This document shows, piece after piece, positions 1 through 64,000 of a stretch of 64,000 bases of DNA. Source of the DNA: [Mycobacterium] vasticus (GTDB lineage: Bacteria > Actinomycetota > Actinomycetes > Mycobacteriales > Mycobacteriaceae); NCBI RefSeq assembly GCF_020181595.1, contig NZ_CP084028.1, positions 3,235,889-3,299,888 of the forward strand, given 5' to 3'. Below the pieces are notes generated by a model. It did not search any database. It was not told the DNA's origin and saw only the letters and a program-made list of their open reading frames with translations. The translations under genes were made by a program, and so were the position numbers. Numbering within the stretch: position 1 is the first letter of the stretch; each line of letters starts with the position of its first letter.

Positions 1-1328
<1,328 letters not shown>

Positions 1329-1353
1329 TCACGCCGCGTTTTCCCGGCGCGAC

Positions 1354-1404
1354 CGTGCACAGTTGTTCGGCCTCACCTGGGGCGTTGCGGGACAACTGTG
1401 CACG
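1354..1404. repeat. Perfect 13-bp inverted repeat between divergent trpS and crotonase genes
   Basis: CGTGCACAGTTGT at 1354-1366 is repeated in inverted orientation at 1392-1404, with a 25-base spacer. It lies in the 129-base gap between the two divergent starts. It could be an operator for a dimeric regulator with two half-sites, or an RNA hairpin in either leader. No tryptophan T-box features were seen. Confidence 0.6.
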
Positions 1405-1442
1405 CTCGCGCTGTCCGTTGGCCCGATGAAAGAATCCACCCC

Positions 1443-2108
1443 ATGAAGCTGACCTATGACGACCAGATCGCCGTGCTCGACCTCGGCGACGACGAGAACC
1501 GGTTCTCCCCGGACTTCCTCGACGAGATCAACGCAGTGCTCGATGAGGTCGTCGCCGCGGGCGCCGAAGGCAGGGCCCACGGCCTGGTGACCACCGCGGG
1601 CGGCAAGTTCTACACCAACGGCCTGGACCTGGACTGGCTGATGGCCAACGGAGATCGCACCGACTGGTATGTAGGCCGGGTGCACGCCCTGCTGGCGCGG
1701 GTGCTGACGCTGCCGATGCCGACCGCGGCGGCGGTGGTGGGCCACGCGTTCGGGGCCGGCGCGATGCTCGCGATCGCCCACGACTTCCGGGTGATGCGCG
1801 CCGACCGCGGCTTCTTCTGCTTCCCCGAGGTCGACATCCGGATTCCGTTCACCCCGGGAATGGCCGCGCTGATCCAGGCCAAGCTCACCCCGGCGGCCCA
1901 GGTGGCGTCGATGACGACCGGCCGCCGATTCGGCGGGCAGGACGCCGCGGCCGTCGGGATCGTGGACTCCACCGCCGGCGAGGGCGCGGTGACTCCCGCC
2001 GCCCTTGACCTGCTGCGGCCGCTGTCGGGCAAGGACCCGGGCACCCTGGGCGCGATCAAGGCCACCATGTTCGGGCCGGCGGTGGCGGCGCTTCAGCCGG
2101 CTCACTGA
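1443..2108 (+). CDS. Crotonase-family protein (enoyl-CoA hydratase/isomerase-like)
   Basis: The 221-residue product has the crotonase fold signatures: the first oxyanion-hole strand GGKFYTNGLDLDWL near residue 55, and the second in GHAFGAGAMLAIAHDFRVM near residue 105. It is shorter than typical 255-280 residue enoyl-CoA hydratases and resembles the short delta3-delta2-enoyl-CoA isomerase-like subgroup. The usual catalytic glutamates of hydratases are not obvious, so the reaction is uncertain. The ATG at 1443 fits the domain start; an upstream in-frame extension exists but would run through the inverted repeat. cobG begins six bases after the stop, so this gene may lead the cobG operon. Confidence 0.85.
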   Translation: MKLTYDDQIAVLDLGDDENRFSPDFLDEINAVLDEVVAAGAEGRAHGLVTTAGGKFYTNGLDLDWLMANGDRTDWYVGRVHALLARVLTLPMPTAAAVVGHAFGAGAMLAIAHDFRVMRADRGFFCFPEVDIRIPFTPGMAALIQAKLTPAAQVASMTTGRRFGGQDAAAVGIVDSTAGEGAVTPAALDLLRPLSGKDPGTLGAIKATMFGPAVAALQPAH

Positions 2109-2114
2109 TCCGCC

Positions 2115-2963
2115 ATGCCGACCAGAGCGCGCCGCGACCGGTGCCCTGGCGTGCTGCGGCCGTGGCCGGCCGACGACGGGCTGCTGGTGCGGCTGCGCCT
2201 AGTGGGTGGCCGGCTACCCGGCGTCGCACTGGCCCGGCTGCTGCGGGTCAGCGCGGAGTTCGCCGACGGTTCGATCCACCTGACCAAGCGGGCCAATCTG
2301 CAGCTGCGCGGGCTGGCCTCCCGCGGCGGTGCGCTGTCCCCCGACGCGGTGGCGGCCATCGAGTCCACCGGGCTGCTGCCGTCGCGCAGCCATGAGCTGG
2401 TCCGCAACATTCTGGCCTCCCCGCAGACCGGTCACGCCGGCGGTCGGGCCGACCTGCGCCCGGTGGCGGCCCAGCTGGACGCGCTGCTGCGCGCCGACCC
2501 GCGACTGGCCGGGTTGTCCGGCCGCTTCCTGTTCGTCCTCGACGACGGCCGCGGTGATCTGATCGATCGGCGTGGCGACGCCGCCCTGGTGGCGTTGAGC
2601 GACACGCAGGTGCAGCTGCGGATCGGCGACGCCTGGGGCCCGGTGATCGGCATCGCCGATGCCGCAAGCCGGCTCGCCGAACTCGCGGGTGCGTTCCAGG
2701 AGGCCCGCGGCGCGAACCCGGACGCGCCGTGGCACATTCGCGAACTGCCGAGCCCGCTGGCAGCGGCCGTGCCCGCCGACCCACGCATCCCCGCACCCGC
2801 GGGTCCGCTACCGTGTGGCAGCGTGCCCGGCGGCACCCACCTGTGCGTGCCCGACGGCATGCTCACGCCGGATCGGGGGCGATCACTGGTGGAGCACGCA
2901 GAGCTGGTGGTGACGCCGTGGCAGGGTGTCTTCATCCCCCAGGCCCAGGAGGCGAATCGGTGA
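2115..2963 (+). CDS. cobG: CobG-like precorrin-3B synthase, lacking the C-terminal Fe-S module
   Basis: CobG is the oxygen-dependent monooxygenase that converts precorrin-3A to precorrin-3B before ring contraction in aerobic cobalamin synthesis. The 282-residue product aligns with the N-terminal nitrite/sulfite-reductase ferredoxin-like half: CPGVLRPWPADDGLLVRLRL at the start, DGSIHLTKRANLQLRGL near residue 55, and HELVRNILASPQTG near residue 97. It stops shortly after VVTPWQGVF. Family members continue about 80 residues or more and carry the four cysteines that bind a [4Fe-4S] cluster. Here only three cysteines exist (near 10, 239 and 249), with no C-x5-C or C-x3-C pair. The stop overlaps the cobH GTG. 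It is either C-terminally truncated or functionally changed. Confidence 0.8.
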   Translation: MPTRARRDRCPGVLRPWPADDGLLVRLRLVGGRLPGVALARLLRVSAEFADGSIHLTKRANLQLRGLASRGGALSPDAVAAIESTGLLPSRSHELVRNILASPQTGHAGGRADLRPVAAQLDALLRADPRLAGLSGRFLFVLDDGRGDLIDRRGDAALVALSDTQVQLRIGDAWGPVIGIADAASRLAELAGAFQEARGANPDAPWHIRELPSPLAAAVPADPRIPAPAGPLPCGSVPGGTHLCVPDGMLTPDRGRSLVEHAELVVTPWQGVFIPQAQEANR

Positions 2964-3625
2964 GCAGGCCCACGCGCCCGTCTCGGCACTACGACTACAT
3001 CGCCGACGGTCCGGCCATCTACGTCGAATCGTTCGCCACCATCCGCCGGGAGTCCGACCTGTCGCACATCCCGGTGACCGCAGAACGGCTCGCGGTGCGG
3101 ATGATCCACGGCTCCGGCCAGACCGACCTCGCCAAGGATCTGCTGATCCATCCCGACGCGGTGCCCGCCGGACGGGCCGCCCTCGACGGCGGCGCCCCGA
3201 TCCTCTGCGACGCCCGGATGGTCGCGGTCGGAGTGACCGCCGGGCGGCTGCCCGCCGGCAACGAGGTGCGCTGCTATCTGCGCGACGAACGGGTTCCTGA
3301 CCTGGCCGCCGAATGGGCAACCACCCGCTCGGCGGCGGCCGTCTCCTTGTGGGAACCGGAGCTGGCCGGTGCCGTCGTCGCGATCGGCAACGCCCCCACC
3401 GCGCTGTTCCATCTGCTGGAGATGATCATCGACGGCGGGCCGCGCCCGGCGGTGATCGTGGGCTGCCCGGTGGGCTTCATCGGCGCCGCGGAGTCCAAGG
3501 AGGCGCTGGCCGGGCTTTATGCCGACCACGGCATCGACATCCCGTTCGTGACCGTGCGCGGCCGGCGCGGTGGCTCGGCGATCACCTCGTCGGCGCTGAA
3601 CGCACTCGCCTCGGATACCGAATGA
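2960..3625 (+). CDS. cobH: Precorrin-8X methylmutase
   Basis: CobH moves the C11 methyl group to C12, turning precorrin-8X into hydrogenobyrinate. The 221-residue product begins YDYIADGPAIYVESFATIRRE after a short tail, matching the family start. The catalytic histidine lies in VRMIHGSGQTDLAKDL. Later family motifs include ALDGGAPILCDARMVAVGV and the C-terminal VIVGCPVGFIGAAESKEAL. The GTG start at 2960 overlaps the cobG stop as GTGA, and the stop overlaps the cobIJ start as ATGA, so the three genes appear translationally coupled. The product is about a dozen residues longer than typical 208-residue mycobacterial CobH because of the N-terminal tail. Confidence 0.93.
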   Translation: MSRPTRPSRHYDYIADGPAIYVESFATIRRESDLSHIPVTAERLAVRMIHGSGQTDLAKDLLIHPDAVPAGRAALDGGAPILCDARMVAVGVTAGRLPAGNEVRCYLRDERVPDLAAEWATTRSAAAVSLWEPELAGAVVAIGNAPTALFHLLEMIIDGGPRPAVIVGCPVGFIGAAESKEALAGLYADHGIDIPFVTVRGRRGGSAITSSALNALASDTE

Positions 3626-5148
3626 CCGGCCGGTTTTATGGGGTGGGGCTGGGCCCCGGTGACCCGGAGCTGATCACCCGCAAGGCGGCCCGAATCATCG
3701 CCGACGCCGACGTGGTGGCCTACCACGCCGGGGTCAAGAAGGCCTCGTACGCGCGCACCATCGCCGCCGACCTGATCCGCGACGGCGTCTTCGAAGAAGA
3801 GCTGCGCTACCCGGTCACCACCGGCGTCACCGACCACCCCGGCGGCTATGCCGGAGCGCTCGCCGACTTCTACGAGGCGTCGGCGTCACGGCTCGCCGCC
3901 CACCTGGAGGCGGGCCGCACCGTGGCGCTGCTGACCGAGGGCGATCCGCTGTTCTATGGCTCGTTCATGTACATGCACGACCGGCTGTCGGCGCGCTTCG
4001 ACACCGAGATCATCCCGGGTATCCCGGCGTTCAGCGCTGCCACCGCCGCGCTCGGGATGCCGCTGGTGCGCCAGACCGACGTACTGACCGTGCTGCCGGG
4101 AACCCTGCCCGAGCACGAGCTGGCGATGCGCCTGGCCGACACCGACGGCGCCATCATCATGAAGCTCGGCCGCACCTTCCCGGCCGTGCGGCGCGCCCTG
4201 GTCGCGGCGGGACGGTTGGAGCACGCCTACTACGTCGAGCGGGCCAGCCATCCGCAACAGCGCTGGCTGCCGGTGGCGGAGGTCGACGAAGCATCTGTGC
4301 CCTATCTGTCGCTGATCGTGGTCGACGGGGACTCCCGAAACGGGCAGCGGTCGCGCAAGCCCGCCGACCAGGTCGCCGAGTCCGAATCGGCCGTGGAGTC
4401 AGCCCCAGCCGCCGAACTGTTGGTGATCGGACTCGGCCCCGGACCCGATGGATGGCTGACAGGCGAGGCGGCCGCCGCGCTGTCCACCGTCGATCACGTG
4501 GTGGGCTACGGCCCGTATGTGGCGCGGGTTCCGCAGCGCGAAGGGTTGCAGCGACACGCCTCGGGCAACACCGTCGAGCTGGACCGGGCCCGGTTCGCCT
4601 TGGATCTGGCCGCCCGCGGCGAGAAGGTGGCGGTGGTCTCGGGTGGGGACGCCGGGGTGTTCGGCATGGCAGCCGCGGTGTTCGAGGCTGTGGAGGACCC
4701 GGCAGATGCTGCCTATCAGGGTATTTCGGTGCGGGTGCTGCCCGGGGTATCGGCGGTGCAGGCGGTGGCCGCAGCGGCCGGCGCCCCGATCGGTGCCGAT
4801 TTCGCGGTGCTGAGTCTGTCGGATCGGCTCAAGCCGTGGGAGGTGATCGAGGCCCGGCTGCGGGCGATCGCCGACGCCGATCTGGTGCTGGCGATCTATA
4901 ACCCGGCCTCGCGGGCCCGGCCAGACCAGATCGCGCTGGCCCGCAAGATCCTGCTGGAGCATCGCGACCCGGAGACCGTGGTGGTGATCGGCCGCGACGT
5001 CGGCCGGGCCGAAGAGTCGCTGACCGTGACCACGCTGGGCGAGCTGGACACCGATTCGGTCGACATGAAATGCCTTGTGCTGGTGGGGGCGTCGTCGACA
5101 CGGGTCACCGGATCGGGTCAGGTGTGGACGCCGCGATGGGTGCGCTGA
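3622..5148 (+). CDS. cobIJ: CobI-CobJ fusion: precorrin-2 C20- and precorrin-3B C17-methyltransferase
   Basis: This 508-residue protein joins two SAM-dependent tetrapyrrole methylases. Residues 1-240 are CobI (GVGLGPGDPELITRKAARI; GDPLFYGSFMYMHDRL; EIIPGIPAFSAATAALG), which makes precorrin-3A. Residues about 258-508 are CobJ (LVIGLGPGPDGWLTGEA; VSGGDAGVFGMAAAVFE; LPGVSAVQAVAAAAGAP; AIYNPASRARPDQ), which methylates C17 during ring contraction. The fusion and its length match the mycobacterial CobIJ. The ATG overlaps the cobH stop. The stop lies 13 bases inside cobM. Both halves keep the GxGPG and GxPxxxA SAM-binding signatures, so both activities look intact. Confidence 0.95.
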   Translation: MTGRFYGVGLGPGDPELITRKAARIIADADVVAYHAGVKKASYARTIAADLIRDGVFEEELRYPVTTGVTDHPGGYAGALADFYEASASRLAAHLEAGRTVALLTEGDPLFYGSFMYMHDRLSARFDTEIIPGIPAFSAATAALGMPLVRQTDVLTVLPGTLPEHELAMRLADTDGAIIMKLGRTFPAVRRALVAAGRLEHAYYVERASHPQQRWLPVAEVDEASVPYLSLIVVDGDSRNGQRSRKPADQVAESESAVESAPAAELLVIGLGPGPDGWLTGEAAAALSTVDHVVGYGPYVARVPQREGLQRHASGNTVELDRARFALDLAARGEKVAVVSGGDAGVFGMAAAVFEAVEDPADAAYQGISVRVLPGVSAVQAVAAAAGAPIGADFAVLSLSDRLKPWEVIEARLRAIADADLVLAIYNPASRARPDQIALARKILLEHRDPETVVVIGRDVGRAEESLTVTTLGELDTDSVDMKCLVLVGASSTRVTGSGQVWTPRWVR

Positions 5149-5906
5149 GCATCCACTTCGTCGGCGCCGGGCCCGGTGCGGCGGATCTGCTGACGGTGCG
5201 GGCCGCGCGACTGCTGGCCGACGCCGACGTGGTGCTCTACCCGGGCAGTTACCTGGACCCGCAGGTGCTCGACCAGTGCTCCGGCACAGCCGAACTCGTC
5301 GACACCGCCGGGCTGGACCTGGATGCGATCGTCGACCGGATGGTCGTCGCCTATCGGGCCGGGCGCCAGGTGGTGCGGCTGGTGTCGGGCGATCCGTCGC
5401 TCTACAGCGCCGTGTCCGAGCAGACCCGTCGGCTGGACGCGGCCGGGGTGCCGTGGGACGTGACGCCCGGCGTGCCGGCGTATGCGGCGGCCGCGGCGGT
5501 GCTCGGCCGCGAACTCACGGTGCCGCTGGTGGCGCAGTCGGTGGTGCTGACCCGGGTTCAGGCGGCCTCGACGGCGATGCCGGAGCGCGAGTCGCTGGCC
5601 GCGTTCGCCGCGACCGGGGCAACGCTGGTGCTACACCTGGCGATCACCCGGATCTCCGAACTCATGGTCGAGCTGGTGCCCGACTACGGCGCGGCTTGCC
5701 CGGTCGCGGTGGTCTATCGAGCGTCGCAGCCCGACCAACTGGTGCTGCGCGGGACCGTCGCCGATATCGCCGATGCTGTGGAGGCGGCGGGATTGCGTTC
5801 GGCTGCAGTCATTCTGGTGGGCCGGGCGGTCGCCGCTCTCCCCGATCCGTGCGCGGGCGAGAGCCATCTCTACGATGCGGCGCGGGACCGCTCAGCCCAG
5901 GCTTAG
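5136..5906 (+). CDS. cobM: Precorrin-4 C11-methyltransferase
   Basis: CobM methylates C11 of precorrin-4 to give precorrin-5. The 256-residue product from the ATG at 5136 starts IHFVGAGPGAADLLTVRAA, the SAM-binding loop, then has DADVVLYPGSYL, VRLVSGDPSLYSAVSEQ and VTPGVPAYAAAAAVLG, the standard CobM/CbiF motifs. The ATG lies 13 bases inside the end of cobIJ. An in-frame open extension reaches back to 5070 but is not conserved family sequence. The 3' end overlaps the convergent cobL by 15 bases. It closes the cobG-H-IJ-M run, which has no riboswitch in front of it. Confidence 0.94.
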   Translation: MGALSIHFVGAGPGAADLLTVRAARLLADADVVLYPGSYLDPQVLDQCSGTAELVDTAGLDLDAIVDRMVVAYRAGRQVVRLVSGDPSLYSAVSEQTRRLDAAGVPWDVTPGVPAYAAAAAVLGRELTVPLVAQSVVLTRVQAASTAMPERESLAAFAATGATLVLHLAITRISELMVELVPDYGAACPVAVVYRASQPDQLVLRGTVADIADAVEAAGLRSAAVILVGRAVAALPDPCAGESHLYDAARDRSAQA

Positions 5907-7091
5907 CGCCCACTGGGTGACGGCGCGGCCCGGCCGCCAGCCGGTGAAGGAGCCCAGCGGGGCGGCGTGTTCGACCTGGATACGGCTGAGCTCGCCGCCG
6001 TGCTCGCGGTAGGCCGCCACCAGCATTGCCTCGGTCTCCAGCGTCACCGCGTGGGCCACCAGCCGGCCACCGCCGCGCAGTGCGGCCAGGCAGGCCGCGA
6101 GCACCCCGGGCCGGCTCAGGCCGCCGCCGACGAACACCGCGTCCGGCCCGGGCAGGTCCGCGAGCGCCTGCGGGGCCGGGCCACACACCACCTGCAGCGC
6201 GGGCACGCCGAGATTGCGGGCGTTGGACGCGATACGTTGCGCCCGTACCTCATTCGCCTCGATCGCGATGGCGCGACACGATGGGTGGGCACGCATCCAT
6301 TCGATGCCGACCGAGCCGGCGCCGGCGCCGACGTCCCACAGCAGCCCGCCGGGCGCGGGGGCCAGCCGTGCCAGTGCCGAGGCCCGCAGGTCGCGTTTGG
6401 TGAGCTGCCCGTCGTGGTCGTAGGCGTCATCGGGCAGGCCGGGCGCCCAGCCGGTCAGCAGGGGCCCGGCGAGTTCGACCGCGACGATATTGAGCCGCGG
6501 GACCGGACCGGCAAAAGTCGTCGCGGTGGTTTCCAGCCGAGATTCGGCCGCACCGCCCAGATCACCGAGCACCGTCATCCGGCTCGCCCCGTAGCCGCGG
6601 TCGACCAACAGCGCCGCCAGCCGCTCGGGCGTCGTCTCGTCGGCGGAGAGCACCAGCACTCGCCGTCCCGGCGTCAGCTCGCGCAGCACCGCGTGCACGT
6701 CGCCGGCCCGGATCACCGCGGCGGACTCCGCCGGCCAGCCCAGCCGGGCCCGGGCCAACGTCACCGAGGAGACCGCCGGGACCACGCTGACCCGCTGCGC
6801 GCCGAACACCGCGATCAGGGTGCTGCCCACCCCGGACAGCAGCGGATCTCCGGAGGCCAGCGCAACCACCCGCTGCCCGGCCAGATCCTCGAACAGTTCA
6901 GGCAGCCCGGCGTGCAGCGGCGCCGGCCAGGTGCGGCGCTGTTGACCGTCGGCCGTCGGCAGCAGATTCAGGTGGCGCGGTGCGCCGATCACGACATCGG
7001 CCGCCAGCACCAGGGCGCGCACCGGCTCACCCAGCCCGGCCCAGCCGTCGGCGCCGATTCCGACGACGGTGATGGGTTGCGCGGCGGACAC
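5892..7091 (-). CDS. cobL: Precorrin-6Y C5,15-methyltransferase (decarboxylating)
   Basis: CobL methylates C5 and C15 and decarboxylates the C12 acetate side chain of precorrin-6B to form precorrin-8X. The 399-residue product carries the CbiE domain (residues 1-200; VVGIGADGWAGL at the start, VVALASGDPLLSGVGSTL, VVPAVSSVTLARARLGW) and the CbiT domain (residues 215-399; LLWDVGAGAGSVGIEWMR as SAM-binding motif I, PDAVFVGGGLSRPGVL). The length is normal for the fused enzyme. It starts two bases after the stop of the dienelactone hydrolase gene and probably shares its transcript. Its 3' end overlaps cobM. Confidence 0.95.
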   Translation of the reverse strand: MSAAQPITVVGIGADGWAGLGEPVRALVLAADVVIGAPRHLNLLPTADGQQRRTWPAPLHAGLPELFEDLAGQRVVALASGDPLLSGVGSTLIAVFGAQRVSVVPAVSSVTLARARLGWPAESAAVIRAGDVHAVLRELTPGRRVLVLSADETTPERLAALLVDRGYGASRMTVLGDLGGAAESRLETTATTFAGPVPRLNIVAVELAGPLLTGWAPGLPDDAYDHDGQLTKRDLRASALARLAPAPGGLLWDVGAGAGSVGIEWMRAHPSCRAIAIEANEVRAQRIASNARNLGVPALQVVCGPAPQALADLPGPDAVFVGGGLSRPGVLAACLAALRGGGRLVAHAVTLETEAMLVAAYREHGGELSRIQVEHAAPLGSFTGWRPGRAVTQWALSLG

Positions 7092-7093
7092 CG

Positions 7094-7891
7094 TTACCTC
7101 AGCCGTTCGGTGAGGAACTCCACCACCCGTTTGCGCGCCTCGTAGGCGGGGTGGCCGTCTACCTCGCGGACCTGGTCGGTGAGCACCGAGTGCGCCATCC
7201 GGGACAGGCCGTGCGGGTTGCCCGGGGACGAGTCGATCTCGATCACCTCGAACGCGTCGCCGAGCCGGGCCTTGAGCGTCTCGAAGCGATCACCCGGGGC
7301 CATCTTGTCCTCGCTGAACCGCAGGCCCAGGGCGCACAGCCCGCCGCCCGCGGCCCGGTCGGCGATCACACCCAGCTCGGTCTCGGAGAGCCCGGGGTCG
7401 CGGCGCTGCGCCGATGTCAGGGGGATCGGCACCGACGGCTGGCTGAGCACCGGGGCCAGCACGGCGTCGTCGACCGCGGCCGCCAGCGCGAAGCCGCCGG
7501 TGAAGCACTGGCCGATCACTCCGACGCCCTTGCCGGGGGTCTTCGCGTTGAGGTCACGGGCCAGCGCCCGCAGGAACTGGGTGACCGGACGCTGCTTGTC
7601 GGTGGCGAACGCGGCGAACTCCCGGGTCACACATGCCCGAGCGATCGTGGTCAGCGCGTAGCCGGGCGTGACCGCCTTACCGGGCTGACCGAACAACGAG
7701 GGAATCACCACGGTGAACCCGTTGTCCACCAGGTGGTTTCCCAATCCGAGCACCGCTGGGTGCGCGCCAGGGATCTCCGGGATCAGGATCACCCCCGGCC
7801 CCTCGCCCTTGCGGTACACGTCGTGGGTGAAGCCGCCGCCGGTGAACGGCTCGGCGACCCATCCGGTCAGGTCTGCTTCGGGTGCACTCAT
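7094..7891 (-). CDS. Dienelactone hydrolase family protein
   Basis: This 265-residue alpha/beta hydrolase has the cysteine nucleophile elbow of dienelactone hydrolases, in GVIGQCFTGGFALAAAV near residue 145. The family N-terminal region EGPGVILIPEIPGAHPAVLGLG is present, and an aspartate and a histidine occur late (GDRFETLK; SSPGNPHGLSRMAHSVL). Such enzymes hydrolyse lactones or esters; the substrate here cannot be told. It lies directly upstream of cobL on the same strand with a two-base gap and is divergent from the chelatase-operon riboswitch. A role in cobalamin synthesis is not known for this family and is only suggested by position. Confidence 0.88.
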   Translation of the reverse strand: MSAPEADLTGWVAEPFTGGGFTHDVYRKGEGPGVILIPEIPGAHPAVLGLGNHLVDNGFTVVIPSLFGQPGKAVTPGYALTTIARACVTREFAAFATDKQRPVTQFLRALARDLNAKTPGKGVGVIGQCFTGGFALAAAVDDAVLAPVLSQPSVPIPLTSAQRRDPGLSETELGVIADRAAGGGLCALGLRFSEDKMAPGDRFETLKARLGDAFEVIEIDSSPGNPHGLSRMAHSVLTDQVREVDGHPAYEARKRVVEFLTERLR

Positions 7892-7924
7892 CGTTGTTGT
7901 CCTTTCGGTGGCTCAACCGCTCCC

Positions 7925-8066
7925 GGCTTGGGTGTTAGGGTATCGGCGCGAGGTGCCAGGGAAGCCGGTGAGACTCCGGCGCAGGCCCGCTACGGTGTTC
8001 CGCGGCGCATTCCGATGTGCCCGGTCAGTCCGATTACTGGCTTCGCGTAACACACGAGCGGAGCCT
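7925..8066 (+). promoter_or_regulatory. Cobalamin (AdoCbl) riboswitch upstream of the chelatase-cobO-cobBC-cobD operon
   Basis: The conserved B12-box core runs from 7955 to 7997 and reads GCCAGGGAAGCCGGTG, then ACTCCGGCGC, then CCCGCTACGGT, the hallmark of the cobalamin riboswitch aptamer. It ends just before the ATG at 8069. The last part lacks the CGGGGCG...CCCC hairpin seen before the other four start regions in this window, so its expression platform is different. The family normally represses synthesis or uptake genes when adenosylcobalamin is plentiful. The outer boundaries are approximate. Confidence 0.93.
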
Positions 8067-8068
8067 CA

Positions 8069-10027
8069 ATGGAGCAGCTGTACCCCTTCCCTGCTGTCCT
8101 CGGCGGCGACCCGGATGCCCCGGGCGGCCTCGACGACATGGCGCTGGCGCTTGTCCTGAGCGCGATCTCCCCCGGTATCGGCGGCGTGCTGATACGCGGC
8201 GAGAAGGGCACCGCCAAGTCGACGCTGGTTCGCGCGCTCGCCCAGGTGCTGCCACCCATCGACGTGGTGGCCGGCGACCGGTTCTCGTCCGATCCCACTG
8301 AGCCGCAGCCGCTCTCCCCGGACGGCCCGTTCCCCGCCGACGCCGCCGTGGCGACCCGGCCGGTGCGGCTGGTGGAGCTTCCGGTGGGCGCCACCGAGGA
8401 CCGGGTGTTGGGCTCGATCCAGCTGGAGCGCGCCCTCGGTGACGGCGTGGTGGAGTTCGAGCCCGGACTGCTGGCGCGGGCCAACCGCGGCATCCTCTAC
8501 GTCGACGAGGTCAACCTGCTCGCCGACCATCTGGTGGACCTGCTGCTGGACGCCGCCGCGATGGGTCGGCTGACCGTTGAACGCGACGCGGTGTCGGTGA
8601 CCCACGCCGCCCGCTTCGTGCTCGTCGGGACCATGAATCCCGAGGAGGGCGAGCTGCGCCCGCAACTGCTGGACCGGTTCGGGCTGACCGTCGAGGTGTC
8701 AGCACCGCGCGACCCGGTGTTGCGTGCCGAGGCGGTGCGGCGACGGCTGGCGTTCGACGCCGACCCCGACGGTTTCGCCGGCCGCTACGCCGGGTCCGAG
8801 CAGCGTCTGCAGATGCGGATCCGTGCGGCGCAGCAGCTGTTGCCTGATGTGGCGCTCACCGACGCCGCACTGGTCAAGATCGGTGAGATCTGCGCGGCCC
8901 TCGACGTGGACGGCCTGCGGGGCGATATCGTCTGCGCCCGTACCGCGGTCGCGCACGCCGCGTGGCAGGGCCGCGACGCGGTCAACATCGACGATCTGCG
9001 GGTGGCCGCCCGGCTGGCACTGCCGCACCGTCGGCGGCGCAAGCCGTTCGACGCACCCGGCATGGACGAGAACGAACTCGACGGCCTACTGCCGCCGCAG
9101 GACTGCGACCCCGATCCCGATCCCGACGGCCCCGAGCCCGACGGCCCGGAGCCGGACGGCGGTGGCAGTGCCGCACCGCCCGATCAGGCCAGGCCGGCGC
9201 CGACGGGGGGTTCCACCTCGACGGTGGGCGCCGACTCCGCGTACCGGGCGCGGCTTTTCACCGTCGACGGGGTCGGCGCGGGTAGTGCGGGACGGCGCAG
9301 CCGAGCCCGCACCAGCTCGGGGCGACGGATGGGTGCCACCGCGGCCGATGTCGCCGGCGGGCTGCATCTGTTCGAGACACTGCGTGCCGCCGCACCCCAT
9401 CAGGGCGCACGGAGGCGTCGCGGCGGACGGATTCTCCTGCAGCCGAACGATCTTCGTCGCGCTGTCCGAGAGGGCCGGGAGGCCAACCTGGTGCTGTTCG
9501 TCGTTGACACGTCCGGGTCGATGGCGGCGGCCGAGCGGATGCGACATGTCAAGACAGCCATCGCGTCCCTGCTGCTCGACGCCTACCGCCGCCGGGATCG
9601 GGTGGCGGTTGTCACGTTCCGCGGCACCCAAGCCGAGCTGGCACTTCCCGCGACGGGCTCGGTGGAGATCGCCGCCGTCCGCCTGGACGAGTTGCCCGCC
9701 GGTGGCCGCACGCCGCTGGCCGAGGGCCTGATCGAGGCCGGCGAGGTGATCCGCCGGGAACGCTTGCGCGACCCGGCGTGCCGCCCGCTGCTGGTGGTGC
9801 TGACCGACGGCCGGGCCACCGCCGGCAACGACCCGGTGGCCAGGTCCCAGCGGGCCGCGTCTCATCTTGCCGAACAGGGTTTTTCGACTGTGGTGGTGGA
9901 CTGCGAGGCAGGCCGGATGCGGCTCGGGCTGGCGCGCACGCTGGCCGAGCACCTGCGGGCCGAATACGTCCCGCTGCCGCAGGTTAGCGCCGAGGCACTG
10001 ACCGACATCGTGAAGGGAGCCGCCTGA
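8069..10027 (+). CDS. Magnesium/cobalt-chelatase AAA+ and VWA subunit (ChlI-ChlD type)
   Basis: The 652-residue protein fuses an AAA+ ATPase with a von Willebrand A domain. The Walker A motif is GEKGTAKST at about residues 44-52. Walker B is ILYVDEVNLL near residue 145. An acidic and proline-rich linker with DPDPDPDGPEPDGPEPDG follows near 345-365. The VWA MIDAS motif is FVVDTSGSMAA near residue 475. In actinobacteria lacking CobS and CobT, this fused subunit is thought to drive CobN-dependent cobalt insertion; M. tuberculosis Rv2850c is the likely counterpart. It opens a riboswitch-led operon, and its TGA overlaps the cobO ATG by one base. The metal is inferred from context. Confidence 0.92.
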   Translation: MEQLYPFPAVLGGDPDAPGGLDDMALALVLSAISPGIGGVLIRGEKGTAKSTLVRALAQVLPPIDVVAGDRFSSDPTEPQPLSPDGPFPADAAVATRPVRLVELPVGATEDRVLGSIQLERALGDGVVEFEPGLLARANRGILYVDEVNLLADHLVDLLLDAAAMGRLTVERDAVSVTHAARFVLVGTMNPEEGELRPQLLDRFGLTVEVSAPRDPVLRAEAVRRRLAFDADPDGFAGRYAGSEQRLQMRIRAAQQLLPDVALTDAALVKIGEICAALDVDGLRGDIVCARTAVAHAAWQGRDAVNIDDLRVAARLALPHRRRRKPFDAPGMDENELDGLLPPQDCDPDPDPDGPEPDGPEPDGGGSAAPPDQARPAPTGGSTSTVGADSAYRARLFTVDGVGAGSAGRRSRARTSSGRRMGATAADVAGGLHLFETLRAAAPHQGARRRRGGRILLQPNDLRRAVREGREANLVLFVVDTSGSMAAAERMRHVKTAIASLLLDAYRRRDRVAVVTFRGTQAELALPATGSVEIAAVRLDELPAGGRTPLAEGLIEAGEVIRRERLRDPACRPLLVVLTDGRATAGNDPVARSQRAASHLAEQGFSTVVVDCEAGRMRLGLARTLAEHLRAEYVPLPQVSAEALTDIVKGAA

Positions 10028-10641
10028 TGCCGCAGGGACAACCGTTGATGGTGCCCGACGACAACCTGACCACCCGGCAGCGCCGTAACCGTCCGCTGCT
10101 GATGGTGCACACCGGCGACGGCAAGGGGAAGTCCACCGCCGCGTTCGGGATGGCGCTACGCGGATGGAGCCAGGGCTTCGACATCGGTGTCTTCCAGTTC
10201 GTGAAATCGGCCAAGTGGCGAGTCGGTGAGCAGACCGTGCTGGAACGCCTTGGCGCCCTGCATGATGAGACCGGTGAGGGCGGCTCGGTGCAGTGGCACA
10301 AGATGGGGTCGGGCTGGTCGTGGAGCCGCAAGGCCGGCGGCGTCGAGGATCACGCCGGCGACGCGCTGGCGGGGTGGAACGAGGTCAAGCAGCGTCTCGC
10401 CGCGCAGACCCATGACCTGTACGTGCTCGACGAGTTCACCTACCCGATCAACTGGGGCTGGGTGGATGCCGACGACGTCGTCGAGACGCTACGCAACCGG
10501 CCCGGGCATCAGCACGTGATGATCACCGGCCGTCGCGCCGACCCCCGGCTGGTCGAGATCGCCGACCTGGTCACCGAGATGACCAAGATCAAGCATCCGA
10601 TGGACGCCGGCCAGAAGGGTCAGCGCGGTATTGAGTGGTAG
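10027..10641 (+). CDS. cobO: Cob(I)yrinic acid a,c-diamide adenosyltransferase (CobO/BtuR type)
   Basis: The 204-residue enzyme transfers the 5'-deoxyadenosyl group of ATP to cobalt(I) corrinoids. It has the CobA/CobO-type P-loop HTGDGKGKSTAAFGMALR near residue 29, the FVKSAKWRVGEQ segment, LYVLDEFTYPINWGW, and the terminal KIKHPMDAGQKGQRGIEW. The N-terminal 25 residues form the usual polar arm. The ATG at 10027 overlaps the chelatase stop by one base. The downstream cobB-cobC gene starts five bases after its stop. Confidence 0.96.
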   Translation: MPQGQPLMVPDDNLTTRQRRNRPLLMVHTGDGKGKSTAAFGMALRGWSQGFDIGVFQFVKSAKWRVGEQTVLERLGALHDETGEGGSVQWHKMGSGWSWSRKAGGVEDHAGDALAGWNEVKQRLAAQTHDLYVLDEFTYPINWGWVDADDVVETLRNRPGHQHVMITGRRADPRLVEIADLVTEMTKIKHPMDAGQKGQRGIEW

Positions 10642-10645
10642 TGGC

Positions 10646-13009
10646 ATGGTTCATTCCCTCCCCCGCGTCGTCGTGGCCGCACCCGCCTCCGGACACGGCA
10701 AGACCACCGTGGCCGTCGGGTTGATGGCGGCCCTGGCCGCACGCGGACTGCGGGTCAGCGGGCACAAGGTCGGCCCGGACTACATCGATCCCGGCTATCA
10801 CGCGCTGGCGACCGGCCGTCCGGCCCGCAACCTGGATCCGTACCTGGTCGGCGCGGATCGGATCGTGCCGCTGCTGCTACAAGGCGCTGGAGGCGCCGAT
10901 TTGGTAAACATCGCCGTGATCGAAGGCGTGATGGGCCTTTTCGACGGCCGGCTCGGTTCCGACGGTGAGGCCTCCACCGCCCACGTCGCGGCACTGACCG
11001 CCAGTCCGGTGGTGTTGGTGGTCGACATCTCGCATGCCTCGCGGACCCACGCCGCGGTGGTAGCAGGCCTGGCCGGCTTCGACCCGGCGGTGCGGATCGC
11101 CGGGGTGGTGCTCAACAAGGCCGGCAGCGCTCGGCACGCCGACGAGGTGATCGCGGCATTGCGCCCCACCGGCATTCCGGTGCTCGGGGTGCTGCCCCGC
11201 CATGCCGATGTCGAGACGCCGTCGCGGCATCTCGGGTTGGTACCGGCCGCCGAACGCGACGAATCCGGCGCGGTGCTTCAGCGGTTGGCCCGGCTGATCG
11301 AGCAGCATGTGGACCTCGATGCGGTGGTGGCGGTGGCGCGGCAGGCGCCCGATCTGGTTGACACCGCGTGGGATCCGGGTGCGGAGGTGCGCGCTGCGTC
11401 GTCGGCCGGGCCGGTGGTGGCGGTCGCCGGTGGGCGGGCGTTCACGTTCGGCTACACCGAGACGTTCGAGCTGCTGCGCGCCGCGGGTTGCGAGGTGACC
11501 AGTTTCGATCCGCTCACCGACACCTGCCTGCCGGCCGGGACTGCCGGCATCTACCTGGGTGGCGGATTCCCCGAGGTGTACGCCGCTGAGCTGGCCGCCA
11601 ACACCGCATTGACTTCCGCGCTGCGGGCGGCGGTCGCGGCGGGGGTGCCGACGGTCGCCGAGTGCGGCGGCGTGGCCTACCTGTGCCGCACCGTCGGCGA
11701 CGCTGCCGGGGTGGGCGCACTGGCCGCGGACGCGGCGATGTCGCCGCGTCTGACCCTGGGTTATCGCACCGCCACCGCACCGGCCGACAACCTGTTGGCG
11801 CGAGCCGGCGATCAGGTTACCGGGCACGAATTCCACCGCACCCAAGTTACTTTCACAGGCCCGGTCGAGGCCGCCTGGCAGCTGCCGGGCGGGCCGGACG
11901 GTGTCGCGGGGCCGAGCCTGCACGCCTCGTACCTGCACACCCACTGGGCCGGCTACCCACGGCTGGCTCAGCGTTTCGCCGACGCGGTGCACGCCTACAC
12001 CGGCCCGGATCTGCAACATCACGGCGATGTCGAGGCCGGACCGCACCTCCTTGATTTCGCGGTGAACATCTACGCCGGCCCGCGTCCGGACTGGCTCGAT
12101 GCTGCGCTGCACGCCTCGCTCGACGACGCCGCCAGCTATCCGGACTCCTCGGCTGCTCGGGATGTTCTTGCCGCCCGGCACGGCCTCGCCGCCGCCGAGG
12201 TGCTGCCCACCGCGGGCGCCTCCGAGGCCTTCGATCTGGTGGCCCGGCTGCGAAAATGGCGGCGGCCGGTGGTGATCCACCCGCAGTACACCGGGCCGCA
12301 TGCCGCGCTGAACGCCGCCGGGCACACCGTCGACACACTGTTGTGCCGGCCGGACGACGGGTTCGCGCTGCACCCCGGCGAGGTTCCCGACGACGCCGAC
12401 CTCGTCGTCGTCGGCAACCCGACCAACCCCACCGGGGTCCTGCATCCGGCGCAGACACTGCTGCGGCTGCTGCGGCCCGGCCGGGTGGTGCTGGTCGACG
12501 AGGCGTTCCTCGACGCCATCCCGGGTGAGCCGGAAACCCTTTCCGGCCACCGGCATCCGGGCCTGTTGGTGAGCCGCAGCCTGACCAAGCACTGGTCGAT
12601 TCCGGGGGTGCGCGCCGGCTATCTGCTCGGCGACCCCGACCTGATCGCCGCTGCGGCCCGGCTGCAGATCCCATGGTCGGTGTCGACGCCGGCTTTGGCC
12701 GCCATGGTGTCCTGCTCGGATGAGCGGGCGTCGACCGAAAGCGATTGTCGGGCGCGACAATTGGCCTTGTGGAGCACTGAACTGAGCGACGAGCTCGCCG
12801 CCCGTGGCGTACCGTTCGTGGCGGGTCCCGCACCGTATCTGCTGGCCCGGGTCGGCGATGGCGTGCATGCGGCTTTGCGGGAGAACGGGATAGCGGTGCG
12901 GCGCTGCGACACGTTCCCGGGACTGGACGCCACCTGGGTGCGGATCGCGGTTCGTCCGCCCGAGCTGACCGCCCAGTTGCTGTCCGCCCTCGACCGGATA
13001 CTGCGGTGA
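10646..13009 (+). CDS. cobB: CobB-CobC fusion: cobyrinate a,c-diamide synthase and threonine-phosphate decarboxylase-like aminotransferase
   Basis: One open frame of 787 residues joins two enzymes. Residues 1-440 are CobB, the glutamine-dependent a,c-diamide synthase: P-loop VAAPASGHGKTTVAVG, EGVMGLFDGRLG, glutaminase cysteine in VAECGGVAYL, and the catalytic-histidine region YLHTHWAGYP. Residues about 450-787 are a class I PLP enzyme of the CobC/CobD type: HHGDVEAGPHLLDFAVNIYAGP, VVGNPTNPTGVLHP, VLVDEAFLD and the PLP lysine in SRSLTKHWSIPGVRAGY. That half would make the aminopropanol-phosphate arm from threonine phosphate. The ATG at 10646 is preferred over a TTG at 10631 that overlaps cobO. 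In M. tuberculosis the two proteins are encoded at separate loci. No stop or frameshift is visible at the junction. Confidence 0.93.
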   Translation: MVHSLPRVVVAAPASGHGKTTVAVGLMAALAARGLRVSGHKVGPDYIDPGYHALATGRPARNLDPYLVGADRIVPLLLQGAGGADLVNIAVIEGVMGLFDGRLGSDGEASTAHVAALTASPVVLVVDISHASRTHAAVVAGLAGFDPAVRIAGVVLNKAGSARHADEVIAALRPTGIPVLGVLPRHADVETPSRHLGLVPAAERDESGAVLQRLARLIEQHVDLDAVVAVARQAPDLVDTAWDPGAEVRAASSAGPVVAVAGGRAFTFGYTETFELLRAAGCEVTSFDPLTDTCLPAGTAGIYLGGGFPEVYAAELAANTALTSALRAAVAAGVPTVAECGGVAYLCRTVGDAAGVGALAADAAMSPRLTLGYRTATAPADNLLARAGDQVTGHEFHRTQVTFTGPVEAAWQLPGGPDGVAGPSLHASYLHTHWAGYPRLAQRFADAVHAYTGPDLQHHGDVEAGPHLLDFAVNIYAGPRPDWLDAALHASLDDAASYPDSSAARDVLAARHGLAAAEVLPTAGASEAFDLVARLRKWRRPVVIHPQYTGPHAALNAAGHTVDTLLCRPDDGFALHPGEVPDDADLVVVGNPTNPTGVLHPAQTLLRLLRPGRVVLVDEAFLDAIPGEPETLSGHRHPGLLVSRSLTKHWSIPGVRAGYLLGDPDLIAAAARLQIPWSVSTPALAAMVSCSDERASTESDCRARQLALWSTELSDELAARGVPFVAGPAPYLLARVGDGVHAALRENGIAVRRCDTFPGLDATWVRIAVRPPELTAQLLSALDRILR

Positions 13010-14001
13010 TACCGGCCCGGGCAGTCGGGCTGATGCTGGGCTACGCCGCCGATCGTGCCTTGGGTGATCCGCGGCGGCTGCATCCGGTCGCCGGATTCGG
13101 TACGTGCGCACAGTGGTTGGAGCAGCGGACCTATCGCGACAACCGGGCCGCCGGGGCCGTGCACGTGCTGGTGCTGGCCGGGGGCGCCACGGGACTGGCG
13201 TACCTCGCGGAGCGCCTGGCCCGGCATCCCGTGGCGCGCACCGCGCTCACCGCGGCGGTCACCTGGGCGGTGTTGGGCGGGCGTTCGCTGGAACGCGAGG
13301 CCGAGGCCGTGCATGCCTTCCTGGCCGACGGTGATCTCGAGTCGGCCCGGACCCGGGTGGGCAACCTGGTCGGCCGCGACACCGCGTCGTTGGGCCCGGA
13401 TGAGATCGCCCGCGCCGTGGTCGAATCCGTTGCGGAGAACTCCTCCGACGCGGTGGTGGCGTCATTGGTCTGGAGTGCAGCGGCCGGGGTTTCGGGCCTG
13501 GTGGCGCACCGCGCCGCCAACACGCTGGACGCGATGATCGGCCATCGCAATGCGCGTTACCACCGATTCGGCTGGGCCGCCGCTCGACTGGACGACCTGA
13601 TGGGTCTGCCCGCCTCGCGGATCAGCGGCGCCCTGACCGTTGCTGTGGGACCGGATCACGTTGGGGCACTGCGGGCGTGGCGACGCGATGCCCGTCATCA
13701 CCCCAGTCCCAACGCCGGTGTCGCCGAAGCTGCGTTCGCCGGTGCGCTGGGCGTGCAGCTGGGCGGGGTCAACATCTACTACGGGAACCGGCGCGAGGAG
13801 CGGGCGCTGATGGGCGATGGCCGGACGCCGGCACCGGCCGACATTCCCCGGACGACGCGACTGGCCCGACTGGTGGGCGCCGGGGCGATGTTGGTTGCGG
13901 TCGCCCTAGTGTTGGGGCATGCGTCTGTTGCCGATCGGTGTCCTTCTCACCGCCACCGCACTCGCAGCGGTGTGCTGTTCCAACAGCGCGGGCGCCGATG
14001 A
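13006..14001 (+). CDS. cobD: Adenosylcobinamide-phosphate synthase
   Basis: CobD/CbiB is the membrane enzyme that attaches the aminopropanol (phosphate) arm to adenosylcobyric acid. The 331-residue product contains the family motifs GYAADRALGDPRRLHPVAGFG at the start, LVGRDTASLGPDEIARAVVES, ENSSDAVVASLVWSA, RAANTLDAMIGHRNARYHRFGWAAARLDDL and HHPSPNAGVAEAAFAGALGVQLGG. Several hydrophobic segments are present. The GTG at 13006 overlaps the cobB-cobC stop (GTGA). The normal family end is near VAVALVLGHA. The last 28 residues are basic and low in similarity, and are encoded by DNA that is also the signal peptide of the next gene in another frame. Confidence 0.94.
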   Translation: MIPARAVGLMLGYAADRALGDPRRLHPVAGFGTCAQWLEQRTYRDNRAAGAVHVLVLAGGATGLAYLAERLARHPVARTALTAAVTWAVLGGRSLEREAEAVHAFLADGDLESARTRVGNLVGRDTASLGPDEIARAVVESVAENSSDAVVASLVWSAAAGVSGLVAHRAANTLDAMIGHRNARYHRFGWAAARLDDLMGLPASRISGALTVAVGPDHVGALRAWRRDARHHPSPNAGVAEAAFAGALGVQLGGVNIYYGNRREERALMGDGRTPAPADIPRTTRLARLVGAGAMLVAVALVLGHASVADRCPSHRHRTRSGVLFQQRGRR

Positions 14002-14692
14002 TCCGTCGCTAAACGGCAGGACATTCCTCTCGGTGCAGGTCGAGGGCGAGCGGATCCCCGGGGGCGGTCCCCTGGTCGTTGGTTTCGACAATGGCCGGAT
14101 CAGCGCCTATGCCGGGTGCAACCACGGCTCCGGGCCGGTCGACCTCGCCGACGGTGTGCTGGTCACCCGGTTGGCCGTCACCATGATGGCCTGCCCACCG
14201 CCCGTGGGAGACGCCGACCGCTGGATGACCGACCTGTTCGAAGCGCGACCTCACTGGACGCTGACCGGCGACACCCTCACCCTGGCCGGCGACGCCACCA
14301 CCGTCACACTGCGCGACAAAAAGGCAGTGACCCCCGACCGGTCCCTGACCGACACCACCTGGCTGGTGACCAGCCTCATCAGCCCGCAGTCGATCATGTC
14401 GTCGCTCGCCCTGGAGCAGGCCCACCCGACGCTGAGCATCGCCGCCGACGGCACGGTCACCGGCTGGACAGGATGCAATCGGATGACCGGCCGCGCCGAT
14501 CTTGCCGACGCCCCGGACGCGGTCGAGTTCGGCCCGCTCGCGGTCACCAGGATGGCCTGCCCGGACGGGTTGGGCGCCGTCGAGCAGGCGGTGCTTCGCG
14601 CGCTGAATGGGCGGGCGCACACCGCGATCGACGCCGACAAGCTCCAGCTGAAACGCGATGACGGCTACGGGCTGGTACTGCACGCGCAGTGA
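13919..14692 (+). CDS. Secreted META-domain (HslJ-like) protein, possible lipoprotein
   Basis: The 257-residue product starts with a signal peptide, MRLLPIGVLLTATALAAVCC, followed by a polar region. The cysteines near residue 19-20 sit in a weak lipobox, so lipidation is possible but not certain. Two META/HslJ-like repeats follow, each with the core glycine-cysteine-asparagine signature: AYAGCNHGSG near residue 63 and WTGCNRMTG near residue 185. HslJ-type domains are linked to envelope stress in other bacteria; the function here is unknown. The gene starts 83 bases inside cobD in a different frame, which implies co-transcription with the chelatase operon. Confidence 0.82.
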   Translation: MRLLPIGVLLTATALAAVCCSNSAGADDPSLNGRTFLSVQVEGERIPGGGPLVVGFDNGRISAYAGCNHGSGPVDLADGVLVTRLAVTMMACPPPVGDADRWMTDLFEARPHWTLTGDTLTLAGDATTVTLRDKKAVTPDRSLTDTTWLVTSLISPQSIMSSLALEQAHPTLSIAADGTVTGWTGCNRMTGRADLADAPDAVEFGPLAVTRMACPDGLGAVEQAVLRALNGRAHTAIDADKLQLKRDDGYGLVLHAQ

Positions 14693-14798
14693 GGCATCAG
14701 TATCGGTCTTGTCCCCAGTTGTGATTTCATCCACCGTCGCGGCCGATGCGGACTTTCGGCGCATCCGGGGAAGCGGGGACGGATCTAACGTCAGCCCC

Positions 14799-15098
14799 AT
14801 GCCCCCGCAATCCTGGGTGACGTTGATCGTCGGTGGTCTGGCCACCATCGGCGTCATCGCGACCTGGCAACAGAAGAACCGAGCCGACCGACGTAGCGAA
14901 TGGTGGCGACGCACATCCTGGGCTTTTGAGCGGACGTTCGCCGCGAATACGAGCCAGGCCCGTCTCGGCTGGTCCCTCCTGGCAACCCTGATGCGGTCTA
15001 AGCTGGCGACTGTTGACGACATCGACATCGTCCAGGTGATCGCCGAACACGGCACATTGGCCTATGTAGGCAAGGAGGACAGCCATGGCAGCCGATGA
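14799..15098 (+). CDS. Small single-pass membrane protein, unrecognised
   Basis: From the ATG at 14799 the product is 99 residues. An N-terminal hydrophobic segment, WVTLIVGGLATIGVIATW, is followed by a basic, tryptophan-rich stretch (QQKNRADRRSEWWRRTSW) and a soluble C-terminal half, so the protein is probably anchored with the C-terminus in the cytoplasm. A longer open frame reaches back to 14658 but has no clear coding signal there. The 3' end overlaps the following 50-codon gene by 14 bases. I recognise no family. Confidence 0.6.
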   Translation: MPPQSWVTLIVGGLATIGVIATWQQKNRADRRSEWWRRTSWAFERTFAANTSQARLGWSLLATLMRSKLATVDDIDIVQVIAEHGTLAYVGKEDSHGSR

Positions 15099-15237
15099 CA
15101 AGTCTGACGCCTCGCACCGCGAGGATTGCATGTCCGATCTCGAGATTGCCAAGGCCGCCGCCCGCGTCGCGGTCGAGGCCAGCAAGCGGACCGGCCGACC
15201 GGTCGACCCCAGAGTCAAGGAGCTCGCGGAGTCCTAA
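15085..15237 (+). CDS. Small acidic/basic 50-residue protein with strong ribosome-binding site
   Basis: The ATG at 15085 is preceded by AAGGAGGA six bases upstream, the best ribosome-binding site in the neighbourhood. The 50-residue product is soluble and helical in character, rich in alanine, lysine and arginine (DLEIAKAAARVAVEASKRTG), with one cysteine. It overlaps the membrane-protein gene before it by 14 bases and the convergent nitroreductase by 4 bases. I recognise no family; the paired layout suggests the two small products work together. Confidence 0.6.
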   Translation: MAADDKSDASHREDCMSDLEIAKAAARVAVEASKRTGRPVDPRVKELAES

Positions 15238-15650
15238 GACTCGCCCCTGATCAGCTCGACGACCGGAATCACCCGATCGGTGCGTTCCTGGTAGGTGGCG
15301 AAGCCGGGATAGCGTTCGGCCTGAATCGCATACAGCCGGTCGCGTTCGGCGCCGGTGATCTCTGCGGCGGTGACGGAATACGTTTCGGTCCCGACCTCGA
15401 CCGTGGCAGACGGAGTGGCCCGCAGATTGTGATACCAGCTCGGATGGCGATCACTACCTCCGTTCGAGGCGATCACGAAAATGCGGCCCCCCTCTGGCAG
15501 ATACATCATCGGGCTGATGCGCTGCTGTCCGGATTTCGCCCCGACGGTGGTCAGCAGCAGCACCGGTGCCCCTACGAACGGCCCGCCCAGTTTTCCACCG
15601 CTGCTGCGGAATTCAGCGATGTTGCGGGCGTTGAAATCCATCGGCTCCAT
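15234..15650 (-). CDS. Deazaflavin (F420)-dependent nitroreductase family protein
   Basis: The 138-residue product from the ATG at 15650 has the Ddn-family pattern: NARNIAEFRSSGGKLGG, the core APVLLLTTVGAKSGQQRISPMMYLPEGGRIFVIASNGG, and HPSWYHNLRATPSATVEV. These proteins bind coenzyme F420 and reduce quinones or nitro compounds, usually near the membrane. The open frame extends upstream to 15788, but that part is unlike the family and would overlap the next gene. The length matches small family members. The gene is convergent with the 50-residue protein gene. Confidence 0.88.
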   Translation of the reverse strand: MEPMDFNARNIAEFRSSGGKLGGPFVGAPVLLLTTVGAKSGQQRISPMMYLPEGGRIFVIASNGGSDRHPSWYHNLRATPSATVEVGTETYSVTAAEITGAERDRLYAIQAERYPGFATYQERTDRVIPVVELIRGES

Positions 15651-15661
15651 GACTGCTCCCC

Positions 15662-15952
15662 CTACTCGATGCCCACGAAGTGTTCGATCACCGGTGGGGA
15701 TTCGTAGAAATGGTGTAACAGCTCCCGCCACTGGGGGAATTCCGGCGACCTGCGGAACCCCTCGGTGTGCGCCTCCACGCTCTCCCACTGCACCAGCAGC
15801 AGATACAGGTTCGGCGACTCGACCGAACGGGACATCGATATCCCCAGGAATCCCGGTTGAGCCGCGATCAGCGGCCGGGCCTTGGCGTACGCGGCTTCGA
15901 ACTCGGCTTCGCTGCCCGGACGGATGGGTAGTACTCCATGCTCCACAATCAC
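15662..15952 (-). CDS. Antibiotic biosynthesis monooxygenase (ABM) domain protein
   Basis: The GTG at 15952 gives a 96-residue protein beginning VIVEHGVLPIRPGSEAEFEAAY, then QPGFLGISMSRSVESPNLYLLLVQWESVEAHTEGFRRSPEF, the beta-alpha-beta ABM ferredoxin-like fold. Such small dimers act as cofactor-independent monooxygenases or heme-degrading proteins; the substrate is unknown. A longer open frame upstream to 16222 is not ABM-like and is antisense to the next gene. The stop lies 12 bases before the start of the nitroreductase gene on the same strand, so the two are likely co-transcribed. Confidence 0.85.
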   Translation of the reverse strand: MIVEHGVLPIRPGSEAEFEAAYAKARPLIAAQPGFLGISMSRSVESPNLYLLLVQWESVEAHTEGFRRSPEFPQWRELLHHFYESPPVIEHFVGIE

Positions 15953-16073
15953 GCCTGCCAGTCTGCCGGATGCGGTGTGGCGAGCGTTACCACCCGGCCC
16001 ACTTGTCTGTGACCAACATGCACAGATATGTTGTCTGCAACCGAACGACACAGATAACTCGGGAGGCGCCGGT

Positions 16074-16520
16074 ATGGGTGCGATCGGGACGGCAGTCGTC
16101 TTCATCTGGTTGGGCATGGTCCTGGCGATCTCGTTCATCGAGGCGCCGTTGAAGTTCCGGGCGCCGGGGATCACCCTGCAGCTCGGGCTGGGTATCGGCC
16201 GGCTGGTGTTCCAGGCGCTCAACGTGGTCGAGATCGTGCTGGCCGCGCTCGTGCTCTACGCCGTCGCCACCGATCCCCCCGGATCGGTGCCGCTGGCGGC
16301 AGTCGGTGTCGCGGTCACGGTACTAGCGGTGCAGTCGGTGTTCATCCGTCCCCGGCTGCGCCGCCGCTCGGATGCGGTATTGGCCGCGCCGTCACAAGCA
16401 CCCGATGGGATGCGCAATCGCTCGTTCGCGCACTACGTGTATGCGGGCCTGGAAGTGGTCAAAGTTCCCGCGCTGCTGGCCGCGGGCATCACTCTGCAGG
16501 CCGGATCAGCCCTCGGCTGA
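16074..16520 (+). CDS. Four-helix integral membrane protein, unrecognised function
   Basis: The 148-residue product from the ATG at 16074 (GGGAGG lies about 8 bases upstream) has four hydrophobic segments: TAVVFIWLGMVLAISFIEAP, VFQALNVVEIVLAALVLYAV, LAAVGVAVTVLAVQSVFI, and a C-terminal VVKVPALLAAGITLQAG. Basic RPRLRRRSD follows the third helix. Motifs such as FIEAPLKFRAPG and HYVYAGLEVVK look conserved-protein-like, but I cannot assign a function. Its 3' end overlaps the convergent cobK by 15 bases. Confidence 0.75.
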   Translation: MGAIGTAVVFIWLGMVLAISFIEAPLKFRAPGITLQLGLGIGRLVFQALNVVEIVLAALVLYAVATDPPGSVPLAAVGVAVTVLAVQSVFIRPRLRRRSDAVLAAPSQAPDGMRNRSFAHYVYAGLEVVKVPALLAAGITLQAGSALG

Positions 16521-17237
16521 CACCCAGTCCAGGGCCTGCTGCACGTCGTGCACGGCCTGCACACCCACCGGGCGCGGCGGCCGGGCCACGATCACGATCG
16601 GCACTCCGAGTTCCGCGGCGGCCAGCATCTTCGGCCAGGTGTATTCACCGCCCGAGTCCTTAGTGACGACGACGTCGGCGCGGTGCTCGCCCAGCAGCGC
16701 CAGTTCACCCGCCAGCGCATACGGCCCGCGGTCGCTGACCACGGTCCAGCCCAGCGGCACGCTGATCGAGGGCGCCTGGACCACCCGCGCCAGTACCGCT
16801 GCGCCGGCCAGCGCCGGCACGTATGCCGCCAACTGCTGGCGCCCGATGGTCAGCACCGGCCGCCGGCCCAGCTCGGCCGCGCGCTCCGCCGCCTGCTCAT
16901 GCGAGTCCACCCAGTGCCAGGACGCACCGGCCGGTTCCGTCCAGCCGGGCCGCTCCAGTCGCAGCAGCGGCCGGCCGGCGGCGGCGCACGCCGCGGCGGC
17001 GTTGGCCGCCATCGTTGTCGCGAACGGATGGGTGGCGTCGACGACGACGTCGTAGTCGGCCAATGCCGCACGCAGACCGTCGATTCCGCCGAAGCCACCG
17101 ATGCGCACCGCGCCGGCCGGCAGCCGCGGATCGGCGACCCGGCCGGCCAGTGATGTCGTCACGTCGACGCCGGACGCCACCAGTTGCTCGGCCAGCGCCC
17201 GGGCTTCGGCGGTGCCGCCCAGCAGCAGCACCCGCAT
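16506..17237 (-). CDS. cobK: Precorrin-6A reductase
   Basis: CobK uses NADPH to reduce precorrin-6A (precorrin-6X) to precorrin-6B. The 243-residue product starts MRVLLLGGTAEARALAEQL, the nucleotide-binding loop. It continues with VRIGGFGGIDGLRAAL, VVDATHPFATTMAANAAAAC and the C-terminal DVVVTKDSGGEYTWPKMLAAAELGVPIVIVARP, all typical of CobK/CbiJ. Length is normal. Its ATG overlaps the cobQ stop by one base, so it is the last gene of the cobN-cobF-cobQ-cobK operon. Confidence 0.95.
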   Translation of the reverse strand: MRVLLLGGTAEARALAEQLVASGVDVTTSLAGRVADPRLPAGAVRIGGFGGIDGLRAALADYDVVVDATHPFATTMAANAAAACAAAGRPLLRLERPGWTEPAGASWHWVDSHEQAAERAAELGRRPVLTIGRQQLAAYVPALAGAAVLARVVQAPSISVPLGWTVVSDRGPYALAGELALLGEHRADVVVTKDSGGEYTWPKMLAAAELGVPIVIVARPPRPVGVQAVHDVQQALDWVSAEG

Positions 17238-18685
17238 CAGGGTGCCCCCGGAGCCAGGAACGGCACATTCGGCGCCCCGCCGCGGGCCAACTCCGCCAGC
17301 GCCGCCACATCGACGTGTTCTTCGATCAGGTCGGCCAGCAGGTCCATCCGATGCTCCCGCGCGGCCGGGAAGGACACCCCGGACGCCTCCAGACCGAGGG
17401 TTTCGGCCAGGAACGCGCCACGCAGGGCGTCGCCTTCCAGACTGCCGTGCCGCATCGTCCCGAACACCAGACCGGAGCGGGCGCCGCCGGGATACCCCTG
17501 TGCACCGTCACCGGCAGTGATGCGGCCGTGGTGTATCTCGTATCCACCATCGGATACCCGCAGCACTTTGTCTGCGCCGAAACATGTTTCGACGTCCAGC
17601 AGGCCCAGCCCAGCCACTTCGCCGGGCGGGCCCTCGATGCCGTCCGGGTCGTGGATCACCCGGCCCAGCATCTGAAATCCCCCGCAGATTCCCAGCACCG
17701 GTTTGCCCGCGGCTGCGTGCGCCGCGATCGCGGCGTCAAGTCCCCGTGAACGCAGCCAGCCCAGGTCGGAGATCGTCGCGCGGGTTCCGGGCAGCACCAC
17801 CAGATCGGCGTCGGACACCGCGCGCGGATCGGCGGCGAACACCACGTCCAGATCCGGTTCCAGGCCGAGTGCATCCAGGTCGGTGAAGTTACTGATCCGC
17901 GGCAGCCGGATCACCGCGACGCGGCGCGCCCCGGTCTTCGTCGAGCGCCTGCCATCGAGGTCGAGGGCGTCCTCAGAATCCAGCCACAACCCCGGATGCC
18001 ACGGCAGGGTGCCGTAAATCCGCCGGCCGGTGACGCGTTCCAGATCCTTTAAGCCCGGCTCCAGCAACTTCTGCTGACCGCGGAACTTGTTGACGACAAA
18101 GCCCGCCACCAGGGCCTGGTCTTCGGCCGAGAGCAGTGCGACGGTGCCGAAGAACGCCGCGAACACCCCGCCGCGGTCCACGTCGCCGACGACCACGACC
18201 GGCAGGCCGGCGTGCCGCGCCAGGCCCATGTTCACGTAATCGCCTGCGCGCAGGTTGATCTCGGTGGGGCTGCCGGCGCCCTCGGCGATGATCACGTCGT
18301 AACGTCCGGCTAGGTCGTCGTAGGCCTGGTGCGCCGCGGCAGCCAGTTCCGCGCGGCCGTGCATCCAGTTCGACGATGACAGCTCACCCCACGGCCTGCC
18401 CATCAGCACCACGTGGCTGCGCTGGTCGCTGCCGGGTTTGAGCAGCACCGGGTTCATCGCCGGTTCGGGGTCGGCGCGGGCGGCCAGTGCCTGAATCCAC
18501 TGCGCCCGGCCGACCTCGGCGCCTTCGCCGTCGGGACCGACACACACCATCGAGTTGTTCGACATGTTCTGCGCCTTGTACGGCGCCACCCGCACCCCGC
18601 GGCGTGCCAGCGCCCGACACAGCCCGGTAACCACGACGGTCTTGCCGGCGTCACTGGTGGTTCCGGCGACCAGCAGCCCGGCCAT
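17237..18685 (-). CDS. cobQ: Cobyric acid synthase
   Basis: CobQ amidates side chains b, d, e and g of adenosylcobyrinate a,c-diamide using glutamine and ATP. The 482-residue product has the P-loop GTTSDAGKTVVVTGLCRAL, the CobQ-specific APYKAQNMSNNSMV, VVIAEGAGSPTEINLR-type switch region, GDVDRGGVFAAFFGTVAL, and the triad-type glutaminase domain with cysteine in GKPVLGICGGFQMLG near residue 330. The C-terminal REHRMDLLADLIEEHVD is typical. The ATG overlaps the cobF stop by one base. Confidence 0.96.
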   Translation of the reverse strand: MAGLLVAGTTSDAGKTVVVTGLCRALARRGVRVAPYKAQNMSNNSMVCVGPDGEGAEVGRAQWIQALAARADPEPAMNPVLLKPGSDQRSHVVLMGRPWGELSSSNWMHGRAELAAAAHQAYDDLAGRYDVIIAEGAGSPTEINLRAGDYVNMGLARHAGLPVVVVGDVDRGGVFAAFFGTVALLSAEDQALVAGFVVNKFRGQQKLLEPGLKDLERVTGRRIYGTLPWHPGLWLDSEDALDLDGRRSTKTGARRVAVIRLPRISNFTDLDALGLEPDLDVVFAADPRAVSDADLVVLPGTRATISDLGWLRSRGLDAAIAAHAAAGKPVLGICGGFQMLGRVIHDPDGIEGPPGEVAGLGLLDVETCFGADKVLRVSDGGYEIHHGRITAGDGAQGYPGGARSGLVFGTMRHGSLEGDALRGAFLAETLGLEASGVSFPAAREHRMDLLADLIEEHVDVAALAELARGGAPNVPFLAPGAP

Positions 18686-19422
18686 CAGTTCCGCCGCACC
18701 AGCAGAACGTCCATCACCCAGCCCGCGTCCACCTTCGCGGCACGGCGAGCGGCGACGATCTCGGCGGCTACGTCACCGACCCGGCCATGCACCAGCCGCT
18801 CCCCCGCCGCACCCAGGTTGGCGCCCCACCAGATGGTCCAGTCGGCCAGCTCGGTCAGGTCTAGGGATTCCGGGTTGAGCATCGCGACGATGTTGTCCTG
18901 GCCGGCGGCGACGGCCCCGGCCAGCCGGCGTCCGGTGGTGATGTGCACCGTACGGCCCACCTCGTGCAGCACGATCCGGTGCCGGGCCGCCAGCAGCTGT
19001 GGCGCGCTGATGCCGGGCAGCACGTCGTAATCCAGTTCCACGCCAAGGGCTTTAATCTGCTCGACGATGCGGATCGTCGAGTCGTACAGCGCCGGGTCGC
19101 CCCAGACCAGGAAGGCCGCGGTGCCGCCGCGGGTCCGCAGCACCTCGGCGTAGCGCTGCGCCCGGGCTGCATGCCAGTCGGCGACGGCACCGGCATAGCC
19201 GGGCTCAGTGAGCCCCGGGGAGCGATCGCGGGGTGGATCGACGACCGTGACGACAGGGGTCGAAGCCGCGTAGGTGTCGACGACGGATCGACGCAATGCC
19301 AGAAGGCTGTCGCCCGAGGACTTCTCGGATGCCAGCACGTAGTCGACGGACCGCAGCGCCTCGGCGACCTCCGCCGTGACATGTTGCGGCCCCATCCCGA
19401 CGCCGAGAATCCAAACCTTCAC
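18685..19422 (-). CDS. cobF: Precorrin-6A synthase (deacetylating)
   Basis: CobF methylates C1 of precorrin-5 and releases acetate, giving precorrin-6A in the aerobic pathway. The GTG at 19422 yields 245 residues starting VKVWILGVGMGPQHVTAEVAEAL, the family start. LVWGDPALYDSTIRIVEQI, YDVLPGISAPQLLAARHRI and the late DNIVAMLNPESLDLTEL / TIWWGANLG are also CobF-like. The longer open frame upstream lies inside cobN and was rejected. The GTG overlaps the cobN stop (GTGA). This gene is known to be missing from the M. tuberculosis complex, so its presence supports a non-tuberculous host and a complete pathway. Confidence 0.95.
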   Translation of the reverse strand: MKVWILGVGMGPQHVTAEVAEALRSVDYVLASEKSSGDSLLALRRSVVDTYAASTPVVTVVDPPRDRSPGLTEPGYAGAVADWHAARAQRYAEVLRTRGGTAAFLVWGDPALYDSTIRIVEQIKALGVELDYDVLPGISAPQLLAARHRIVLHEVGRTVHITTGRRLAGAVAAGQDNIVAMLNPESLDLTELADWTIWWGANLGAAGERLVHGRVGDVAAEIVAARRAAKVDAGWVMDVLLVRRN

Positions 19423-22400
19423 CGGTCCTCCAGATCCCCTTCCACGTCGAGGTAGGCCTGCTGCAGCGCCGCCAGGGTCTGCGGATCCGGCTCCGCCCAC
19501 AGACCCCGGTCGGCGGCCTCCTTGAGTCGCTCCACGATGCCCTGCAGCGCCCACGGATTGGACTTGTCCAGGAACTCGCGGGTGACCGGGTCGAGCACGT
19601 ACTCAGCGGCGAGCTTCTCATACATCCAGTCGTGCACCACCCCGGCGGTGGCGTCGAAACCGAACAGGTAGTCGACGGTCGCAGCCAGTTCGAACGCGCC
19701 CTTGTAGCCGTGCCGGCGCATCGCGGAGATCCAGCGCGGGTTGACCACCCGGGCCCGGAACACCCGGGCGGTCTCCTCGGCCAGCGTGCGGGTGCGGACG
19801 GCATCTGGTGACGTCGAGTCCCCCACATAGGCTTTCGGGTCGGCTCCGGACAATGCCCGCACGGTCGCGATCATGCCACCGTGGTAGACGAAATAGTCGT
19901 CGGAGTCGGCGATGTCGTGTTCGCGGGTGTCGATGTTCTTGGCGGCCACCTTGATCCGGCGGTAGTTGGTGCGCATGTCATCGGCCGCGGCGACGCCGTC
20001 CAGGCCGCGGCCGTAGGCGAACCCTCCCCAGGTGGTGTAGACCTCGGCCAGGTCCTTGTCGTCACGCCAGGTGCCGGATTCGATCAGCTGCAGGATGCCC
20101 GCCCCGTAGGAGCCCGGCGCCGAGCCGAAGACCCGGGTGGTGGCCCGGCGCAGGTCGCCGTGGGCGGCCTGATCCGCGCGGGCGTGCGCGGCCACGAAGT
20201 TCTGATCGTCGGGTTCGTCGAGGGCCGCCGCCATCTGCACGGCGTCGTCGAGCATGGTTACCACGTGCGGGAAGGCGTCCCGGAAGAATCCCGAAATCCG
20301 CACCGTCACATCGATTCTGGGGCGGCCGAGTTCCTCAGGTGAGATGACTGCCAGCCCAGACACCCGGCGGGACGCCTCGTCCCATTCCGGGCGCACGCCG
20401 AGCAGGGCCAGCACTTCGGCGACATCATCGCCGGAGGTTCGCATCGCCGAAGTGCCCCACACCGACAACCCCACCGACTCCGGGTAGCCGCCGGTGTCGT
20501 CGAGGTAGCGCCGCACCAGGGAGTCGGCCATCGCCTGCCCGGTCTGCCAGGCCAGCCGGGACGGCACCGCGCGCGGGTCGACGGTGTAGAAGTTGCGTCC
20601 GGTGGGCAGCACGTTGACCAGGCCGCGCAGCGGTGAGCCGGATGGGCCAGGCCGCACGAATCCGCCGGCCAGGGCGTGCAGCACCGAGTCCAGTTCGGCG
20701 GTGGTGCCGGCCAGCCGCGGGACCACCTCGGTGGCAGCGAATCTCAGCACCCGACATACCTCGGGGTCGGGATGCGCCGAATCGGCCACCACCGCATCCC
20801 AATCCGCCGCCTCCATGGTTTCGACCAGGTCCCGGGCGCGCTGCTCGATCTCATCGACCGCGACCACCGAAGCGTCGTCTTTCAGACCGAGCGCCGCCCG
20901 CAGTCCGGGCACCGCGTGGTCCACCCCGCCCCACACCTGCGGGGCCCGCAGGATCGCCAGCACCAGGTTCACCCGCTCCGGGCCGGCCGGGGCGCCACCC
21001 AAAACGTGCAGGCCGTCGCGGATCTGGGCGTCCTTGATCTCGCAGAGCCAGCCGTCGACGTGCAGCAGGAAGTCGTCGAACTCCTCATCCTCGGGCCGCT
21101 CGTCCAGACCCAGGTCGCGGTGCATCTCAGCGGCGCGCATCAGGTTCCAGATCTCGCCGCGGATCGCCGGCAGCTTGGCCGGGTCCATCGTCGCGATGTT
21201 GCCGTACTCGTCGAGGAGCTGCTCCAATCGGGCGATGTCGCCGTAGGACTCGGCGCGCGCCATCGGTGGGATCAGATGATCGATGATGGTGGCGTGCGCC
21301 CGGCGTTTGGCCTGGGCGCCCTCGCCGGGATCGTTGACCAGGAACGGGTAGATCAGCGGCAGGTCGGCGATCATGGCGTCGGTGGCGCAGCTCGCCGACA
21401 GGGCCGCGGTCTTGCCGGGCAGCCATTCCATCGATCCGTGCTTGCCCAGGTGGATCACCGCATGCGCGCCGAAACCATGTGCCAGCCAACGGTAAGCGGC
21501 CAGGTAGTGGTGACTCGGCGGCAGATCCGGGTCGTGGTAGATCGCCACCGGATTCTCCCCGAACCCCCGGGGCGGCTGGATCATCAACACGACGTTGCCG
21601 GATTGCAGTGCGGCCAAAACGATCTCACCGGCGTCGTTGACGAACAACCTGCCGGGCGCCGGGCCCCACGCCTGCGTCATCGCATCACGCAGGTCACCGG
21701 GAAGTTCCGCGGTCCACTCCGCGTACTGCTGTGCGCTCACTCGCACCTGCGCGCCGGCCAGCTGCGCCGCCGAGAGCCAGTCCTCGTCCTGGCCGCCGGC
21801 CTCGATCAGGGTGTGGATCAGACGATCCCCGGCCTCGGTTTCGTCGGCAACGCCCAGCACACCGAAGCCGTCCCCGACGTCGTAACCGGCCGCGGCCAGC
21901 CGGTGCAGCAGCCGCACCGCCGAGGCCGGGGTGTCCAGGCCGACGGCGTTGCCCACCCGGGAATGCTTGGTCGGATAGGCCGAGAGCACCAGCGCGAGCT
22001 TCTTCTCGGAGTTCGGGATATGACGCAGCACAGCGTGATTCACCACCACGCCGGCGACCCGGGCGCAGCGTTCGGCGTCGGCGGCGTAGTGCGGCAGCCC
22101 GTCGTCGTCGATCTCCTTGAAGGAGAACGGCACCGTGATGATCCGGCCGTCGAACTCCGGGATGGCGATCTGGGTGGCCGAATCTAGCGGGGTCACACCG
22201 TCGTCGTTGGCCTCCCAGTCCGCCCGCGACGAGGCCAGGCACAACCCCTGGAACACCGGGATATCCAGTGCGGCAACCCGTTCGATGTCCCACGCGCCGT
22301 CGTCGTCGCCGGCGCTCACGGTCGCGGTGGCATTCAGGGCCCCGCCGGCCGCCAGCATGCAGACCACTACCGCGTCCAGCGTGCCCAGCGCGTCGTAGAG

Positions 22401-23003
22401 CTCGTCACCGGCGTTGCGCAGCGACGCCGCGAAGATCGGCACCCCGACCGCCCGGCCGGTGGCGACCTCCACCCCATCAATGGCGTCGGCCAGCGCGTGC
22501 GCGAATCCCGCGTTGCCGCTGACCTCGTGCGCCCGGTAGTAGAGCACCCCGACCCGCACAGCGTCGGGAGCCCCGGAAGACTCCCGAGCCGCGTAACCCC
22601 ACTCCGGGATCACCGCCGGCTCGTCGAAACCCTCACCGGTGAGCAGCACCGTGTCGCAGAGGAATGCGTGCAGCTGAGCCAGGTTGGCCGGTCCCCCCTC
22701 GGCGAGGTAGGCGTGTGCCTGCGCGGCCAGCCCGATCGGAACCGTCGAACACTCCATCAACTCGGCGTTGGGCGATCGTTCGCCACCGAGCACCACCAGC
22801 GGCAGGCCGGTCGCGCGCAGCAGCTTCAGCTCGTCGGCGATCTCGGCCGAGGAGCCCAGGATGCGCAGCACCACCACGTCGACGCCGTCGAGCAGCGGCG
22901 CGATGTCGTGGCGCGCTGGGTTGCCGAGCCGGTAACCGGCACCGCTGGCCCGCGCCGACAACAGGTCGGTGTCGGAGGTGGAGAGCAGGGCGATACGCCG
23001 CAT
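19419..23003 (-). CDS. cobN: Aerobic cobaltochelatase large subunit CobN
   Basis: CobN is the large catalytic subunit that inserts cobalt into hydrogenobyrinate a,c-diamide, powered by an AAA+/VWA partner. The 1194-residue product from the ATG at 23003 has the same length as mycobacterial CobN. Visible conserved segments include VLMIQPPRGFGENPVAIYHDPDLPP, the HLGKHGSMEWLPGKTAALS metal-site region, and GSAPGSYGAGILQLIESGTW. An in-frame extension upstream to 23084 runs into the riboswitch and is unlikely. The partner is probably the AAA/VWA protein at 8069. The gene leads the cobN-cobF-cobQ-cobK operon. Confidence 0.97.
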   Translation of the reverse strand: MRRIALLSTSDTDLLSARASGAGYRLGNPARHDIAPLLDGVDVVVLRILGSSAEIADELKLLRATGLPLVVLGGERSPNAELMECSTVPIGLAAQAHAYLAEGGPANLAQLHAFLCDTVLLTGEGFDEPAVIPEWGYAARESSGAPDAVRVGVLYYRAHEVSGNAGFAHALADAIDGVEVATGRAVGVPIFAASLRNAGDELYDALGTLDAVVVCMLAAGGALNATATVSAGDDDGAWDIERVAALDIPVFQGLCLASSRADWEANDDGVTPLDSATQIAIPEFDGRIITVPFSFKEIDDDGLPHYAADAERCARVAGVVVNHAVLRHIPNSEKKLALVLSAYPTKHSRVGNAVGLDTPASAVRLLHRLAAAGYDVGDGFGVLGVADETEAGDRLIHTLIEAGGQDEDWLSAAQLAGAQVRVSAQQYAEWTAELPGDLRDAMTQAWGPAPGRLFVNDAGEIVLAALQSGNVVLMIQPPRGFGENPVAIYHDPDLPPSHHYLAAYRWLAHGFGAHAVIHLGKHGSMEWLPGKTAALSASCATDAMIADLPLIYPFLVNDPGEGAQAKRRAHATIIDHLIPPMARAESYGDIARLEQLLDEYGNIATMDPAKLPAIRGEIWNLMRAAEMHRDLGLDERPEDEEFDDFLLHVDGWLCEIKDAQIRDGLHVLGGAPAGPERVNLVLAILRAPQVWGGVDHAVPGLRAALGLKDDASVVAVDEIEQRARDLVETMEAADWDAVVADSAHPDPEVCRVLRFAATEVVPRLAGTTAELDSVLHALAGGFVRPGPSGSPLRGLVNVLPTGRNFYTVDPRAVPSRLAWQTGQAMADSLVRRYLDDTGGYPESVGLSVWGTSAMRTSGDDVAEVLALLGVRPEWDEASRRVSGLAVISPEELGRPRIDVTVRISGFFRDAFPHVVTMLDDAVQMAAALDEPDDQNFVAAHARADQAAHGDLRRATTRVFGSAPGSYGAGILQLIESGTWRDDKDLAEVYTTWGGFAYGRGLDGVAAADDMRTNYRRIKVAAKNIDTREHDIADSDDYFVYHGGMIATVRALSGADPKAYVGDSTSPDAVRTRTLAEETARVFRARVVNPRWISAMRRHGYKGAFELAATVDYLFGFDATAGVVHDWMYEKLAAEYVLDPVTREFLDKSNPWALQGIVERLKEAADRGLWAEPDPQTLAALQQAYLDVEGDLEDR

Positions 23004-23009
23004 GGTCAG

Positions 23010-23165
23010 GGTTCCTCCCCGGGGTTCACGCCCCGCATAGTCGGACGCCCCGCGGCCAGTATCTGGCTCAGGGCGCTGACGCACCCCTCACAGTGGCGGA
23101 ACCGCGCCGGAATTGAAGTAGATACGCACCGGACTTCCTGACGCCACGAGACGGCGGCCAGCCTA
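23010..23165 (-). promoter_or_regulatory. Cobalamin riboswitch upstream of cobN
   Basis: On the reverse strand the B12-box core covers roughly 23139 to 23088: GGAAGTCCGGTGCG, a stretched loop, AATTCCGGCGCGG, then CCGCCACTGTG. About ten extra bases sit between CCGGTGCG and AATTCCGG compared with the usual compact loop. Near the gene a hairpin, CGGGGCG then GTGAAC then CCCCG, is followed at once by GGGAGG, the cobN ribosome-binding site. This suggests control of translation by hiding that site. Boundaries are approximate. Confidence 0.9.
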
Positions 23166-23182
23166 GCCCAGCGCGGCATGCA

Positions 23183-23383
23183 ACAATGTCGCCGGTAAGG
23201 CGATGACGACAGTGAGGAAGCCGGTGCGAATCCGGCGCGGTCCCGCCACTGTCATCGGGGAGTGACCCTCATCAGCCACGGCCCGCCGCCTGTGGGGCTG
23301 GAAGGCGAGGCGAACGGTGATCCGAAAGCCAGGAGACTCACGTCATCGCGTCCTGCGAACCGGGGCGGTGTACCCCGAGGAAG
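23183..23383 (+). promoter_or_regulatory. Cobalamin riboswitch upstream of the BtuF-BtuC-BtuD/FhuF operon
   Basis: The core at about 23214-23252 is canonical: GAGGAAGCCGGTGCGAATCC then GGCGCGGTCCCGCCACTGTC, followed by AAAGCCAGGAGACTCACGTC near 23326-23345. A terminal hairpin GGGGCGGTGTACCCC (23363-23377) sits directly before GAGGAAG (23377-23383). The 5' end lies within about 20 bases of the 5' end of the divergent cobN riboswitch. Confidence 0.95.
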
Positions 23384-23396
23384 CTGATGCACGCCT

Positions 23397-24578
23397 ATGT
23401 CCCGTGCGTTGCGGGTAGTTCTTGCGCTGACCACCGCGCTGCTGGCCGGCTGTTCGGCCGAGCGCGCCACCGTCACCGACGACGCGCGTCCCGGTTGCGT
23501 CACCGAGTTCGATCCGGCCGCCGACTACTTCCCGGACAAGTCGACCCTGTCCGAGGCCACCAACTTCCGCCTCGAATACCACCGCAGCTACCAGGTCCTC
23601 ACCGTCAACCGCCCCTACCTCGGCGGCAAGCCGGTGTCGTATGTGCTGGTGCGCTGCGGCGCCCCGGCCCCCGAGCTGACCGGCGAGCTCGCCCACGCCC
23701 AGCAGGTCAGCGTCCCCGTGCACAGCCTGTATTCGGGCTCCACCACCCATCTGGCGATGATCACCGAACTCGGCCGGGCCGACGTGGTCACCGGCGTGGC
23801 CAGTCCTCCCGCGGTCGCCGACCCGCAGATCCGCAGCCGCATCGATGCCGGCGCAATCGTCGGCTACGCCCCAGGCGGGCAGGTCAACATCGAGACCGTG
23901 CTGCATGCCGGCCCCGACGTGCTGGTCACCCAGGGCATGGACGATCCCGGTTATCCCAAGTTGCGCGAGGCCGGAATCCCGGTGGTCGCCGACGCCGAAT
24001 GGCTGGAGCCCACCCCGCTGGGCCGCGCCGAATGGATCAAAGTGTTTGCGGCATTGACGGGTACCGAACGCCAGGCCGAGCAGACCTACCGCACCATCCG
24101 TGACGGCTACCACGCGCTGAGCGCCCGGGCCGGCGCGGCCAAGTCGGTCGACGTATTGGTGGGCACCATGTATTCGGGCAACTGGTCGATGCCCACCGGT
24201 ACCAGCTACGCTGGCCGGCTGGTCGCCGACGCCGGCGGGACCTACCCCTGGCTGAGCGACACCGGCGCGCAGAACCGGCAGCTGAACTTCGAATCGGTCT
24301 ACGCCCGGGCCGGACACGCACCGCTGTGGCTGGTGACCGAGGACTGGAAAGCCTTGAGCGACGCGGTTTCCCAGGACAGCCGCTACGGCGAGCTCGCCGC
24401 GATCCGCAGCGGTCAGGTGTGGTCGGGCACCAAAGCGGTCGACGAGAACGGCCGCAACACCTATTGGGAGCGCGGCACGGCGCGGCCGGATCTGCTGCTC
24501 GGCGACCTGGTTGCGATCCTGCATCCCGAGTTGGTACCCGGCCATGACTTCGCGTTCTACCGTCAGGTCCCGCGATGA
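23397..24578 (+). CDS. ABC transporter substrate-binding lipoprotein (BtuF/FecB-like)
   Basis: The 393-residue product begins with a lipoprotein signal peptide, MSRALRVVLALTTALLAGCS, with lipobox LAGC at about residues 16-19. Class III periplasmic-binding domains follow (LAMITELGRADVVTGVASPP near 115-140; VNIETVLHAGPDVLVTQGM; GIPVVADAEWLEPTPLGRAEWIKVFAALTG), the pattern of corrinoid and ferric-siderophore binders. The riboswitch in front indicates corrinoid. The ATG at 23397 is the only in-frame start after a TGA at 23385. The ribosome-binding site GAGGAAG is unusually far from it (13 bases) and closer to an out-of-frame ATG at 23387. The stop overlaps the permease start. Confidence 0.92.
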   Translation: MSRALRVVLALTTALLAGCSAERATVTDDARPGCVTEFDPAADYFPDKSTLSEATNFRLEYHRSYQVLTVNRPYLGGKPVSYVLVRCGAPAPELTGELAHAQQVSVPVHSLYSGSTTHLAMITELGRADVVTGVASPPAVADPQIRSRIDAGAIVGYAPGGQVNIETVLHAGPDVLVTQGMDDPGYPKLREAGIPVVADAEWLEPTPLGRAEWIKVFAALTGTERQAEQTYRTIRDGYHALSARAGAAKSVDVLVGTMYSGNWSMPTGTSYAGRLVADAGGTYPWLSDTGAQNRQLNFESVYARAGHAPLWLVTEDWKALSDAVSQDSRYGELAAIRSGQVWSGTKAVDENGRNTYWERGTARPDLLLGDLVAILHPELVPGHDFAFYRQVPR

Positions 24579-25609
24579 GGGCCCGCACCCCGCTGGTGCT
24601 GACGGGCCTGGCCGCCGCGGTCTTGGTATTGGCGCTGCTGGGTCTGGCGCTCGGTCCGGTGCGGGTGCCGCTGGCCGACACCGTGCGAGTACTGCTCGGC
24701 GCCGACGCCTCCGACCCGCGCTGGCAGGTGATCGTGTCGAACATGCGGCTGCCCCGGGTGCTCACCGCGTTGGCCGCCGGTGCCGCGCTCGGGGTCTCCG
24801 GGCTGCAGCTGCAGACCCTGTTCCGCAACACCCTCGCCGACCCCTACATCCTCGGGGTCAGTTCCGGCGCCAGCCTCGGTGTGGCGCTGGTGGTGCTGCT
24901 TGGCGGTGCCGCGGGTTTCAGCACCGGCATGGCCGGGGCCGGCCGCGCCGGGGCGGTATTCGCGGCCGCGCTGGGAGCCGCGGCGATGCTGACGCTGGTG
25001 CTGACGCTGTCGCGCTGGACCCGCTCGGCGGCCACCCTGCTGCTGATCGGGGTGATGCTGGGCGCGGCCAGCACCGCACTGGTGAGCCTGGCGATGGTCT
25101 ACTCCGACCCGCAGCGGGTGCAGCAGTTTCTGCTGTGGGGCCTGGGCAGCTTCGCCGGAACCGGTTGGGGCGACCTGCGACTGCTGCTGCCGCTGGTCGG
25201 CATCGGGCTGGCCGCCGCCGCTGTGACGATCCGGCCGCTCAACGCCCTGCTGCTCGGCGAGAGCTACGCAGCCACCATGGGTATCAACGTCCGGCGGGCC
25301 CGGATGGTCACGGTCGGATCGGCATCACTGCTGGCGGGTGTGACGACGGCGTTCTGCGGGCCGATCGCGTTCCTCGGCCTGGTGGTGCCGCACGTGGCCC
25401 GCATCGCCGTCGGCACCTCCGATCACCGTGTGGTGCTGCCCGCGGTGACATTGCTCGGTGCCGTCGCCGCACTGGGCTGCGGGATCGTCAGCCAGGTGCC
25501 GGGCAGCAATCTGGTGATTCCGGTCAACGCGGTCACCGCGCTGGTCGGGGCGCCGGTGGTGATCGCCGTTCTGCTGCGGGCCCGGCGCGGATCGGGGATG
25601 CCGTCATGA
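24575..25609 (+). CDS. ABC transporter permease (BtuC/FecD family)
   Basis: The 344-residue product has about ten membrane segments and the FecCD family motifs: RLPRVLTALAAGAALGVSGLQLQTLFRNTLADPYILGVSSGASLGVALVV-type N-terminal half split across 725-900 bases of the region, LLWGLGSF near residue 185, and the coupling-helix region AFCGPIAFLGLVVPHVARI near 265. It would form the membrane channel for the substrate delivered by the lipoprotein. The ATG overlaps the lipoprotein stop (ATGA), and its own stop overlaps the ATPase gene in the same way. Confidence 0.94.
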   Translation: MRARTPLVLTGLAAAVLVLALLGLALGPVRVPLADTVRVLLGADASDPRWQVIVSNMRLPRVLTALAAGAALGVSGLQLQTLFRNTLADPYILGVSSGASLGVALVVLLGGAAGFSTGMAGAGRAGAVFAAALGAAAMLTLVLTLSRWTRSAATLLLIGVMLGAASTALVSLAMVYSDPQRVQQFLLWGLGSFAGTGWGDLRLLLPLVGIGLAAAAVTIRPLNALLLGESYAATMGINVRRARMVTVGSASLLAGVTTAFCGPIAFLGLVVPHVARIAVGTSDHRVVLPAVTLLGAVAALGCGIVSQVPGSNLVIPVNAVTALVGAPVVIAVLLRARRGSGMPS

Positions 25610-27339
25610 ACCCGACAGTCGTGGCACCGGCTGTCCAACTGGCCGGCCTGACCATCGGCTACCGCCACCGCCGGCGCGCCACCACCGTGGCCACCGGGCT
25701 GGACGCGCAGGCCCGCCGCGGCGAGCTCACCGTGCTGATCGGCCCCAACGGCGCCGGCAAGTCCACCCTGATCCGCACCCTGGCCGGGCTGCAGCCCGCG
25801 CTCGGCGGCCGGGTTCTGCTGGACGGCACCGACCTCACCGAGCTGCCCCGTGACGAACTGGCCCGCCGGGTCGGGGTGGTGCTGACCGAACGGATCGATC
25901 CCGGCCTGCTGTCGGCTCGGGAACTGGTGTCACTGGGCCGAATTCCGCACCTGGGCCTGGCAGCCCGGCTACGTCCCGCCGACGAGAAGATCGTGGACTG
26001 GGCGCTGGCGGCCACCGGCGCCGGACACCTGGCGTCACGGCCCGCCGCGGAACTGTCCGACGGCGAGTGCCAGCGGGTGCTGACCGCACGCGCCCTGGCG
26101 CAACAACCGGGCCTGCTGATCCTCGACGAGCCGACCGCGTTCCTAGACGTGTCCTCGCGGGCCGGGCTGTTCGGGTTGCTGCGCACGCTCGCCCGCGAAC
26201 AGCAGCTGGCGGTGGTGTTGAGTACCCACGACCTGGAATTGGCGTTGCGGGTGGCCGATCGGGTGTGGCTACTGGATCCGGACGGCACCCTGGCCGATAC
26301 GGTCGGCGAGGAGCTGATGCTGTCCGGTCGCATCGGTGCGATGTTCGACACCGACACCCTGCACTTCGATGCGGCCAGCGGCATGTTCGCGTTCAGCACC
26401 GCCGGCGGTGCCGGCCGCGCCGCCCGGATCGACGCCGGCGAACAACTGCGGGCGGTCCTGACCCGGGTGCTGTCCCGGGAGGGCTGGGAGGTCGGTGAGC
26501 CGGCCGAGATCATCGTCACCGCAACCGATACCGACCTTGTCACGGTGCGGTCCGCGACATCGACCGCCGTGACCCCGCTGCGAGATCTGCCGCAGCTGCT
26601 ACGCGGTGTGCCCGCCGGCCCGCAGCGCTGCGTGCCGCAGGATCAGGTGGTGTCGTCACTGGCGCAGTTGTCCACTGTCAGCTCGTATTTCGCGGTGTCC
26701 ACCGGTCCGATACCCGACGGCGACTGGCGCCCGGTGGCCCAACTCTACAACGACCGGGAGCTGCTGGCCGCGGCAGTCGCACGCGTCGGGGAACGCATCG
26801 GCGCGCCGGATCACCGGGTCGCGGCGTCCACCTTCCACCTCGGTTTCGCCGCCCGGCTGTGGTCGATCGGCCTGGGCGGGCTCGCCGAGCACGCGCTGCT
26901 GGTGGACCTGTCCCCCGATCAGCTCTGCTACGCCGAGTCCGGCGGCACGCTGCGGCTGCACCTGCCGCATCCGGTGGCCTGGCAGGGCACGGGCTGCGAA
27001 CCGCTGCTGGCCGACATCATCCTGCGTGACCATCTGGCACCGCTGGCCGCCGCCATACGACGGCTCGGCCCGATCTCGCATCGACTGCTGCTCGGCAATG
27101 CCTCCGCTGCGGTTCTCGGTGCCGCCCGCGCGCTGCGCAGCGCATCCGGCTGGGATCTGGCCCGCCGGTTATGCGACGACGAACGGCTCTCCGACACAAT
27201 CTGTTTCAACGAAGCCGGCACGGACTACCGCCGCGCCACCTGCTGCCTGTTCTACCGCACGCCCGACGGTGGGTTGTGCGGCGACTGCGCGCTGACCCAC
27301 AAACCCGAACTCACGCAGCAAAGGAAGGGAAACACATGA
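25606..27339 (+). CDS. ABC transporter ATPase fused to a FhuF-like iron-sulfur reductase domain
   Basis: From the ATG at 25606 the product is 577 residues. Residues 1-260 are a FecE/BtuD-type ATPase: Walker A GPNGAGKST (46-54), signature LSDGE (150-154), Walker B LLILDEP (170-176), and H-loop histidine 208. Residues about 350-565 resemble the ferric-siderophore reductase FhuF and end with its signature C-C-x10-C-x2-C at 546, 547, 558 and 561, which binds [2Fe-2S] in FhuF. Residues 265-345 form a linking region. The fusion would place a reductase on the cytoplasmic face of the importer. In-frame sequence upstream to 24511 belongs to the permease region and was rejected. The start overlaps the permease stop. 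Confidence 0.9.
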   Translation: MNPTVVAPAVQLAGLTIGYRHRRRATTVATGLDAQARRGELTVLIGPNGAGKSTLIRTLAGLQPALGGRVLLDGTDLTELPRDELARRVGVVLTERIDPGLLSARELVSLGRIPHLGLAARLRPADEKIVDWALAATGAGHLASRPAAELSDGECQRVLTARALAQQPGLLILDEPTAFLDVSSRAGLFGLLRTLAREQQLAVVLSTHDLELALRVADRVWLLDPDGTLADTVGEELMLSGRIGAMFDTDTLHFDAASGMFAFSTAGGAGRAARIDAGEQLRAVLTRVLSREGWEVGEPAEIIVTATDTDLVTVRSATSTAVTPLRDLPQLLRGVPAGPQRCVPQDQVVSSLAQLSTVSSYFAVSTGPIPDGDWRPVAQLYNDRELLAAAVARVGERIGAPDHRVAASTFHLGFAARLWSIGLGGLAEHALLVDLSPDQLCYAESGGTLRLHLPHPVAWQGTGCEPLLADIILRDHLAPLAAAIRRLGPISHRLLLGNASAAVLGAARALRSASGWDLARRLCDDERLSDTICFNEAGTDYRRATCCLFYRTPDGGLCGDCALTHKPELTQQRKGNT

Positions 27340-27917
27340 CCGAGAACACCACCATCGAGATCGTCGCCGATCCCCCGGTCCTCGACACCGAAGACCGCGG
27401 CCGTGAACAGCTGTGGCCGTTGCCCACCGACCAGCAGAGCCTGCTGGATCTGCTGCACCTGTGTTTCGACGAGTACTGGGACGAGATCTGGTTCGGCATC
27501 ATCATGCAGGGCGCCGCCTGGGAGGTGGCAGCGCCCAACGCACCGCGCAAGATCGCGATGCTCGACGGTTATGCCACCATCGATTTCGGTCGCTGGCACT
27601 TCCACCTGTGCATCGGCAAGCACCGCGCCAGCGGCTCCGAGCTGGGCCGCATTCGCCGCTGCACCCGCGCTGAGCTGTACCGCAGAATCGGCAAGGACGG
27701 CAACGCGATGTCCTGGGGCGTGCGGCTCTACAACGGGCGCGACGAGCAGATGATGACGATCATGCTGCCGAACCCGTTCCTGACCAACGACCAGCAGATG
27801 CGCGAGGAGCCCGAGTGGGGCCAGCTCGAGCTATGGGACAAGCTCCGCAACAAATATCTGGGCCTGGGACCGGACCCGTTGGACCGCAACGGGAATCGAA
27901 TCCGCTGCGGCGGCTGA
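27336..27917 (+). CDS. Unrecognised 193-residue protein, last gene of the riboswitch-led importer operon
   Basis: The product is soluble, acidic at the N-terminus, and rich in tryptophan and histidine. Notable segments are FDEYWDEIWFGIIMQGAAWE near residues 45-65, DFGRWHFHLCIGKHR near 85-100, RRCTRAELYRRIG near 107-120 and MLPNPFLTNDQQMREEPEWG near 145-165. The HFHLC and GKH residues could bind a metal or heme, but that is only inference. No signal peptide or membrane segment is seen. The ATG at 27336 overlaps the ATPase stop, and AAGGAAGG lies upstream, so it belongs to the cobalamin-riboswitch operon. I do not recognise the family. Confidence 0.85.
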   Translation: MTENTTIEIVADPPVLDTEDRGREQLWPLPTDQQSLLDLLHLCFDEYWDEIWFGIIMQGAAWEVAAPNAPRKIAMLDGYATIDFGRWHFHLCIGKHRASGSELGRIRRCTRAELYRRIGKDGNAMSWGVRLYNGRDEQMMTIMLPNPFLTNDQQMREEPEWGQLELWDKLRNKYLGLGPDPLDRNGNRIRCGG

Positions 27918-27924
27918 CGATCAC

Positions 27925-28539
27925 CTAGCCCGCGGGGTCGACCGCGATTCCGGCGAGCAGGCGCTCCAGCGCCGACAGCGCATCCCGGCTCTCGCGGCGC
28001 GGGTCGGCGGAGCGGGCGACGGTCATAGCGGCTTCACACATCGCTCCGTGAATGAGGTGCGCGAGCGGTTCCACCCGTTGCGGGGCGAGGTGGCCGTCGC
28101 TGATCGCCGTGGACAGCCCTTGACGCAGCAGGGCGGTGACGTGTTCGTCTTCGAGGTCACGCATCGCCTCCCAGCCCAGCACCGCCGGGGCATCGATCAA
28201 GGTGATGCGCTGCACGCCCGGATCCAGCACGGCGTCGAAGAACCCCCGGCAGCCGCGCACGAAGTTCTGCCAGCTGTCACCGCCGCGGGCGGATCGCAGC
28301 ACCGCGTGGCCGATGGCGCGTTGCTCGTCCTCGTAGACCGCGGCGAACAGTGCGCGCTTGCCGGAGAAGTGGTGGTACAGCGCACCCTTGGTCACCCCGG
28401 CGCTCTCGACGACCGCATCGAGCGAGGTGGCGTCGAAGCCGTCTGCGGCAAAGGCCTTCCGCGCCCCCGTCAGGATCTGCTCGGTGGTGAGGCGGGTGCG
28501 TTCTGCTTGGGTACGCGGTTCGGGCACGTCTACCAGCAT
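27925..28539 (-). CDS. TetR-family transcriptional regulator
   Basis: The 204-residue product has an N-terminal TetR helix-turn-helix: RLTTEQILTGARKAFAADGFDATSLDAVVESAGVTKGALYHHFSGKRALFAAVY (residues about 16-70). A variable ligand-binding domain follows. It is divergent from the molybdopterin oxidoreductase operon, with only 52 bases between the starts. That gap holds several inverted repeats, so it most likely represses both itself and the operon. The ligand is unknown. The convergent neighbour at its 3' end is the importer operon, seven bases away. Confidence 0.95.
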   Translation of the reverse strand: MLVDVPEPRTQAERTRLTTEQILTGARKAFAADGFDATSLDAVVESAGVTKGALYHHFSGKRALFAAVYEDEQRAIGHAVLRSARGGDSWQNFVRGCRGFFDAVLDPGVQRITLIDAPAVLGWEAMRDLEDEHVTALLRQGLSTAISDGHLAPQRVEPLAHLIHGAMCEAAMTVARSADPRRESRDALSALERLLAGIAVDPAG

Positions 28540-28549
28540 ATACGTAATC

Positions 28550-28594
28550 CATACTTGTGGTACATACTCAGAGTATGTTAATACTGGAAGTATG
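28550..28594. promoter_or_regulatory. Probable TetR operator array between divergent genes
   Basis: ACATACTC-A-GAGTATGT at 28562-28578 is a perfect 8-bp inverted repeat with one base between the arms. ATACT-GGA-AGTAT follows at 28581-28593, overlapping the oxidoreductase start codon. CATACTT at 28550-28556 matches the reverse of AAGTATG at 28588-28594. Related half-sites (TACT/AGTA) recur, as expected for co-operative binding by the neighbouring TetR protein. Binding here would block both promoters. Confidence 0.75.
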
Positions 28595-30769
28595 CAAGTT
28601 CGTCGTCACATCTGTCCGCTCTGCGAGGCCGGCTGCGGACTGCTCAGCGAGGTGGACGGCGGCGAAGTCGTCTCTACTCGCGGCAACCCGGACCATGTGT
28701 CGAGTCGCGGACACATCTGCCCAAAAGCACTCGCTCTCAAGGAGTTACACACTGACCCCGACCGGGTGCGCACACCGCTGATCCGCACTGCCGACGGCCG
28801 GCTGCAGCCGGCCTCCTGGGACGAGGCGTTCGAGGCGATCGACACGCGACTGACCGCGATCGTCGATCGGCACGGGCCGGATGCGGTGGCGTTGTATCTG
28901 GGTAACCCGGTGGCGCACGACTTCGCCACGACCCTGTACAGCAGTGCGACGATGCGCGCGTTGGGGTCCCGCAACATCTACACCGCCAACACCGTCGATG
29001 CGATGCCGAAATTCGCGGCCTGCCAACTCATGTTCGGCGGGATGTACACGGTGCCACTGCCCGACCTGGACCGCTGCTCACATGTGCTGATCCTGGGCGC
29101 CAACCCGCTGGTGTCGAACGGCAGCCTGCTCACCGCGCCGGGGATGCGGGCACGGCTGCGCGCGCTGCGACGCCGCGGAGGGCGGCTGATCGTCGTCGAC
29201 CCCAACCGAAGCCAGACCGCCCGCGAGGCCGACGAGCATCACGCGATCCGACCGGGCGCCGACGCGCTACTGCTGCTCGCGCTGGTGCACACACTGTTCA
29301 GCGAGAACAAGGTCAGCCTCGGCCGGCTGGCTCCGCACGTTCGCGGCGTGCAGGCCATCGAGGAGCTGGCCGGCGACTTCTCCCCCGAAGTCGTTGCGGC
29401 CCAGTGCGATATCCCCGCGGCTGACATCCGCCGGTTGGCCCGCGAGCTGGCAGCCGCACCGACCGCGGCCGTATACGGCCGTACCGGCACCTGCACCCAG
29501 CGGTTCGGAACCGTGGTCAGCTGGCTGATCGAGGTGCTCAACGTGCTGACCGGGAACCTGGACCGGCCGGGCGGCGCGATGTTCGCCCGTCCGGCGGCCG
29601 ACCTGCGGGCGATGACCGCGCAACGCGGCGTCTCGTTCGGGCGCTGGCACAGCCGGGTCCGCGGCGCACCGGAGACCCTGGGCGAACTGCCGCTGGCCTG
29701 CCTGGCCGAGGAGATCGACACCCCCGGGGACGGGCAGGTGAAGGCGCTGATCACCGTCGCCGGCAATCCTGCGCGCTCGGCGCCCGACAGCGCCCGGCTC
29801 ACCGCAGCGTTCGGGCAGCTGGAACTGATGGTCGGCATGGATCTGTACCGCAATGAAACGACCCGCCACGCCCATGTGCTCCTCCCGGCGCCCTCACCGC
29901 TGACCAAGCCGCACTACGACCTGTTCTTCCATCATTTCGCGATCCGCAACACGGCCACCTACGCACCGCCCGTGCTGCCGCCGGCCCCCGACATCACACC
30001 GGAATGGCAGATCCTGCTTCGGTTGATCGGCATCGTCACGCGCCAGGGCGCCACCGCCGACCTGGAGGCCATCGACGACATGGTCGCCGAATCGCTGGCC
30101 CGGACACTCGGTGGCGACGCCGAGGCGGAGGGCCTGCGCGGGCCCGAGCGGCTTCTCGACCTGCTGTTGCGCGCCGGTCCGTACGGCGACACCGATCCCC
30201 TGACGCTGGCCCGGGTGCGCGCGCATCCCGACGGGGTCGATTTCGGTCCGCTGCGCCCGCAGCTGCCGGGCCTGCTCAACACGCCTTCGGGCCGGATCGA
30301 GCTCGCACCGCAACCGCTGGTCGACGACGTCGCCGAACTGCGCACCCGGCTGCATTCGCCCTCCACGGACACCATGGTGCTGATCGGGCGGCGCCACCTG
30401 CGATCCAACAACTCCTGGATGCACAACCTGCCCACGCTGGCCAAGGGGCCGCAGCGCTGCACGCTGTTGGTCAATCCCGTCGATGCCGCACGCCTGGGGC
30501 TGGGGACACGCGCGCGGGTGAGCTCGCGTGCCGGGATGGTCGACGCGCCGGTGGAGGTTACCGACGCGGTCCGTCCCGGCGTTGTGTCACTCCCTCATGG
30601 CTGGGGCCATGGCGAACCCGACACAGTACTCGGTCTCGCCGCGCGACGGCCCGGCGTCAACAGCAACGTCCTGGCCGACGGTGTCGAGCTGGATCCGCTG
30701 TCGGGCACCGCCGCGCTCAACGGCATACCGGTAGAGGTCACCACAAGTCCCGAGGGGAGGTCACTATGA
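28592..30769 (+). CDS. Molybdopterin oxidoreductase with N-terminal [4Fe-4S] motif
   Basis: The 725-residue product from the ATG at 28592 has the Fe-S signature C8-x2-C11-x3-C15-x27-C43, then the molybdopterin catalytic domain (HICPKALALKELHTDPDRVRTPLIR; SWDEAFEAIDTRL; GSRNIYTANTVDAMPKF) and a C-terminal molydopterin-dinucleotide-binding domain (LIGRRHLRSNNSWMHNLPTLAKG; VSLPHGWGHGEP). It belongs to the DMSO-reductase superfamily, near formate dehydrogenase and assimilatory nitrate reductase-like enzymes. No Tat signal is present, so it is cytoplasmic. The substrate is unknown. The leader is almost absent: the operator overlaps the start. The stop overlaps the SnoaL-like gene. The open frame upstream to 28358 is antisense to tetR and was rejected. 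Confidence 0.93.
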   Translation: MQVRRHICPLCEAGCGLLSEVDGGEVVSTRGNPDHVSSRGHICPKALALKELHTDPDRVRTPLIRTADGRLQPASWDEAFEAIDTRLTAIVDRHGPDAVALYLGNPVAHDFATTLYSSATMRALGSRNIYTANTVDAMPKFAACQLMFGGMYTVPLPDLDRCSHVLILGANPLVSNGSLLTAPGMRARLRALRRRGGRLIVVDPNRSQTAREADEHHAIRPGADALLLLALVHTLFSENKVSLGRLAPHVRGVQAIEELAGDFSPEVVAAQCDIPAADIRRLARELAAAPTAAVYGRTGTCTQRFGTVVSWLIEVLNVLTGNLDRPGGAMFARPAADLRAMTAQRGVSFGRWHSRVRGAPETLGELPLACLAEEIDTPGDGQVKALITVAGNPARSAPDSARLTAAFGQLELMVGMDLYRNETTRHAHVLLPAPSPLTKPHYDLFFHHFAIRNTATYAPPVLPPAPDITPEWQILLRLIGIVTRQGATADLEAIDDMVAESLARTLGGDAEAEGLRGPERLLDLLLRAGPYGDTDPLTLARVRAHPDGVDFGPLRPQLPGLLNTPSGRIELAPQPLVDDVAELRTRLHSPSTDTMVLIGRRHLRSNNSWMHNLPTLAKGPQRCTLLVNPVDAARLGLGTRARVSSRAGMVDAPVEVTDAVRPGVVSLPHGWGHGEPDTVLGLAARRPGVNSNVLADGVELDPLSGTAALNGIPVEVTTSPEGRSL

Positions 30770-31188
30770 CCACCAAGGCCGCGCTGGACGCAGCACTGCG
30801 CAACTACGCCGACGCCAAGAACCGACACGACGTCGAGGCGATCCTGGCGGCATACTCCCCCGACGGCCGCTACCTGGATCCCGGTGTCCGCCGACCGATC
30901 ACCGGCCGAGCACAGCTGCGCACGTTCTACACCGCATTCTTCGAATCCGTTCCCGACTACCGCGGCGAGTTCGACGGGACGGCGTTCGGCGAGGACACCG
31001 CCGTGGTGTGGGGCCGCATGACCGGAACGACGGCAACCGATCTGCTCGGCCTGCCGGTGCGGGCCGGCAGCCGCTTCGAGGTACCCGTCACGTTCGTCTG
31101 CACCTTCCGCGGCGGTCAACTGATCAGCGATGTCGGCTACTTCGACACCAGAATCCTGCACCGCCAGGTCGGCCGACAGAACCGCTGA
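30766..31188 (+). CDS. SnoaL-like (NTF2 fold) protein
   Basis: The 140-residue product has the SnoaL/NTF2-like pattern: ALRNYADAKNRHDVEAILAAYSPDGRYLDPG, TGRAQLRTFYTAFFESVPDYRGEFDG and FRGGQLISDVGYFDTRILHRQVG. Family members bind or isomerise small polycyclic or steroid-like molecules. The ATG overlaps the oxidoreductase stop (ATGA), with GAGGGGAGG just upstream. Its position suggests it acts on the same compound as the other enzymes of the cassette. Confidence 0.88.
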   Translation: MTTKAALDAALRNYADAKNRHDVEAILAAYSPDGRYLDPGVRRPITGRAQLRTFYTAFFESVPDYRGEFDGTAFGEDTAVVWGRMTGTTATDLLGLPVRAGSRFEVPVTFVCTFRGGQLISDVGYFDTRILHRQVGRQNR

Positions 31189-31208
31189 CGGCCAAAATCA
31201 AGGAGGCG

Positions 31209-32162
31209 ATGTTCGTGCTCGCGATCACCCAACATTCCTGGGACGGACCCGATTCCGCACGTCTGGAGGAGATCCCCGAACCGCGCCCCGCGCCCACCGA
31301 GGTGAAAGTTCGAGTCCACGCAGCCGGGGTGAACCCGGTGGATTACTTCACCAGCGGCGGCAAGGCCTACAACCGGGTGCTGACCCTGCCCTTCATCCAC
31401 GGTTGGGACGTGGCCGGCGTCGTCGAGGAGGTCGGCTACGGCGTCAACCGTTTCAAGGTGGGCGATCGGGTCTTCGGCATGCCGTGGTTCCCTCGGCAGG
31501 CGGGCGCCTACGCCGAATTCGTCGCCGCGCCCGCCCGGCACTTCGCCGCCATTCCCGTCGGCCTGAACTACGCCGAGGCGGCGGCACTGCCCCTGGCGGG
31601 GCTGACCGCGTGGCAGATGCTCGTCGACGTCGGCCGGGTCACGGCCGGACAGCGGGTATTGATCTCGGGGGCGGCCGGTGGCGTCGGGCATCTGGCAGTT
31701 CAGATCGCCAAAGCGCGTGGCGCGTATGTGATCGGTGCCGCCCGGGCTGCCAAGCACCGATTCGTGTCCGAACTCGGCGCGGACGAGGTGGTCGACTACA
31801 CCACTACCCCGGTTCACCAGGTGGCTCGCGACGTCGACGTGGTGATCCAGATGTTCGGCCGCGACGCCGGCCTGGCCGCGCTGGAATGCCTTCGCCCCGG
31901 CGGAATTCTGGTCAACGCCCAGGCCGCCTGGACACCGGGCATGCAAGAGCGCGCCGAGCAGCTGGGGGTTCATGCCTACGGCTATCTGGTCGAGCCCGAT
32001 GCTGCTGGACTGGACGCCCTCGGCGAACTTGCGGCCAGTGGAAAACTGTTGGTACACATCGCCGAACAGTTTCCGCTGCGGGAGGCCGCGCGTGCGCTGC
32101 GGGTTGTCGGCGACGGCCACACCACCGGCAAGATCGTGCTCACCGCGGCGATGAGCGCATGA
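31209..32162 (+). CDS. Medium-chain dehydrogenase/reductase (quinone-oxidoreductase type)
   Basis: The 317-residue product has the MDR layout: an N-terminal GroES-like part (EIPEPRPAPTEVKVRVHAAGVNPVDYFT), then AAALPLAGLTAWQMLVDVGRV, then the NADPH-binding Rossmann loop GAAGGVGHLAVQIAK near residue 157. The zinc-ligand cysteines of alcohol dehydrogenases are absent, so it is a zinc-free quinone- or enone-reductase-type enzyme. AAGGAGG lies just before the ATG at 31209. The stop overlaps the LLM gene (ATGA). Confidence 0.9.
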   Translation: MFVLAITQHSWDGPDSARLEEIPEPRPAPTEVKVRVHAAGVNPVDYFTSGGKAYNRVLTLPFIHGWDVAGVVEEVGYGVNRFKVGDRVFGMPWFPRQAGAYAEFVAAPARHFAAIPVGLNYAEAAALPLAGLTAWQMLVDVGRVTAGQRVLISGAAGGVGHLAVQIAKARGAYVIGAARAAKHRFVSELGADEVVDYTTTPVHQVARDVDVVIQMFGRDAGLAALECLRPGGILVNAQAAWTPGMQERAEQLGVHAYGYLVEPDAAGLDALGELAASGKLLVHIAEQFPLREAARALRVVGDGHTTGKIVLTAAMSA

Positions 32163-33109
32163 CGCGCGATGTGAGCCTCGGGGTTGTGGCACCGCTGAGC
32201 GGTGATCAGTGGGCGGGCGCCGAGCCGCGACAACTGAATCGCCTGGTGCGCGCGATCGAGGATCTCGGCTTCGATTCACTGTGGGCAAACGATTCACTGT
32301 TCGGACCACGACTTGAGGCCTTGACATTTCTGACCGCCGCCGCGTCGGTCAGCGAGCGCATCACGCTCGGTACCGCGGCGCTGCTGCCCGCGCTGCGCCG
32401 ACCCGTACAGACCGCCCAGGCCCTGGCCTCATTGGATCTGCTGTCGCATGGACGGTTGATCGTCGGTGTGGGCGCGGGCTTTCCAGGGGCCTCGCAGCGC
32501 GAATACGTCCTGTCGCAGGTGCCGTGGCCACGACGTTTCCACCGCCTGGACGACACCGTGGCCCTGTGGCGACAGCTGTGGGCCGGCGAGGGGCCGGATG
32601 AGTTTCGGGGTGCGACGATCTCCCTTGAGGGACTTCCCGATTGCATCGCTCCGGCGACTCGCGGCGGCCCGCCGGTGTGGCTTGCCGGCGACACCCCGAA
32701 CGCCCGGCTCCGTGCCGGCACCGGCTATGACGGATGGCTCCCGTATCCGCCCACCCCCAAGCGGTACGCGGCGGGCCTGGACGAGGTAATGACGGCCGCC
32801 CGAGGCACGGGCCGCGCGCACAGCGATGTGACCCCGGCGTTGTTCGTCACCGTGCTGATCACCGATGCCTCCGATGGTGGCCGTGCGGCGCTGGAGCGGT
32901 TCACGAAGGCAACCTACGGATATCCGTTGCGGATCATGGAACAGATCCAGACTTTCGCGACCGGTCCGGCCGAACAGGTCGCTGCGGCACTGGCCGGCTA
33001 CGTCGACGCCGGAGCCCGACACCTGGTATGCCGCAGCGCGACACTGACACTGGGCGACTTTCATGATCAGCTCAAAGCGCTACAACAGATCCACGAGGCA
33101 TTCAGATGA
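32159..33109 (+). CDS. LLM-class flavin-dependent oxidoreductase
   Basis: The 316-residue product is a luciferase-like TIM-barrel monooxygenase: VVAPLSGDQWAGAEPRQLNRLVRAIEDLGFDSLWANDS, ITLGTAALLPALRRPVQTAQALASLDLLSHGRLIVGVGAGF. Such enzymes use FMN or coenzyme F420; the cofactor cannot be fixed from the sequence. It sits between the MDR and DinB-like genes with four-base overlaps at both ends, so the cassette is probably made in step. Confidence 0.92.
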   Translation: MTRDVSLGVVAPLSGDQWAGAEPRQLNRLVRAIEDLGFDSLWANDSLFGPRLEALTFLTAAASVSERITLGTAALLPALRRPVQTAQALASLDLLSHGRLIVGVGAGFPGASQREYVLSQVPWPRRFHRLDDTVALWRQLWAGEGPDEFRGATISLEGLPDCIAPATRGGPPVWLAGDTPNARLRAGTGYDGWLPYPPTPKRYAAGLDEVMTAARGTGRAHSDVTPALFVTVLITDASDGGRAALERFTKATYGYPLRIMEQIQTFATGPAEQVAAALAGYVDAGARHLVCRSATLTLGDFHDQLKALQQIHEAFR

Positions 33110-33765
33110 CGCGTCCCGCGCCCCGGCGGGCGGATACGATCGCCCGACTTCTCGACGAGTACCGGAGTTTCGCCGATCTGCTGAGTTCGCTTCAGCCGGC
33201 GGCGTGGAACCGGGCGACGCGGTGTTCGCGGTGGCAGATCTGCGATGTCGCCGGGCATGTCGTCGGCCAGGCCGTCGACACCGTCAACGGTGCGATCGGC
33301 ACCCGGACCCCCGACGAGCAGGCCGCCGCGCTGCGGCACCTGCCGTCTTCGGCACTCGCCCGCGACTTGTCGGACGCCGCCGGGAAGATGGCAGTCATCG
33401 CCGACACCATCGACGACTCAGGCTGGGAAAGGTCCAGCGCCCTAACGCAGTTCACTATCGGTCAAGGGATGCATGCACTTCTGGCCGATACCTTCATCCA
33501 CGCCGACGATATTCGGGCGGCCCTTGGCCACCCGCCTGTGGCCGGACCGGCTCTGTACGCAGGCATTGACTTCGTTCTGGGCGTGCTCAGTCGAGATAAG
33601 GCCGCGGTGGCCGACCCGGATGTTGCCCCGCTGCTGCATCTTCCGCCGGAAAGCATCGCGGCGGTCACCGGGTCGGATCCGCACGAATTCCTGCTCGCCG
33701 CCACCGGACGCCGCGATCCCGCATCATTGGGCCTTCCGCCCTGCATCAACATATTCCGGCCCTGA
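33106..33765 (+). CDS. DinB / maleylpyruvate isomerase N-terminal domain protein
   Basis: The 219-residue product resembles the actinobacterial DinB-like family (often annotated maleylpyruvate isomerase or TIGR03083): LLDEYRSFADLLSSLQPAAWNRATRCSRWQICDVAGHVVGQAVD, where the late histidine is a typical metal ligand, and HALLADTFIHADDIRAALG with two further histidines. Members are mycothiol-dependent enzymes or of unknown role. It is the last gene of the TetR cassette and is convergent with the PPE gene 24 bases away. Confidence 0.87.
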   Translation: MTRPAPRRADTIARLLDEYRSFADLLSSLQPAAWNRATRCSRWQICDVAGHVVGQAVDTVNGAIGTRTPDEQAAALRHLPSSALARDLSDAAGKMAVIADTIDDSGWERSSALTQFTIGQGMHALLADTFIHADDIRAALGHPPVAGPALYAGIDFVLGVLSRDKAAVADPDVAPLLHLPPESIAAVTGSDPHEFLLAATGRRDPASLGLPPCINIFRP

Positions 33766-33789
33766 GGCCGCGAGTTCGCAGGCCCGGCT

Positions 33790-35514
33790 CTAGTTTCCGT
33801 CGGCCGGCCAGGTTTTCGGAATCATCGGGCTGATGGCGTCGCCACCGAAGCCGTCCTCGGCCAGCGCGGCCAGCCCGGCCGGCTGCGCGGTGCCCACCCG
33901 CCGGGCGGCACCGGCGAAGCCCAGCGATCCGGCACCCCGACCTGAAGGCACCGGATCCGGCGCCAGGTCCTGATCCAAGTCCATGTACTCGTGCCCGCGC
34001 CCGCGCATCCCGACCTTCGTCCGGCGTCGGTGCCGTTGCGACGCACCCTCTTCTGCGGGCTCAACCAGATCGGCCCCGGCCCCGGCCGGCTTGGAGGCCG
34101 TCTTCTTGCGCGCGCTGGTCCCCGACGCCCGCCGGGCACCCATGTCCAGTCCGCCGACCATGTACATGTAGGCCGGCATCGTCACCGACGGCGGTCCGGC
34201 CGGTGTCGGCGGCGGTGCACCCGGCGGCGGAGTGGCAGCCGCGGCCGGTGCGGGTGCCGGGGCGGGAGCCGGGGCCGGGGCGGGCGCGGGAGCTGGTGCC
34301 GGGGCCGGCGGCTGGGCCATTGCCAACCCGGGTGCCGGCGGAGGCGGGGGCGGCGGTACCGCGGCGACCGTCGCATGATGCGCCAGCGCCCCGATACCCA
34401 GGCCGCCGAGCACTCCCGCCGGAGCCAGCACAGCCGAACCGGCCAGCAACGGCAGAAGCGCTGGTAGCAGGGCGGTCTGGGTGATCAGGTAGTTCAGCGC
34501 CTGGATGGTGTTGCCGATCGTGGACCCGACGATCTCCACCATCGCCATCGGGATGACCAGGCCCAGGCCCTGGGGATTGAACAGCGCGGTGTACATGATC
34601 GCGATCAGGTCGTCGACGATCACGATGCTGGTGAACGCGAAGTAGGAGCCCGGGTCCAGCGGCACCGAGAAGATGTAGGCCAGGTTGGCCGGGTTGAGGT
34701 AGCTCAGCGGGTTGCCGGTCCACGCCAGCCACGATCCGGGCACCCCGGGTGGCGGCAGCATTGACGATCCGCCCTGCAGGCTCGCGAAGAACTTGGCCAG
34801 CGGGTCAGCGATCCCGGTGTAGCCGATCTGATTGAAAAAATCCTGCAGCTGGGTGTAGAGCGGGTACTGACCGCTGTCGGGATAAGGGGGATGGGGGACA
34901 AGACTTTCGAGCCATTTTGCGAAGTCGGTGAACCATTGCGGCGGCTGTGGCGCGGTCGTGTCCGCGCTGCCCGGAGTCTTGAGAACCATTGGAGCCGGGT
35001 CGGTTTGCGGCACGGAAGCCACCGACGCCGTCGCAGTCGCCTCATAAACGGTCATCACGGTGGCGGCCTGTGCCCACATCCGGGCATAGTCCGCCTCGTT
35101 CAGCGCTATCGGAATGGTGTTGACGCCAAAGAAGTTCGTGCCCACCAGCACCGTGTGCACAGCGTGGTTGGCGGCCAGCTCCGCCATAGTCGGCATCGCC
35201 GCCAGGGCGCTGGTATAGGCCACCGCCGCGGTCCGCTGGGCGGCGGCCGTCGCCATCGCGTCGGCACCGGCACGCAGCAGCCACGCCAGATAAGGACCGT
35301 TGGCGGTCACGAACGCCTCCGCGGACGGGCCCTGCCAGGCCCCGGACCCGACGGCGCCCAGCACTCCGGTGAGCTCATCGGCGGTGGAGTTGTACTCGGC
35401 AGCCAACGCGATCCACGCTGCCGCGGAGGCTTGCAGCGGGCCGGCGCCGGGGCCGGCGGACAACAGGGACGAATGGATTTCAGGCGGCGACGCCACCCAG
35501 ACAGGCGCAGACAA
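33790..35514 (-). CDS. PPE family protein, PPE2-like (PPE-PPW type)
   Basis: The 574-residue product has an N-terminal PPE domain ([16 protein letters not shown] near residue 8; [23 protein letters not shown] near 125), a hydrophobic middle, a proline-alanine tract (repeated AP pairs near 415-435), then a basic stretch ([21 protein letters not shown]). The C-terminus carries GFGG and P-x-x-P-x-x-W (PMIPKTW), the PPE-PPW marks. The basic segment and C-terminus resemble M. tuberculosis PPE2. PPE proteins are usually exported by type VII secretion, but no PE partner is adjacent. A TTG start at 35514 follows GAGAGAG and a cobalamin riboswitch. A paralogue lies directly upstream. Confidence 0.93.
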
Positions 35515-35519
35515 TGGGA

Positions 35520-35705
35520 ATCAGCTCTCTCGGGGTACACCGCCCCGGGTCGCAGGATGCGACGATGTGAGTGTCCTGACTCTCGGATCAACGCTCGCCT
35601 CGCCTTCCAACTCCGTTAAGAGCCGTGGCTTTTGAGGGTCGCTCCCCGATCACAGTGGCGGGACCGTGCCGGATTCACACCGGCTTCCTGCACCATCGTT
35701 GCCGT
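35520..35705 (-). promoter_or_regulatory. Cobalamin riboswitch between the two PPE genes
   Basis: Read on the reverse strand, GGAAGCCGGTGTGAATCCGG then CACGGTCCCGCCACTGTG (about 35690-35651) is a canonical B12 box. Downstream, CGGGGCGGTGTACCCCG (about 35524-35540) forms a hairpin directly before GAGAGAG, the site used by the following TTG. The sequence from the GTCGCATCCTGCG region to the hairpin is nearly the same as in the BtuF riboswitch. It starts within about 20 bases of the upstream PPE stop, so it may act inside a two-gene transcript. Confidence 0.93.
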
Positions 35706-35724
35706 ACTGGCGCAGTATCGCACG

Positions 35725-37314
35725 TTAGGTCATCTGTTGGCGATACTGCGGCGCCCATGTGCCGGGCGTCATAGGAGTGGTGACACCGCCGCCGAACCCG
35801 TCCCCGGACAGCGCGGTCAGGCCGCTCGGTGAGACGGAATCCTCCAGGTCCATGTACTCGTGGCCGCGGCCGAGCATGTCGTGCTTGGCCTTTCGTCGCC
35901 GGCGGACCTTGGCCTTCTCTTCGGCTACGGCAGCCTCCGCCGGCGCCGCGGCCGCCTCGGGTTCGGGGGCTTTGCGCCGACGGGCACTGGTGCCCGCGGC
36001 CCGGCGGGCCTGCTGGCTCAGGCCCGCGACCAGGTACATGTAGGCCAGGCTGTCGCCCGGTGACAGCGGCGGGGCGGGTGGCGGCGGGGGTGCAGCGGGC
36101 GCAGGCGGAGTCGCGGCCGGCACCGGGGCAGGCGCGGGAGCGGGAGCGGGGGCAGGCACCGGAGCCGGCGGCGTGGCGGCCACCGTCAACCCAGCGAACG
36201 GCGGGGGCACCGGGGGCACCGCAACCACCGGCACGGCATGCAGGGCGGCCAGGCCCGACAGTCCCGCCAACCCGGCCAGCGGCGTCACCGCCAGCGGCAA
36301 CGCGGCCGTCAACATCGGCAGCATGACCGGGATCAGCACGAGGGCCTGTTCCAGCAGCGTCTTGAGCAGGGCGATCACGTCGGTGATGATCGTCCCGATG
36401 GCCTCCACCGCGGTGAACAGCAGCGTCGAGGCGATGGTGCCGGGATTACCGGAGGCGAACGCCGCGGCCAGGTCCGCTCCGATGAACGCGAACGTCTGCG
36501 ACAGGTAGGCGGCGAACGAACCGAAGTCCATCGGGTAACCAAGCGCGAACGCGATGTTGTACGGGCTCAGGAAGCTCAACGGATTCCCGGTGATCGTGAG
36601 CCAGGGGTCGAACCCGCCGAAGATCGACTGGAAGTAGGGATTGGCGGCCAGCTGGTTGATCATCGGCTGCAGCACGTTGTTGTAGAAGTCGGTGTAGCCG
36701 CTGTTCTGCAGCCAGTCCATGATCTCGTTCTGCCGATCCGGCGGCAGCTGCGACTGGCTGGCATCGGCGGAGCCGGCCTTGGCGATCTGCGGCGCCACCG
36801 CGGTCTGCGGCGTCGACGCCACCGCTGCACCTGCCACCGACTGATAGGTGGTCATGACGGTCGCGGCCTGCAGCCACATCCGGCCGTAGTCGGCCTCGTT
36901 GAGCGCGATCGGAATGGTGTTGACGCCGAAGAAGTTCGTGCCCACCAGCACCGCGTGGGTGGCGTGATTGGCCACCAGTTCGGCCATGGTGGGCATCGCC
37001 GCGAGTGCGGCGCTGTAAGCGGCGGCCGCGGTCTGCTGCTGGCCGGCGGTCACCGCGCTGGCGGCACCGGCCTGCACCAGCCAGGCCAGATACGGCACAT
37101 TCGCCGCCACATAGGCCTCGGCGGACGGGCCCTGCCACGCGCCGGCCTGCACCGCGCCCAGCAGCGCGGTCAGGTCATGAGCGATCTCGGCGTACTCGGC
37201 ACTCAACGTCGTCCACGCCGCCGCCGAGGCCAGCAACGGACCGGGGCCCGGGCCGGTGGACAGCAGAGTGGAATGGACTTCCGGAGGTGACGCGATCCAG
37301 ATCGGCGTGGTCAC
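35725..37314 (-). CDS. PPE family protein, PPE2-like (PPE-PPW type)
   Basis: The 529-residue product starts at a GTG at 37314 and has the PPE signature [19 protein letters not shown] near residue 8, then [23 protein letters not shown] near 125. It also has a hydrophobic central block ([21 protein letters not shown]) that closely resembles M. tuberculosis PPE2, an AP-repeat tract near 395-420, a basic [20 protein letters not shown] segment, GFGG and PMTPGTW (PPE-PPW). In M. tuberculosis, PPE2 is also behind a B12 riboswitch and next to cob genes. This copy is closer to PPE2 than its downstream paralogue is, judged by eye. Function is unknown; a link to corrinoid or cobalt handling is an inference. 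Confidence 0.94.
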
Positions 37315-37319
37315 GGTCG

Positions 37320-37475
37320 CCAGCTCTCTCGGGGTGCTCCGCCCCGAATCGGAGGTTGCGACGACGTGAGTGTCTGGCTCTCGGGTGGGTTCACTACCCG
37401 ATCACAGTGGCGGCACCGCGCCGGAATTGAACCGGCTTCCTACGTCGTCGTCGCCTTGCCTGCGAATTGTCGCAC
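37320..37475 (-). promoter_or_regulatory. Cobalamin riboswitch upstream of the first PPE gene
   Basis: On the reverse strand GGAAGCCGGTTCAATTCCGG then CGCGGTGCCGCCACTGTG (about 37440-37402) matches the B12 box. Two departures are seen: TTCAATT replaces the usual TGNGAAT loop, and GGTGCCGCC replaces GGTCCCGCC. A hairpin CGGGGCGGAGCACCCCG directly precedes GAGAGAG, the ribosome-binding site of the GTG at 37314. The aptamer is slightly atypical, but the overall layout is clear. Confidence 0.88.
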
Positions 37476-37498
37476 GCTGAGGCTCACCGGCACCCGCC

Positions 37499-37552
37499 GA
37501 GTGGGAAATCCACGACGACGCCGTCGGCGTTTTCGTCGTGGATTTCCCACTC
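37499..37552. terminator. Perfect 20-bp hairpin downstream of icd
   Basis: GAGTGGGAAATCCACGACGA at 37499-37518 is exactly mirrored at 37533-37552, leaving a 14-base loop. It lies between the icd stop (37587, reverse strand) and the 5' end of the PPE riboswitch. No run of T follows on either strand, which is common for mycobacterial terminators. It most likely ends the icd transcript and insulates the riboswitch; a processed small RNA is an alternative. Confidence 0.7.
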
Positions 37553-37586
37553 GGGCTGGGCTTGGGCGGCACGGGTCCGCCCGGCC

Positions 37587-39821
37587 TCAGTCCTTGGCGT
37601 CGATCACCGCATTCAGCGCCGCGCTGGGCCGCATCACCGCCGAGGTCAGCGCGTGGTCCGGTGCGTAGTAACCGCCGATGTCCACGGCCTTGCCCTGCAC
37701 CTGTGCCAGCTGCTCGATGATGACGTCCTCGTTCTTGGCCAGCCCGTCGGCCAGGGCTGCGAAGTGCTTAGCCAGCCCGGCGTCCTCGGTCTGCGCGGCG
37801 AGCTCCTGGGCCCAGTACTTGGCCAGGTAGAACTGGCTGCCCCGGTTGTCCAGCTCACCGGTCTTGCGCGACGGACTCTTGTTGTCGTCCAACAGCTTTC
37901 CAATCGCGGCGTCCAGCGTCTCACCGAGCAACTTGGCGCCCAGGTTGCCGGTCTTGGCACCCAGGTCGTCGAAACTGGCGCCGAGAGCCAGGAACTCCCC
38001 GAGTGAATCCCAGCGCAGGTGGTTCTCCTCGACCAGCTGCTTGACGTGCTTGGGGGCCGAGCCGCCCGCACCCGTCTCGTACATGCCGCCGCCGGCCATC
38101 AGCGGTACTATCGAGAGCATCTTGGCGCTGGTGCCCAGTTCCAGAATCGGGAACAGGTCGGTGAGGTAGTCACGCAGGATGTTGCCGGTGGCGGCGATGG
38201 TGTCCTGACCGCGGATCAGCCGCTCGCAGGTGTACCGCATGGCCCACACCTGCGGCATGATCTGGATCTGAAGGCCCTCGGTGTCGTAGTCCAACAGGTA
38301 GGTCTTGACCTTCTTGCGCAGCTCCGCCTCGTGCGGACGCTCGGTGTCGAGCCAGAACACCACCGTCATGCCCGACACCCGCGCCCGATGGACGGCCAGC
38401 TTCACCCAGTCCTGGATGGCGGCGTCGGTGACGGTGCACAGTCGCCAGATGTCGCCGGCCTCCACGTTCTGGGTCAACAGCACCTCACCGGTGGCCAGGT
38501 CCACGATGTCGGCAACGCCGGCCTCGGGAACCTCGAACGTCTTGTCGTGGCTGCCGTACTCCTCGGCCTTCTGCGCCATCAACCCGACGTTGGGCACGGT
38601 GCCCATAGTGGCCGGGTCGAACTGGCCGTGGGTCTTGCAGAAGTTGATCATCTCCTGGTAGATCCGCGCGAACGTCGACTCGGGGTTGACAGCCTTGGTG
38701 TCGCGGAGTCGGCCGTCGGCGCCGTACATCTTGCCGCCGGCCCGGATCATCGCCGGCATCGAGGCGTCCACGATCACATCGGACGGCGAGTGGAAGTTGG
38801 TGATGCCGTGCGCCGAGTCGACCATCGCCAGCTTGGGGCGGTGCTCGTGGCAGGCGTGCAGATCTTCGATGATCTCCTCACGCTGGGAGGCCGGCAGCGT
38901 CTCGATCTTGCTGTACAGGTCGACCATGCCGTTGTTGACGTTGACGCCCAGGTCGTCGAAGAGCTTCTGGTGCTTGGCGAACGCCTCTTTGTAGAAGACC
39001 TTGATGGCGTGGCCGAACACGATGGGGTGGCTGACCTTCATCATGGTCGCCTTGACGTGCAGGGAGAACATCACGCCGGTCTCGCGGGCGTCCTCCATCT
39101 GCTCCTCGTAGAACTCGCGCAGCGCCGCCACGCTCATGAACATCGAGTCGATGACCATGCCGTCGAGCAGCGACAACTTCTCCTTGAGCACAATCGTCTT
39201 GCCACCCTTGGTGGTCAGCTGCATCTTCACGTCGCGGTCGCGGTCCAGCGTCATCGACTTCTCACCGTGGTAGAAGTCGCCGTGCTTCATAGTCGCCACG
39301 TGCGTGCGCGAGGCCTGTGACCACTTGCCCATGCTGTGCGGATGCTTGCGGGCGTACTCCTTGACGGCCTTGGGCGCTCGTCGGTCCGAGTTTCCTTCGC
39401 GCAGAACCGGGTTCACCGCCGAGCCCAGGCACTTGGCGTAGCGTTCGTGGATGTCGCGCTCGGCGTCGTTCTTGGGGTCCTCCGGGTAGTCCGGCAGTTT
39501 GTAGCCCTTGCCCTGCAGTTCCTTGATGGCCGAGACCAACTGCGGCACCGAGGCACTGATGTTGGGCAGCTTGATGATCGTGGTGTCCGGCGACTGGGTC
39601 ATCCGGCCGAGCTCGGCGAGGTTGTCCGGCACTCGCTGCTCGTCGGTGAGGCAGTCCGGGAAGGCGGCCAGGATGCGGGCCGCCAGCGAGATGTCACTGG
39701 GCTGGACGTCGATACCCGCGGGCCCGGTGAACGCCTGCACGATCGGCAGGAACGAGTACGTCGCAAGCAGCGGCGCCTCGTCGGTCAGCGTGTAGATGAT
39801 GGTCGGCTGGTCGGCGCACAT
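37587..39821 (-). CDS. icd2: Monomeric NADP-dependent isocitrate dehydrogenase
   Basis: The enzyme oxidises isocitrate to 2-oxoglutarate in the TCA cycle. The 744-residue product from the ATG at 39821 starts [26 protein letters not shown], the usual start of the monomeric class, and includes [12 protein letters not shown], the substrate-binding region [14 protein letters not shown] near residue 133, and [13 protein letters not shown]. The length matches the 740-745 residues of the class. An in-frame extension upstream to 40007 overlaps the SAM-IV riboswitch on the other strand and was rejected. In M. tuberculosis, a different dimeric enzyme (icd1) occupies this spot beside metC. Confidence 0.96.
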
Positions 39822-39961
39822 GGCTGTTCTCCCGGCGTCAGGTATTTGGGTGTTCGATTGTTCCGCGTTGTACACGGCGGCATCAGTATCGCGTACCGCC
39901 ATACGGGGGTCATCGGCGGTGAGCCAGTGGCGATAGCTCCGCGGAATGCGATAGGCTGCGA

Positions 39962-40086
39962 AGCGGTCATGAGTGCCAGCGCTAAGCCCCGGCTTGCTGG
40001 CCGGCAACCCTCCAACCGCGGTGGGGTGCCCCGGGTGATTGACCGGGTTGAGTAGCCACCACGGCTACGCGGCAAGCGCGGGTCCG
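39962..40086 (+). promoter_or_regulatory. SAM-IV riboswitch upstream of metC-metX
   Basis: The segment has GGTCATGAGTGCCAGCG at 39965-39981, GGCTTGCTGGCCGGCAACCC near 39991-40010, CCGCGGTGGGGTGCCCCGGG near 40016-40035, then a GTGATTGACC that can close the GGTCA stem, and a downstream GGCAAGCGCGGGTCCGCC. This order matches the SAM-IV class, known from actinobacteria in front of sulfur-assimilation and methionine genes. With high S-adenosylmethionine it should reduce metC-metX expression. It lies in the 393-base gap between icd2 and metC. Boundaries are approximate. Confidence 0.9.
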
Positions 40087-40121
40087 CCACAACGGGCCCC
40101 CCGACTAGGTAGGGGAACCTG

Positions 40122-40166
40122 ATGCGTGCCTCCATACCCTTTCTCGTCCGATGTTGTCGTCGCTGA
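40122..40166 (+). CDS. 14-residue upstream ORF with Cys-Cys
   Basis: ATG at 40122, preceded by TAGGGGAA about six bases upstream, opens a frame of 14 codons, MRASIPFLVRCCRR, ending at TGA 40164-40166. It lies between the SAM-IV riboswitch and metC. Polycysteine upstream ORFs are known in mycobacteria as cysteine-responsive attenuators. The upstream run of C at 40097-40102 could pair with the GGGG of its ribosome-binding site, so the riboswitch might control its translation. Function is inferred from layout only. Confidence 0.5.
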   Translation: MRASIPFLVRCCRR

Positions 40167-40214
40167 AACCCCGCCTGTCCCAGCGATAACACTCCACGCA
40201 GAAAGCATTTTTTT

Positions 40215-41522
40215 ATGACCGCCGGTAATAACTGGTCGTTCGAGACCAAGCAGATCCACGTCGGCCACGCCGGAGACCCCGAGACCGGGGCCCGGGCACT
40301 GCCGATCTACCAGACCACCTCGTATCTTTTCAGCGACACCGACGAGGCGGCCGCCCGCTTCGCGCTGGCCGAGCCGGGCAACATCTACACCCGACTGACC
40401 AACCCGACCAGCGCGGTCATCGAGGAGCGCATCGCCGCCCTGGAGGGCGGTGTGGGGGCGACGCTGCTGTCCTCGGGACAGTCCGCCAGCACGTTCGCGA
40501 TCTTCAACCTGGCCGGTGCCGGCGACCACATCGTGGCCAGCCCGCGGCTGTACGGCGGCACCTACAACCTGTTCCGCTACTCGCTGCCCAAGCTGGGAAT
40601 CGAGGTCAGCTTCGTCGAGGACCCCGATGACCTGGAGTCCTGGCGGGCGGCGGTGCAGCCGAACACCAAGGCGTTCTACGCCGAGAGCATCTCCAACCCG
40701 AAGATCGACCTGCTGGACACCCCGGGAGTGTCCGCGGTGGCCCACGAGAACGGGGTGCCGCTGATCGTCGACAACACGATCGCAACCCCGTACCTGATCC
40801 AGCCGATCAGCCAGGGTGCCGACATCGTCGTGCACTCGGCCACCAAGTACCTGGGCGGGCACGGCACCGCGATCGCCGGCGTGATCGTCGACGGCGGCAA
40901 CTTCGACTGGACCCAGGGCCGCCATCCGAGCTTCACCACTCCCGATCCCAGCTACAACGGCCTGGTCTACGCCGACCTGGGTGCGCCGGCGTACGCGATC
41001 AAGATCCGCGCCCAACTGATGCGCGACTACGGATCGGTGGCCTCGCCGTTCAACGCGTTTTTGATCGCCCAGGGCCTGGAGACGCTGAGCCTGCGGGTGG
41101 AGCGCCACGTCTCCAACGCCCAGCGGGTCGCGGAGTTCCTGGAGGCCCGCGACGACGTGCTGAGCGTCAACTACGCCGGGCTGCCCAGCTCGCCGTGGTA
41201 CCAGCGCGCACAGCAGCTGGCCCCCAAGGGCGTCGGCGGTGTGCTGTCGTTCGAGGTGGCCGGCGGTATCGAGGCCGGAAAAGCCTTCGTCAACGCGTTG
41301 AAGCTGCACAGCCACGTCGCCAACATCGGCGATGTGCGCTCCCTGGTTATCCACCCGGCCTCCACCACGCACAGTCAGCTCTCCGGAGACGACCTGCTGT
41401 CCACCGGTGTCACCCCGGGGCTGGTCCGGCTGGCGGTAGGTATCGAGGGGATCGACGACATCCTGGCCGATCTCGAACTCGGATTCGCCGCGGCGGCCGC
41501 ACAGCTCGCGGCGGCGAACTGA
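40215..41522 (+). CDS. metC: O-acetylhomoserine sulfhydrylase
   Basis: This PLP enzyme of the Cys/Met metabolism family makes homocysteine from O-acetylhomoserine and sulfide. The 435-residue product has [31 protein letters not shown] at the N-terminus, [25 protein letters not shown], and the PLP lysine 211 in [11 protein letters not shown]. The C-terminal [15 protein letters not shown] is typical. The naming follows M. tuberculosis Rv3340; metY or metZ are used elsewhere. The ATG at 40215 comes after a run of seven T and only a weak ribosome-binding site (AGAAAG). metX follows after 13 bases. Confidence 0.94.
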
Positions 41523-41535
41523 GGCGGCCGGTGCG

Positions 41536-42675
41536 GTGACGATCTCCGACGTGACGACGCAGATGCTGCCCGCTCCGGGTGAGACCCGGGTGATCGGTAT
41601 CGGCCCGCTGCGTCTGGAGAGCGGCGCGGTGCTGCCGGACGCGAACATCGCCGTGCAGCGCTGGGGCGAGCTGTCGCCGCAGCGCGACAACGTGGTCGTG
41701 GTGCTGCACGCACTGACCGGGGACTCCCACGTCACCGGTCCGGCGGGCCAGGGGCACCCCACGCCCGGTTGGTGGGACGCGATGATCGGGCCGGGCGCTC
41801 CGATCGACACCGACCGCTGGTGCGCGGTGGCCACCAACGCTCTCGGCGGCTGCCAGGGCTCGACCGGGCCCGCGTCGCTGGCCCGCGACGGAAAGCCCTG
41901 GGGCTCGCGATTTCCCGCCATCTCCATTCGCGACCAGGTGGACGCCGACGTCGCTGCACTGGCTGCGCTCGGCATCACCGAGGTGGCGGCCGTGATGGGC
42001 GGTTCGATGGGCGGCGCACGCGCCCTGGAGTGGATGGTCGGCCACCCGGATCGGGTGGGCGCGGGTCTGCTGCTGGCGGTCGGCGCACGTGCGACGGCCG
42101 ACCAGATCGGCACCCAGTGCACCCAGGTCGCGGCGATCAAGGCCGACCCGGACTGGCAGGGCGGCGACTACCACGGCACCGGTCGCAGGCCCGATGCCGG
42201 ATTGGCCGTCGCCCGGCGCATCGCGCACCTGACCTATCGCGGCGAGGCCGAGCTGGACCGCCGCTTCGCCAACGACACCCAGGACGGTGAGGATCCGGCC
42301 GACGGCGGCCGCTACGCGGTGCAGAGCTATCTGGAGCACCAGGGCAGCAAGCTGGTGGCCCGGTTCGACGCCGGCAGCTACGTGGCCCTGACCGACGCGC
42401 TGTCCGGTCACGATGTGGGCCGTGGCCGAGGTGGCGTCACGGCGGCGCTGCGCGGCTGCCCGGTGCCGGCGGTGGTCGCGGGCATCACCTCCGACCGGTT
42501 GTATCCGCTGCGCCTGCAGGCCGAGCTGGCCGAGGCACTGCCCGGTTGCGCCCGCCTGCATACCCTGGACTCCGACTGCGGCCACGACGGCTTCCTGCTG
42601 GACACCGACCGGGTCGGTGAGCTGATCCGCCAGACCCTGGACCTGGCCGGCCCTGCTGCGGATCGCCGCCGGTGA
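41536..42675 (+). CDS. metX: Homoserine O-acetyltransferase
   Basis: The 379-residue alpha/beta-hydrolase-fold enzyme acetylates homoserine with acetyl-CoA, the first committed step of methionine synthesis. Motifs include [18 protein letters not shown] near residue 55, [14 protein letters not shown] near 95, the nucleophile serine 157 in [12 protein letters not shown], and the C-terminal [12 protein letters not shown] supplying the catalytic histidine. A GTG start at 41536 gives the normal length. It is called metA in M. tuberculosis (Rv3341). The stop overlaps the methyltransferase start (GTGA). Confidence 0.95.
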
Positions 42676-43424
42676 ACAGCCCACGGCAGGCCCGCCACGA
42701 CCGATCGATGTCGTTCGGTTCGCAGGCCGCGGCCTACGAGAGCGGACGGCCGTCCTATCCCCCGGATGCCATCGACTGGCTGCTTCCGCCGGGGGCCCGC
42801 GACGTCCTGGACCTGGGTGCGGGCACCGGCAAGCTGACCGCCCGGCTGGTGGAGCGCGGCCTGGACGTGGTGGCCGTGGATCCGATCGCCGAGATGCTGG
42901 AAGTCCTGGCCGCCGCACTGCCGGGGACGCCGGCGCTGCTCGGGACCGCCGAGCAGATCCCGCTTCCGGACAACAGCGTCGACGCCGTTCTGGTGGCACA
43001 GGCGTGGCACTGGTTCGACGCGTCCCGGGCCATCCCGGAGCTGGTGCGGGTGCTGCGTCCCGGCGGCCGGCTGGGCCTGGTGTGGAACACCCGCGACGAG
43101 CGGCTGGGCTGGGTGAAGGAGCTGGACGCCATCATCGGCCGCGAAGACGCCCGCGACGTGGTGGACGCCGGCGTGCGCCTGCCCGAACCGTTCGGCGACA
43201 TCGAGAGCCACCAGGTGGAGTGGACCAGCTACCTCACGCCTCAGGCGCTGATCGATCTGGTGGCATCGCGCAGCTACTGCATCACCTCACCGGACGCGGT
43301 GCGCAGCAGGACCCTCGACCAGGTGCGGCAACTGCTGACCACCCATCCGGCCCTGGCCGGCTCGACCGGGCTGGCGCTGCCCTACGTCACCGTGTGCATG
43401 CGGGCAACGCTGCACCAAGCCTGA
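42672..43424 (+). CDS. Class I SAM-dependent methyltransferase
   Basis: The 250-residue product has the Rossmann methyltransferase motif [20 protein letters not shown] near residue 38, acidic DPIAEML at motif II, and [20 protein letters not shown] near residue 100. Its substrate is unknown. It is the third gene of the SAM-riboswitch operon and corresponds in position to Rv3342, next to metA in M. tuberculosis. GTG at 42672 overlaps the metX stop. Confidence 0.92.
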
Positions 43425-43570
43425 AATCACCTATTCTGGTGTCAGCTTCAACAACCGCACTGTGCACCAAGCGTGACCTGCCCGTGTCACCGGTGTGACC
43501 GCGCTGCTGCACTGTTGTTATCGACAGGCGGCCGCCGCGCCGCCCGCACTGCAACTGATGGGGGACGGAC

Positions 43571-44047
43571 ATGGGGCACAACCGCGCGCGAACGGCGATG
43601 CCGACGGTAACTGCGCTGACAGCGGCCGGCACGGTGTGGACGGCTTTGATCGCCTCCGTATGGCTGGCGGCGCCGGCCCAGGCGAGCCCGGTCGACACCT
43701 CATTCCTGTCCGACCTGACCGGTGCGGGCATTCCGGTCGGTGACCCGGCCGCCACGACCGCGCTCGGCCAGTCGGTCTGCCCGTCACTGGCCGAGCCCGC
43801 CGGCAACGTCGCCTCGGTGGCGGCCCCGGTCGCCGGCATGGCCGGCGGTCCCAACATGTCGCCGGAGATGGCGCAGCTGTTCACCGAGATCGCGGTGCAG
43901 ATCTACTGCCCGCAAATGCTGTCGCAGCTGGCCAGCGGCCAGGTGCCCGACCTGCCGCAGATCCCGGGAATGTCGGCCGGCATCCCCGGCCTGTCCGGCG
44001 GAATCCCCGGTCTCCCGGGCGGAATCCCGGCCATCCCGCTCGGCTAA
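43571..44047 (+). CDS. Secreted DUF732-like mycobacterial protein
   Basis: The 158-residue product has an N-terminal signal peptide (TALTAAGTVWTALIASVWLAAPAQA, cleavage likely after AQA near residue 38). The mature part has two cysteines (QSVCPSLAEP and IYCPQMLSQL) spaced as in DUF732 proteins, FLSDLTGAGIPVGDPA, and a C-terminal run of glycine-proline repeats of the form GGIPGLP. DUF732 proteins are small secreted mycobacterial proteins of unknown role. ATGGGGCAC at 43571 follows GGGGGACGG, a plausible ribosome-binding site. It is convergent with the DUF3017 gene. Confidence 0.8.
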   Translation: MGHNRARTAMPTVTALTAAGTVWTALIASVWLAAPAQASPVDTSFLSDLTGAGIPVGDPAATTALGQSVCPSLAEPAGNVASVAAPVAGMAGGPNMSPEMAQLFTEIAVQIYCPQMLSQLASGQVPDLPQIPGMSAGIPGLSGGIPGLPGGIPAIPLG

Positions 44048-44078
44048 GCCAAACACGGCGACCCGCGGCGCCCGGCTC

Positions 44079-44100
44079 CGCAAGCTCCGCCGCGCTTGCG
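44079..44100. terminator. Hairpin between convergent genes
   Basis: CGCAAGC at 44079-44085 is mirrored by GCTTGCG at 44094-44100, with a GC-rich loop. It lies in the 58-base gap between the DUF732 gene and the convergent DUF3017 gene. It could terminate transcription from both sides. No T run follows. Confidence 0.45.
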
Positions 44101-44105
44101 ATCGC

Positions 44106-44396
44106 CTAACTGGTTCCCAGCGGGTCGATGGTCGCGGCCGTGTAGAGCATCACCGTCGCCGCCGTCGTCATCGTGGCGAAGTCCAGCCCGCGGTCGCGCA
44201 GCACCAGCAACCCGGCCCGGTCCTCGGACAGCACCAGCCGCAATGCGGCGGCCACCCCGGTCCCGATGCCGATCAGCAGCGCGCCGCGGCGCCAGAAGTT
44301 GGCCCCGGCCAGCACGAACGCCGCGGTGAAGATCAGCCCGACGACCATGATCGGCCACTGAGCGGCGATCACCCGACGGACTCCGACGCGGGTCAC
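44106..44396 (-). CDS. DUF3017 small membrane protein
   Basis: The 96-residue product has three hydrophobic segments: [41 protein letters not shown] and [20 protein letters not shown]. It corresponds in place and length to the M. tuberculosis protein next to folD (Rv3355c). The function is unknown. The ATG overlaps the folD stop as ATGA, so it is translated with folD. Confidence 0.88.
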
Positions 44397-45250
44397 AGCG
44401 CGCTTTCGACGCGTTCCACGACGTTGGTCAGCAGGAACGCCCGGGTCAGCGGGCCCACCCCGCCCGGATTCGGTGACACGTGTCCGGCCACCTCCCAGAC
44501 GTCCGGGTGCACGTCCCCGACCAGCCCGGCCTCGGTGCGGCTGACGCCGACGTCGACGATCGCCGCCCCCGGGCGCACCATGTCGGCGGTGAGCATGTGC
44601 GGTACCCCGACCGCGGCGACGATGATGTCGGCCTGGCGGGTCAGCGCCGGCAGGTCACGGGTTCCGGTGTGGCACAACGTCACCGTGGCGTTCTCGCTGC
44701 GGCGGGTCAGCAACAGTCCCAACGGGCGCCCGACCGTCACACCCCGGCCGATCACCACCACGTGGGCGCCGGCCAGCGGCACGTCGTAGCGGCGCAGCAG
44801 GTGCACGATCCCGCGCGGGGTACACGGCAGCGCCGCCGGGGTGCCCAGCACCAGCCGGCCCAGGTTCGTCGGGTGCAGCCCGTCGGCGTCCTTGGCCGGG
44901 TCGACGCGTTCCAGGGCGGCGTTCTCATCGAGGTGGCGCGGCAGCGGCAGTTGCACGATGTAGCCGGTGCACTCCGGGTTGGCGTTCAGCTCGTCGATGG
45001 TGTCGTCGAGTTGAGCGGCGCTGACGTCAGCGGGCAGGTCGCGGCGGATCGAGGTGATACCGACCTTGGCGCAGTCGGCGTGCTTGCCACGCACATAGGC
45101 GTGCGACCCGGGGTCGTCCCCGACCAGGATGGTGCCCAGTCCGGGCGTATGTCCTGCCTGCGCGAGCGCGTCCACCCGGGCTTTGAGATCGACGAAGATC
45201 TCGTCGCGCGTTGCCTTGCCGTCCAGCGTGATCGCACCCACGGGCGACAT
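44393..45250 (-). CDS. folD: Methylenetetrahydrofolate dehydrogenase/cyclohydrolase
   Basis: FolD interconverts methylene-, methenyl- and formyl-tetrahydrofolate, linking one-carbon units to purine and methionine synthesis. The 285-residue product has [26 protein letters not shown] (with the catalytic lysine), [32 protein letters not shown], the NADP site [18 protein letters not shown], and [19 protein letters not shown]. The ATG at 45250 was preferred to one at 45292, which lies over the divergent gene start. Only 40 bases separate it from the divergent oxidoreductase. Confidence 0.95.
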
Positions 45251-45290
45251 TCTCTCATCGGCCGCCACCCGGGTGCGTAGGCTGCCCGAC

Positions 45291-46478
45291 ATGGCTTCTT
45301 CTCACGACGTCTTCAGTCCCGCCAAGCTCGGTCCGATCACCCTGCGAAACCGGACCATCAAGGCGGCAACGTTTGAGAACCGCACGCCCGGCGCGCTGGT
45401 CTCCGACGACCTGATCGAGTACCACCGGGTGGTCGCCGCCGGCGGGGTCGGGATGACCACCGTCGCCTACTGCGCGGTCGCCCCCGGCGGCCGTACCTCC
45501 GGCGACGGGCTGTGGATGCGCCCGGAGGCGGTCGCGGGGCTGCGCCGGCTGGCCGACGCCATCCATGCCGAAGGTGCCGCGGTCAGCGCACAGATCGGCC
45601 ACGCCGGCCCGGTCGCCGACGCACGCTCCAACAAGGCCCGGGCGCTGGCGCCGGTGCGGTTCTTCAACCCGATCGGGATGCGCTTCGCCAAAAAGGCCGA
45701 CCGCGACGACATCGCCGAAGTCACCAAGCAACACGCCGACGCCGCCCGGTTCGCGCTCGACGCCGGCTTCGACGCCGTCGAGATCCACCTGGGTCACAAC
45801 TACCTGGCCAGTTCGTTCCTGAGCCCGCTGATCAACCGGCGCTCCGATGAGTTCGGCGGCTCGCTGGCCAACCGCGCCAAAGTCGCCCGCGGGATCGTGC
45901 AGGCCGTCAGCGCAGCGGTGGGCGGGCAGATCGCGGTGACGGCGAAGCTGAGCATGGCCGACGGCGTGCGCGGCGGCATCAGCCTCGACGAATCGCTGAC
46001 CACCGCCAAATGGCTGCAGGACGACGGCGGCCTGGACGCTCTGGAACTGACCGCCGGCAGCTCACTGGTCAACCCGATGTACCTGTTCCGCGGCGACGCC
46101 CCGGTCAAGGAGTTCGCCAAGGCCTTCAAGCCGCCGATGAGCTGGGGCATCCGGATGAGCGGCAACAAGTTCATGCGGAGCTACCCCTACACCGACGCCT
46201 TCCTGCTCGACGACGCCCGGCTGTTCCGCGCCGAGTTGTCCATGCCGCTGATCCTGTTGGGTGGCATCACCAACCGCGAGACCATGGATCTGGCCATGTC
46301 GGAGGGGTTCGAGTTCGTCGCGATGGCCCGCGCCCTGCTGGCCGAACCCGACCTGATCAACAAGATCGCCGCCGACCCGGCGACCCGCTCGGAGTGCATC
46401 CACTGCAACCAGTGCATGCCGACGATCTACCGGCGCACCTACTGCCCGGTCACCGGTGCCCCGGATTCCCTTCGCTGA
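45291..46478 (+). CDS. Old yellow enzyme family NADH:flavin oxidoreductase
   Basis: The 395-residue FMN TIM-barrel protein starts [30 protein letters not shown] and has the family active-site block [32 protein letters not shown] near residue 165. The end carries CIHCNQC plus a later cysteine (C-x2-C-x2-C-x9-C), reminiscent of the Fe-S motif of 2,4-dienoyl-CoA reductases, but the protein stops before the NAD/FAD domains of that class. It corresponds in position to Rv3359. Substrate unknown. The ATG at 45291 was chosen over upstream in-frame codons inside folD. Confidence 0.92.
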
Positions 46479-46522
46479 TTCGCTGCGCTGATTGAGCACA
46501 CCCTCGCGCTAAAGTTGATCCG

Positions 46523-49213
46523 ATGAGTCACCCAGCCCCGCCGGTGCTGACCGTGCGCTACGACGGGTCGCAGGGCACGTTCTCCGCAGGCCACGACGTG
46601 GTCATCGGACGCGACCTGCGCGCCGACATCCGCATCCCGCACCCCTTGGTCTCCCGCGCCCACCTGCTGCTGCGCTTCGAGCAGGGGCGATGGCTGGGGA
46701 TCGACAACGGCTCCCTGAACGGCATCTACGTCAACGGCCAGCGGCTGCCGGTCGTCGACATCCGCGACGGCCAGAGCATCAACCTGGGCAACCCGGACGG
46801 GCCCCGGGTGTCCTTCGAGGTGGGGCGGCACCAGGGGCAGGCCGGCCGACCCCCGCAGACCGTCTCGATCCACGTTCCCCAGCCCGGTATCGCCCGTCCG
46901 CCACAGCAGAACTGGGTGGCCCCTCCCCCGCCTGCGCCGCACCCGACCGCGCAGTACCCGGACCCCCGCCAGCCCGCGCCCTATCGGCAAGGCCCGCCGC
47001 CGTTTCCGCAGCAGCCGCCCTATCCGGGCGCGGATTCCGCGCTGCGTCCCGGTTACCGGCCGCCCGCCCAGCCGCCGGTCGAGCCGTTCCCACCCCGGCA
47101 GCCCGCGACCCGGATGGCGCCGGTGGCCGCCAAACCGCCGGAGGCCGGCAATATCGCCACCCGGATGATCGACATCCTGCGGCCCGGGTCGGCGTCGCCG
47201 CCGCAGGCACCGGCCGGCGCGCTGACCATCGGCCGGTCCACCGACAACGACATCGTGATCTCCGACGTGCTGGCCTCCCGCCAGCACGCGATGCTGATCT
47301 CGACCCCGCTGGGCACCGAGATCCGCGACAGCCGAAGCATCAACGGAACGTTCGTCAACGGCGTCCGGATCGGCTCGGCGATCCTGACCGAGGGCGACGT
47401 CGTCACGATCGGCAACGTCGACCTGGAGTTCACCGGCGGGACCCTGCTGCGCCGTACCGAAGCCGCGTCGAAGTCCGGAGGGCTCGAAGTCCGCGACGTC
47501 TGCTTCGACGTCGAGGGCGGCAAACGGCTGCTCAACAACATCACGCTGACCGCGCGGCCGGGCACGCTGACCGCGATCATCGGCGGCTCGGGTGCCGGCA
47601 AGACGACGCTGTCGCGGCTGATCGCCGGCTACACCAAGCCCACCAGCGGCACGGTCACCTTCGAGGGTCACAACATCCACACCGAGTACGCCTCGCTGCG
47701 CAGCCGGATCGGGATGGTGCCGCAGGACGACGTGGTGCACCGGCAGCTCACCGTCAATCAAGCCCTGGGGTACGCCGCCGAGCTGCGGCTTCCACCGGAC
47801 AGCACCAAGGCCGACCGGGACCGGGCGGTGGCCCAGGTGCTCGAAGAGCTGGAGCTGACCAAGCACGCCGACACCCGGGTGGACAAGCTCTCCGGCGGCC
47901 AGCGCAAACGCGCATCGGTGGCCCTGGAGCTGCTGACCGGCCCGTCACTGCTGTTGCTCGACGAGCCGACCTCAGGCCTGGACCCGGCGCTGGACCGCCA
48001 GGTGATGCTGATGCTGCGCGGGCTGGCCGACGCCGGCCGCGTGGTCATGGTGGTCACCCACTCGGTGTCCTACCTGGATGTGTGCGACCAGATCCTGCTG
48101 GTGGCCCCCGGCGGCAAGACCGCGTTCAGCGGGCCGCCCAAAGAGGTGTTCGCGGCGATGGGCGCCGACAACTACGCCGACATCTTCGCCAACGTCGGCG
48201 CCGACCCCGACGAGGCCAACCGGCGGTTCCTGGCCCGCACCGGCAACGAGTCGGGCGCCGCGCATGTGCCGGCCACGCCGCCGGCCGACCTGGGCAGCCC
48301 GCCACCGGAGAGTCTGCGAAAACAGCTGTCGACCATCGCACGACGCCAGGTCCGGCTGATCGTCTCCGACCGGGGCTACTCGATCTTCCTGGGGATACTG
48401 CCCTTCCTGGTCGGCGCGCTGTCGTTGACGGTCAAGGGCAAACACGGGCTACAGATGCCCGGGCTGGATGCACCCACCGAGCCGCAGTACATCATGGTGC
48501 TGCTCAATCTCGGGGCGGTGTTCATGGGCACCGCGCTGACCATCCGTGACCTGATCGGTGAGCGCCCCATCTTCAAACGAGAACAGGCGGTCGGCCTGTC
48601 AACCGTGGCGTATCTGCTGGCCAAGGTCGCCGTGTTCTGCGCGTTCGCGGTCGCCCAGTCGGCGATCGCGACCGCCATCGTGCTGATCGGAAAGAAGGGC
48701 CCCACCCCGTCGGATCCGCTGTTCGGCAGTGCCAGCTTCACGCTGTTCCTCAGCGTGGCCGCCACCTGTGTGGCTTCGGCCATCCTCGGGCTCACGCTGT
48801 CATCGCTGGCCAACTCCAACGAGCAGATCATGCCGATGCTGGTGGTGTCGATCATGTCGCAGCTGGTGCTCGGGGGCGGCATGATCCCGGTCACCGGACG
48901 TCTGGGGCTGGATCAGGTGTCGTGGCTGACACCCGCCCGGTGGGGGTATGCCGCCGGTGCGTCGTCGATCGACTTCAACACCCTGTTGCACCACGACGAC
49001 ATGCCCAAGGGCTGTATGCCGCTGCCGACCGCCGCGAACCCCGAGCCGGCGGTGCCCGACGGCTGCACGCCGGCGATCCAGGTCAAGCAGATCCCCCAGG
49101 ACGGCCTTTGGAAACACAGCAAGGGCATCTGGTTCCTCGACATGGCGATGCTCGCGGTGCTGTCGGTGTTCTACACCACCGTGGTGTGGTGGAGGATCCG
49201 GCTCAAGCGCTGA
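46523..49213 (+). CDS. FHA-domain ABC transporter (Rv1747-like)
   Basis: The 896-residue protein contains a first FHA domain (residues 8-95; VVIGRDLRADIRIPHPLVSRAHLLL), a proline- and glutamine-rich linker (about 110-225), and a second FHA domain (about 235-310; LTIGRSTDNDIVISDVLASRQHAML). It continues with an ABC ATPase (Walker A GGSGAGKTTLS near 352, signature LSGGQRKRAS near 456, Walker B LLLLDEPTSGLDPA) and a C-terminal ABC2 membrane domain with six segments (about 610-890). M. tuberculosis Rv1747 has the same architecture and is phosphorylated by the kinase PknF in its linker; it is linked to cell-envelope lipid export. Here no kinase gene is adjacent. It is convergent with mfpA. Confidence 0.95.
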   Translation: MSHPAPPVLTVRYDGSQGTFSAGHDVVIGRDLRADIRIPHPLVSRAHLLLRFEQGRWLGIDNGSLNGIYVNGQRLPVVDIRDGQSINLGNPDGPRVSFEVGRHQGQAGRPPQTVSIHVPQPGIARPPQQNWVAPPPPAPHPTAQYPDPRQPAPYRQGPPPFPQQPPYPGADSALRPGYRPPAQPPVEPFPPRQPATRMAPVAAKPPEAGNIATRMIDILRPGSASPPQAPAGALTIGRSTDNDIVISDVLASRQHAMLISTPLGTEIRDSRSINGTFVNGVRIGSAILTEGDVVTIGNVDLEFTGGTLLRRTEAASKSGGLEVRDVCFDVEGGKRLLNNITLTARPGTLTAIIGGSGAGKTTLSRLIAGYTKPTSGTVTFEGHNIHTEYASLRSRIGMVPQDDVVHRQLTVNQALGYAAELRLPPDSTKADRDRAVAQVLEELELTKHADTRVDKLSGGQRKRASVALELLTGPSLLLLDEPTSGLDPALDRQVMLMLRGLADAGRVVMVVTHSVSYLDVCDQILLVAPGGKTAFSGPPKEVFAAMGADNYADIFANVGADPDEANRRFLARTGNESGAAHVPATPPADLGSPPPESLRKQLSTIARRQVRLIVSDRGYSIFLGILPFLVGALSLTVKGKHGLQMPGLDAPTEPQYIMVLLNLGAVFMGTALTIRDLIGERPIFKREQAVGLSTVAYLLAKVAVFCAFAVAQSAIATAIVLIGKKGPTPSDPLFGSASFTLFLSVAATCVASAILGLTLSSLANSNEQIMPMLVVSIMSQLVLGGGMIPVTGRLGLDQVSWLTPARWGYAAGASSIDFNTLLHHDDMPKGCMPLPTAANPEPAVPDGCTPAIQVKQIPQDGLWKHSKGIWFLDMAMLAVLSVFYTTVVWWRIRLKR

Positions 49214-49215
49214 GC

Positions 49216-49788
49216 TCAGCGTTCATCCGGTTCGCCGTCGAGGCGTAGCCCGTGGGCGGCTGCGTAGGCCATCGCCTGGGCGATGTCGATGCGCGCGCCG
49301 TCCAGTGAGGCGGTGGTCCACAACGTCGGGTCGACCCGGGCCCCGCGCAGATCCGCCTCGTCGAGCTTGGTGCCGACGGTGCGGGCGCCGGTCAGATCGG
49401 CGCCGTTCAGCTTGGCCTTGCGTAGATCGGCCTCCACCAGATTCGCCTCGCGAAGCCGGCAGTCGCTCAGGTCGACCGCACGCAGATCGCTGCCGCCCAG
49501 CGCGGCCAGGGTGAAGTCCACCTCGCGCAGGATCAGTGGCCGCATCCGGCACCGGGAGAACAGCGAGCCCAGCATGCTGCACTGATAGAACTCGCTGTGC
49601 CACAACGAAGTCCGCTCGAAACGACAGTTGCGGAACGCCGATCCATGGTGCTGCGACTCGGCGAAATTGGCCCCGCTGAAGTCGCACTCGTCGAACACCA
49701 CCCGCTCGGTGCGAAGCCGGGAGAAGTCCTCGTCGCGGAAATCCCGGCCGGTGAACTCACGATCGGTCCAGGGCGATGCGTCGCTCAA
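49216..49788 (-). CDS. mfpA: Pentapeptide repeat protein MfpA (gyrase-protecting)
   Basis: MfpA is a DNA-mimicking right-handed beta-helix that binds DNA gyrase and lowers fluoroquinolone susceptibility. The 190-residue product is built of pentapeptide repeats of the A(D/N)LXX type (FSGANFAES, ADLRKAKLNGADLTGARTVGTKLDEADLRGARVD) with the internal HSEFYQCSMLGSLFSRCRMRPL. It ends with a helical cap (DIAQAMAYAAAHGLRLDGE). It starts EFTGRDFRDEDFSRL a few residues in, as in M. tuberculosis. The TTG at 49788 overlaps the mfpB stop (TTGA) and gives nearly the family length of 183-192; no ATG or GTG fits better. Confidence 0.93.
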   Translation of the reverse strand: MSDASPWTDREFTGRDFRDEDFSRLRTERVVFDECDFSGANFAESQHHGSAFRNCRFERTSLWHSEFYQCSMLGSLFSRCRMRPLILREVDFTLAALGGSDLRAVDLSDCRLREANLVEADLRKAKLNGADLTGARTVGTKLDEADLRGARVDPTLWTTASLDGARIDIAQAMAYAAAHGLRLDGEPDER

Positions 49789-50363
49789 CCGGGTGTTGCC
49801 AAGCGGTCCAGCGCGTACTCGCTGATCGCGATCAGCGCATCGCGGGCCGAACGTCGGTCGCGCGCATCGACGGCGATCACCGGGATGTGCTCCGGCAACG
49901 CCAGCGCCTTGCGCACCGCGGAGGCGGGATAGCGTGGCGCACCGTCGAATTCGTTGACCGCGATCAGAAACGGCAGATTGCGGTGCTCGAAGAAATCGAC
50001 CGCGGCGAAGCTGTCCTGCAGTCGGCGGCAGTCGGCCAGGATGATCGCGCCGATCGCCCCGCGCACCAGGTCGTCCCACATGAACCAGAAACGCCGCTGG
50101 CCGGGCGTGCCGAACAGGTAGAGCACCAGATCGTCCGCCAGGGTGATGCGGCCGAAATCCATTGCCACCGTGGTGGTTCGCTTGTCCGGCGTGGACTCCA
50201 GGGTGTCGACGGCCGCCGAGGCGTCGGTGACCAACGCTTCGGTTCGCAGCGGCATGATCTCCGAGACGGTGCCGACGAACGTGGTCTTGCCGACCCCGAA
50301 CCCGCCCGCGATCACGATCTTGGTCGAGGTGGCGTCGCGGCTAGCCGAGCGCTCGTAGGCCAC
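49785..50363 (-). CDS. mfpB: Small GTPase MfpB of the MfpA conservon
   Basis: The 192-residue Ras-like GTPase has the P-loop GGFGVGKTTFVG near residue 20, a switch region with threonine (DKRTTTVAMDFGRI), the G3-like LFGTPGQRRFWFMW near 85, and VNEFDG as the base-specificity motif. The normal NKxD appears as NEFD. In mycobacteria this GTPase works with MfpA to control gyrase protection. The start overlaps the DUF742 gene by 23 bases and the stop overlaps mfpA. Confidence 0.94.
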   Translation of the reverse strand: MAYERSASRDATSTKIVIAGGFGVGKTTFVGTVSEIMPLRTEALVTDASAAVDTLESTPDKRTTTVAMDFGRITLADDLVLYLFGTPGQRRFWFMWDDLVRGAIGAIILADCRRLQDSFAAVDFFEHRNLPFLIAVNEFDGAPRYPASAVRKALALPEHIPVIAVDARDRRSARDALIAISEYALDRLATPG

Positions 50364-50718
50364 GGAGCGTCCTTCCTATCAGTTCACGGCGTTCGTCCCC
50401 GGTGGACTTCTCGGTCAGCGTCGGGCGCACCCGAAGGAATCCCGAACTGACCAGATCGCCCACCAGCACGCGGGCGACGCCCAGCGGCAGGTCGAGGCGC
50501 GCGGAGATCTCGGCGATCGACGGCCCCGCCTGGCACAGTTCGACGATTCGGCCGCGCGGGTCGCTGACCGGCCACTGGTTGGGCTGAGCGCGACGCTCGG
50601 TCTGCACCGGCGCCTCCAGCGGAAGGCTGACGTCGGTGTGGGTCCGGCCGGCGGTCAGCGTGTACGGCCGAACCAGGCTGGCCTCAATCTCCGGCTGCTC
50701 GGGAATATCCATCACCAT
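50341..50718 (-). CDS. DUF742 conservon protein
   Basis: The 125-residue product matches DUF742: LVRPYTLTAGRTHTDVSLPLEAPV, then a winged-helix-like part GRIVELCQAGPSIAEISARLDLPLGVARVLVGDLVSSGFLRV. DUF742 proteins sit between a roadblock protein and a GTPase in actinobacterial conservons and are thought to help pass the signal. The gene overlaps mfpB by 23 bases and follows the roadblock gene by 11 bases. It corresponds to Rv3363c. Confidence 0.93.
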   Translation of the reverse strand: MVMDIPEQPEIEASLVRPYTLTAGRTHTDVSLPLEAPVQTERRAQPNQWPVSDPRGRIVELCQAGPSIAEISARLDLPLGVARVLVGDLVSSGFLRVRPTLTEKSTGDERRELIGRTLRGLRALG

Positions 50719-50729
50719 TCACCGGCGCC

Positions 50730-51173
50730 TCACGGTCGACCACCCGGCGCCGAAGCCGACCGGCGCATGGACTGCACCACCGCGCCGACCCGCTCCACCA
50801 GAACCGCCATCTCGTAGCCGATCTGGCCGATGTCGCAGGAGGAACCCGCCAGCGCGGCCAGGTGCGAGCCGTCGCCGACCCGCATCAGCAGCAGGTAGCC
50901 GTTCTCCATCTCCACCACCGACTGCAGCACCCGGCCGCCTTCGAACAACTGGGCGGCGCCTGAGGCCAGGCTGGCCAGTCCGGACGCCACTGCGGCCAGC
51001 TGATCGGCCCGATCCCGGGGCAGGTGTTGACTGGCAGCCACCGTCAGGCCGTCGACCGAGACCAGCACCGCGTGCGACACCCCGGGTACGTCACGGGCGA
51101 AGGTGGAAACCAGCCAGTCCAATGAGCCCTCGGGGCTACGCCGCTGGTCATTGTTGTCAGTGGGGAAAGTCAT
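50730..51173 (-). CDS. Roadblock/LC7 domain conservon protein
   Basis: The 147-residue product has the roadblock/LC7 fold: [55 protein letters not shown] and [24 protein letters not shown]. Such proteins act as GTPase-regulating partners of MglA- or MfpB-like GTPases. The ATG overlaps the kinase stop (ATGA). It corresponds to Rv3364c in M. tuberculosis. Confidence 0.94.
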
Positions 51174-53914
51174 TGCTGCTCAGATCCCTGGTCGGTGTAG
51201 AGGCCGTTCTCCCGGGCATGCGATCTCGCAGCCCGCACGCCACCGAAGTGGCTACTCATCGAGGCGCGGATTGCCGCGGGATCCCGTTCCGGTGCCTCGT
51301 GGGCGGGCCGGTGGGGTTCGCCGTTGGATGCTACCGGTTCGTCGGTGTCGTCACGGCGCGTCGGGGTATCGGAGTCCGCGTCCCGCGGTGGGTCGTCGGG
51401 TTCGGCCGAGCCCGGCACCAGCCGAGCACCGGGCTCGCGGACCGGCAGGCCGTGCTCGGTGTGCGCGACGACCGGCACGTTCTCCACCTCGGCGGCCACC
51501 GACCAGCCGCGGTCCCACACCGACTGCCAGTCCAGGTCGGCGCGCAGGCCCGGCTCGTTCGGGTCGTTGGCCAACGACTCGGAGAGCATCAGTTGGTAGA
51601 TGGTGCCGGTGTCGGGTTCGACCTCCGAACCGGTGTCGGGTTCGAGGTCGCCTTCGAGGCCTCGAACGGCACGCTCTCTGGCCCCGAAGTATGCCGAAGT
51701 GTCTGCGGGGGAATATTTTTCGACAGCCGGCTCGACTTCGGGCTCGGGTTGCGGGGCGGGCTGCCGATCGTGCACCCACTGTTGCGGCTGTTCGGCGGGC
51801 GCGCCGGTGATTCCGCTGGAACCCGGGGTACGACGGGGCAGCAGCGTGACGACGGGGCCCGCGCCGGTGTCCCAGGCTTCTGGCGGCTCCCGGTGCTGCT
51901 CGGGCTGGGCTTGCTCGGGCTGGGCTTGCAGCTGCACCGGCGGGGCCACCGGAGCCACCGGGGGGGTCATGTCGACCGCCGGCCACTGCGTCGGCGCAGG
52001 TTCCTCTTCGGCCGGAGCGGTCGTCAGCAGGTGCGGCGGCAGATAGATCTCGGCGGTGATCCCCCGCGACCCCTGCGACGCCGGGAACAGCCGCACCTCG
52101 ATGCCGTGGCGGTGCGCCAGCCGGGAGATCACGAACAGGCCCATGTGCCGGGCGTTCTCCGGGCTGAACTCCCCACCGGCCGCCAGTCGCATGTTGGCCA
52201 TCCGAAGGTCGGCGTCGGTCATCCCCAACCCGACGTCGACGACCTCGACCACCACCCCGCCGTCGTTCTCGAATCCGGCGACCACCCGCACCGGCTCCGT
52301 CGGCGCCGAATACCGCAGGGCGTTGTCGATCAGTTCGGCGAGCAGGTGGATGGCGTCCGCCGCAGCCGGGCCGATCACGGTGATGTCGGGCACCAGGACG
52401 GTCTGCACCCGGTGATAACCCTCCACCTCCGAGGCGGCGGCACTGATCAGGGTGGCCAGCGGCGTCGCCCGGCCGCGCTCGTGCGGCACCCGCGCCCCGG
52501 CCAGTACCAGCAGGTTCGCGCCGTTGCGCCGCATCCGGGCCGCGAGGTGGTCCAGCCGGAACAGGCTCTCCAGCCGGTCCGGGTCGTCCTCGTTGCGCTC
52601 CAGGCGGTCGATGAGCGCCAGCTGCTGATCGACCAGCGACCGGTTGCGCCGCGACATCGTCTCGAACATCTCGTTGACCAGTCGCCGCAGCCGGGCCTCG
52701 TCACCGGCCAGCAGCAGCGCCTGGGCATGCAGTTCGTCGACGGCGTGGGCGACCTGGCCGACCTCCTCGGAGGTGTAGACCGGCAGCGGATCCGGGGCGC
52801 GTTCGTCCCCGGCGCGCACCCGCGCGATCTCGTGCTCGAGGTCGGTGTGGGCGACCTGCAACGCGCTGTCGCGCAAGGTACGCAGCGGCCGCACCAGTGA
52901 GCGCGCCACCAGGCCCACCACCACCAGCGTGGCGATGAATGCGGCCAGCGACAGCGCGATGTCGCGGATCGCGGCGGCTCTCCGGTCTGCGGCGCGGTCC
53001 TCCAGTGCCTTGGTGACCGCCCCGGTGTTCTCGGTGATCACCCGGGCTGCGATCTGGTCGGTGGTGTGGATCGACTCGCGCAGCACCGGATTGTTGGGCA
53101 GCACCTGTTCGGGATCGGACATGATCGCCATCCGGGTCACCAGCTGCTGCTGCAGACTCTTGACGTCCGGGGAGTCGACGCCGAGCACCTCCGTCATCCC
53201 GAACAGCGTGGACGGCTCGGTGCCGGCCAGGGTCATCATCGAGCTGCGCAACTCCGGGTCGGGAAGCTCGCCGCCCCGGTTGACCAGCAGTTCCTGCATC
53301 ATCATCTGGCCGCGGGCACCGACCGCCCGGCTCAGGCCCTCGGTCTGCGCCCGGATCCGCTCACTGTCCAGACGCACCGACCCGACGATGGCATCCTCGG
53401 CGGTCAGCAGGATCGGCGCGTAGCCGGTCACCTCTTCGCGCAGGCCGACGCCGATCGCCGACACCGCATCCAGCAGGCCCTGGCCGCGCTCGATCAGCGT
53501 GCCCACCCCGGAGCGGACGTCGGTCGCCAGATCGGTGTGCGCCAGGCGGGACTGGAGCTCGAACTTACGGCTCTCGAAGTTCTTCTTCGCACCTTCGGCG
53601 TCGCCGTCCGACGAGCTGGCCACCAACGCATCGCCCAGTGCCGACATGTAATTGGTGATCGCCGGGATCATCTCGGCACGGTCGGCGACCAGCCGGAGCC
53701 GGTTGGCTTCGGTGAATTCACCCGACACTCGCAGTCCACCGAAGAACCCGGCCAACAGCATCGGCAGCAACCCGATCGCCAGTACCTTCCATCGCACCGG
53801 CCAGTTGCGCACCGACCATCGCGAAGGACGCCTGCCCGCAACGACTTCCGGCTCGTCATCAGCTGGGTCGTCGGGAGCAGCGTCCACCCGATCCGGGTGG
53901 TCAAAGAGCGTCAT
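51170..53914 (-). CDS. Nitrate/nitrite-sensor-like histidine kinase heading the MfpA conservon
   Basis: The 914-residue membrane sensor has a cytoplasmic N-tail and TM1 ([17 protein letters not shown], about 44-61). A large extracytoplasmic NIT-like region follows to about 310, then TM2 ([19 protein letters not shown]), a HAMP-like segment, a helical dimer part ([23 protein letters not shown]) and an ATP-binding domain ([15 protein letters not shown] near 525; [20 protein letters not shown]). The usual phospho-accepting HExxT box is not evident, as in other conservon kinases, so it may signal through the GTPase rather than a response regulator. The last 280 residues are disordered and rich in proline and acidic residues. 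Corresponds to Rv3365c (876 residues). Confidence 0.94.
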
Positions 53915-54158
53915 CGCTCGGCGGCCGGCACACCGGCCGCTCGGCTGAATGTCACCGTCTGCGCCTCATTCATCGGATTTCCGGGGCCGCAATTCATTTG
54001 GCAGAAGGCGTGAATTACGGCATGGCAATCCGACGAGTATGACAGTCAGCCGCAGGACTGACCAGAATATTTACTGAACAGAACACTTTTCGAGACCATC
54101 GCGTGCCTTGACGAACTCCGGTGGAGCAAACCGAGAGCCGGGCTGACATCATCGACAG

Positions 54159-54644
54159 ATGATCAGGGTGCTGTTCTATTCACCCCGCATTCCACCGAAT
54201 ACCGGCAACGCCATTCGGATGGTGGCGGCCACCGGCGCCGAGCTGCATCTGGTGGAGCCTATGGGCTTTGACCTGTCCGAGCCGAAGCTGCGCAGAGCCG
54301 GGCTGGACTATCACGATCTGGCCTGGGTGCGGGTACACACGTCGCTGCCGGCGGCGTGGGAGGCATTGGGGGTGCCGGCGGGCGTGTCGAGCGGGGCCCG
54401 GGTGTTCGCGTTCACCGCGGGTGGGAAAACCCCGTATCACGAGGTGGCCTACTCCCCCGACGACGTGTTGATGTTCGGTCCCGAACCCACCGGTCTGGAC
54501 GAGGCGACGCTGGCTGACCCGCACATCACCGCTCAGGTGCGAATCCCGATGCTGGCCGGGCGGCGGTCGCTGAACCTGTCCAACGCCGCGGCTGTCGCGG
54601 TCTATGAGGCGTGGCGCCAGCAGGGGTTCGCCGGCGGGTTGTGA
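54159..54644 (+). CDS. trmL: tRNA (cytidine/uridine-34 2'-O)-methyltransferase, TrmL-type SPOUT enzyme
   Basis: The 161-residue product starts MIRVLFYSPRIPPNTGNAIRMVAATGAELHLVEP, the TrmL start, and carries the SPOUT knot motifs DVLMFGPEPTGLDE and RIPMLAGRRSLNLSNAAAVAVYEAWRQ. The family methylates the wobble ribose of certain leucine tRNAs using S-adenosylmethionine. Length is normal. The position matches spoU (Rv3366) of M. tuberculosis. The 244-base gap before it, after the divergent kinase gene, holds no clear feature. Confidence 0.92.
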   Translation: MIRVLFYSPRIPPNTGNAIRMVAATGAELHLVEPMGFDLSEPKLRRAGLDYHDLAWVRVHTSLPAAWEALGVPAGVSSGARVFAFTAGGKTPYHEVAYSPDDVLMFGPEPTGLDEATLADPHITAQVRIPMLAGRRSLNLSNAAAVAVYEAWRQQGFAGGL

Positions 54645-54671
54645 CCACCTCACACTTCGTCGCGCGTGCGA

Positions 54672-55319
54672 TCACCAACTGTCGAAGTGCACCACCTGGT
54701 CGGCCGGCAGCCGCTTGGCCGGCTTGAAGTCGGTGCCCTTGGTGTAGGCGATCGGGAACAGCCCGCCCTGGCTGTAGTCGTCGTAGGGGATGCCGAGCAC
54801 CTCGGCGGCCTGGCGCTCGCCGTCCCCGAGCAGGTGCAGCGTCGTCCAGCACGAACCCAGCCCGCGGTTGCGCAGCGCCAGGCAGTAGCTCCACGCCGCC
54901 GGGAACAGCGACGCCCAGAACGACGCGCTGAACCCCAGCGACCCCGTCTCCGGCTTGCCCTCCAGGCACGGGATCATCAGCACCGGCACCTCCTGCAGGA
55001 CCTCGGCCAGATACTTCGCCGAGCCGCTGACCAAGTCCATCCGCTCACTGCGCACGTCGCCCTGGCCGTAGTCGGGCCGCATCCGGTCCAGGTAGGGCAG
55101 GGCGTTGGCGCGGTAGATGTCGGCGATCGCCTGCTTCTTGACCGGGTCGGTGATGAACATCCACTGCCAGCCCTGCGCGTTGGATCCGGTGGGTGCCTGC
55201 AGCGCGATCTCCAGGCACTCCATCAGCACCTCGCGCGGTACCGGTTTGTCCAGATCAAGTCGCTTGCGTACCGATCGGGTGGTGGTCAGTACTTCGTCGG
55301 CGGACAGATTGAGGTTCAT
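54672..55319 (-). CDS. FMN nitroreductase family protein
   Basis: The 215-residue product matches the nitroreductase fold: LTTTRSVRKRLDLDKPVPREVLMECLEIALQAPTGSNAQGWQWMFIT at the N-terminus (FMN phosphate-binding arginine and the APTGSN loop), GSLGFSASFWASLFPAAWSYCLALRNRGLGSCWTTL, and LLGIPYD-type late motif (VLGIPYDDYSQGGLFPIAY). It reduces nitro compounds or quinones with NAD(P)H; the physiological substrate is unknown. It matches Rv3368c in place and length. It is convergent with trmL. Confidence 0.93.
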   Translation of the reverse strand: MNLNLSADEVLTTTRSVRKRLDLDKPVPREVLMECLEIALQAPTGSNAQGWQWMFITDPVKKQAIADIYRANALPYLDRMRPDYGQGDVRSERMDLVSGSAKYLAEVLQEVPVLMIPCLEGKPETGSLGFSASFWASLFPAAWSYCLALRNRGLGSCWTTLHLLGDGERQAAEVLGIPYDDYSQGGLFPIAYTKGTDFKPAKRLPADQVVHFDSW

Positions 55320-55335
55320 CTGTGCAGGCTAGCTG

Positions 55336-56325
55336 CTAATTCTGCTGGAGTTTCACTCCGCGCGATATCGCCGTGGTGCCCGCCTTCATCAGCAGGCGTT
55401 TGACCCGCTTGACGCCGGCTCCGGCGGTGGCGGCCAGCATCGACCGATCCGACGGGACGAAATCAAGCGGATCTCCCTCGCGCAGCTCCCCATTCCGGAT
55501 AACTGTCCCGTAGACGCCGAGGCAATGATCGGTGTGTGCGGCGACGCTGCGGGTCATCTGCCGGTCGCGGCTCAACTCCTGCTGGGCGTGCGACGGCATC
55601 ACGCAGCGGACGGTGGGCAGCAGCGGTTTGAGGGCGGCCAGCGGCGCGTGCAGTGTGCCTCCACACCAATCGTTCTCCGGATGCCCGGCAGGGGTGGTCG
55701 CGTCGACCAGGATCGTGGGACGAAAGCGTCGGACGTCGAAGTCGGAACCGGGTGTCAGCCCGGTCATCGTGGCTAGGGTCTGCTCGGTGATCACGTGCAC
55801 CGGATAGGCATCGACATAGCTGCCGACCGGCGTGATGTAGCGGCTCAGCTCGGCGAGTTTCTTGACCGGAAACATCGACAGATCCGGCAGCGGCTCGTCG
55901 GCGTCGAGACCGAAGTAGTCGTGCAGGTCGGCCGGGTTCGCCATCGTCCCGCGATACTGATCGCGGTCCTCGATCGGTGGCAACGGCCTCAGTTCGACGT
56001 CTCGGTCGAGGTAGGAGGAGAGCGCGGCGTGGACCTTCGGGTCGGAACTGGATATCTCGCTGCCGTCGGGAAATCCGATGAGTACCTCCGGCGCGTGGCC
56101 GGGACCGGCTTCCGGTGGCGGCGGCAGTGCATATCGCGCTGTGCACAACAGCAGCCCCGCCAGGCGCTTGGCGCTGGTGGTCGCATTCTTCTCCAGGTCG
56201 CGGACGGCCCAGGTCCGGTCCGCGTGGAGGCCCAGTTTGCCGACCCCGGCGGCGGTGACGCGTTGTCCGGCCATCGATTTCACCGGGTAACGCCAGATTC
56301 CGCTGATTCGACCGACCGTGTACAT
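55336..56325 (-). CDS. MOSC-domain protein (YcbX-like)
   Basis: The 329-residue product begins VGRISGIWRYPVKSMAGQRV, the MOSC N-terminal beta-barrel signature, and has the MOSC core with DVRRFRPTILVDATTPAGHPENDWCGGTLHA and the later RCVMPSHAQQELSRDRQMTRSVA. MOSC proteins are sulfur-carrier or molybdenum-cofactor-binding reductases, often acting on N-hydroxylated compounds. It lies 16 bases from the nitroreductase on the same strand. The molybdopterin oxidoreductase in this window also needs molybdenum cofactor, but no direct link is shown. Confidence 0.9.
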   Translation of the reverse strand: MYTVGRISGIWRYPVKSMAGQRVTAAGVGKLGLHADRTWAVRDLEKNATTSAKRLAGLLLCTARYALPPPPEAGPGHAPEVLIGFPDGSEISSSDPKVHAALSSYLDRDVELRPLPPIEDRDQYRGTMANPADLHDYFGLDADEPLPDLSMFPVKKLAELSRYITPVGSYVDAYPVHVITEQTLATMTGLTPGSDFDVRRFRPTILVDATTPAGHPENDWCGGTLHAPLAALKPLLPTVRCVMPSHAQQELSRDRQMTRSVAAHTDHCLGVYGTVIRNGELREGDPLDFVPSDRSMLAATAGAGVKRVKRLLMKAGTTAISRGVKLQQN

Positions 56326-56351
56326 GCTCTGCAGAGCTTAATCGGCCGGCG

Positions 56352-59300
56352 TCACCGGAAGTCCCGGGATCGCGACCCCACCGCCAACTCGAGGGCGCCC
56401 AGCCGATCGGCCAGCACGGTGACCGCTCCGCTGGCGTTCTGCACCCGGCCACGGATCAGCAGGGCCGCCGCGGTCTGCGCGAGCCGACGGTGTCGCGCCC
56501 ACACCCCCGGCGTGCACAGCACGTTGACCATCCCGGTCTCGTCCTCGAGGTTGATGAACGTGACCCCGCGGGCGGTCGACGGCCGCTGCCGGTGTGTCAC
56601 AGCCCCGGCCACCAGCACCCGGGTCCCGTCGGGGACGCCGGCCAGCTGCTCGGCCGGGATGACCCCGGCGGCGTCGAGGTCGGCCCGCAGGAACTGGGTC
56701 GGGTAGCTGTCCGGGGAGACCCCGGTGGCCCACACGTCGGCGGCCGACAACTCGACCTCGCCCATCCCGGGCAGTGCCGGAGTGTGTGACGGCACCCCCA
56801 CCCCGGGCAACCGGTCCGGCCGCTGGGCCGCCGCGGCCCCGGCCGTCCACAGCGCCTCACGACGCGACATGCCGAAACCGCCGAACGCCCCGGCGGTAGC
56901 CAGCGCCTCGGCTTGTGAAGACGAAAGCTGAACCCGGGCAGTCAGGTCCAGCATCGACGCGAACGGCCCGTGCGCGTGGCGGTCGGCCACCATTCGCTCG
57001 GCCAGCTCCACACCGATACCGCGCACCGCACCCAGCCCGAGCCGGACCTGGGTGCCGTCGTGTTCCAGCGTGGCGTGCGCCAGGCCCGTGTTGACGTCCG
57101 GACCGTGCACCAGGACGCCGTGCCGGCGGGCGTCGGCGACCAGCGACTGCGGCGAATAGAAACCCATCGGCTGGGCCCGCAGCAGTGCTGCGCAGAACGC
57201 CGCCGGATGGTGCAGCTTGAACCAGGCCGAGTAGAACACCAGCGACGCGAAGCTCATCGCGTGACTCTCCGGAAACCCGTAATTGGCAAAGGCTTCCAGC
57301 TTCTCGTAGATGCGGTCGGCCACCGTCCCGGTGATGCCGTGGCACTGCGCCATGCCGTCGTAGAACCGGTCCCGCAGCCGGCGCATCCGCTCCGGAGACC
57401 GCTTGGAGCCCATCGCCCGGCGCAACTGGTCGGCCTCGCCGGCGGTGAACCCGGCGCAGTCCACCGCCAGTGTCATCAGTTGCTCCTGAAACAGCGGCAC
57501 CCCCAAGGTTTTCCGCAGCGCCCGCGCCATGCACGGATGTTCGTAGGTCACCGGGTCGATGCCGTTGCGGCGACGGATGTAGGGGTGCACCGATCCACCC
57601 TGGATCGGCCCGGGGCGAATCAGTGCCACCTCCACCACCAGGTCGTAGAACACCCGCGGCCGCAACCGCGGCAGGGTGGCCATCTGCGCGCGCGACTCCA
57701 CCTGGAACACCCCGACCGTGTCGGCGCGGGCCAACATCTCATAGACCGCCGCCTCCGACAGGTCGATCGCCGCCAGGTCCACCTCGATGCCCTTGTGCTG
57801 CGCCACCAGGTCGATCGCGTAGTGCAGCGCGGAGAGCATCCCCAGGCCCAACAGGTCGAACTTCACCAATCCGATTGCCGCACAGTCGTCTTTGTCCCAC
57901 TGCAGCACGCTGCGGCCGGGCATCCGGGCCCACTCCACCGGGCACACGTCGGCGATCGGGCGGTCGCAGATCACCATGCCGCCGGAGTGGATGCCCAGAT
58001 GCCGGGGCAGGTCGGCGACCTGGGCGGCCAGCTCGATCACCGGCTCGGGGACACCGTCCAGCTCGGAGCGATCAGCCGTCCCCCACCGGCTCAGCTGCTT
58101 ACTCCAGGCGTCCTGCTGCCCGGGCGAGTACCCCAGTGCGCGGGCCATGTCCCGCACGGCGCTGCGGCCCCGGTAGGTGATGACGTTGGCGACTTGAGCG
58201 GCGTGGTCGCGGCCGTATTTGTCGTAGACGTACTGGATCACCTCTTCGCGGCGATCCGACTCGATGTCGATGTCGATGTCGGGTGGGCCGTCGCGCGCCG
58301 GCGACAGGAACCGTTCGAACAACAACTCATTGGCCACCGGATCCACCGCGGTGACACCGAGGGCGTAACAGACCGCGGAGTTGGCCGCCGACCCCCGTCC
58401 CTGGCACAGGATGTCGCTGCGCCGACAGAACCGGGTGATGTCGTGCACCACCAGGAAATAGCCTGGAAAGCCCAGCTGGGCAATGACTTCCAGCTCACGC
58501 TCGATCTGCGTATAAGCGGCCTGTGCGCGTTCGGGCGGGCCGTAGCGCTCCATGGCTCCGGCCAGCGCCAGGCGCCGAAGCCAACTGTCCTCGGTGTGTC
58601 CGTCGGGAACGGCAAACGGCGGCAGCCGCGGGGCGATCAGCGCCAGCGAGAACGCACACTGCTCACCGAGTTCGGCCGCCGCCGGCACCGCCGCCGGGTA
58701 CGGCGCGAACAGCCGGGCCATCTCCGCACCGGAACGCAGATGCGCGCCACCCAGCGGGGCGAGCCGGCCGGCGGCGGCGTCCAGCGACTGACGTGCCCGC
58801 ACCGCACCCAGCGCCATCGCCAGCCGGCCCCGATCCGGCCGGGCGAAGTGGGCGCCGGTGGTGGCCACCAACCCCACCCCGAACCGGGGCGCCAGTGCGG
58901 CCAGCGCCGCGTTGCGCTCGTCGTCGCAGGGATCGCCGTGCCGGGTCAGCTCCACGCTGACCCGCCCGGCGCCGAACCGGTCCACCAGGTCGGCCAGCGC
59001 GCCGGCCGCCGCGTCCGGGCCTCCGGTGGCCAGCGCGTGGCGGACGTGACCTTTGCGGCACCCGGTCAGAATGTGCCAGTGCCCGCCGGCCGCCTCGGTC
59101 AATGCGTCCAGGTCGAAACGCGGCCTGCCCTTCTCGCCGGCCAGGTGCGCGGCGGCGATCTGCCGCGACAACCGCCGATAGCCCTCCGGGCCGCGGGCCA
59201 GCACCAGCAGATGCGGCCCGGGCGGATCGGGCCCCTCGGTGCGCGCGACCTGCCCCAGCGACAGCTCGGCGCCGAAGACGGTGCCGATCTCCAGTTCCCT

Positions 59301-59606
59301 GGCGGCCTCGGCGAACCGCACCACCCCGTACAGGCCGTTGTGGTCGGTCAGCGCGATGGCCCGCAGGCCCAGCCTGACGGCCTCGGCGACCAGCTCCTGC
59401 GGGGTGCTGGCCCCGTCCAAGAAGCTGTACGCCGAGTGCGCGTGCAGCTCGGCGTAGGGCACCGCCGGCCGATACCGTTCGCGTTGCGGTGGGGCCGACG
59501 GGGCGCGATCTGCCGACACACCGGCTGCGGCACCGATGTGACGAGGCTTTCCGTCGAGCACTCGCTCCATTTCCGCCCAGCTCGGCGGCCCACCGCCCCA
59601 ACCCAC
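56352..59606 (-). CDS. dnaE2: Error-prone DNA polymerase DnaE2
   Basis: DnaE2 is the damage-inducible C-family polymerase responsible for SOS mutagenesis in mycobacteria, with ImuA'/ImuB (not in this window). The 1084-residue product has the short leader GWGGGPPSWAEMERVLDGKP, a PHP domain (YAELHAHSAYSFLDGASTPQELV), the catalytic acidic triad region PPDIDIDIESDRREEVIQYVYDKYG, the fingers, and a C-terminal OB domain (RGVTFINLEDETGMVNVL). The GTG at 59606 fits the family N-terminus. An SOS box lies 13-28 bases upstream, so LexA control is expected. Confidence 0.96.
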   Translation of the reverse strand: MGWGGGPPSWAEMERVLDGKPRHIGAAAGVSADRAPSAPPQRERYRPAVPYAELHAHSAYSFLDGASTPQELVAEAVRLGLRAIALTDHNGLYGVVRFAEAARELEIGTVFGAELSLGQVARTEGPDPPGPHLLVLARGPEGYRRLSRQIAAAHLAGEKGRPRFDLDALTEAAGGHWHILTGCRKGHVRHALATGGPDAAAGALADLVDRFGAGRVSVELTRHGDPCDDERNAALAALAPRFGVGLVATTGAHFARPDRGRLAMALGAVRARQSLDAAAGRLAPLGGAHLRSGAEMARLFAPYPAAVPAAAELGEQCAFSLALIAPRLPPFAVPDGHTEDSWLRRLALAGAMERYGPPERAQAAYTQIERELEVIAQLGFPGYFLVVHDITRFCRRSDILCQGRGSAANSAVCYALGVTAVDPVANELLFERFLSPARDGPPDIDIDIESDRREEVIQYVYDKYGRDHAAQVANVITYRGRSAVRDMARALGYSPGQQDAWSKQLSRWGTADRSELDGVPEPVIELAAQVADLPRHLGIHSGGMVICDRPIADVCPVEWARMPGRSVLQWDKDDCAAIGLVKFDLLGLGMLSALHYAIDLVAQHKGIEVDLAAIDLSEAAVYEMLARADTVGVFQVESRAQMATLPRLRPRVFYDLVVEVALIRPGPIQGGSVHPYIRRRNGIDPVTYEHPCMARALRKTLGVPLFQEQLMTLAVDCAGFTAGEADQLRRAMGSKRSPERMRRLRDRFYDGMAQCHGITGTVADRIYEKLEAFANYGFPESHAMSFASLVFYSAWFKLHHPAAFCAALLRAQPMGFYSPQSLVADARRHGVLVHGPDVNTGLAHATLEHDGTQVRLGLGAVRGIGVELAERMVADRHAHGPFASMLDLTARVQLSSSQAEALATAGAFGGFGMSRREALWTAGAAAAQRPDRLPGVGVPSHTPALPGMGEVELSAADVWATGVSPDSYPTQFLRADLDAAGVIPAEQLAGVPDGTRVLVAGAVTHRQRPSTARGVTFINLEDETGMVNVLCTPGVWARHRRLAQTAAALLIRGRVQNASGAVTVLADRLGALELAVGSRSRDFR

Positions 59607-59618
59607 ACCATCAGGATA

Positions 59619-59634
59619 TCGAAAATATGTTCGA
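59619..59634 (-). promoter_or_regulatory. SOS (LexA) box of dnaE2
   Basis: On the coding strand the site reads TCGAAC-ATAT-TTTCGA, matching the mycobacterial LexA consensus TCGAAC-N4-GTTCGA except at one base. It ends 13 bases before the dnaE2 GTG. LexA bound here would block transcription until DNA damage. Confidence 0.88.
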
Positions 59635-59775
59635 TCATACGCATTTTGGGCTGAGCCGGGGCTGTGAGCCGGTGCTCCCGCCGGTGTGACGAGGCTTACC
59701 TTCTAGAACACGTTCCATTTCGGCCCAGCTAGGCGGCCGATTACCCCAATACACAGCGACCCAGCTGCCGAACAT
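59635..59775 (-). pseudogene. Decayed duplicate of the dnaE2 5' end (46-codon remnant)
   Basis: Directly upstream of dnaE2, on the same strand, an open frame from ATG at 59775 to TGA at 59635 reads VAVYWGNRPPSWAEMERVLE then GKPRHTGG. This closely matches dnaE2 residues GWGGGPPSWAEMERVLDGKPRHIGA. After the matching part the frame runs into the real dnaE2 promoter and stops just before the SOS box. It appears to be a tandem partial duplication of the dnaE2 start, or the remnant of an older copy. It could still make a 46-residue peptide. Similarity is seen directly at both DNA and protein level. Confidence 0.8.
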
Positions 59776-59783
59776 GTGTCCGA
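59768..59783 (-). promoter_or_regulatory. SOS-like box in front of the dnaE2 remnant
   Basis: The coding strand reads TCGGAC-ACAT-GTTCGG, differing from TCGAAC-N4-GTTCGA at two symmetric positions. It overlaps the remnant's ATG and keeps nearly the same distance to the duplicated coding part (18 bases to TTGGGG) as the real SOS box does (17 bases). It looks like the duplicated, weakened operator. Confidence 0.55.
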
Positions 59784-59796
59784 CTCGCTCGAGGTT

Positions 59797-59859
59797 GGGT
59801 GTCGGAAAGAACTTTGATGCACTAATCTGTGTCAGATTCTGTGTCAGCTTCCGACACCC
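59797..59859. promoter_or_regulatory. Inverted repeat enclosing tandem 10-bp repeats upstream of mmpS
   Basis: GGGTGTCGGAA (59797-59807) is mirrored by TTCCGACACCC (59849-59859). Between them TCTGTGTCAG occurs twice in tandem, at 59826-59835 and 59838-59847, spaced 12 bases apart. This sits 21 bases before the mmpS ATG at 59880 and is a strong candidate operator for an unlinked regulator of the mmpS-mmpL pair. Confidence 0.65.
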
Positions 59860-59879
59860 ACCCCGAAAGGCAATTCTTG

Positions 59880-60311
59880 ATGTTCGGCGTTGTCAGACGT
59901 GCGTGGCTACCGCTGCTTATCGTGGTCGTCATCGCAGTGGGGGGGTTCGTCGTGCAGCGAGTGCGCGGATATTTCGGCGGTGATGACAGCGGCAGCAGCG
60001 CCGCCCCGTTCGAGGACACCAAGCCCTTCCACCCCAAGATCGTCGTCTACGACATCTTCAGCCCGGACGGGACCTACGCCGACATCAACTACCTGGACCT
60101 GGACGCCACCCCGCAGCGGGTCGACGGCGCCGGCCTGCCGTGGTCGCTGACCCTGTCGACCACCAACCCCGCGGTGAGCCCCAACATCGTCGCCCAGGGT
60201 GACGGCTCCACCATCGGCTGCCGCGTCACCATCGACGGCGTCATCAAAGAGGAAAACATCACCACCAGCCCTGTGAGCGCCCAGACCTTCTGCATTGTGA
60301 AATCCGCATGA
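59880..60311 (+). CDS. mmpS: MmpS family membrane protein
   Basis: MmpS proteins are small single-pass accessory proteins for MmpL exporters. From the ATG at 59880 the product is 143 residues. It has one N-terminal membrane helix ([19 protein letters not shown]) and an exported beta-rich domain ([49 protein letters not shown]) with two cysteines. GAAAGG lies about ten bases upstream. A GTG at 59829 would add 17 residues, but family members start at [12 protein letters not shown] sequence. It overlaps mmpL (ATGA). It resembles the MmpS4/MmpS5 group. Confidence 0.94.
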
Positions 60312-63208
60312 GCAAACACACCGACGCCGAAGCCACGACCGACACCCTGCCGGCCGCGCAGCCGCCCAAGCGCGGCGGCATCCCCGCATGGATCCGCCGC
60401 CTGGCGGTGCCCATCATCCTGATCTGGGTGGGGATCACCGTGCTGGTGAACGTCATCGTGCCGCAGCTCGACGAGGTCGGGAAGATGCGCGCGGTGTCGA
60501 TGGCGCCGCACGACGCTCCGTCGATGATCGCGATGATGCGCATCGGCAAGGTGTTCGACGAGTTCAAGTCGGACAGCTCGGCGATGGTGGTCCTCGAAGG
60601 CGACAAGCCGCTCGGCGACGACGCACACAAGTATTACGACGAGTTGGTCACCAAGATGGAGGCCGACAACGTCCACGTCGAGCACATCCAGGACTTCTGG
60701 AGCGACCCGCTGACCGCTGCGGGTTCCCAGAGCCCGGACGGCAAGGCCGCCTACGTTCAGGTGTATCTGGCCGGAAACATGGGCGAGACCCTGGCCAACG
60801 AATCGGTCGAAGCCGTCCAGAAGATCATCGCCGACACCCCGGCACCCGAGGGCGTGCACGCCTACGTCACCGGCGGGGCCGCCCTCAACGCCGACCAGCA
60901 CATCGCCGGCGACAAGAGCCTGAAGGTCATCACCGCGCTGACGTTCGTCGTGATCATCACGATGCTGCTGTCCATCTACCGGTCGATCGGCACCGTGCTG
61001 CTGGTGCTGGGCATGGTGGTCTTCGAGCTGAGCGCCGCCCGCGGTGTGGTGGCCGTGCTCGGCTTCTACAACATCATCGGCCTGTCGACGTTCGCGGTGA
61101 ACCTGCTGGTGACACTGGCCATCGCCGCCTCGACGGACTACGCGATCTTCCTGCTGGGCCGCTATCAGGAGGCGCGAGCGCTCGGCGAGGACAAGGAGTC
61201 GGCGTTCCACACCATGTATCACGGCACCGCGCACGTGATCCTGGGATCGGGCCTGACCATCGCCGGCGCGACATTCTGCCTGCACTTCACCCGACTGCCC
61301 TACTTCCAATCGCTGGGCATCCCGCTGGCGATCGGCATGTTGGTCATTGTGCTGGCCGCTCTCACCTTCGGTTCTGCGGTGGTGGCGGTGGCCAGCCGCT
61401 TCGGCATGCTGGAACCCAAGCGGGCCATGCGGATTCGTACCTGGCGCCGGATCGGCGCGATGATCGTGCGCTGGCCGGGCCCGGTACTGGTGGCCACGAC
61501 GGCGGTCTGCCTGGTCGGGCTGGTCACACTGCCGGGATATGAGACCAACTACAACGACCGGCAGTACCTGCCGGACTACGTGCCGGCCAACATCGGCTAC
61601 GCCGCCGCGGACCGGCACTTCTCCCAGGCCCGGATGAGCCCGGAACTGCTGATGATCGAGACCGATCACGACCTGCGCAACCCGGCCGACTTCCTGGTGA
61701 TCAACCGGATCGCCAAGCGGGTGTTCGAGGTAGCGGGCATCGGGCGGGTGCAGACCATCACCCGGCCGCTGGGCACGCCGATCGAGCACACCACGATCCC
61801 GTTCGCGATGAGCATGCAGGGCACCACCCAGCAGCTGAACATGAAATACCAGCTCGACAGCATGAAAGCCATGCTGAAAATGGGCGACGACATGCTGGTC
61901 TCCGTCGAGAGCATGAAACAGATGCTCGAAGTCACCCGCGAGATGTCGGCGACCACCCACAGCATGGCCACCAAGATGCACATCATGCTCGGTGACATCC
62001 AGAAGCTGCGCGACGAGATGGCCGACTTCGACGACATGTGGCGCCCGATGCGCAGCTACTTCTATTGGGAGCCACACTGTTTCGACATCCCGATCTGCTG
62101 GTCGATCCGGTCCATCTTCGACATGATGGACGGCATCGATGCGATGACCGAGGACTTCGAGTTGGTGCTGCCCGACATCGACAACCTTGACAAGCTGATC
62201 CCGCGGATGCTCGACATCATGCCCCCGATGATCGAGACCATGGAGAACATGCGGACCACCCAGCTGAAGATGCAGTCCACCATGGAGGGCCTGCAGCTTC
62301 AGATGCAGAAGATGATGGAGGGCCAGAACGCCATGGGCAAGGCGTTCGACGAGTCCAAGAACGACGACTCGTTCTATCTGCCGCCCGAGGCGTTCGACAA
62401 CCCCGACTTCAAGCGCGGCATGAAGATGTTCCTGTCCCCCGACGGGCACGCGGTGCGGTTCATCATCTCCCATGAGGGCGACCCGATGTCGCCGGAGGGC
62501 ATCTCGCACGTCCAGCCGATCAAGCACGCCGTGCACGAAGCACTCAAGGGCACCCCGCTGGAGGGTTCCAAGGTCTATCTCGGCGGCACCGCGGCCATGT
62601 TCAAGGACATGAAGGACGGCTCGGCCTACGACCTGATCATCGCCGGCATCGCGTCGCTGTGCCTGATCTTCATCATCATGCTGCTGATCACCCGAGCCGT
62701 GGTGGCCTCGGCGGTGATCGTCGGAACGGTGCTGCTCTCCCTGGGCACGTCGTTCGGCATCTCGGTGCTGATCTGGCAGCACATCATCGGACTGCACCTG
62801 CACTGGATGGTGCTGGCGATGTCGGTGATCATCCTGTTGGCCGTCGGTTCGGACTACAACCTGCTATTGGTCTCCCGGATGAAAGAGGAGCTGCACGGCG
62901 GCCTCAAAACGGGCATCATCCGTGCCATGGGCGGCAGTGGCTCCGTCGTCACCTCGGCGGGCCTGGTCTTCGCGTTCACCATGATGTCGATGATGGTCTC
63001 CGAACTGAAGGTGATCGGTCAGGTGGGTTCGACGATCGGGCTCGGCCTGCTGATCGACACCCTGGTGATCCGCTCGTTCATGACGCCGTCGATCGCCGCG
63101 CTGCTGGGCCGTTGGTTCTGGTGGCCGCAGCGGGTATGGGTCAGGCCGAGTCCGACTGCGCAGCAACCGGCTTCGCTGCCGGCGGGCGAGCAGGTACCCG
63201 TCAGCTGA
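60308..63208 (+). CDS. mmpL: MmpL family RND transporter (MmpL4/MmpL5-like)
   Basis: The 966-residue inner-membrane exporter has twelve predicted membrane segments and two extracytoplasmic porter parts. Family signatures include [21 protein letters not shown], the first SSD-like block with [20 protein letters not shown] near residue 275, and the second with [19 protein letters not shown] near 845. A long methionine-rich helical insertion (about 517-677) matches the coiled-coil hairpin of MmpL4/MmpL5. In M. tuberculosis these export siderophores and, for MmpL5, cause bedaquiline and clofazimine efflux; which role applies here is not known. No MarR regulator gene (Rv0678-like) is adjacent. Confidence 0.95.
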
Positions 63209-63220
63209 CGGGTACCTCGG

Positions 63221-64000
63221 TCATGAGGCCGGGCGCACCACCAGCACCGGCGAGTGCGCCGACTGCACCACCGCCAGGCTGACCGAACCCAGCAGCATTC
63301 CGGTGAAGCCGCCGCGACCGTGGCTGCCCACCACCACCAGCTGAGCCTCCTGCGACCGCTCGATGAGTTGATCGGCCGGCCGGTCACCGACCACCACCCG
63401 ACGCACGGTGACATCCGGGTAGCGCTCATGCCAGCCGGCCAGCCGCTCGGCCAGCGCCAGTTCGCCGTCGGAAGCCATTGCAGCCGTGTCGATTCCGGGG
63501 AAGTCGAGCATCCCGGTGTCATGCCAGGCGTACACCGCCACCAGCTCCACACCGCGCAGCGACGCCTCTTCGAAAGCCAGCGCCGTCGCGGCCTCCGACA
63601 CCGGGGAGCCGTCGATGCCGACCACCACCGGCGCATCGGCGGAATGCGAGTGGGTCTCGTGGATGACCGCGACCGGGCAGTGCGCATGCCGCACCAATGA
63701 CGAGCTGACCGACCCGAGCAGGCTGCGCCGCAACCGGCCGTGTCCACGGGACCCGACCACCAGCCGGATCGCCCCACGGCTCATGTCCACCAACGTCGGC
63801 ACCGTCGAACCGACGACGGTCTGCGCCTCGATCGACTGCGCGGGGGCCAGCGCCTCGGCGCGGCTGACCGCATCGCGCAGGTAGCGTTCGCCCTGTTCGC
63901 GCTGCCACTCGGTGTAGCCGGGCGGCATCGGCGTCTCGGGAAACGTCATCACCACCTGCGGCGCCAGCACATGAACCAGGCCCAGCGGCACGTTGTGCAG
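63221..64000 (-). CDS. Tandem universal stress protein, N-terminus cut by window edge
   Basis: The open frame continues past the right edge, so the first 30-40 residues are missing. The visible 260 residues hold two UspA domains. The first ends with the ATP-binding loop VVGSRGHGRLRRSLLGSVSSSL and the second (from VVVGIDGSPVSEAATALAFEEA) with VVGSHGRGGFTGMLLGSVSLAV. Both keep G-x2-G-x9-G-S/T. Mycobacterial tandem Usps such as Rv2623 bind ATP and are linked to dormancy. The gene is convergent with mmpL, 12 bases away. Confidence 0.93.
   Translation of the reverse strand: MHNVPLGLVHVLAPQVVMTFPETPMPPGYTEWQREQGERYLRDAVSRAEALAPAQSIEAQTVVGSTVPTLVDMSRGAIRLVVGSRGHGRLRRSLLGSVSSSLVRHAHCPVAVIHETHSHSADAPVVVGIDGSPVSEAATALAFEEASLRGVELVAVYAWHDTGMLDFPGIDTAAMASDGELALAERLAGWHERYPDVTVRRVVVGDRPADQLIERSQEAQLVVVGSHGRGGFTGMLLGSVSLAVVQSAHSPVLVVRPAS

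Follow-up and report, generated by a model that had tools for sequence, protein, structure and literature searches.

The BtuCD-F importer of E. coli combines a binding protein, a permease of the FecCD family and an ATPase. The same three parts are present in the locus described here, whose permease scores best against BtuC. However, the locus differs from BtuCD-F in that its scores fall under the BtuC and BtuD cut-offs, its ATPase is fused to a FhuF-like domain and a DUF7676 protein accompanies it. With the FhuF/FSR ferric-siderophore reductases (E. coli FhuF, FchR), the fused domain has in common the C-terminal CC-x10-C-x2-C motif and the FhuF_C region, along with a weak match to structure 7qp5; unlike these enzymes, it is attached to an importer ATPase, stands under B12 control and scores under the TIGR03951 and PRK10647 cut-offs. 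A reductase domain is also carried by IrtAB, the mycobacterial siderophore importer with an FAD reductase domain, but according to the available part of PMC10246721 this transporter has an exporter fold, its flavin domain is fused N-terminally and its cargo is iron.

In some mycobacteria, homologues or analogues of BtuFCD with unproven function have been predicted, for example MSMEG_4558-4560 of M. smegmatis, and the accessible parts of the same articles describe both the BtuFCD-like function and other corrinoid carriers of mycobacteria as uncertain (PMC8088520, PMC12713380). MSMEG_4558-4560 is a predicted corrinoid importer, as is the present locus, but the available descriptions mention no FhuF domain (0 occurrences of FhuF in the accessible part of PMC12713380).

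In a literature search conducted mostly outside subscription journals, no description of an ATPase:FhuF fusion under B12 control was found, and a search for DUF7676 yielded none either. We know of no established enzyme acting as first reductant of an imported corrinoid in mycobacteria, and to our knowledge BtuM and MMACHC (CblC) are unrelated proteins that contain no Fe-S cluster. In these two proteins, decyanation is tied to B12 uptake, i.e. cobalamin chemistry is linked to import, as far as the accessible text goes (PMC12713380, PMC3603451). The available parts of PMC7689651 and PMC4531530 give no account of an ATPase:FhuF fusion.

Organization of the importer operon

The window, i.e. the whole stretch of 64,000 nucleotides that was analysed, belongs to a 4.55 Mb genome assembled as a single contig, the nearest named relatives of which are Mycolicibacter and kin. 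The operon is arranged in the order lipoprotein, FecCD permease, ATPase:FhuF and DUF7676, the fusion being the third gene, and is divergent from cobN. It is preceded by a cobalamin riboswitch (23169..23359, + strand; RF00174, 92.8 bits, gathering threshold 31.5), which is separated by 37 bases from the start of the binding-protein gene at 23397. A second cobalamin riboswitch (23037..23163, - strand; RF00174, 41.1 bits) lies back-to-back with the first, before the gene for CobN, the cobaltochelatase large subunit (19419..23084, - strand; TIGR02257, 1083.7 bits, cut-off 822).

The first gene (23397..24578, + strand) encodes a substrate-binding lipoprotein in a BtuF-like position (PF01497, Peripla_BP_2, 72.3 bits), with a LAGC lipobox and with cysteines 19, 34 and 87 invariant in an alignment of 15 sequences (A3). 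It is followed by the gene for a BtuC-like permease of the FecCD type (24575..25609, + strand; PF01032, 253 bits), by the fusion gene and by that of the 193-residue DUF7676 protein (27336..27917, + strand; PF24724, 234.6 bits), and each of the three gene junctions (24575, 25606 and 27336) is a 4-base ATGA overlap. The complete set of BtuCD-F parts (PF01497, PF01032 and PF00005) is therefore gathered in one operon of the window. The best NCBIfam model for the permease was BtuC (PRK03784), at 190.9 bits for a cut-off of 334, and the further NCBIfam BtuC/BtuD comparisons also stayed under their cut-offs (105.3 versus 281 and 155.6 versus 537 bits). A corrinoid adenosyltransferase of the CobO/BtuR type is encoded elsewhere in the window (10027..10641, + strand; PF02572, 196.9 bits) and is a possible downstream user of reduced corrinoid.

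The ATPase:FhuF fusion protein

Translation of 25606-27339 (+ strand) gave a protein of 577 residues with 0 internal stops. Residues 1-245 (25606..26340, + strand) form the ABC ATPase domain (PF00005, 97.6 bits; ABC_tran at 32-178), the top NCBIfam model of which was the F420-0 transporter (184.9 bits, cut-off 372.4) and not BtuD. A linker of about 77 residues without a Pfam match (26410..26640, + strand; about residues 269-345) comes next, which is largely absent from the shorter variants P0092 and P0100 (463-476 residues). The remainder (26641..27339, + strand) is a FhuF-like domain, predicted to hold a [2Fe-2S] cluster: FhuF_C was found at residues 543-563 with 34.2 bits (cut-off 20.5), or with 35.9 bits for PF11575 when the piece was analysed by itself, and the C-terminal motif TCCLFYRTPDGGLCGDCAL corresponds to CC-x10-C-x2-C. 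The same cysteine spacing is given for FhuF-type reductases in the available part of PMC11965169.

The assignment to FhuF proper (PF06276) was borderline, with 20.3 bits in the window protein for a cut-off of 25.2. This cut-off was exceeded in the relatives P0046 (26.0) and P0050 (28.1); the scores of P0102 and L147 lay under it, and L117 gave no PF06276 match. The NCBIfam cut-offs for siderophore-iron reductase FhuF were missed (TIGR03951, 28.8 versus 63.85 bits; PRK10647, 17.6 versus 300 bits). When a profile of the FhuF part was compared with the PDB, the top solved structure was FhuF itself (7qp5), with a weak E value of 0.022. Comparison with three relatives gave dN/dS values of 0.27, 0.33 and 0.36 for the FhuF core, 0.13-0.17 for the ATPase and 0.31-0.53 for the linker. 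FhuF_C occurs in a single copy in the genome.

Thus, every element named in the preliminary description, which had proposed an ATPase fused to a FhuF domain with a CC-x10-C-x2-C motif under a B12 riboswitch, was recovered by translation, Pfam and Rfam.

Recurrence of the fusion and of its riboswitch

When named genomes were scanned for the FhuF part, 302 relatives were obtained, 80 of which were kept. Twenty-nine loci (L002-L030), from Mycolicibacter, Mycobacterium, Mycolicibacillus and Dietzia, contained the binding protein, permease, ATPase and FhuF in the same order, the first three having been located by tblastn in 29/29. The ATPase and FhuF were encoded in a single frame in all 29 and in five further loci that had been preselected as fused. 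The motif was present in 34/34 fused and in 5/5 split loci examined, a count that is partly by construction for the 29 loci, which were retrieved with patterns covering the motif. Judging from the 34 in-frame loci and from the dN/dS of the FhuF core, the single frame is not a chance artefact. The DUF7676 gene came next in 26 of the 29 loci and was absent after the fusion in L022, L023 and L028.

By Rfam, 24 of the 29 loci have a cobalamin riboswitch before the gene for the binding protein (6/9, 8/10 and 8/8 in three batches, plus L030 and L016), and none was detected ahead of the fusion operon in L022, L023, L025, L028 and L029. The five further fused operons (L113-L116 and L148) all had one. 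These counts are based on Rfam only, regular expressions having given both chance matches and misses; L152-L159 were scanned for riboswitches by regular expression alone. In the family sample, the full fusion was observed in 7 of 121 genomes, namely that of the window, those of L003 (G099) and L026 (G072), and G058, G009, G091 and G111.

Split operons and systems without FhuF

A separate FhuF gene between those of the ATPase and DUF7676 was found in Rhodococcus-like genomes and in a distant family of the class. In three such operons (L117-L119, from G051, G084 and G098), the ATPase ends and is succeeded by FhuF in a frame of its own (218 residues in L117, 215 in L118), with DUF7676 after it; each operon is preceded by a riboswitch of 42-83 bits. 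The three genomes probably belong to Rhodococcus, since the DUF7676 protein of G111, which bears the same genus label, shares its starting residues with P0147 from Rhodococcus coprophilus. The distant family includes two split loci, L147 and L149, and one fused locus with a longer spacer, L148. A riboswitch precedes L147 and L148; L149, the operon of which is incomplete in the stretch examined, has none, so that four of the five split operons are led by one.

A further locus of the distant family, L146, has the riboswitch, the transporter and DUF7676, and no FhuF motif was found in 19 kb of sequence. It also has a second FecCD-ATPase pair behind a partial riboswitch match of 34 bits. Similarly, L117-L119 each contain an additional FecCD-ATPase pair, more distantly related (29-43% identity), behind another cobalamin riboswitch, and no second FhuF match was obtained for these pairs. 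Such riboswitch-led transporters without FhuF (L146 and the second pairs of L117-L119) indicate that FhuF is dispensable for B12-controlled import as such. No cobalamin riboswitch was found in the seven nearest FhuF-less operons (L120, L122, L123, L124, L128, L129 and L130), nor in the 11 stand-alone FhuF loci scanned out of 54 (L125 and L126 included). FhuF combined with this transporter thus goes with B12 control, and B12 control does not require FhuF.

In a FhuF tree of 44 rows, the window FhuF clustered with the fused rows. L023, L028 and L029, all of them without riboswitch, formed one group (support 93/87, not starred). The distant-family rows, fused and split alike, clustered together with good support and away from the remaining operon rows; this grouping points to fusion or fission on more than one occasion. 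The two distant groups did not share a single clade in their FhuF rows. A single ancestral fusion without later change was rejected, the tree requiring four changes of the fused label and three of the split label. Fission, new fusion and horizontal transfer are indistinguishable from this tree. In the ATPase and permease trees, built by a quick method, the FhuF-less rows lay mostly outside the fused ones, with L146 as an exception, and five FhuF-less rows adjoined the distant-family rows in the permease tree.

The stand-alone FhuF rows L125 and L126, from two g10 genomes, branched within a clade of fused rows. In both, bluB is located less than 2 kb away (213 and 212 bits, cut-off 150), and in L125 a rhodanese gene and a cobW-family gene stand between FhuF and bluB. 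The proximity of bluB (and of the cobW-family gene in L125) was counted for a corrinoid role.

Distribution of DUF7676

For the DUF7676 protein, no PDB sequence match up to an E value of 10 and no NCBIfam match up to 5 were obtained. The domain was present in 1 of 296 genomes in the phylum sample (that of the window), in 12 of 394 at class level (11 above the cut-off), in 8 of 397 at order level and in 25 of 198 in the genus sample. In the latter sample 126 of the 198 genomes had FhuF_C, and the presence of FhuF alone is therefore no marker of this system. Reading the two lists side by side, we found DUF7676 and a FhuF_C match no more than 1 kb apart in 19 of the 25 genomes but not in the other six; in four of these six (L152-L155), no fusion was found near DUF7676.

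Proposed mechanism

The operon is likely to encode a corrinoid importer, judging from its parts and its control. We propose, with a probability of roughly 0.58, that this importer is BtuFCD-like and that its ATPase bears a [2Fe-2S] reductase, which would reduce Co(III) to Co(II) where the cargo leaves the transporter. In this scheme, a type II ABC importer would be turned on at low adenosylcobalamin; the lipoprotein would capture the corrinoid, the FecCD dimer would conduct it across the membrane, and the ATPase dimer would bear two FhuF-type [2Fe-2S] domains at its cytoplasmic C-termini. The entering Co(III) corrinoid, e.g. hydroxocobalamin, would be reduced to Co(II) at the FhuF domains, a state in which the upper ligand would be loosened and the vitamin trapped inside the cell. 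Finally, the Co(II) corrinoid would be passed to CobO in the form that CobO uses. We infer the identity of the substrate, the redox reaction, an electron donor and the hand-over to CobO. Against the scheme count the missed NCBIfam cut-offs for BtuC, BtuD and FhuF, the top rank of an F420-0 model for the ATPase, the lead of siderophore-binding proteins over BtuF among the structures matched, the riboswitch-led transporters that have no FhuF, the separate placement of the two distant groups in the FhuF tree and the five fusion loci in which no riboswitch was detected.

Adenosyltransferases act on Co(II) corrinoids, which they render four-coordinate, and the aquocobalamin Co(III)/Co(II) couple is reachable from about -0.36 V. 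In the available parts of the sources, the formal potential of E. coli FhuF is given as about -0.36 V at pH 7.4 (PMC8068687) and the Co(II)/Co(I) couple as -450 mV (PMC4083273), so that a FhuF-type cluster could carry out the step from Co(III) to Co(II) and hardly that from Co(II) to Co(I). IrtA furnishes a precedent for a reductase domain within a mycobacterial ABC importer (accessible part of PMC10246721). Taken together, the potentials, the use of Co(II) by adenosyltransferases and the IrtA precedent suggest that Co(III) would be reduced to Co(II) on entry. Corrinoid reduction, which the preliminary description had linked to adenosylation by CobO, would be the leading candidate function of the fused domain, a reading drawn from the FhuF family and the published potentials. 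A wider version, to which we give slightly less than an even chance, is that of a B12 importer with a built-in Fe-S corrinoid reductase, in which branches of the FhuF family would act on Co(III) corrinoids as reductases where the transporter opens into the cytoplasm and would have been fused or split more than once, DUF7676 being a dedicated corrinoid-handling partner.

Cargo of the importer and alternative explanations

B12 riboswitches often govern cobalt uptake. The operon might accordingly import Co(III) bound to a chelator (a 'cobaltophore', perhaps a cobalt-loaded siderophore), from which FhuF would free Co(II) by reduction in order to feed CobN. This reading, which we consider unlikely, is in keeping with the chemistry of FhuF, i.e. 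the release of metal from siderophores, and with the position of cobN, which neighbours the operon in divergent orientation in 16 of the 29 loci L002-L030. Furthermore, a count of TP-methylases covered 28 genomes, 27 of which have FhuF in the operon, whereas G810 has none there: 26 gave 7-10 matches and two gave 3. The B12 methylase set is therefore full-looking in 26/28 genomes, which counts against corrinoid import. The cobalt/nickel permease NicO was unmatched in the window's own genome and in 11 of the 19 others tested, which leaves room for cobalt import, but it was found in 8 of the 20 genomes, in two by weak matches alone.

Two genomes, both draft assemblies, speak against a cobalt chelate as the cargo. 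CbiC and CobN were each found in 28 of the 30 entries searched (two genomes counted twice, L019 not included), and neither was matched in L020 (Mycobacterium shimoidei) or L022 (Mycolicibacter engbaekii), which had the 3 TP-methylases each. In both, the fusion is retained in frame and with the motif, and B12-binding domains are present in frames whose sizes would fit methionine synthase and methylmalonyl-CoA mutase. The riboswitch is kept in L020 by Rfam. In L022, where Rfam finds none, the interval from cobB to the binding-protein gene is just 172 bases, which is insufficient for the usual leader. Since these genomes retain the fusion together with B12-binding proteins although the de novo B12 genes looked for were not found, corrinoid import is favoured over cobalt import: a cobalt importer would be less obviously useful in such cells, and a corrinoid importer would fit their need.

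It is also conceivable, if quite improbable, that FhuF is a redox or Fe-S sensor which regulates the ATPase instead of reducing the cargo, thereby coupling corrinoid import to the redox or iron state. MetN and ModC, with their C-terminal regulatory domains, provide a model for such an arrangement, and the location of FhuF at the ATPase C-terminus, the faster evolution of its core than of the ATPase and the existence of L146 without FhuF are consistent with it. However, the split operons encode FhuF as a protein of its own, and in two genomes FhuF is a neighbour of bluB while no FhuF-less part of the operon lies beside it; both observations argue against this role.

With regard to iron, the binding protein alone gave no PDB match up to an E value of 0.01; its profile matched iron-siderophore binding proteins (best E 3.6e-6) ahead of BtuF (E 0.008). 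These weak scores to siderophore, heme and B12 binding proteins overlap and do not decide the cargo. Upstream of the operon in the window, the best IdeR/DmdR box had 8/19 mismatches, and in 35 upstream regions the best IdeR-like boxes had 6-10/19 mismatches, the same range as in 60 shuffles. An importer of ferric siderophores placed by accident under a B12 riboswitch, the alternative offered in the preliminary description, is thus very unlikely: iron is the best-known context of the FhuF and FecCD/Peripla_BP_2 families, the binding-protein profile leans the same way and five fusion loci have no riboswitch, but the riboswitch is present in 24/29 loci, the IdeR-box matches stay at shuffle level and cob genes adjoin the operon in the window. 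The outcome that the preliminary description had named as refuting its proposal, fusion homologues tied to iron regulators in place of B12 riboswitches, did not arise: homologues of the fusion were associated with B12 riboswitches and, in 0/35 upstream regions, with an iron-regulator box beyond chance. The proposal of corrinoid import made at the outset is well supported by the occurrence of the riboswitch across genera, by the same gene order in the split operons and by the retention of the fusion in L020 and L022.

Significance

As the importer and a putative reductase are combined in one riboswitch-controlled polypeptide, the questions of how corrinoids enter mycobacteria and of what first reduces them become addressable with a single protein. 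If the proposed importer-reductase is correct, the chemistry of FhuF would be widened from iron to cobalt and DUF7676 would receive its first functional setting. The results suggest that some mycobacteria and their relatives would reduce vitamin B12 chemically during its entry into the cell.

Cobalamin riboswitches in the window

Two divergently oriented cobalamin riboswitches (Rfam RF00174) were found at 23037-23359, one on each strand and separated by 5 bases; one stands ahead of cobN and the other ahead of the importer operon. At L009 and L014, two loci of other genomes that also carry the ATPase:FhuF fusion, the two matches overlap. Since the paired riboswitches are so closely spaced in the window and overlapping in these relatives, the promoter of each one probably falls within or close to the aptamer DNA of the other.

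In total, four B12 riboswitches occur inside 14.5 kb of the window. In the stretch 33790-37486 (minus strand), two PPE-PPW genes are each preceded by their own cobalamin riboswitch (35549-35732 and 37346-37486), and in this they resemble ppe2 of M. tuberculosis. Furthermore, a SAM-IV riboswitch (39965-40084, plus strand) precedes a gene for a Cys/Met-metabolism PLP enzyme (40215-41522), and a single frame (10631-13009, plus strand) holds CbiA, GATase_3 and aminotransferase domains, which looks like a CobB/CobQ-like enzyme fused to a CobC/CobD-like enzyme.

Related loci in other genomes

At L117 11362-14328, L118 10664-13665 and L119 10982-15242, a second, more distant FecCD-ATPase pair adjoins the split operon, on the opposite strand and behind its own cobalamin riboswitch; no FhuF match was present in these pairs.

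In the stretches L125 7200-10381 and L126 4980-7565, a stand-alone FhuF nested within the fused clade lies less than 2 kb from bluB, from which it is separated in L125 by a rhodanese and a cobW-family gene. A cobalamin riboswitch was looked for at both FhuF-bluB loci and none was found.

Where DUF7676 has no adjoining FhuF, B12 riboswitches are still nearby: it lies next to a PPE gene in L154 (2440-4424; riboswitch by regular expression only), as a fragment with a riboswitch in front in L151 (6342-6839), and upstream of a riboswitch-led transporter in L146 (9073-9890). In P0082, a metagenome protein of 411 aa, FhuF_C and DUF7676 are carried on a single chain, as if these two domains could also fuse.
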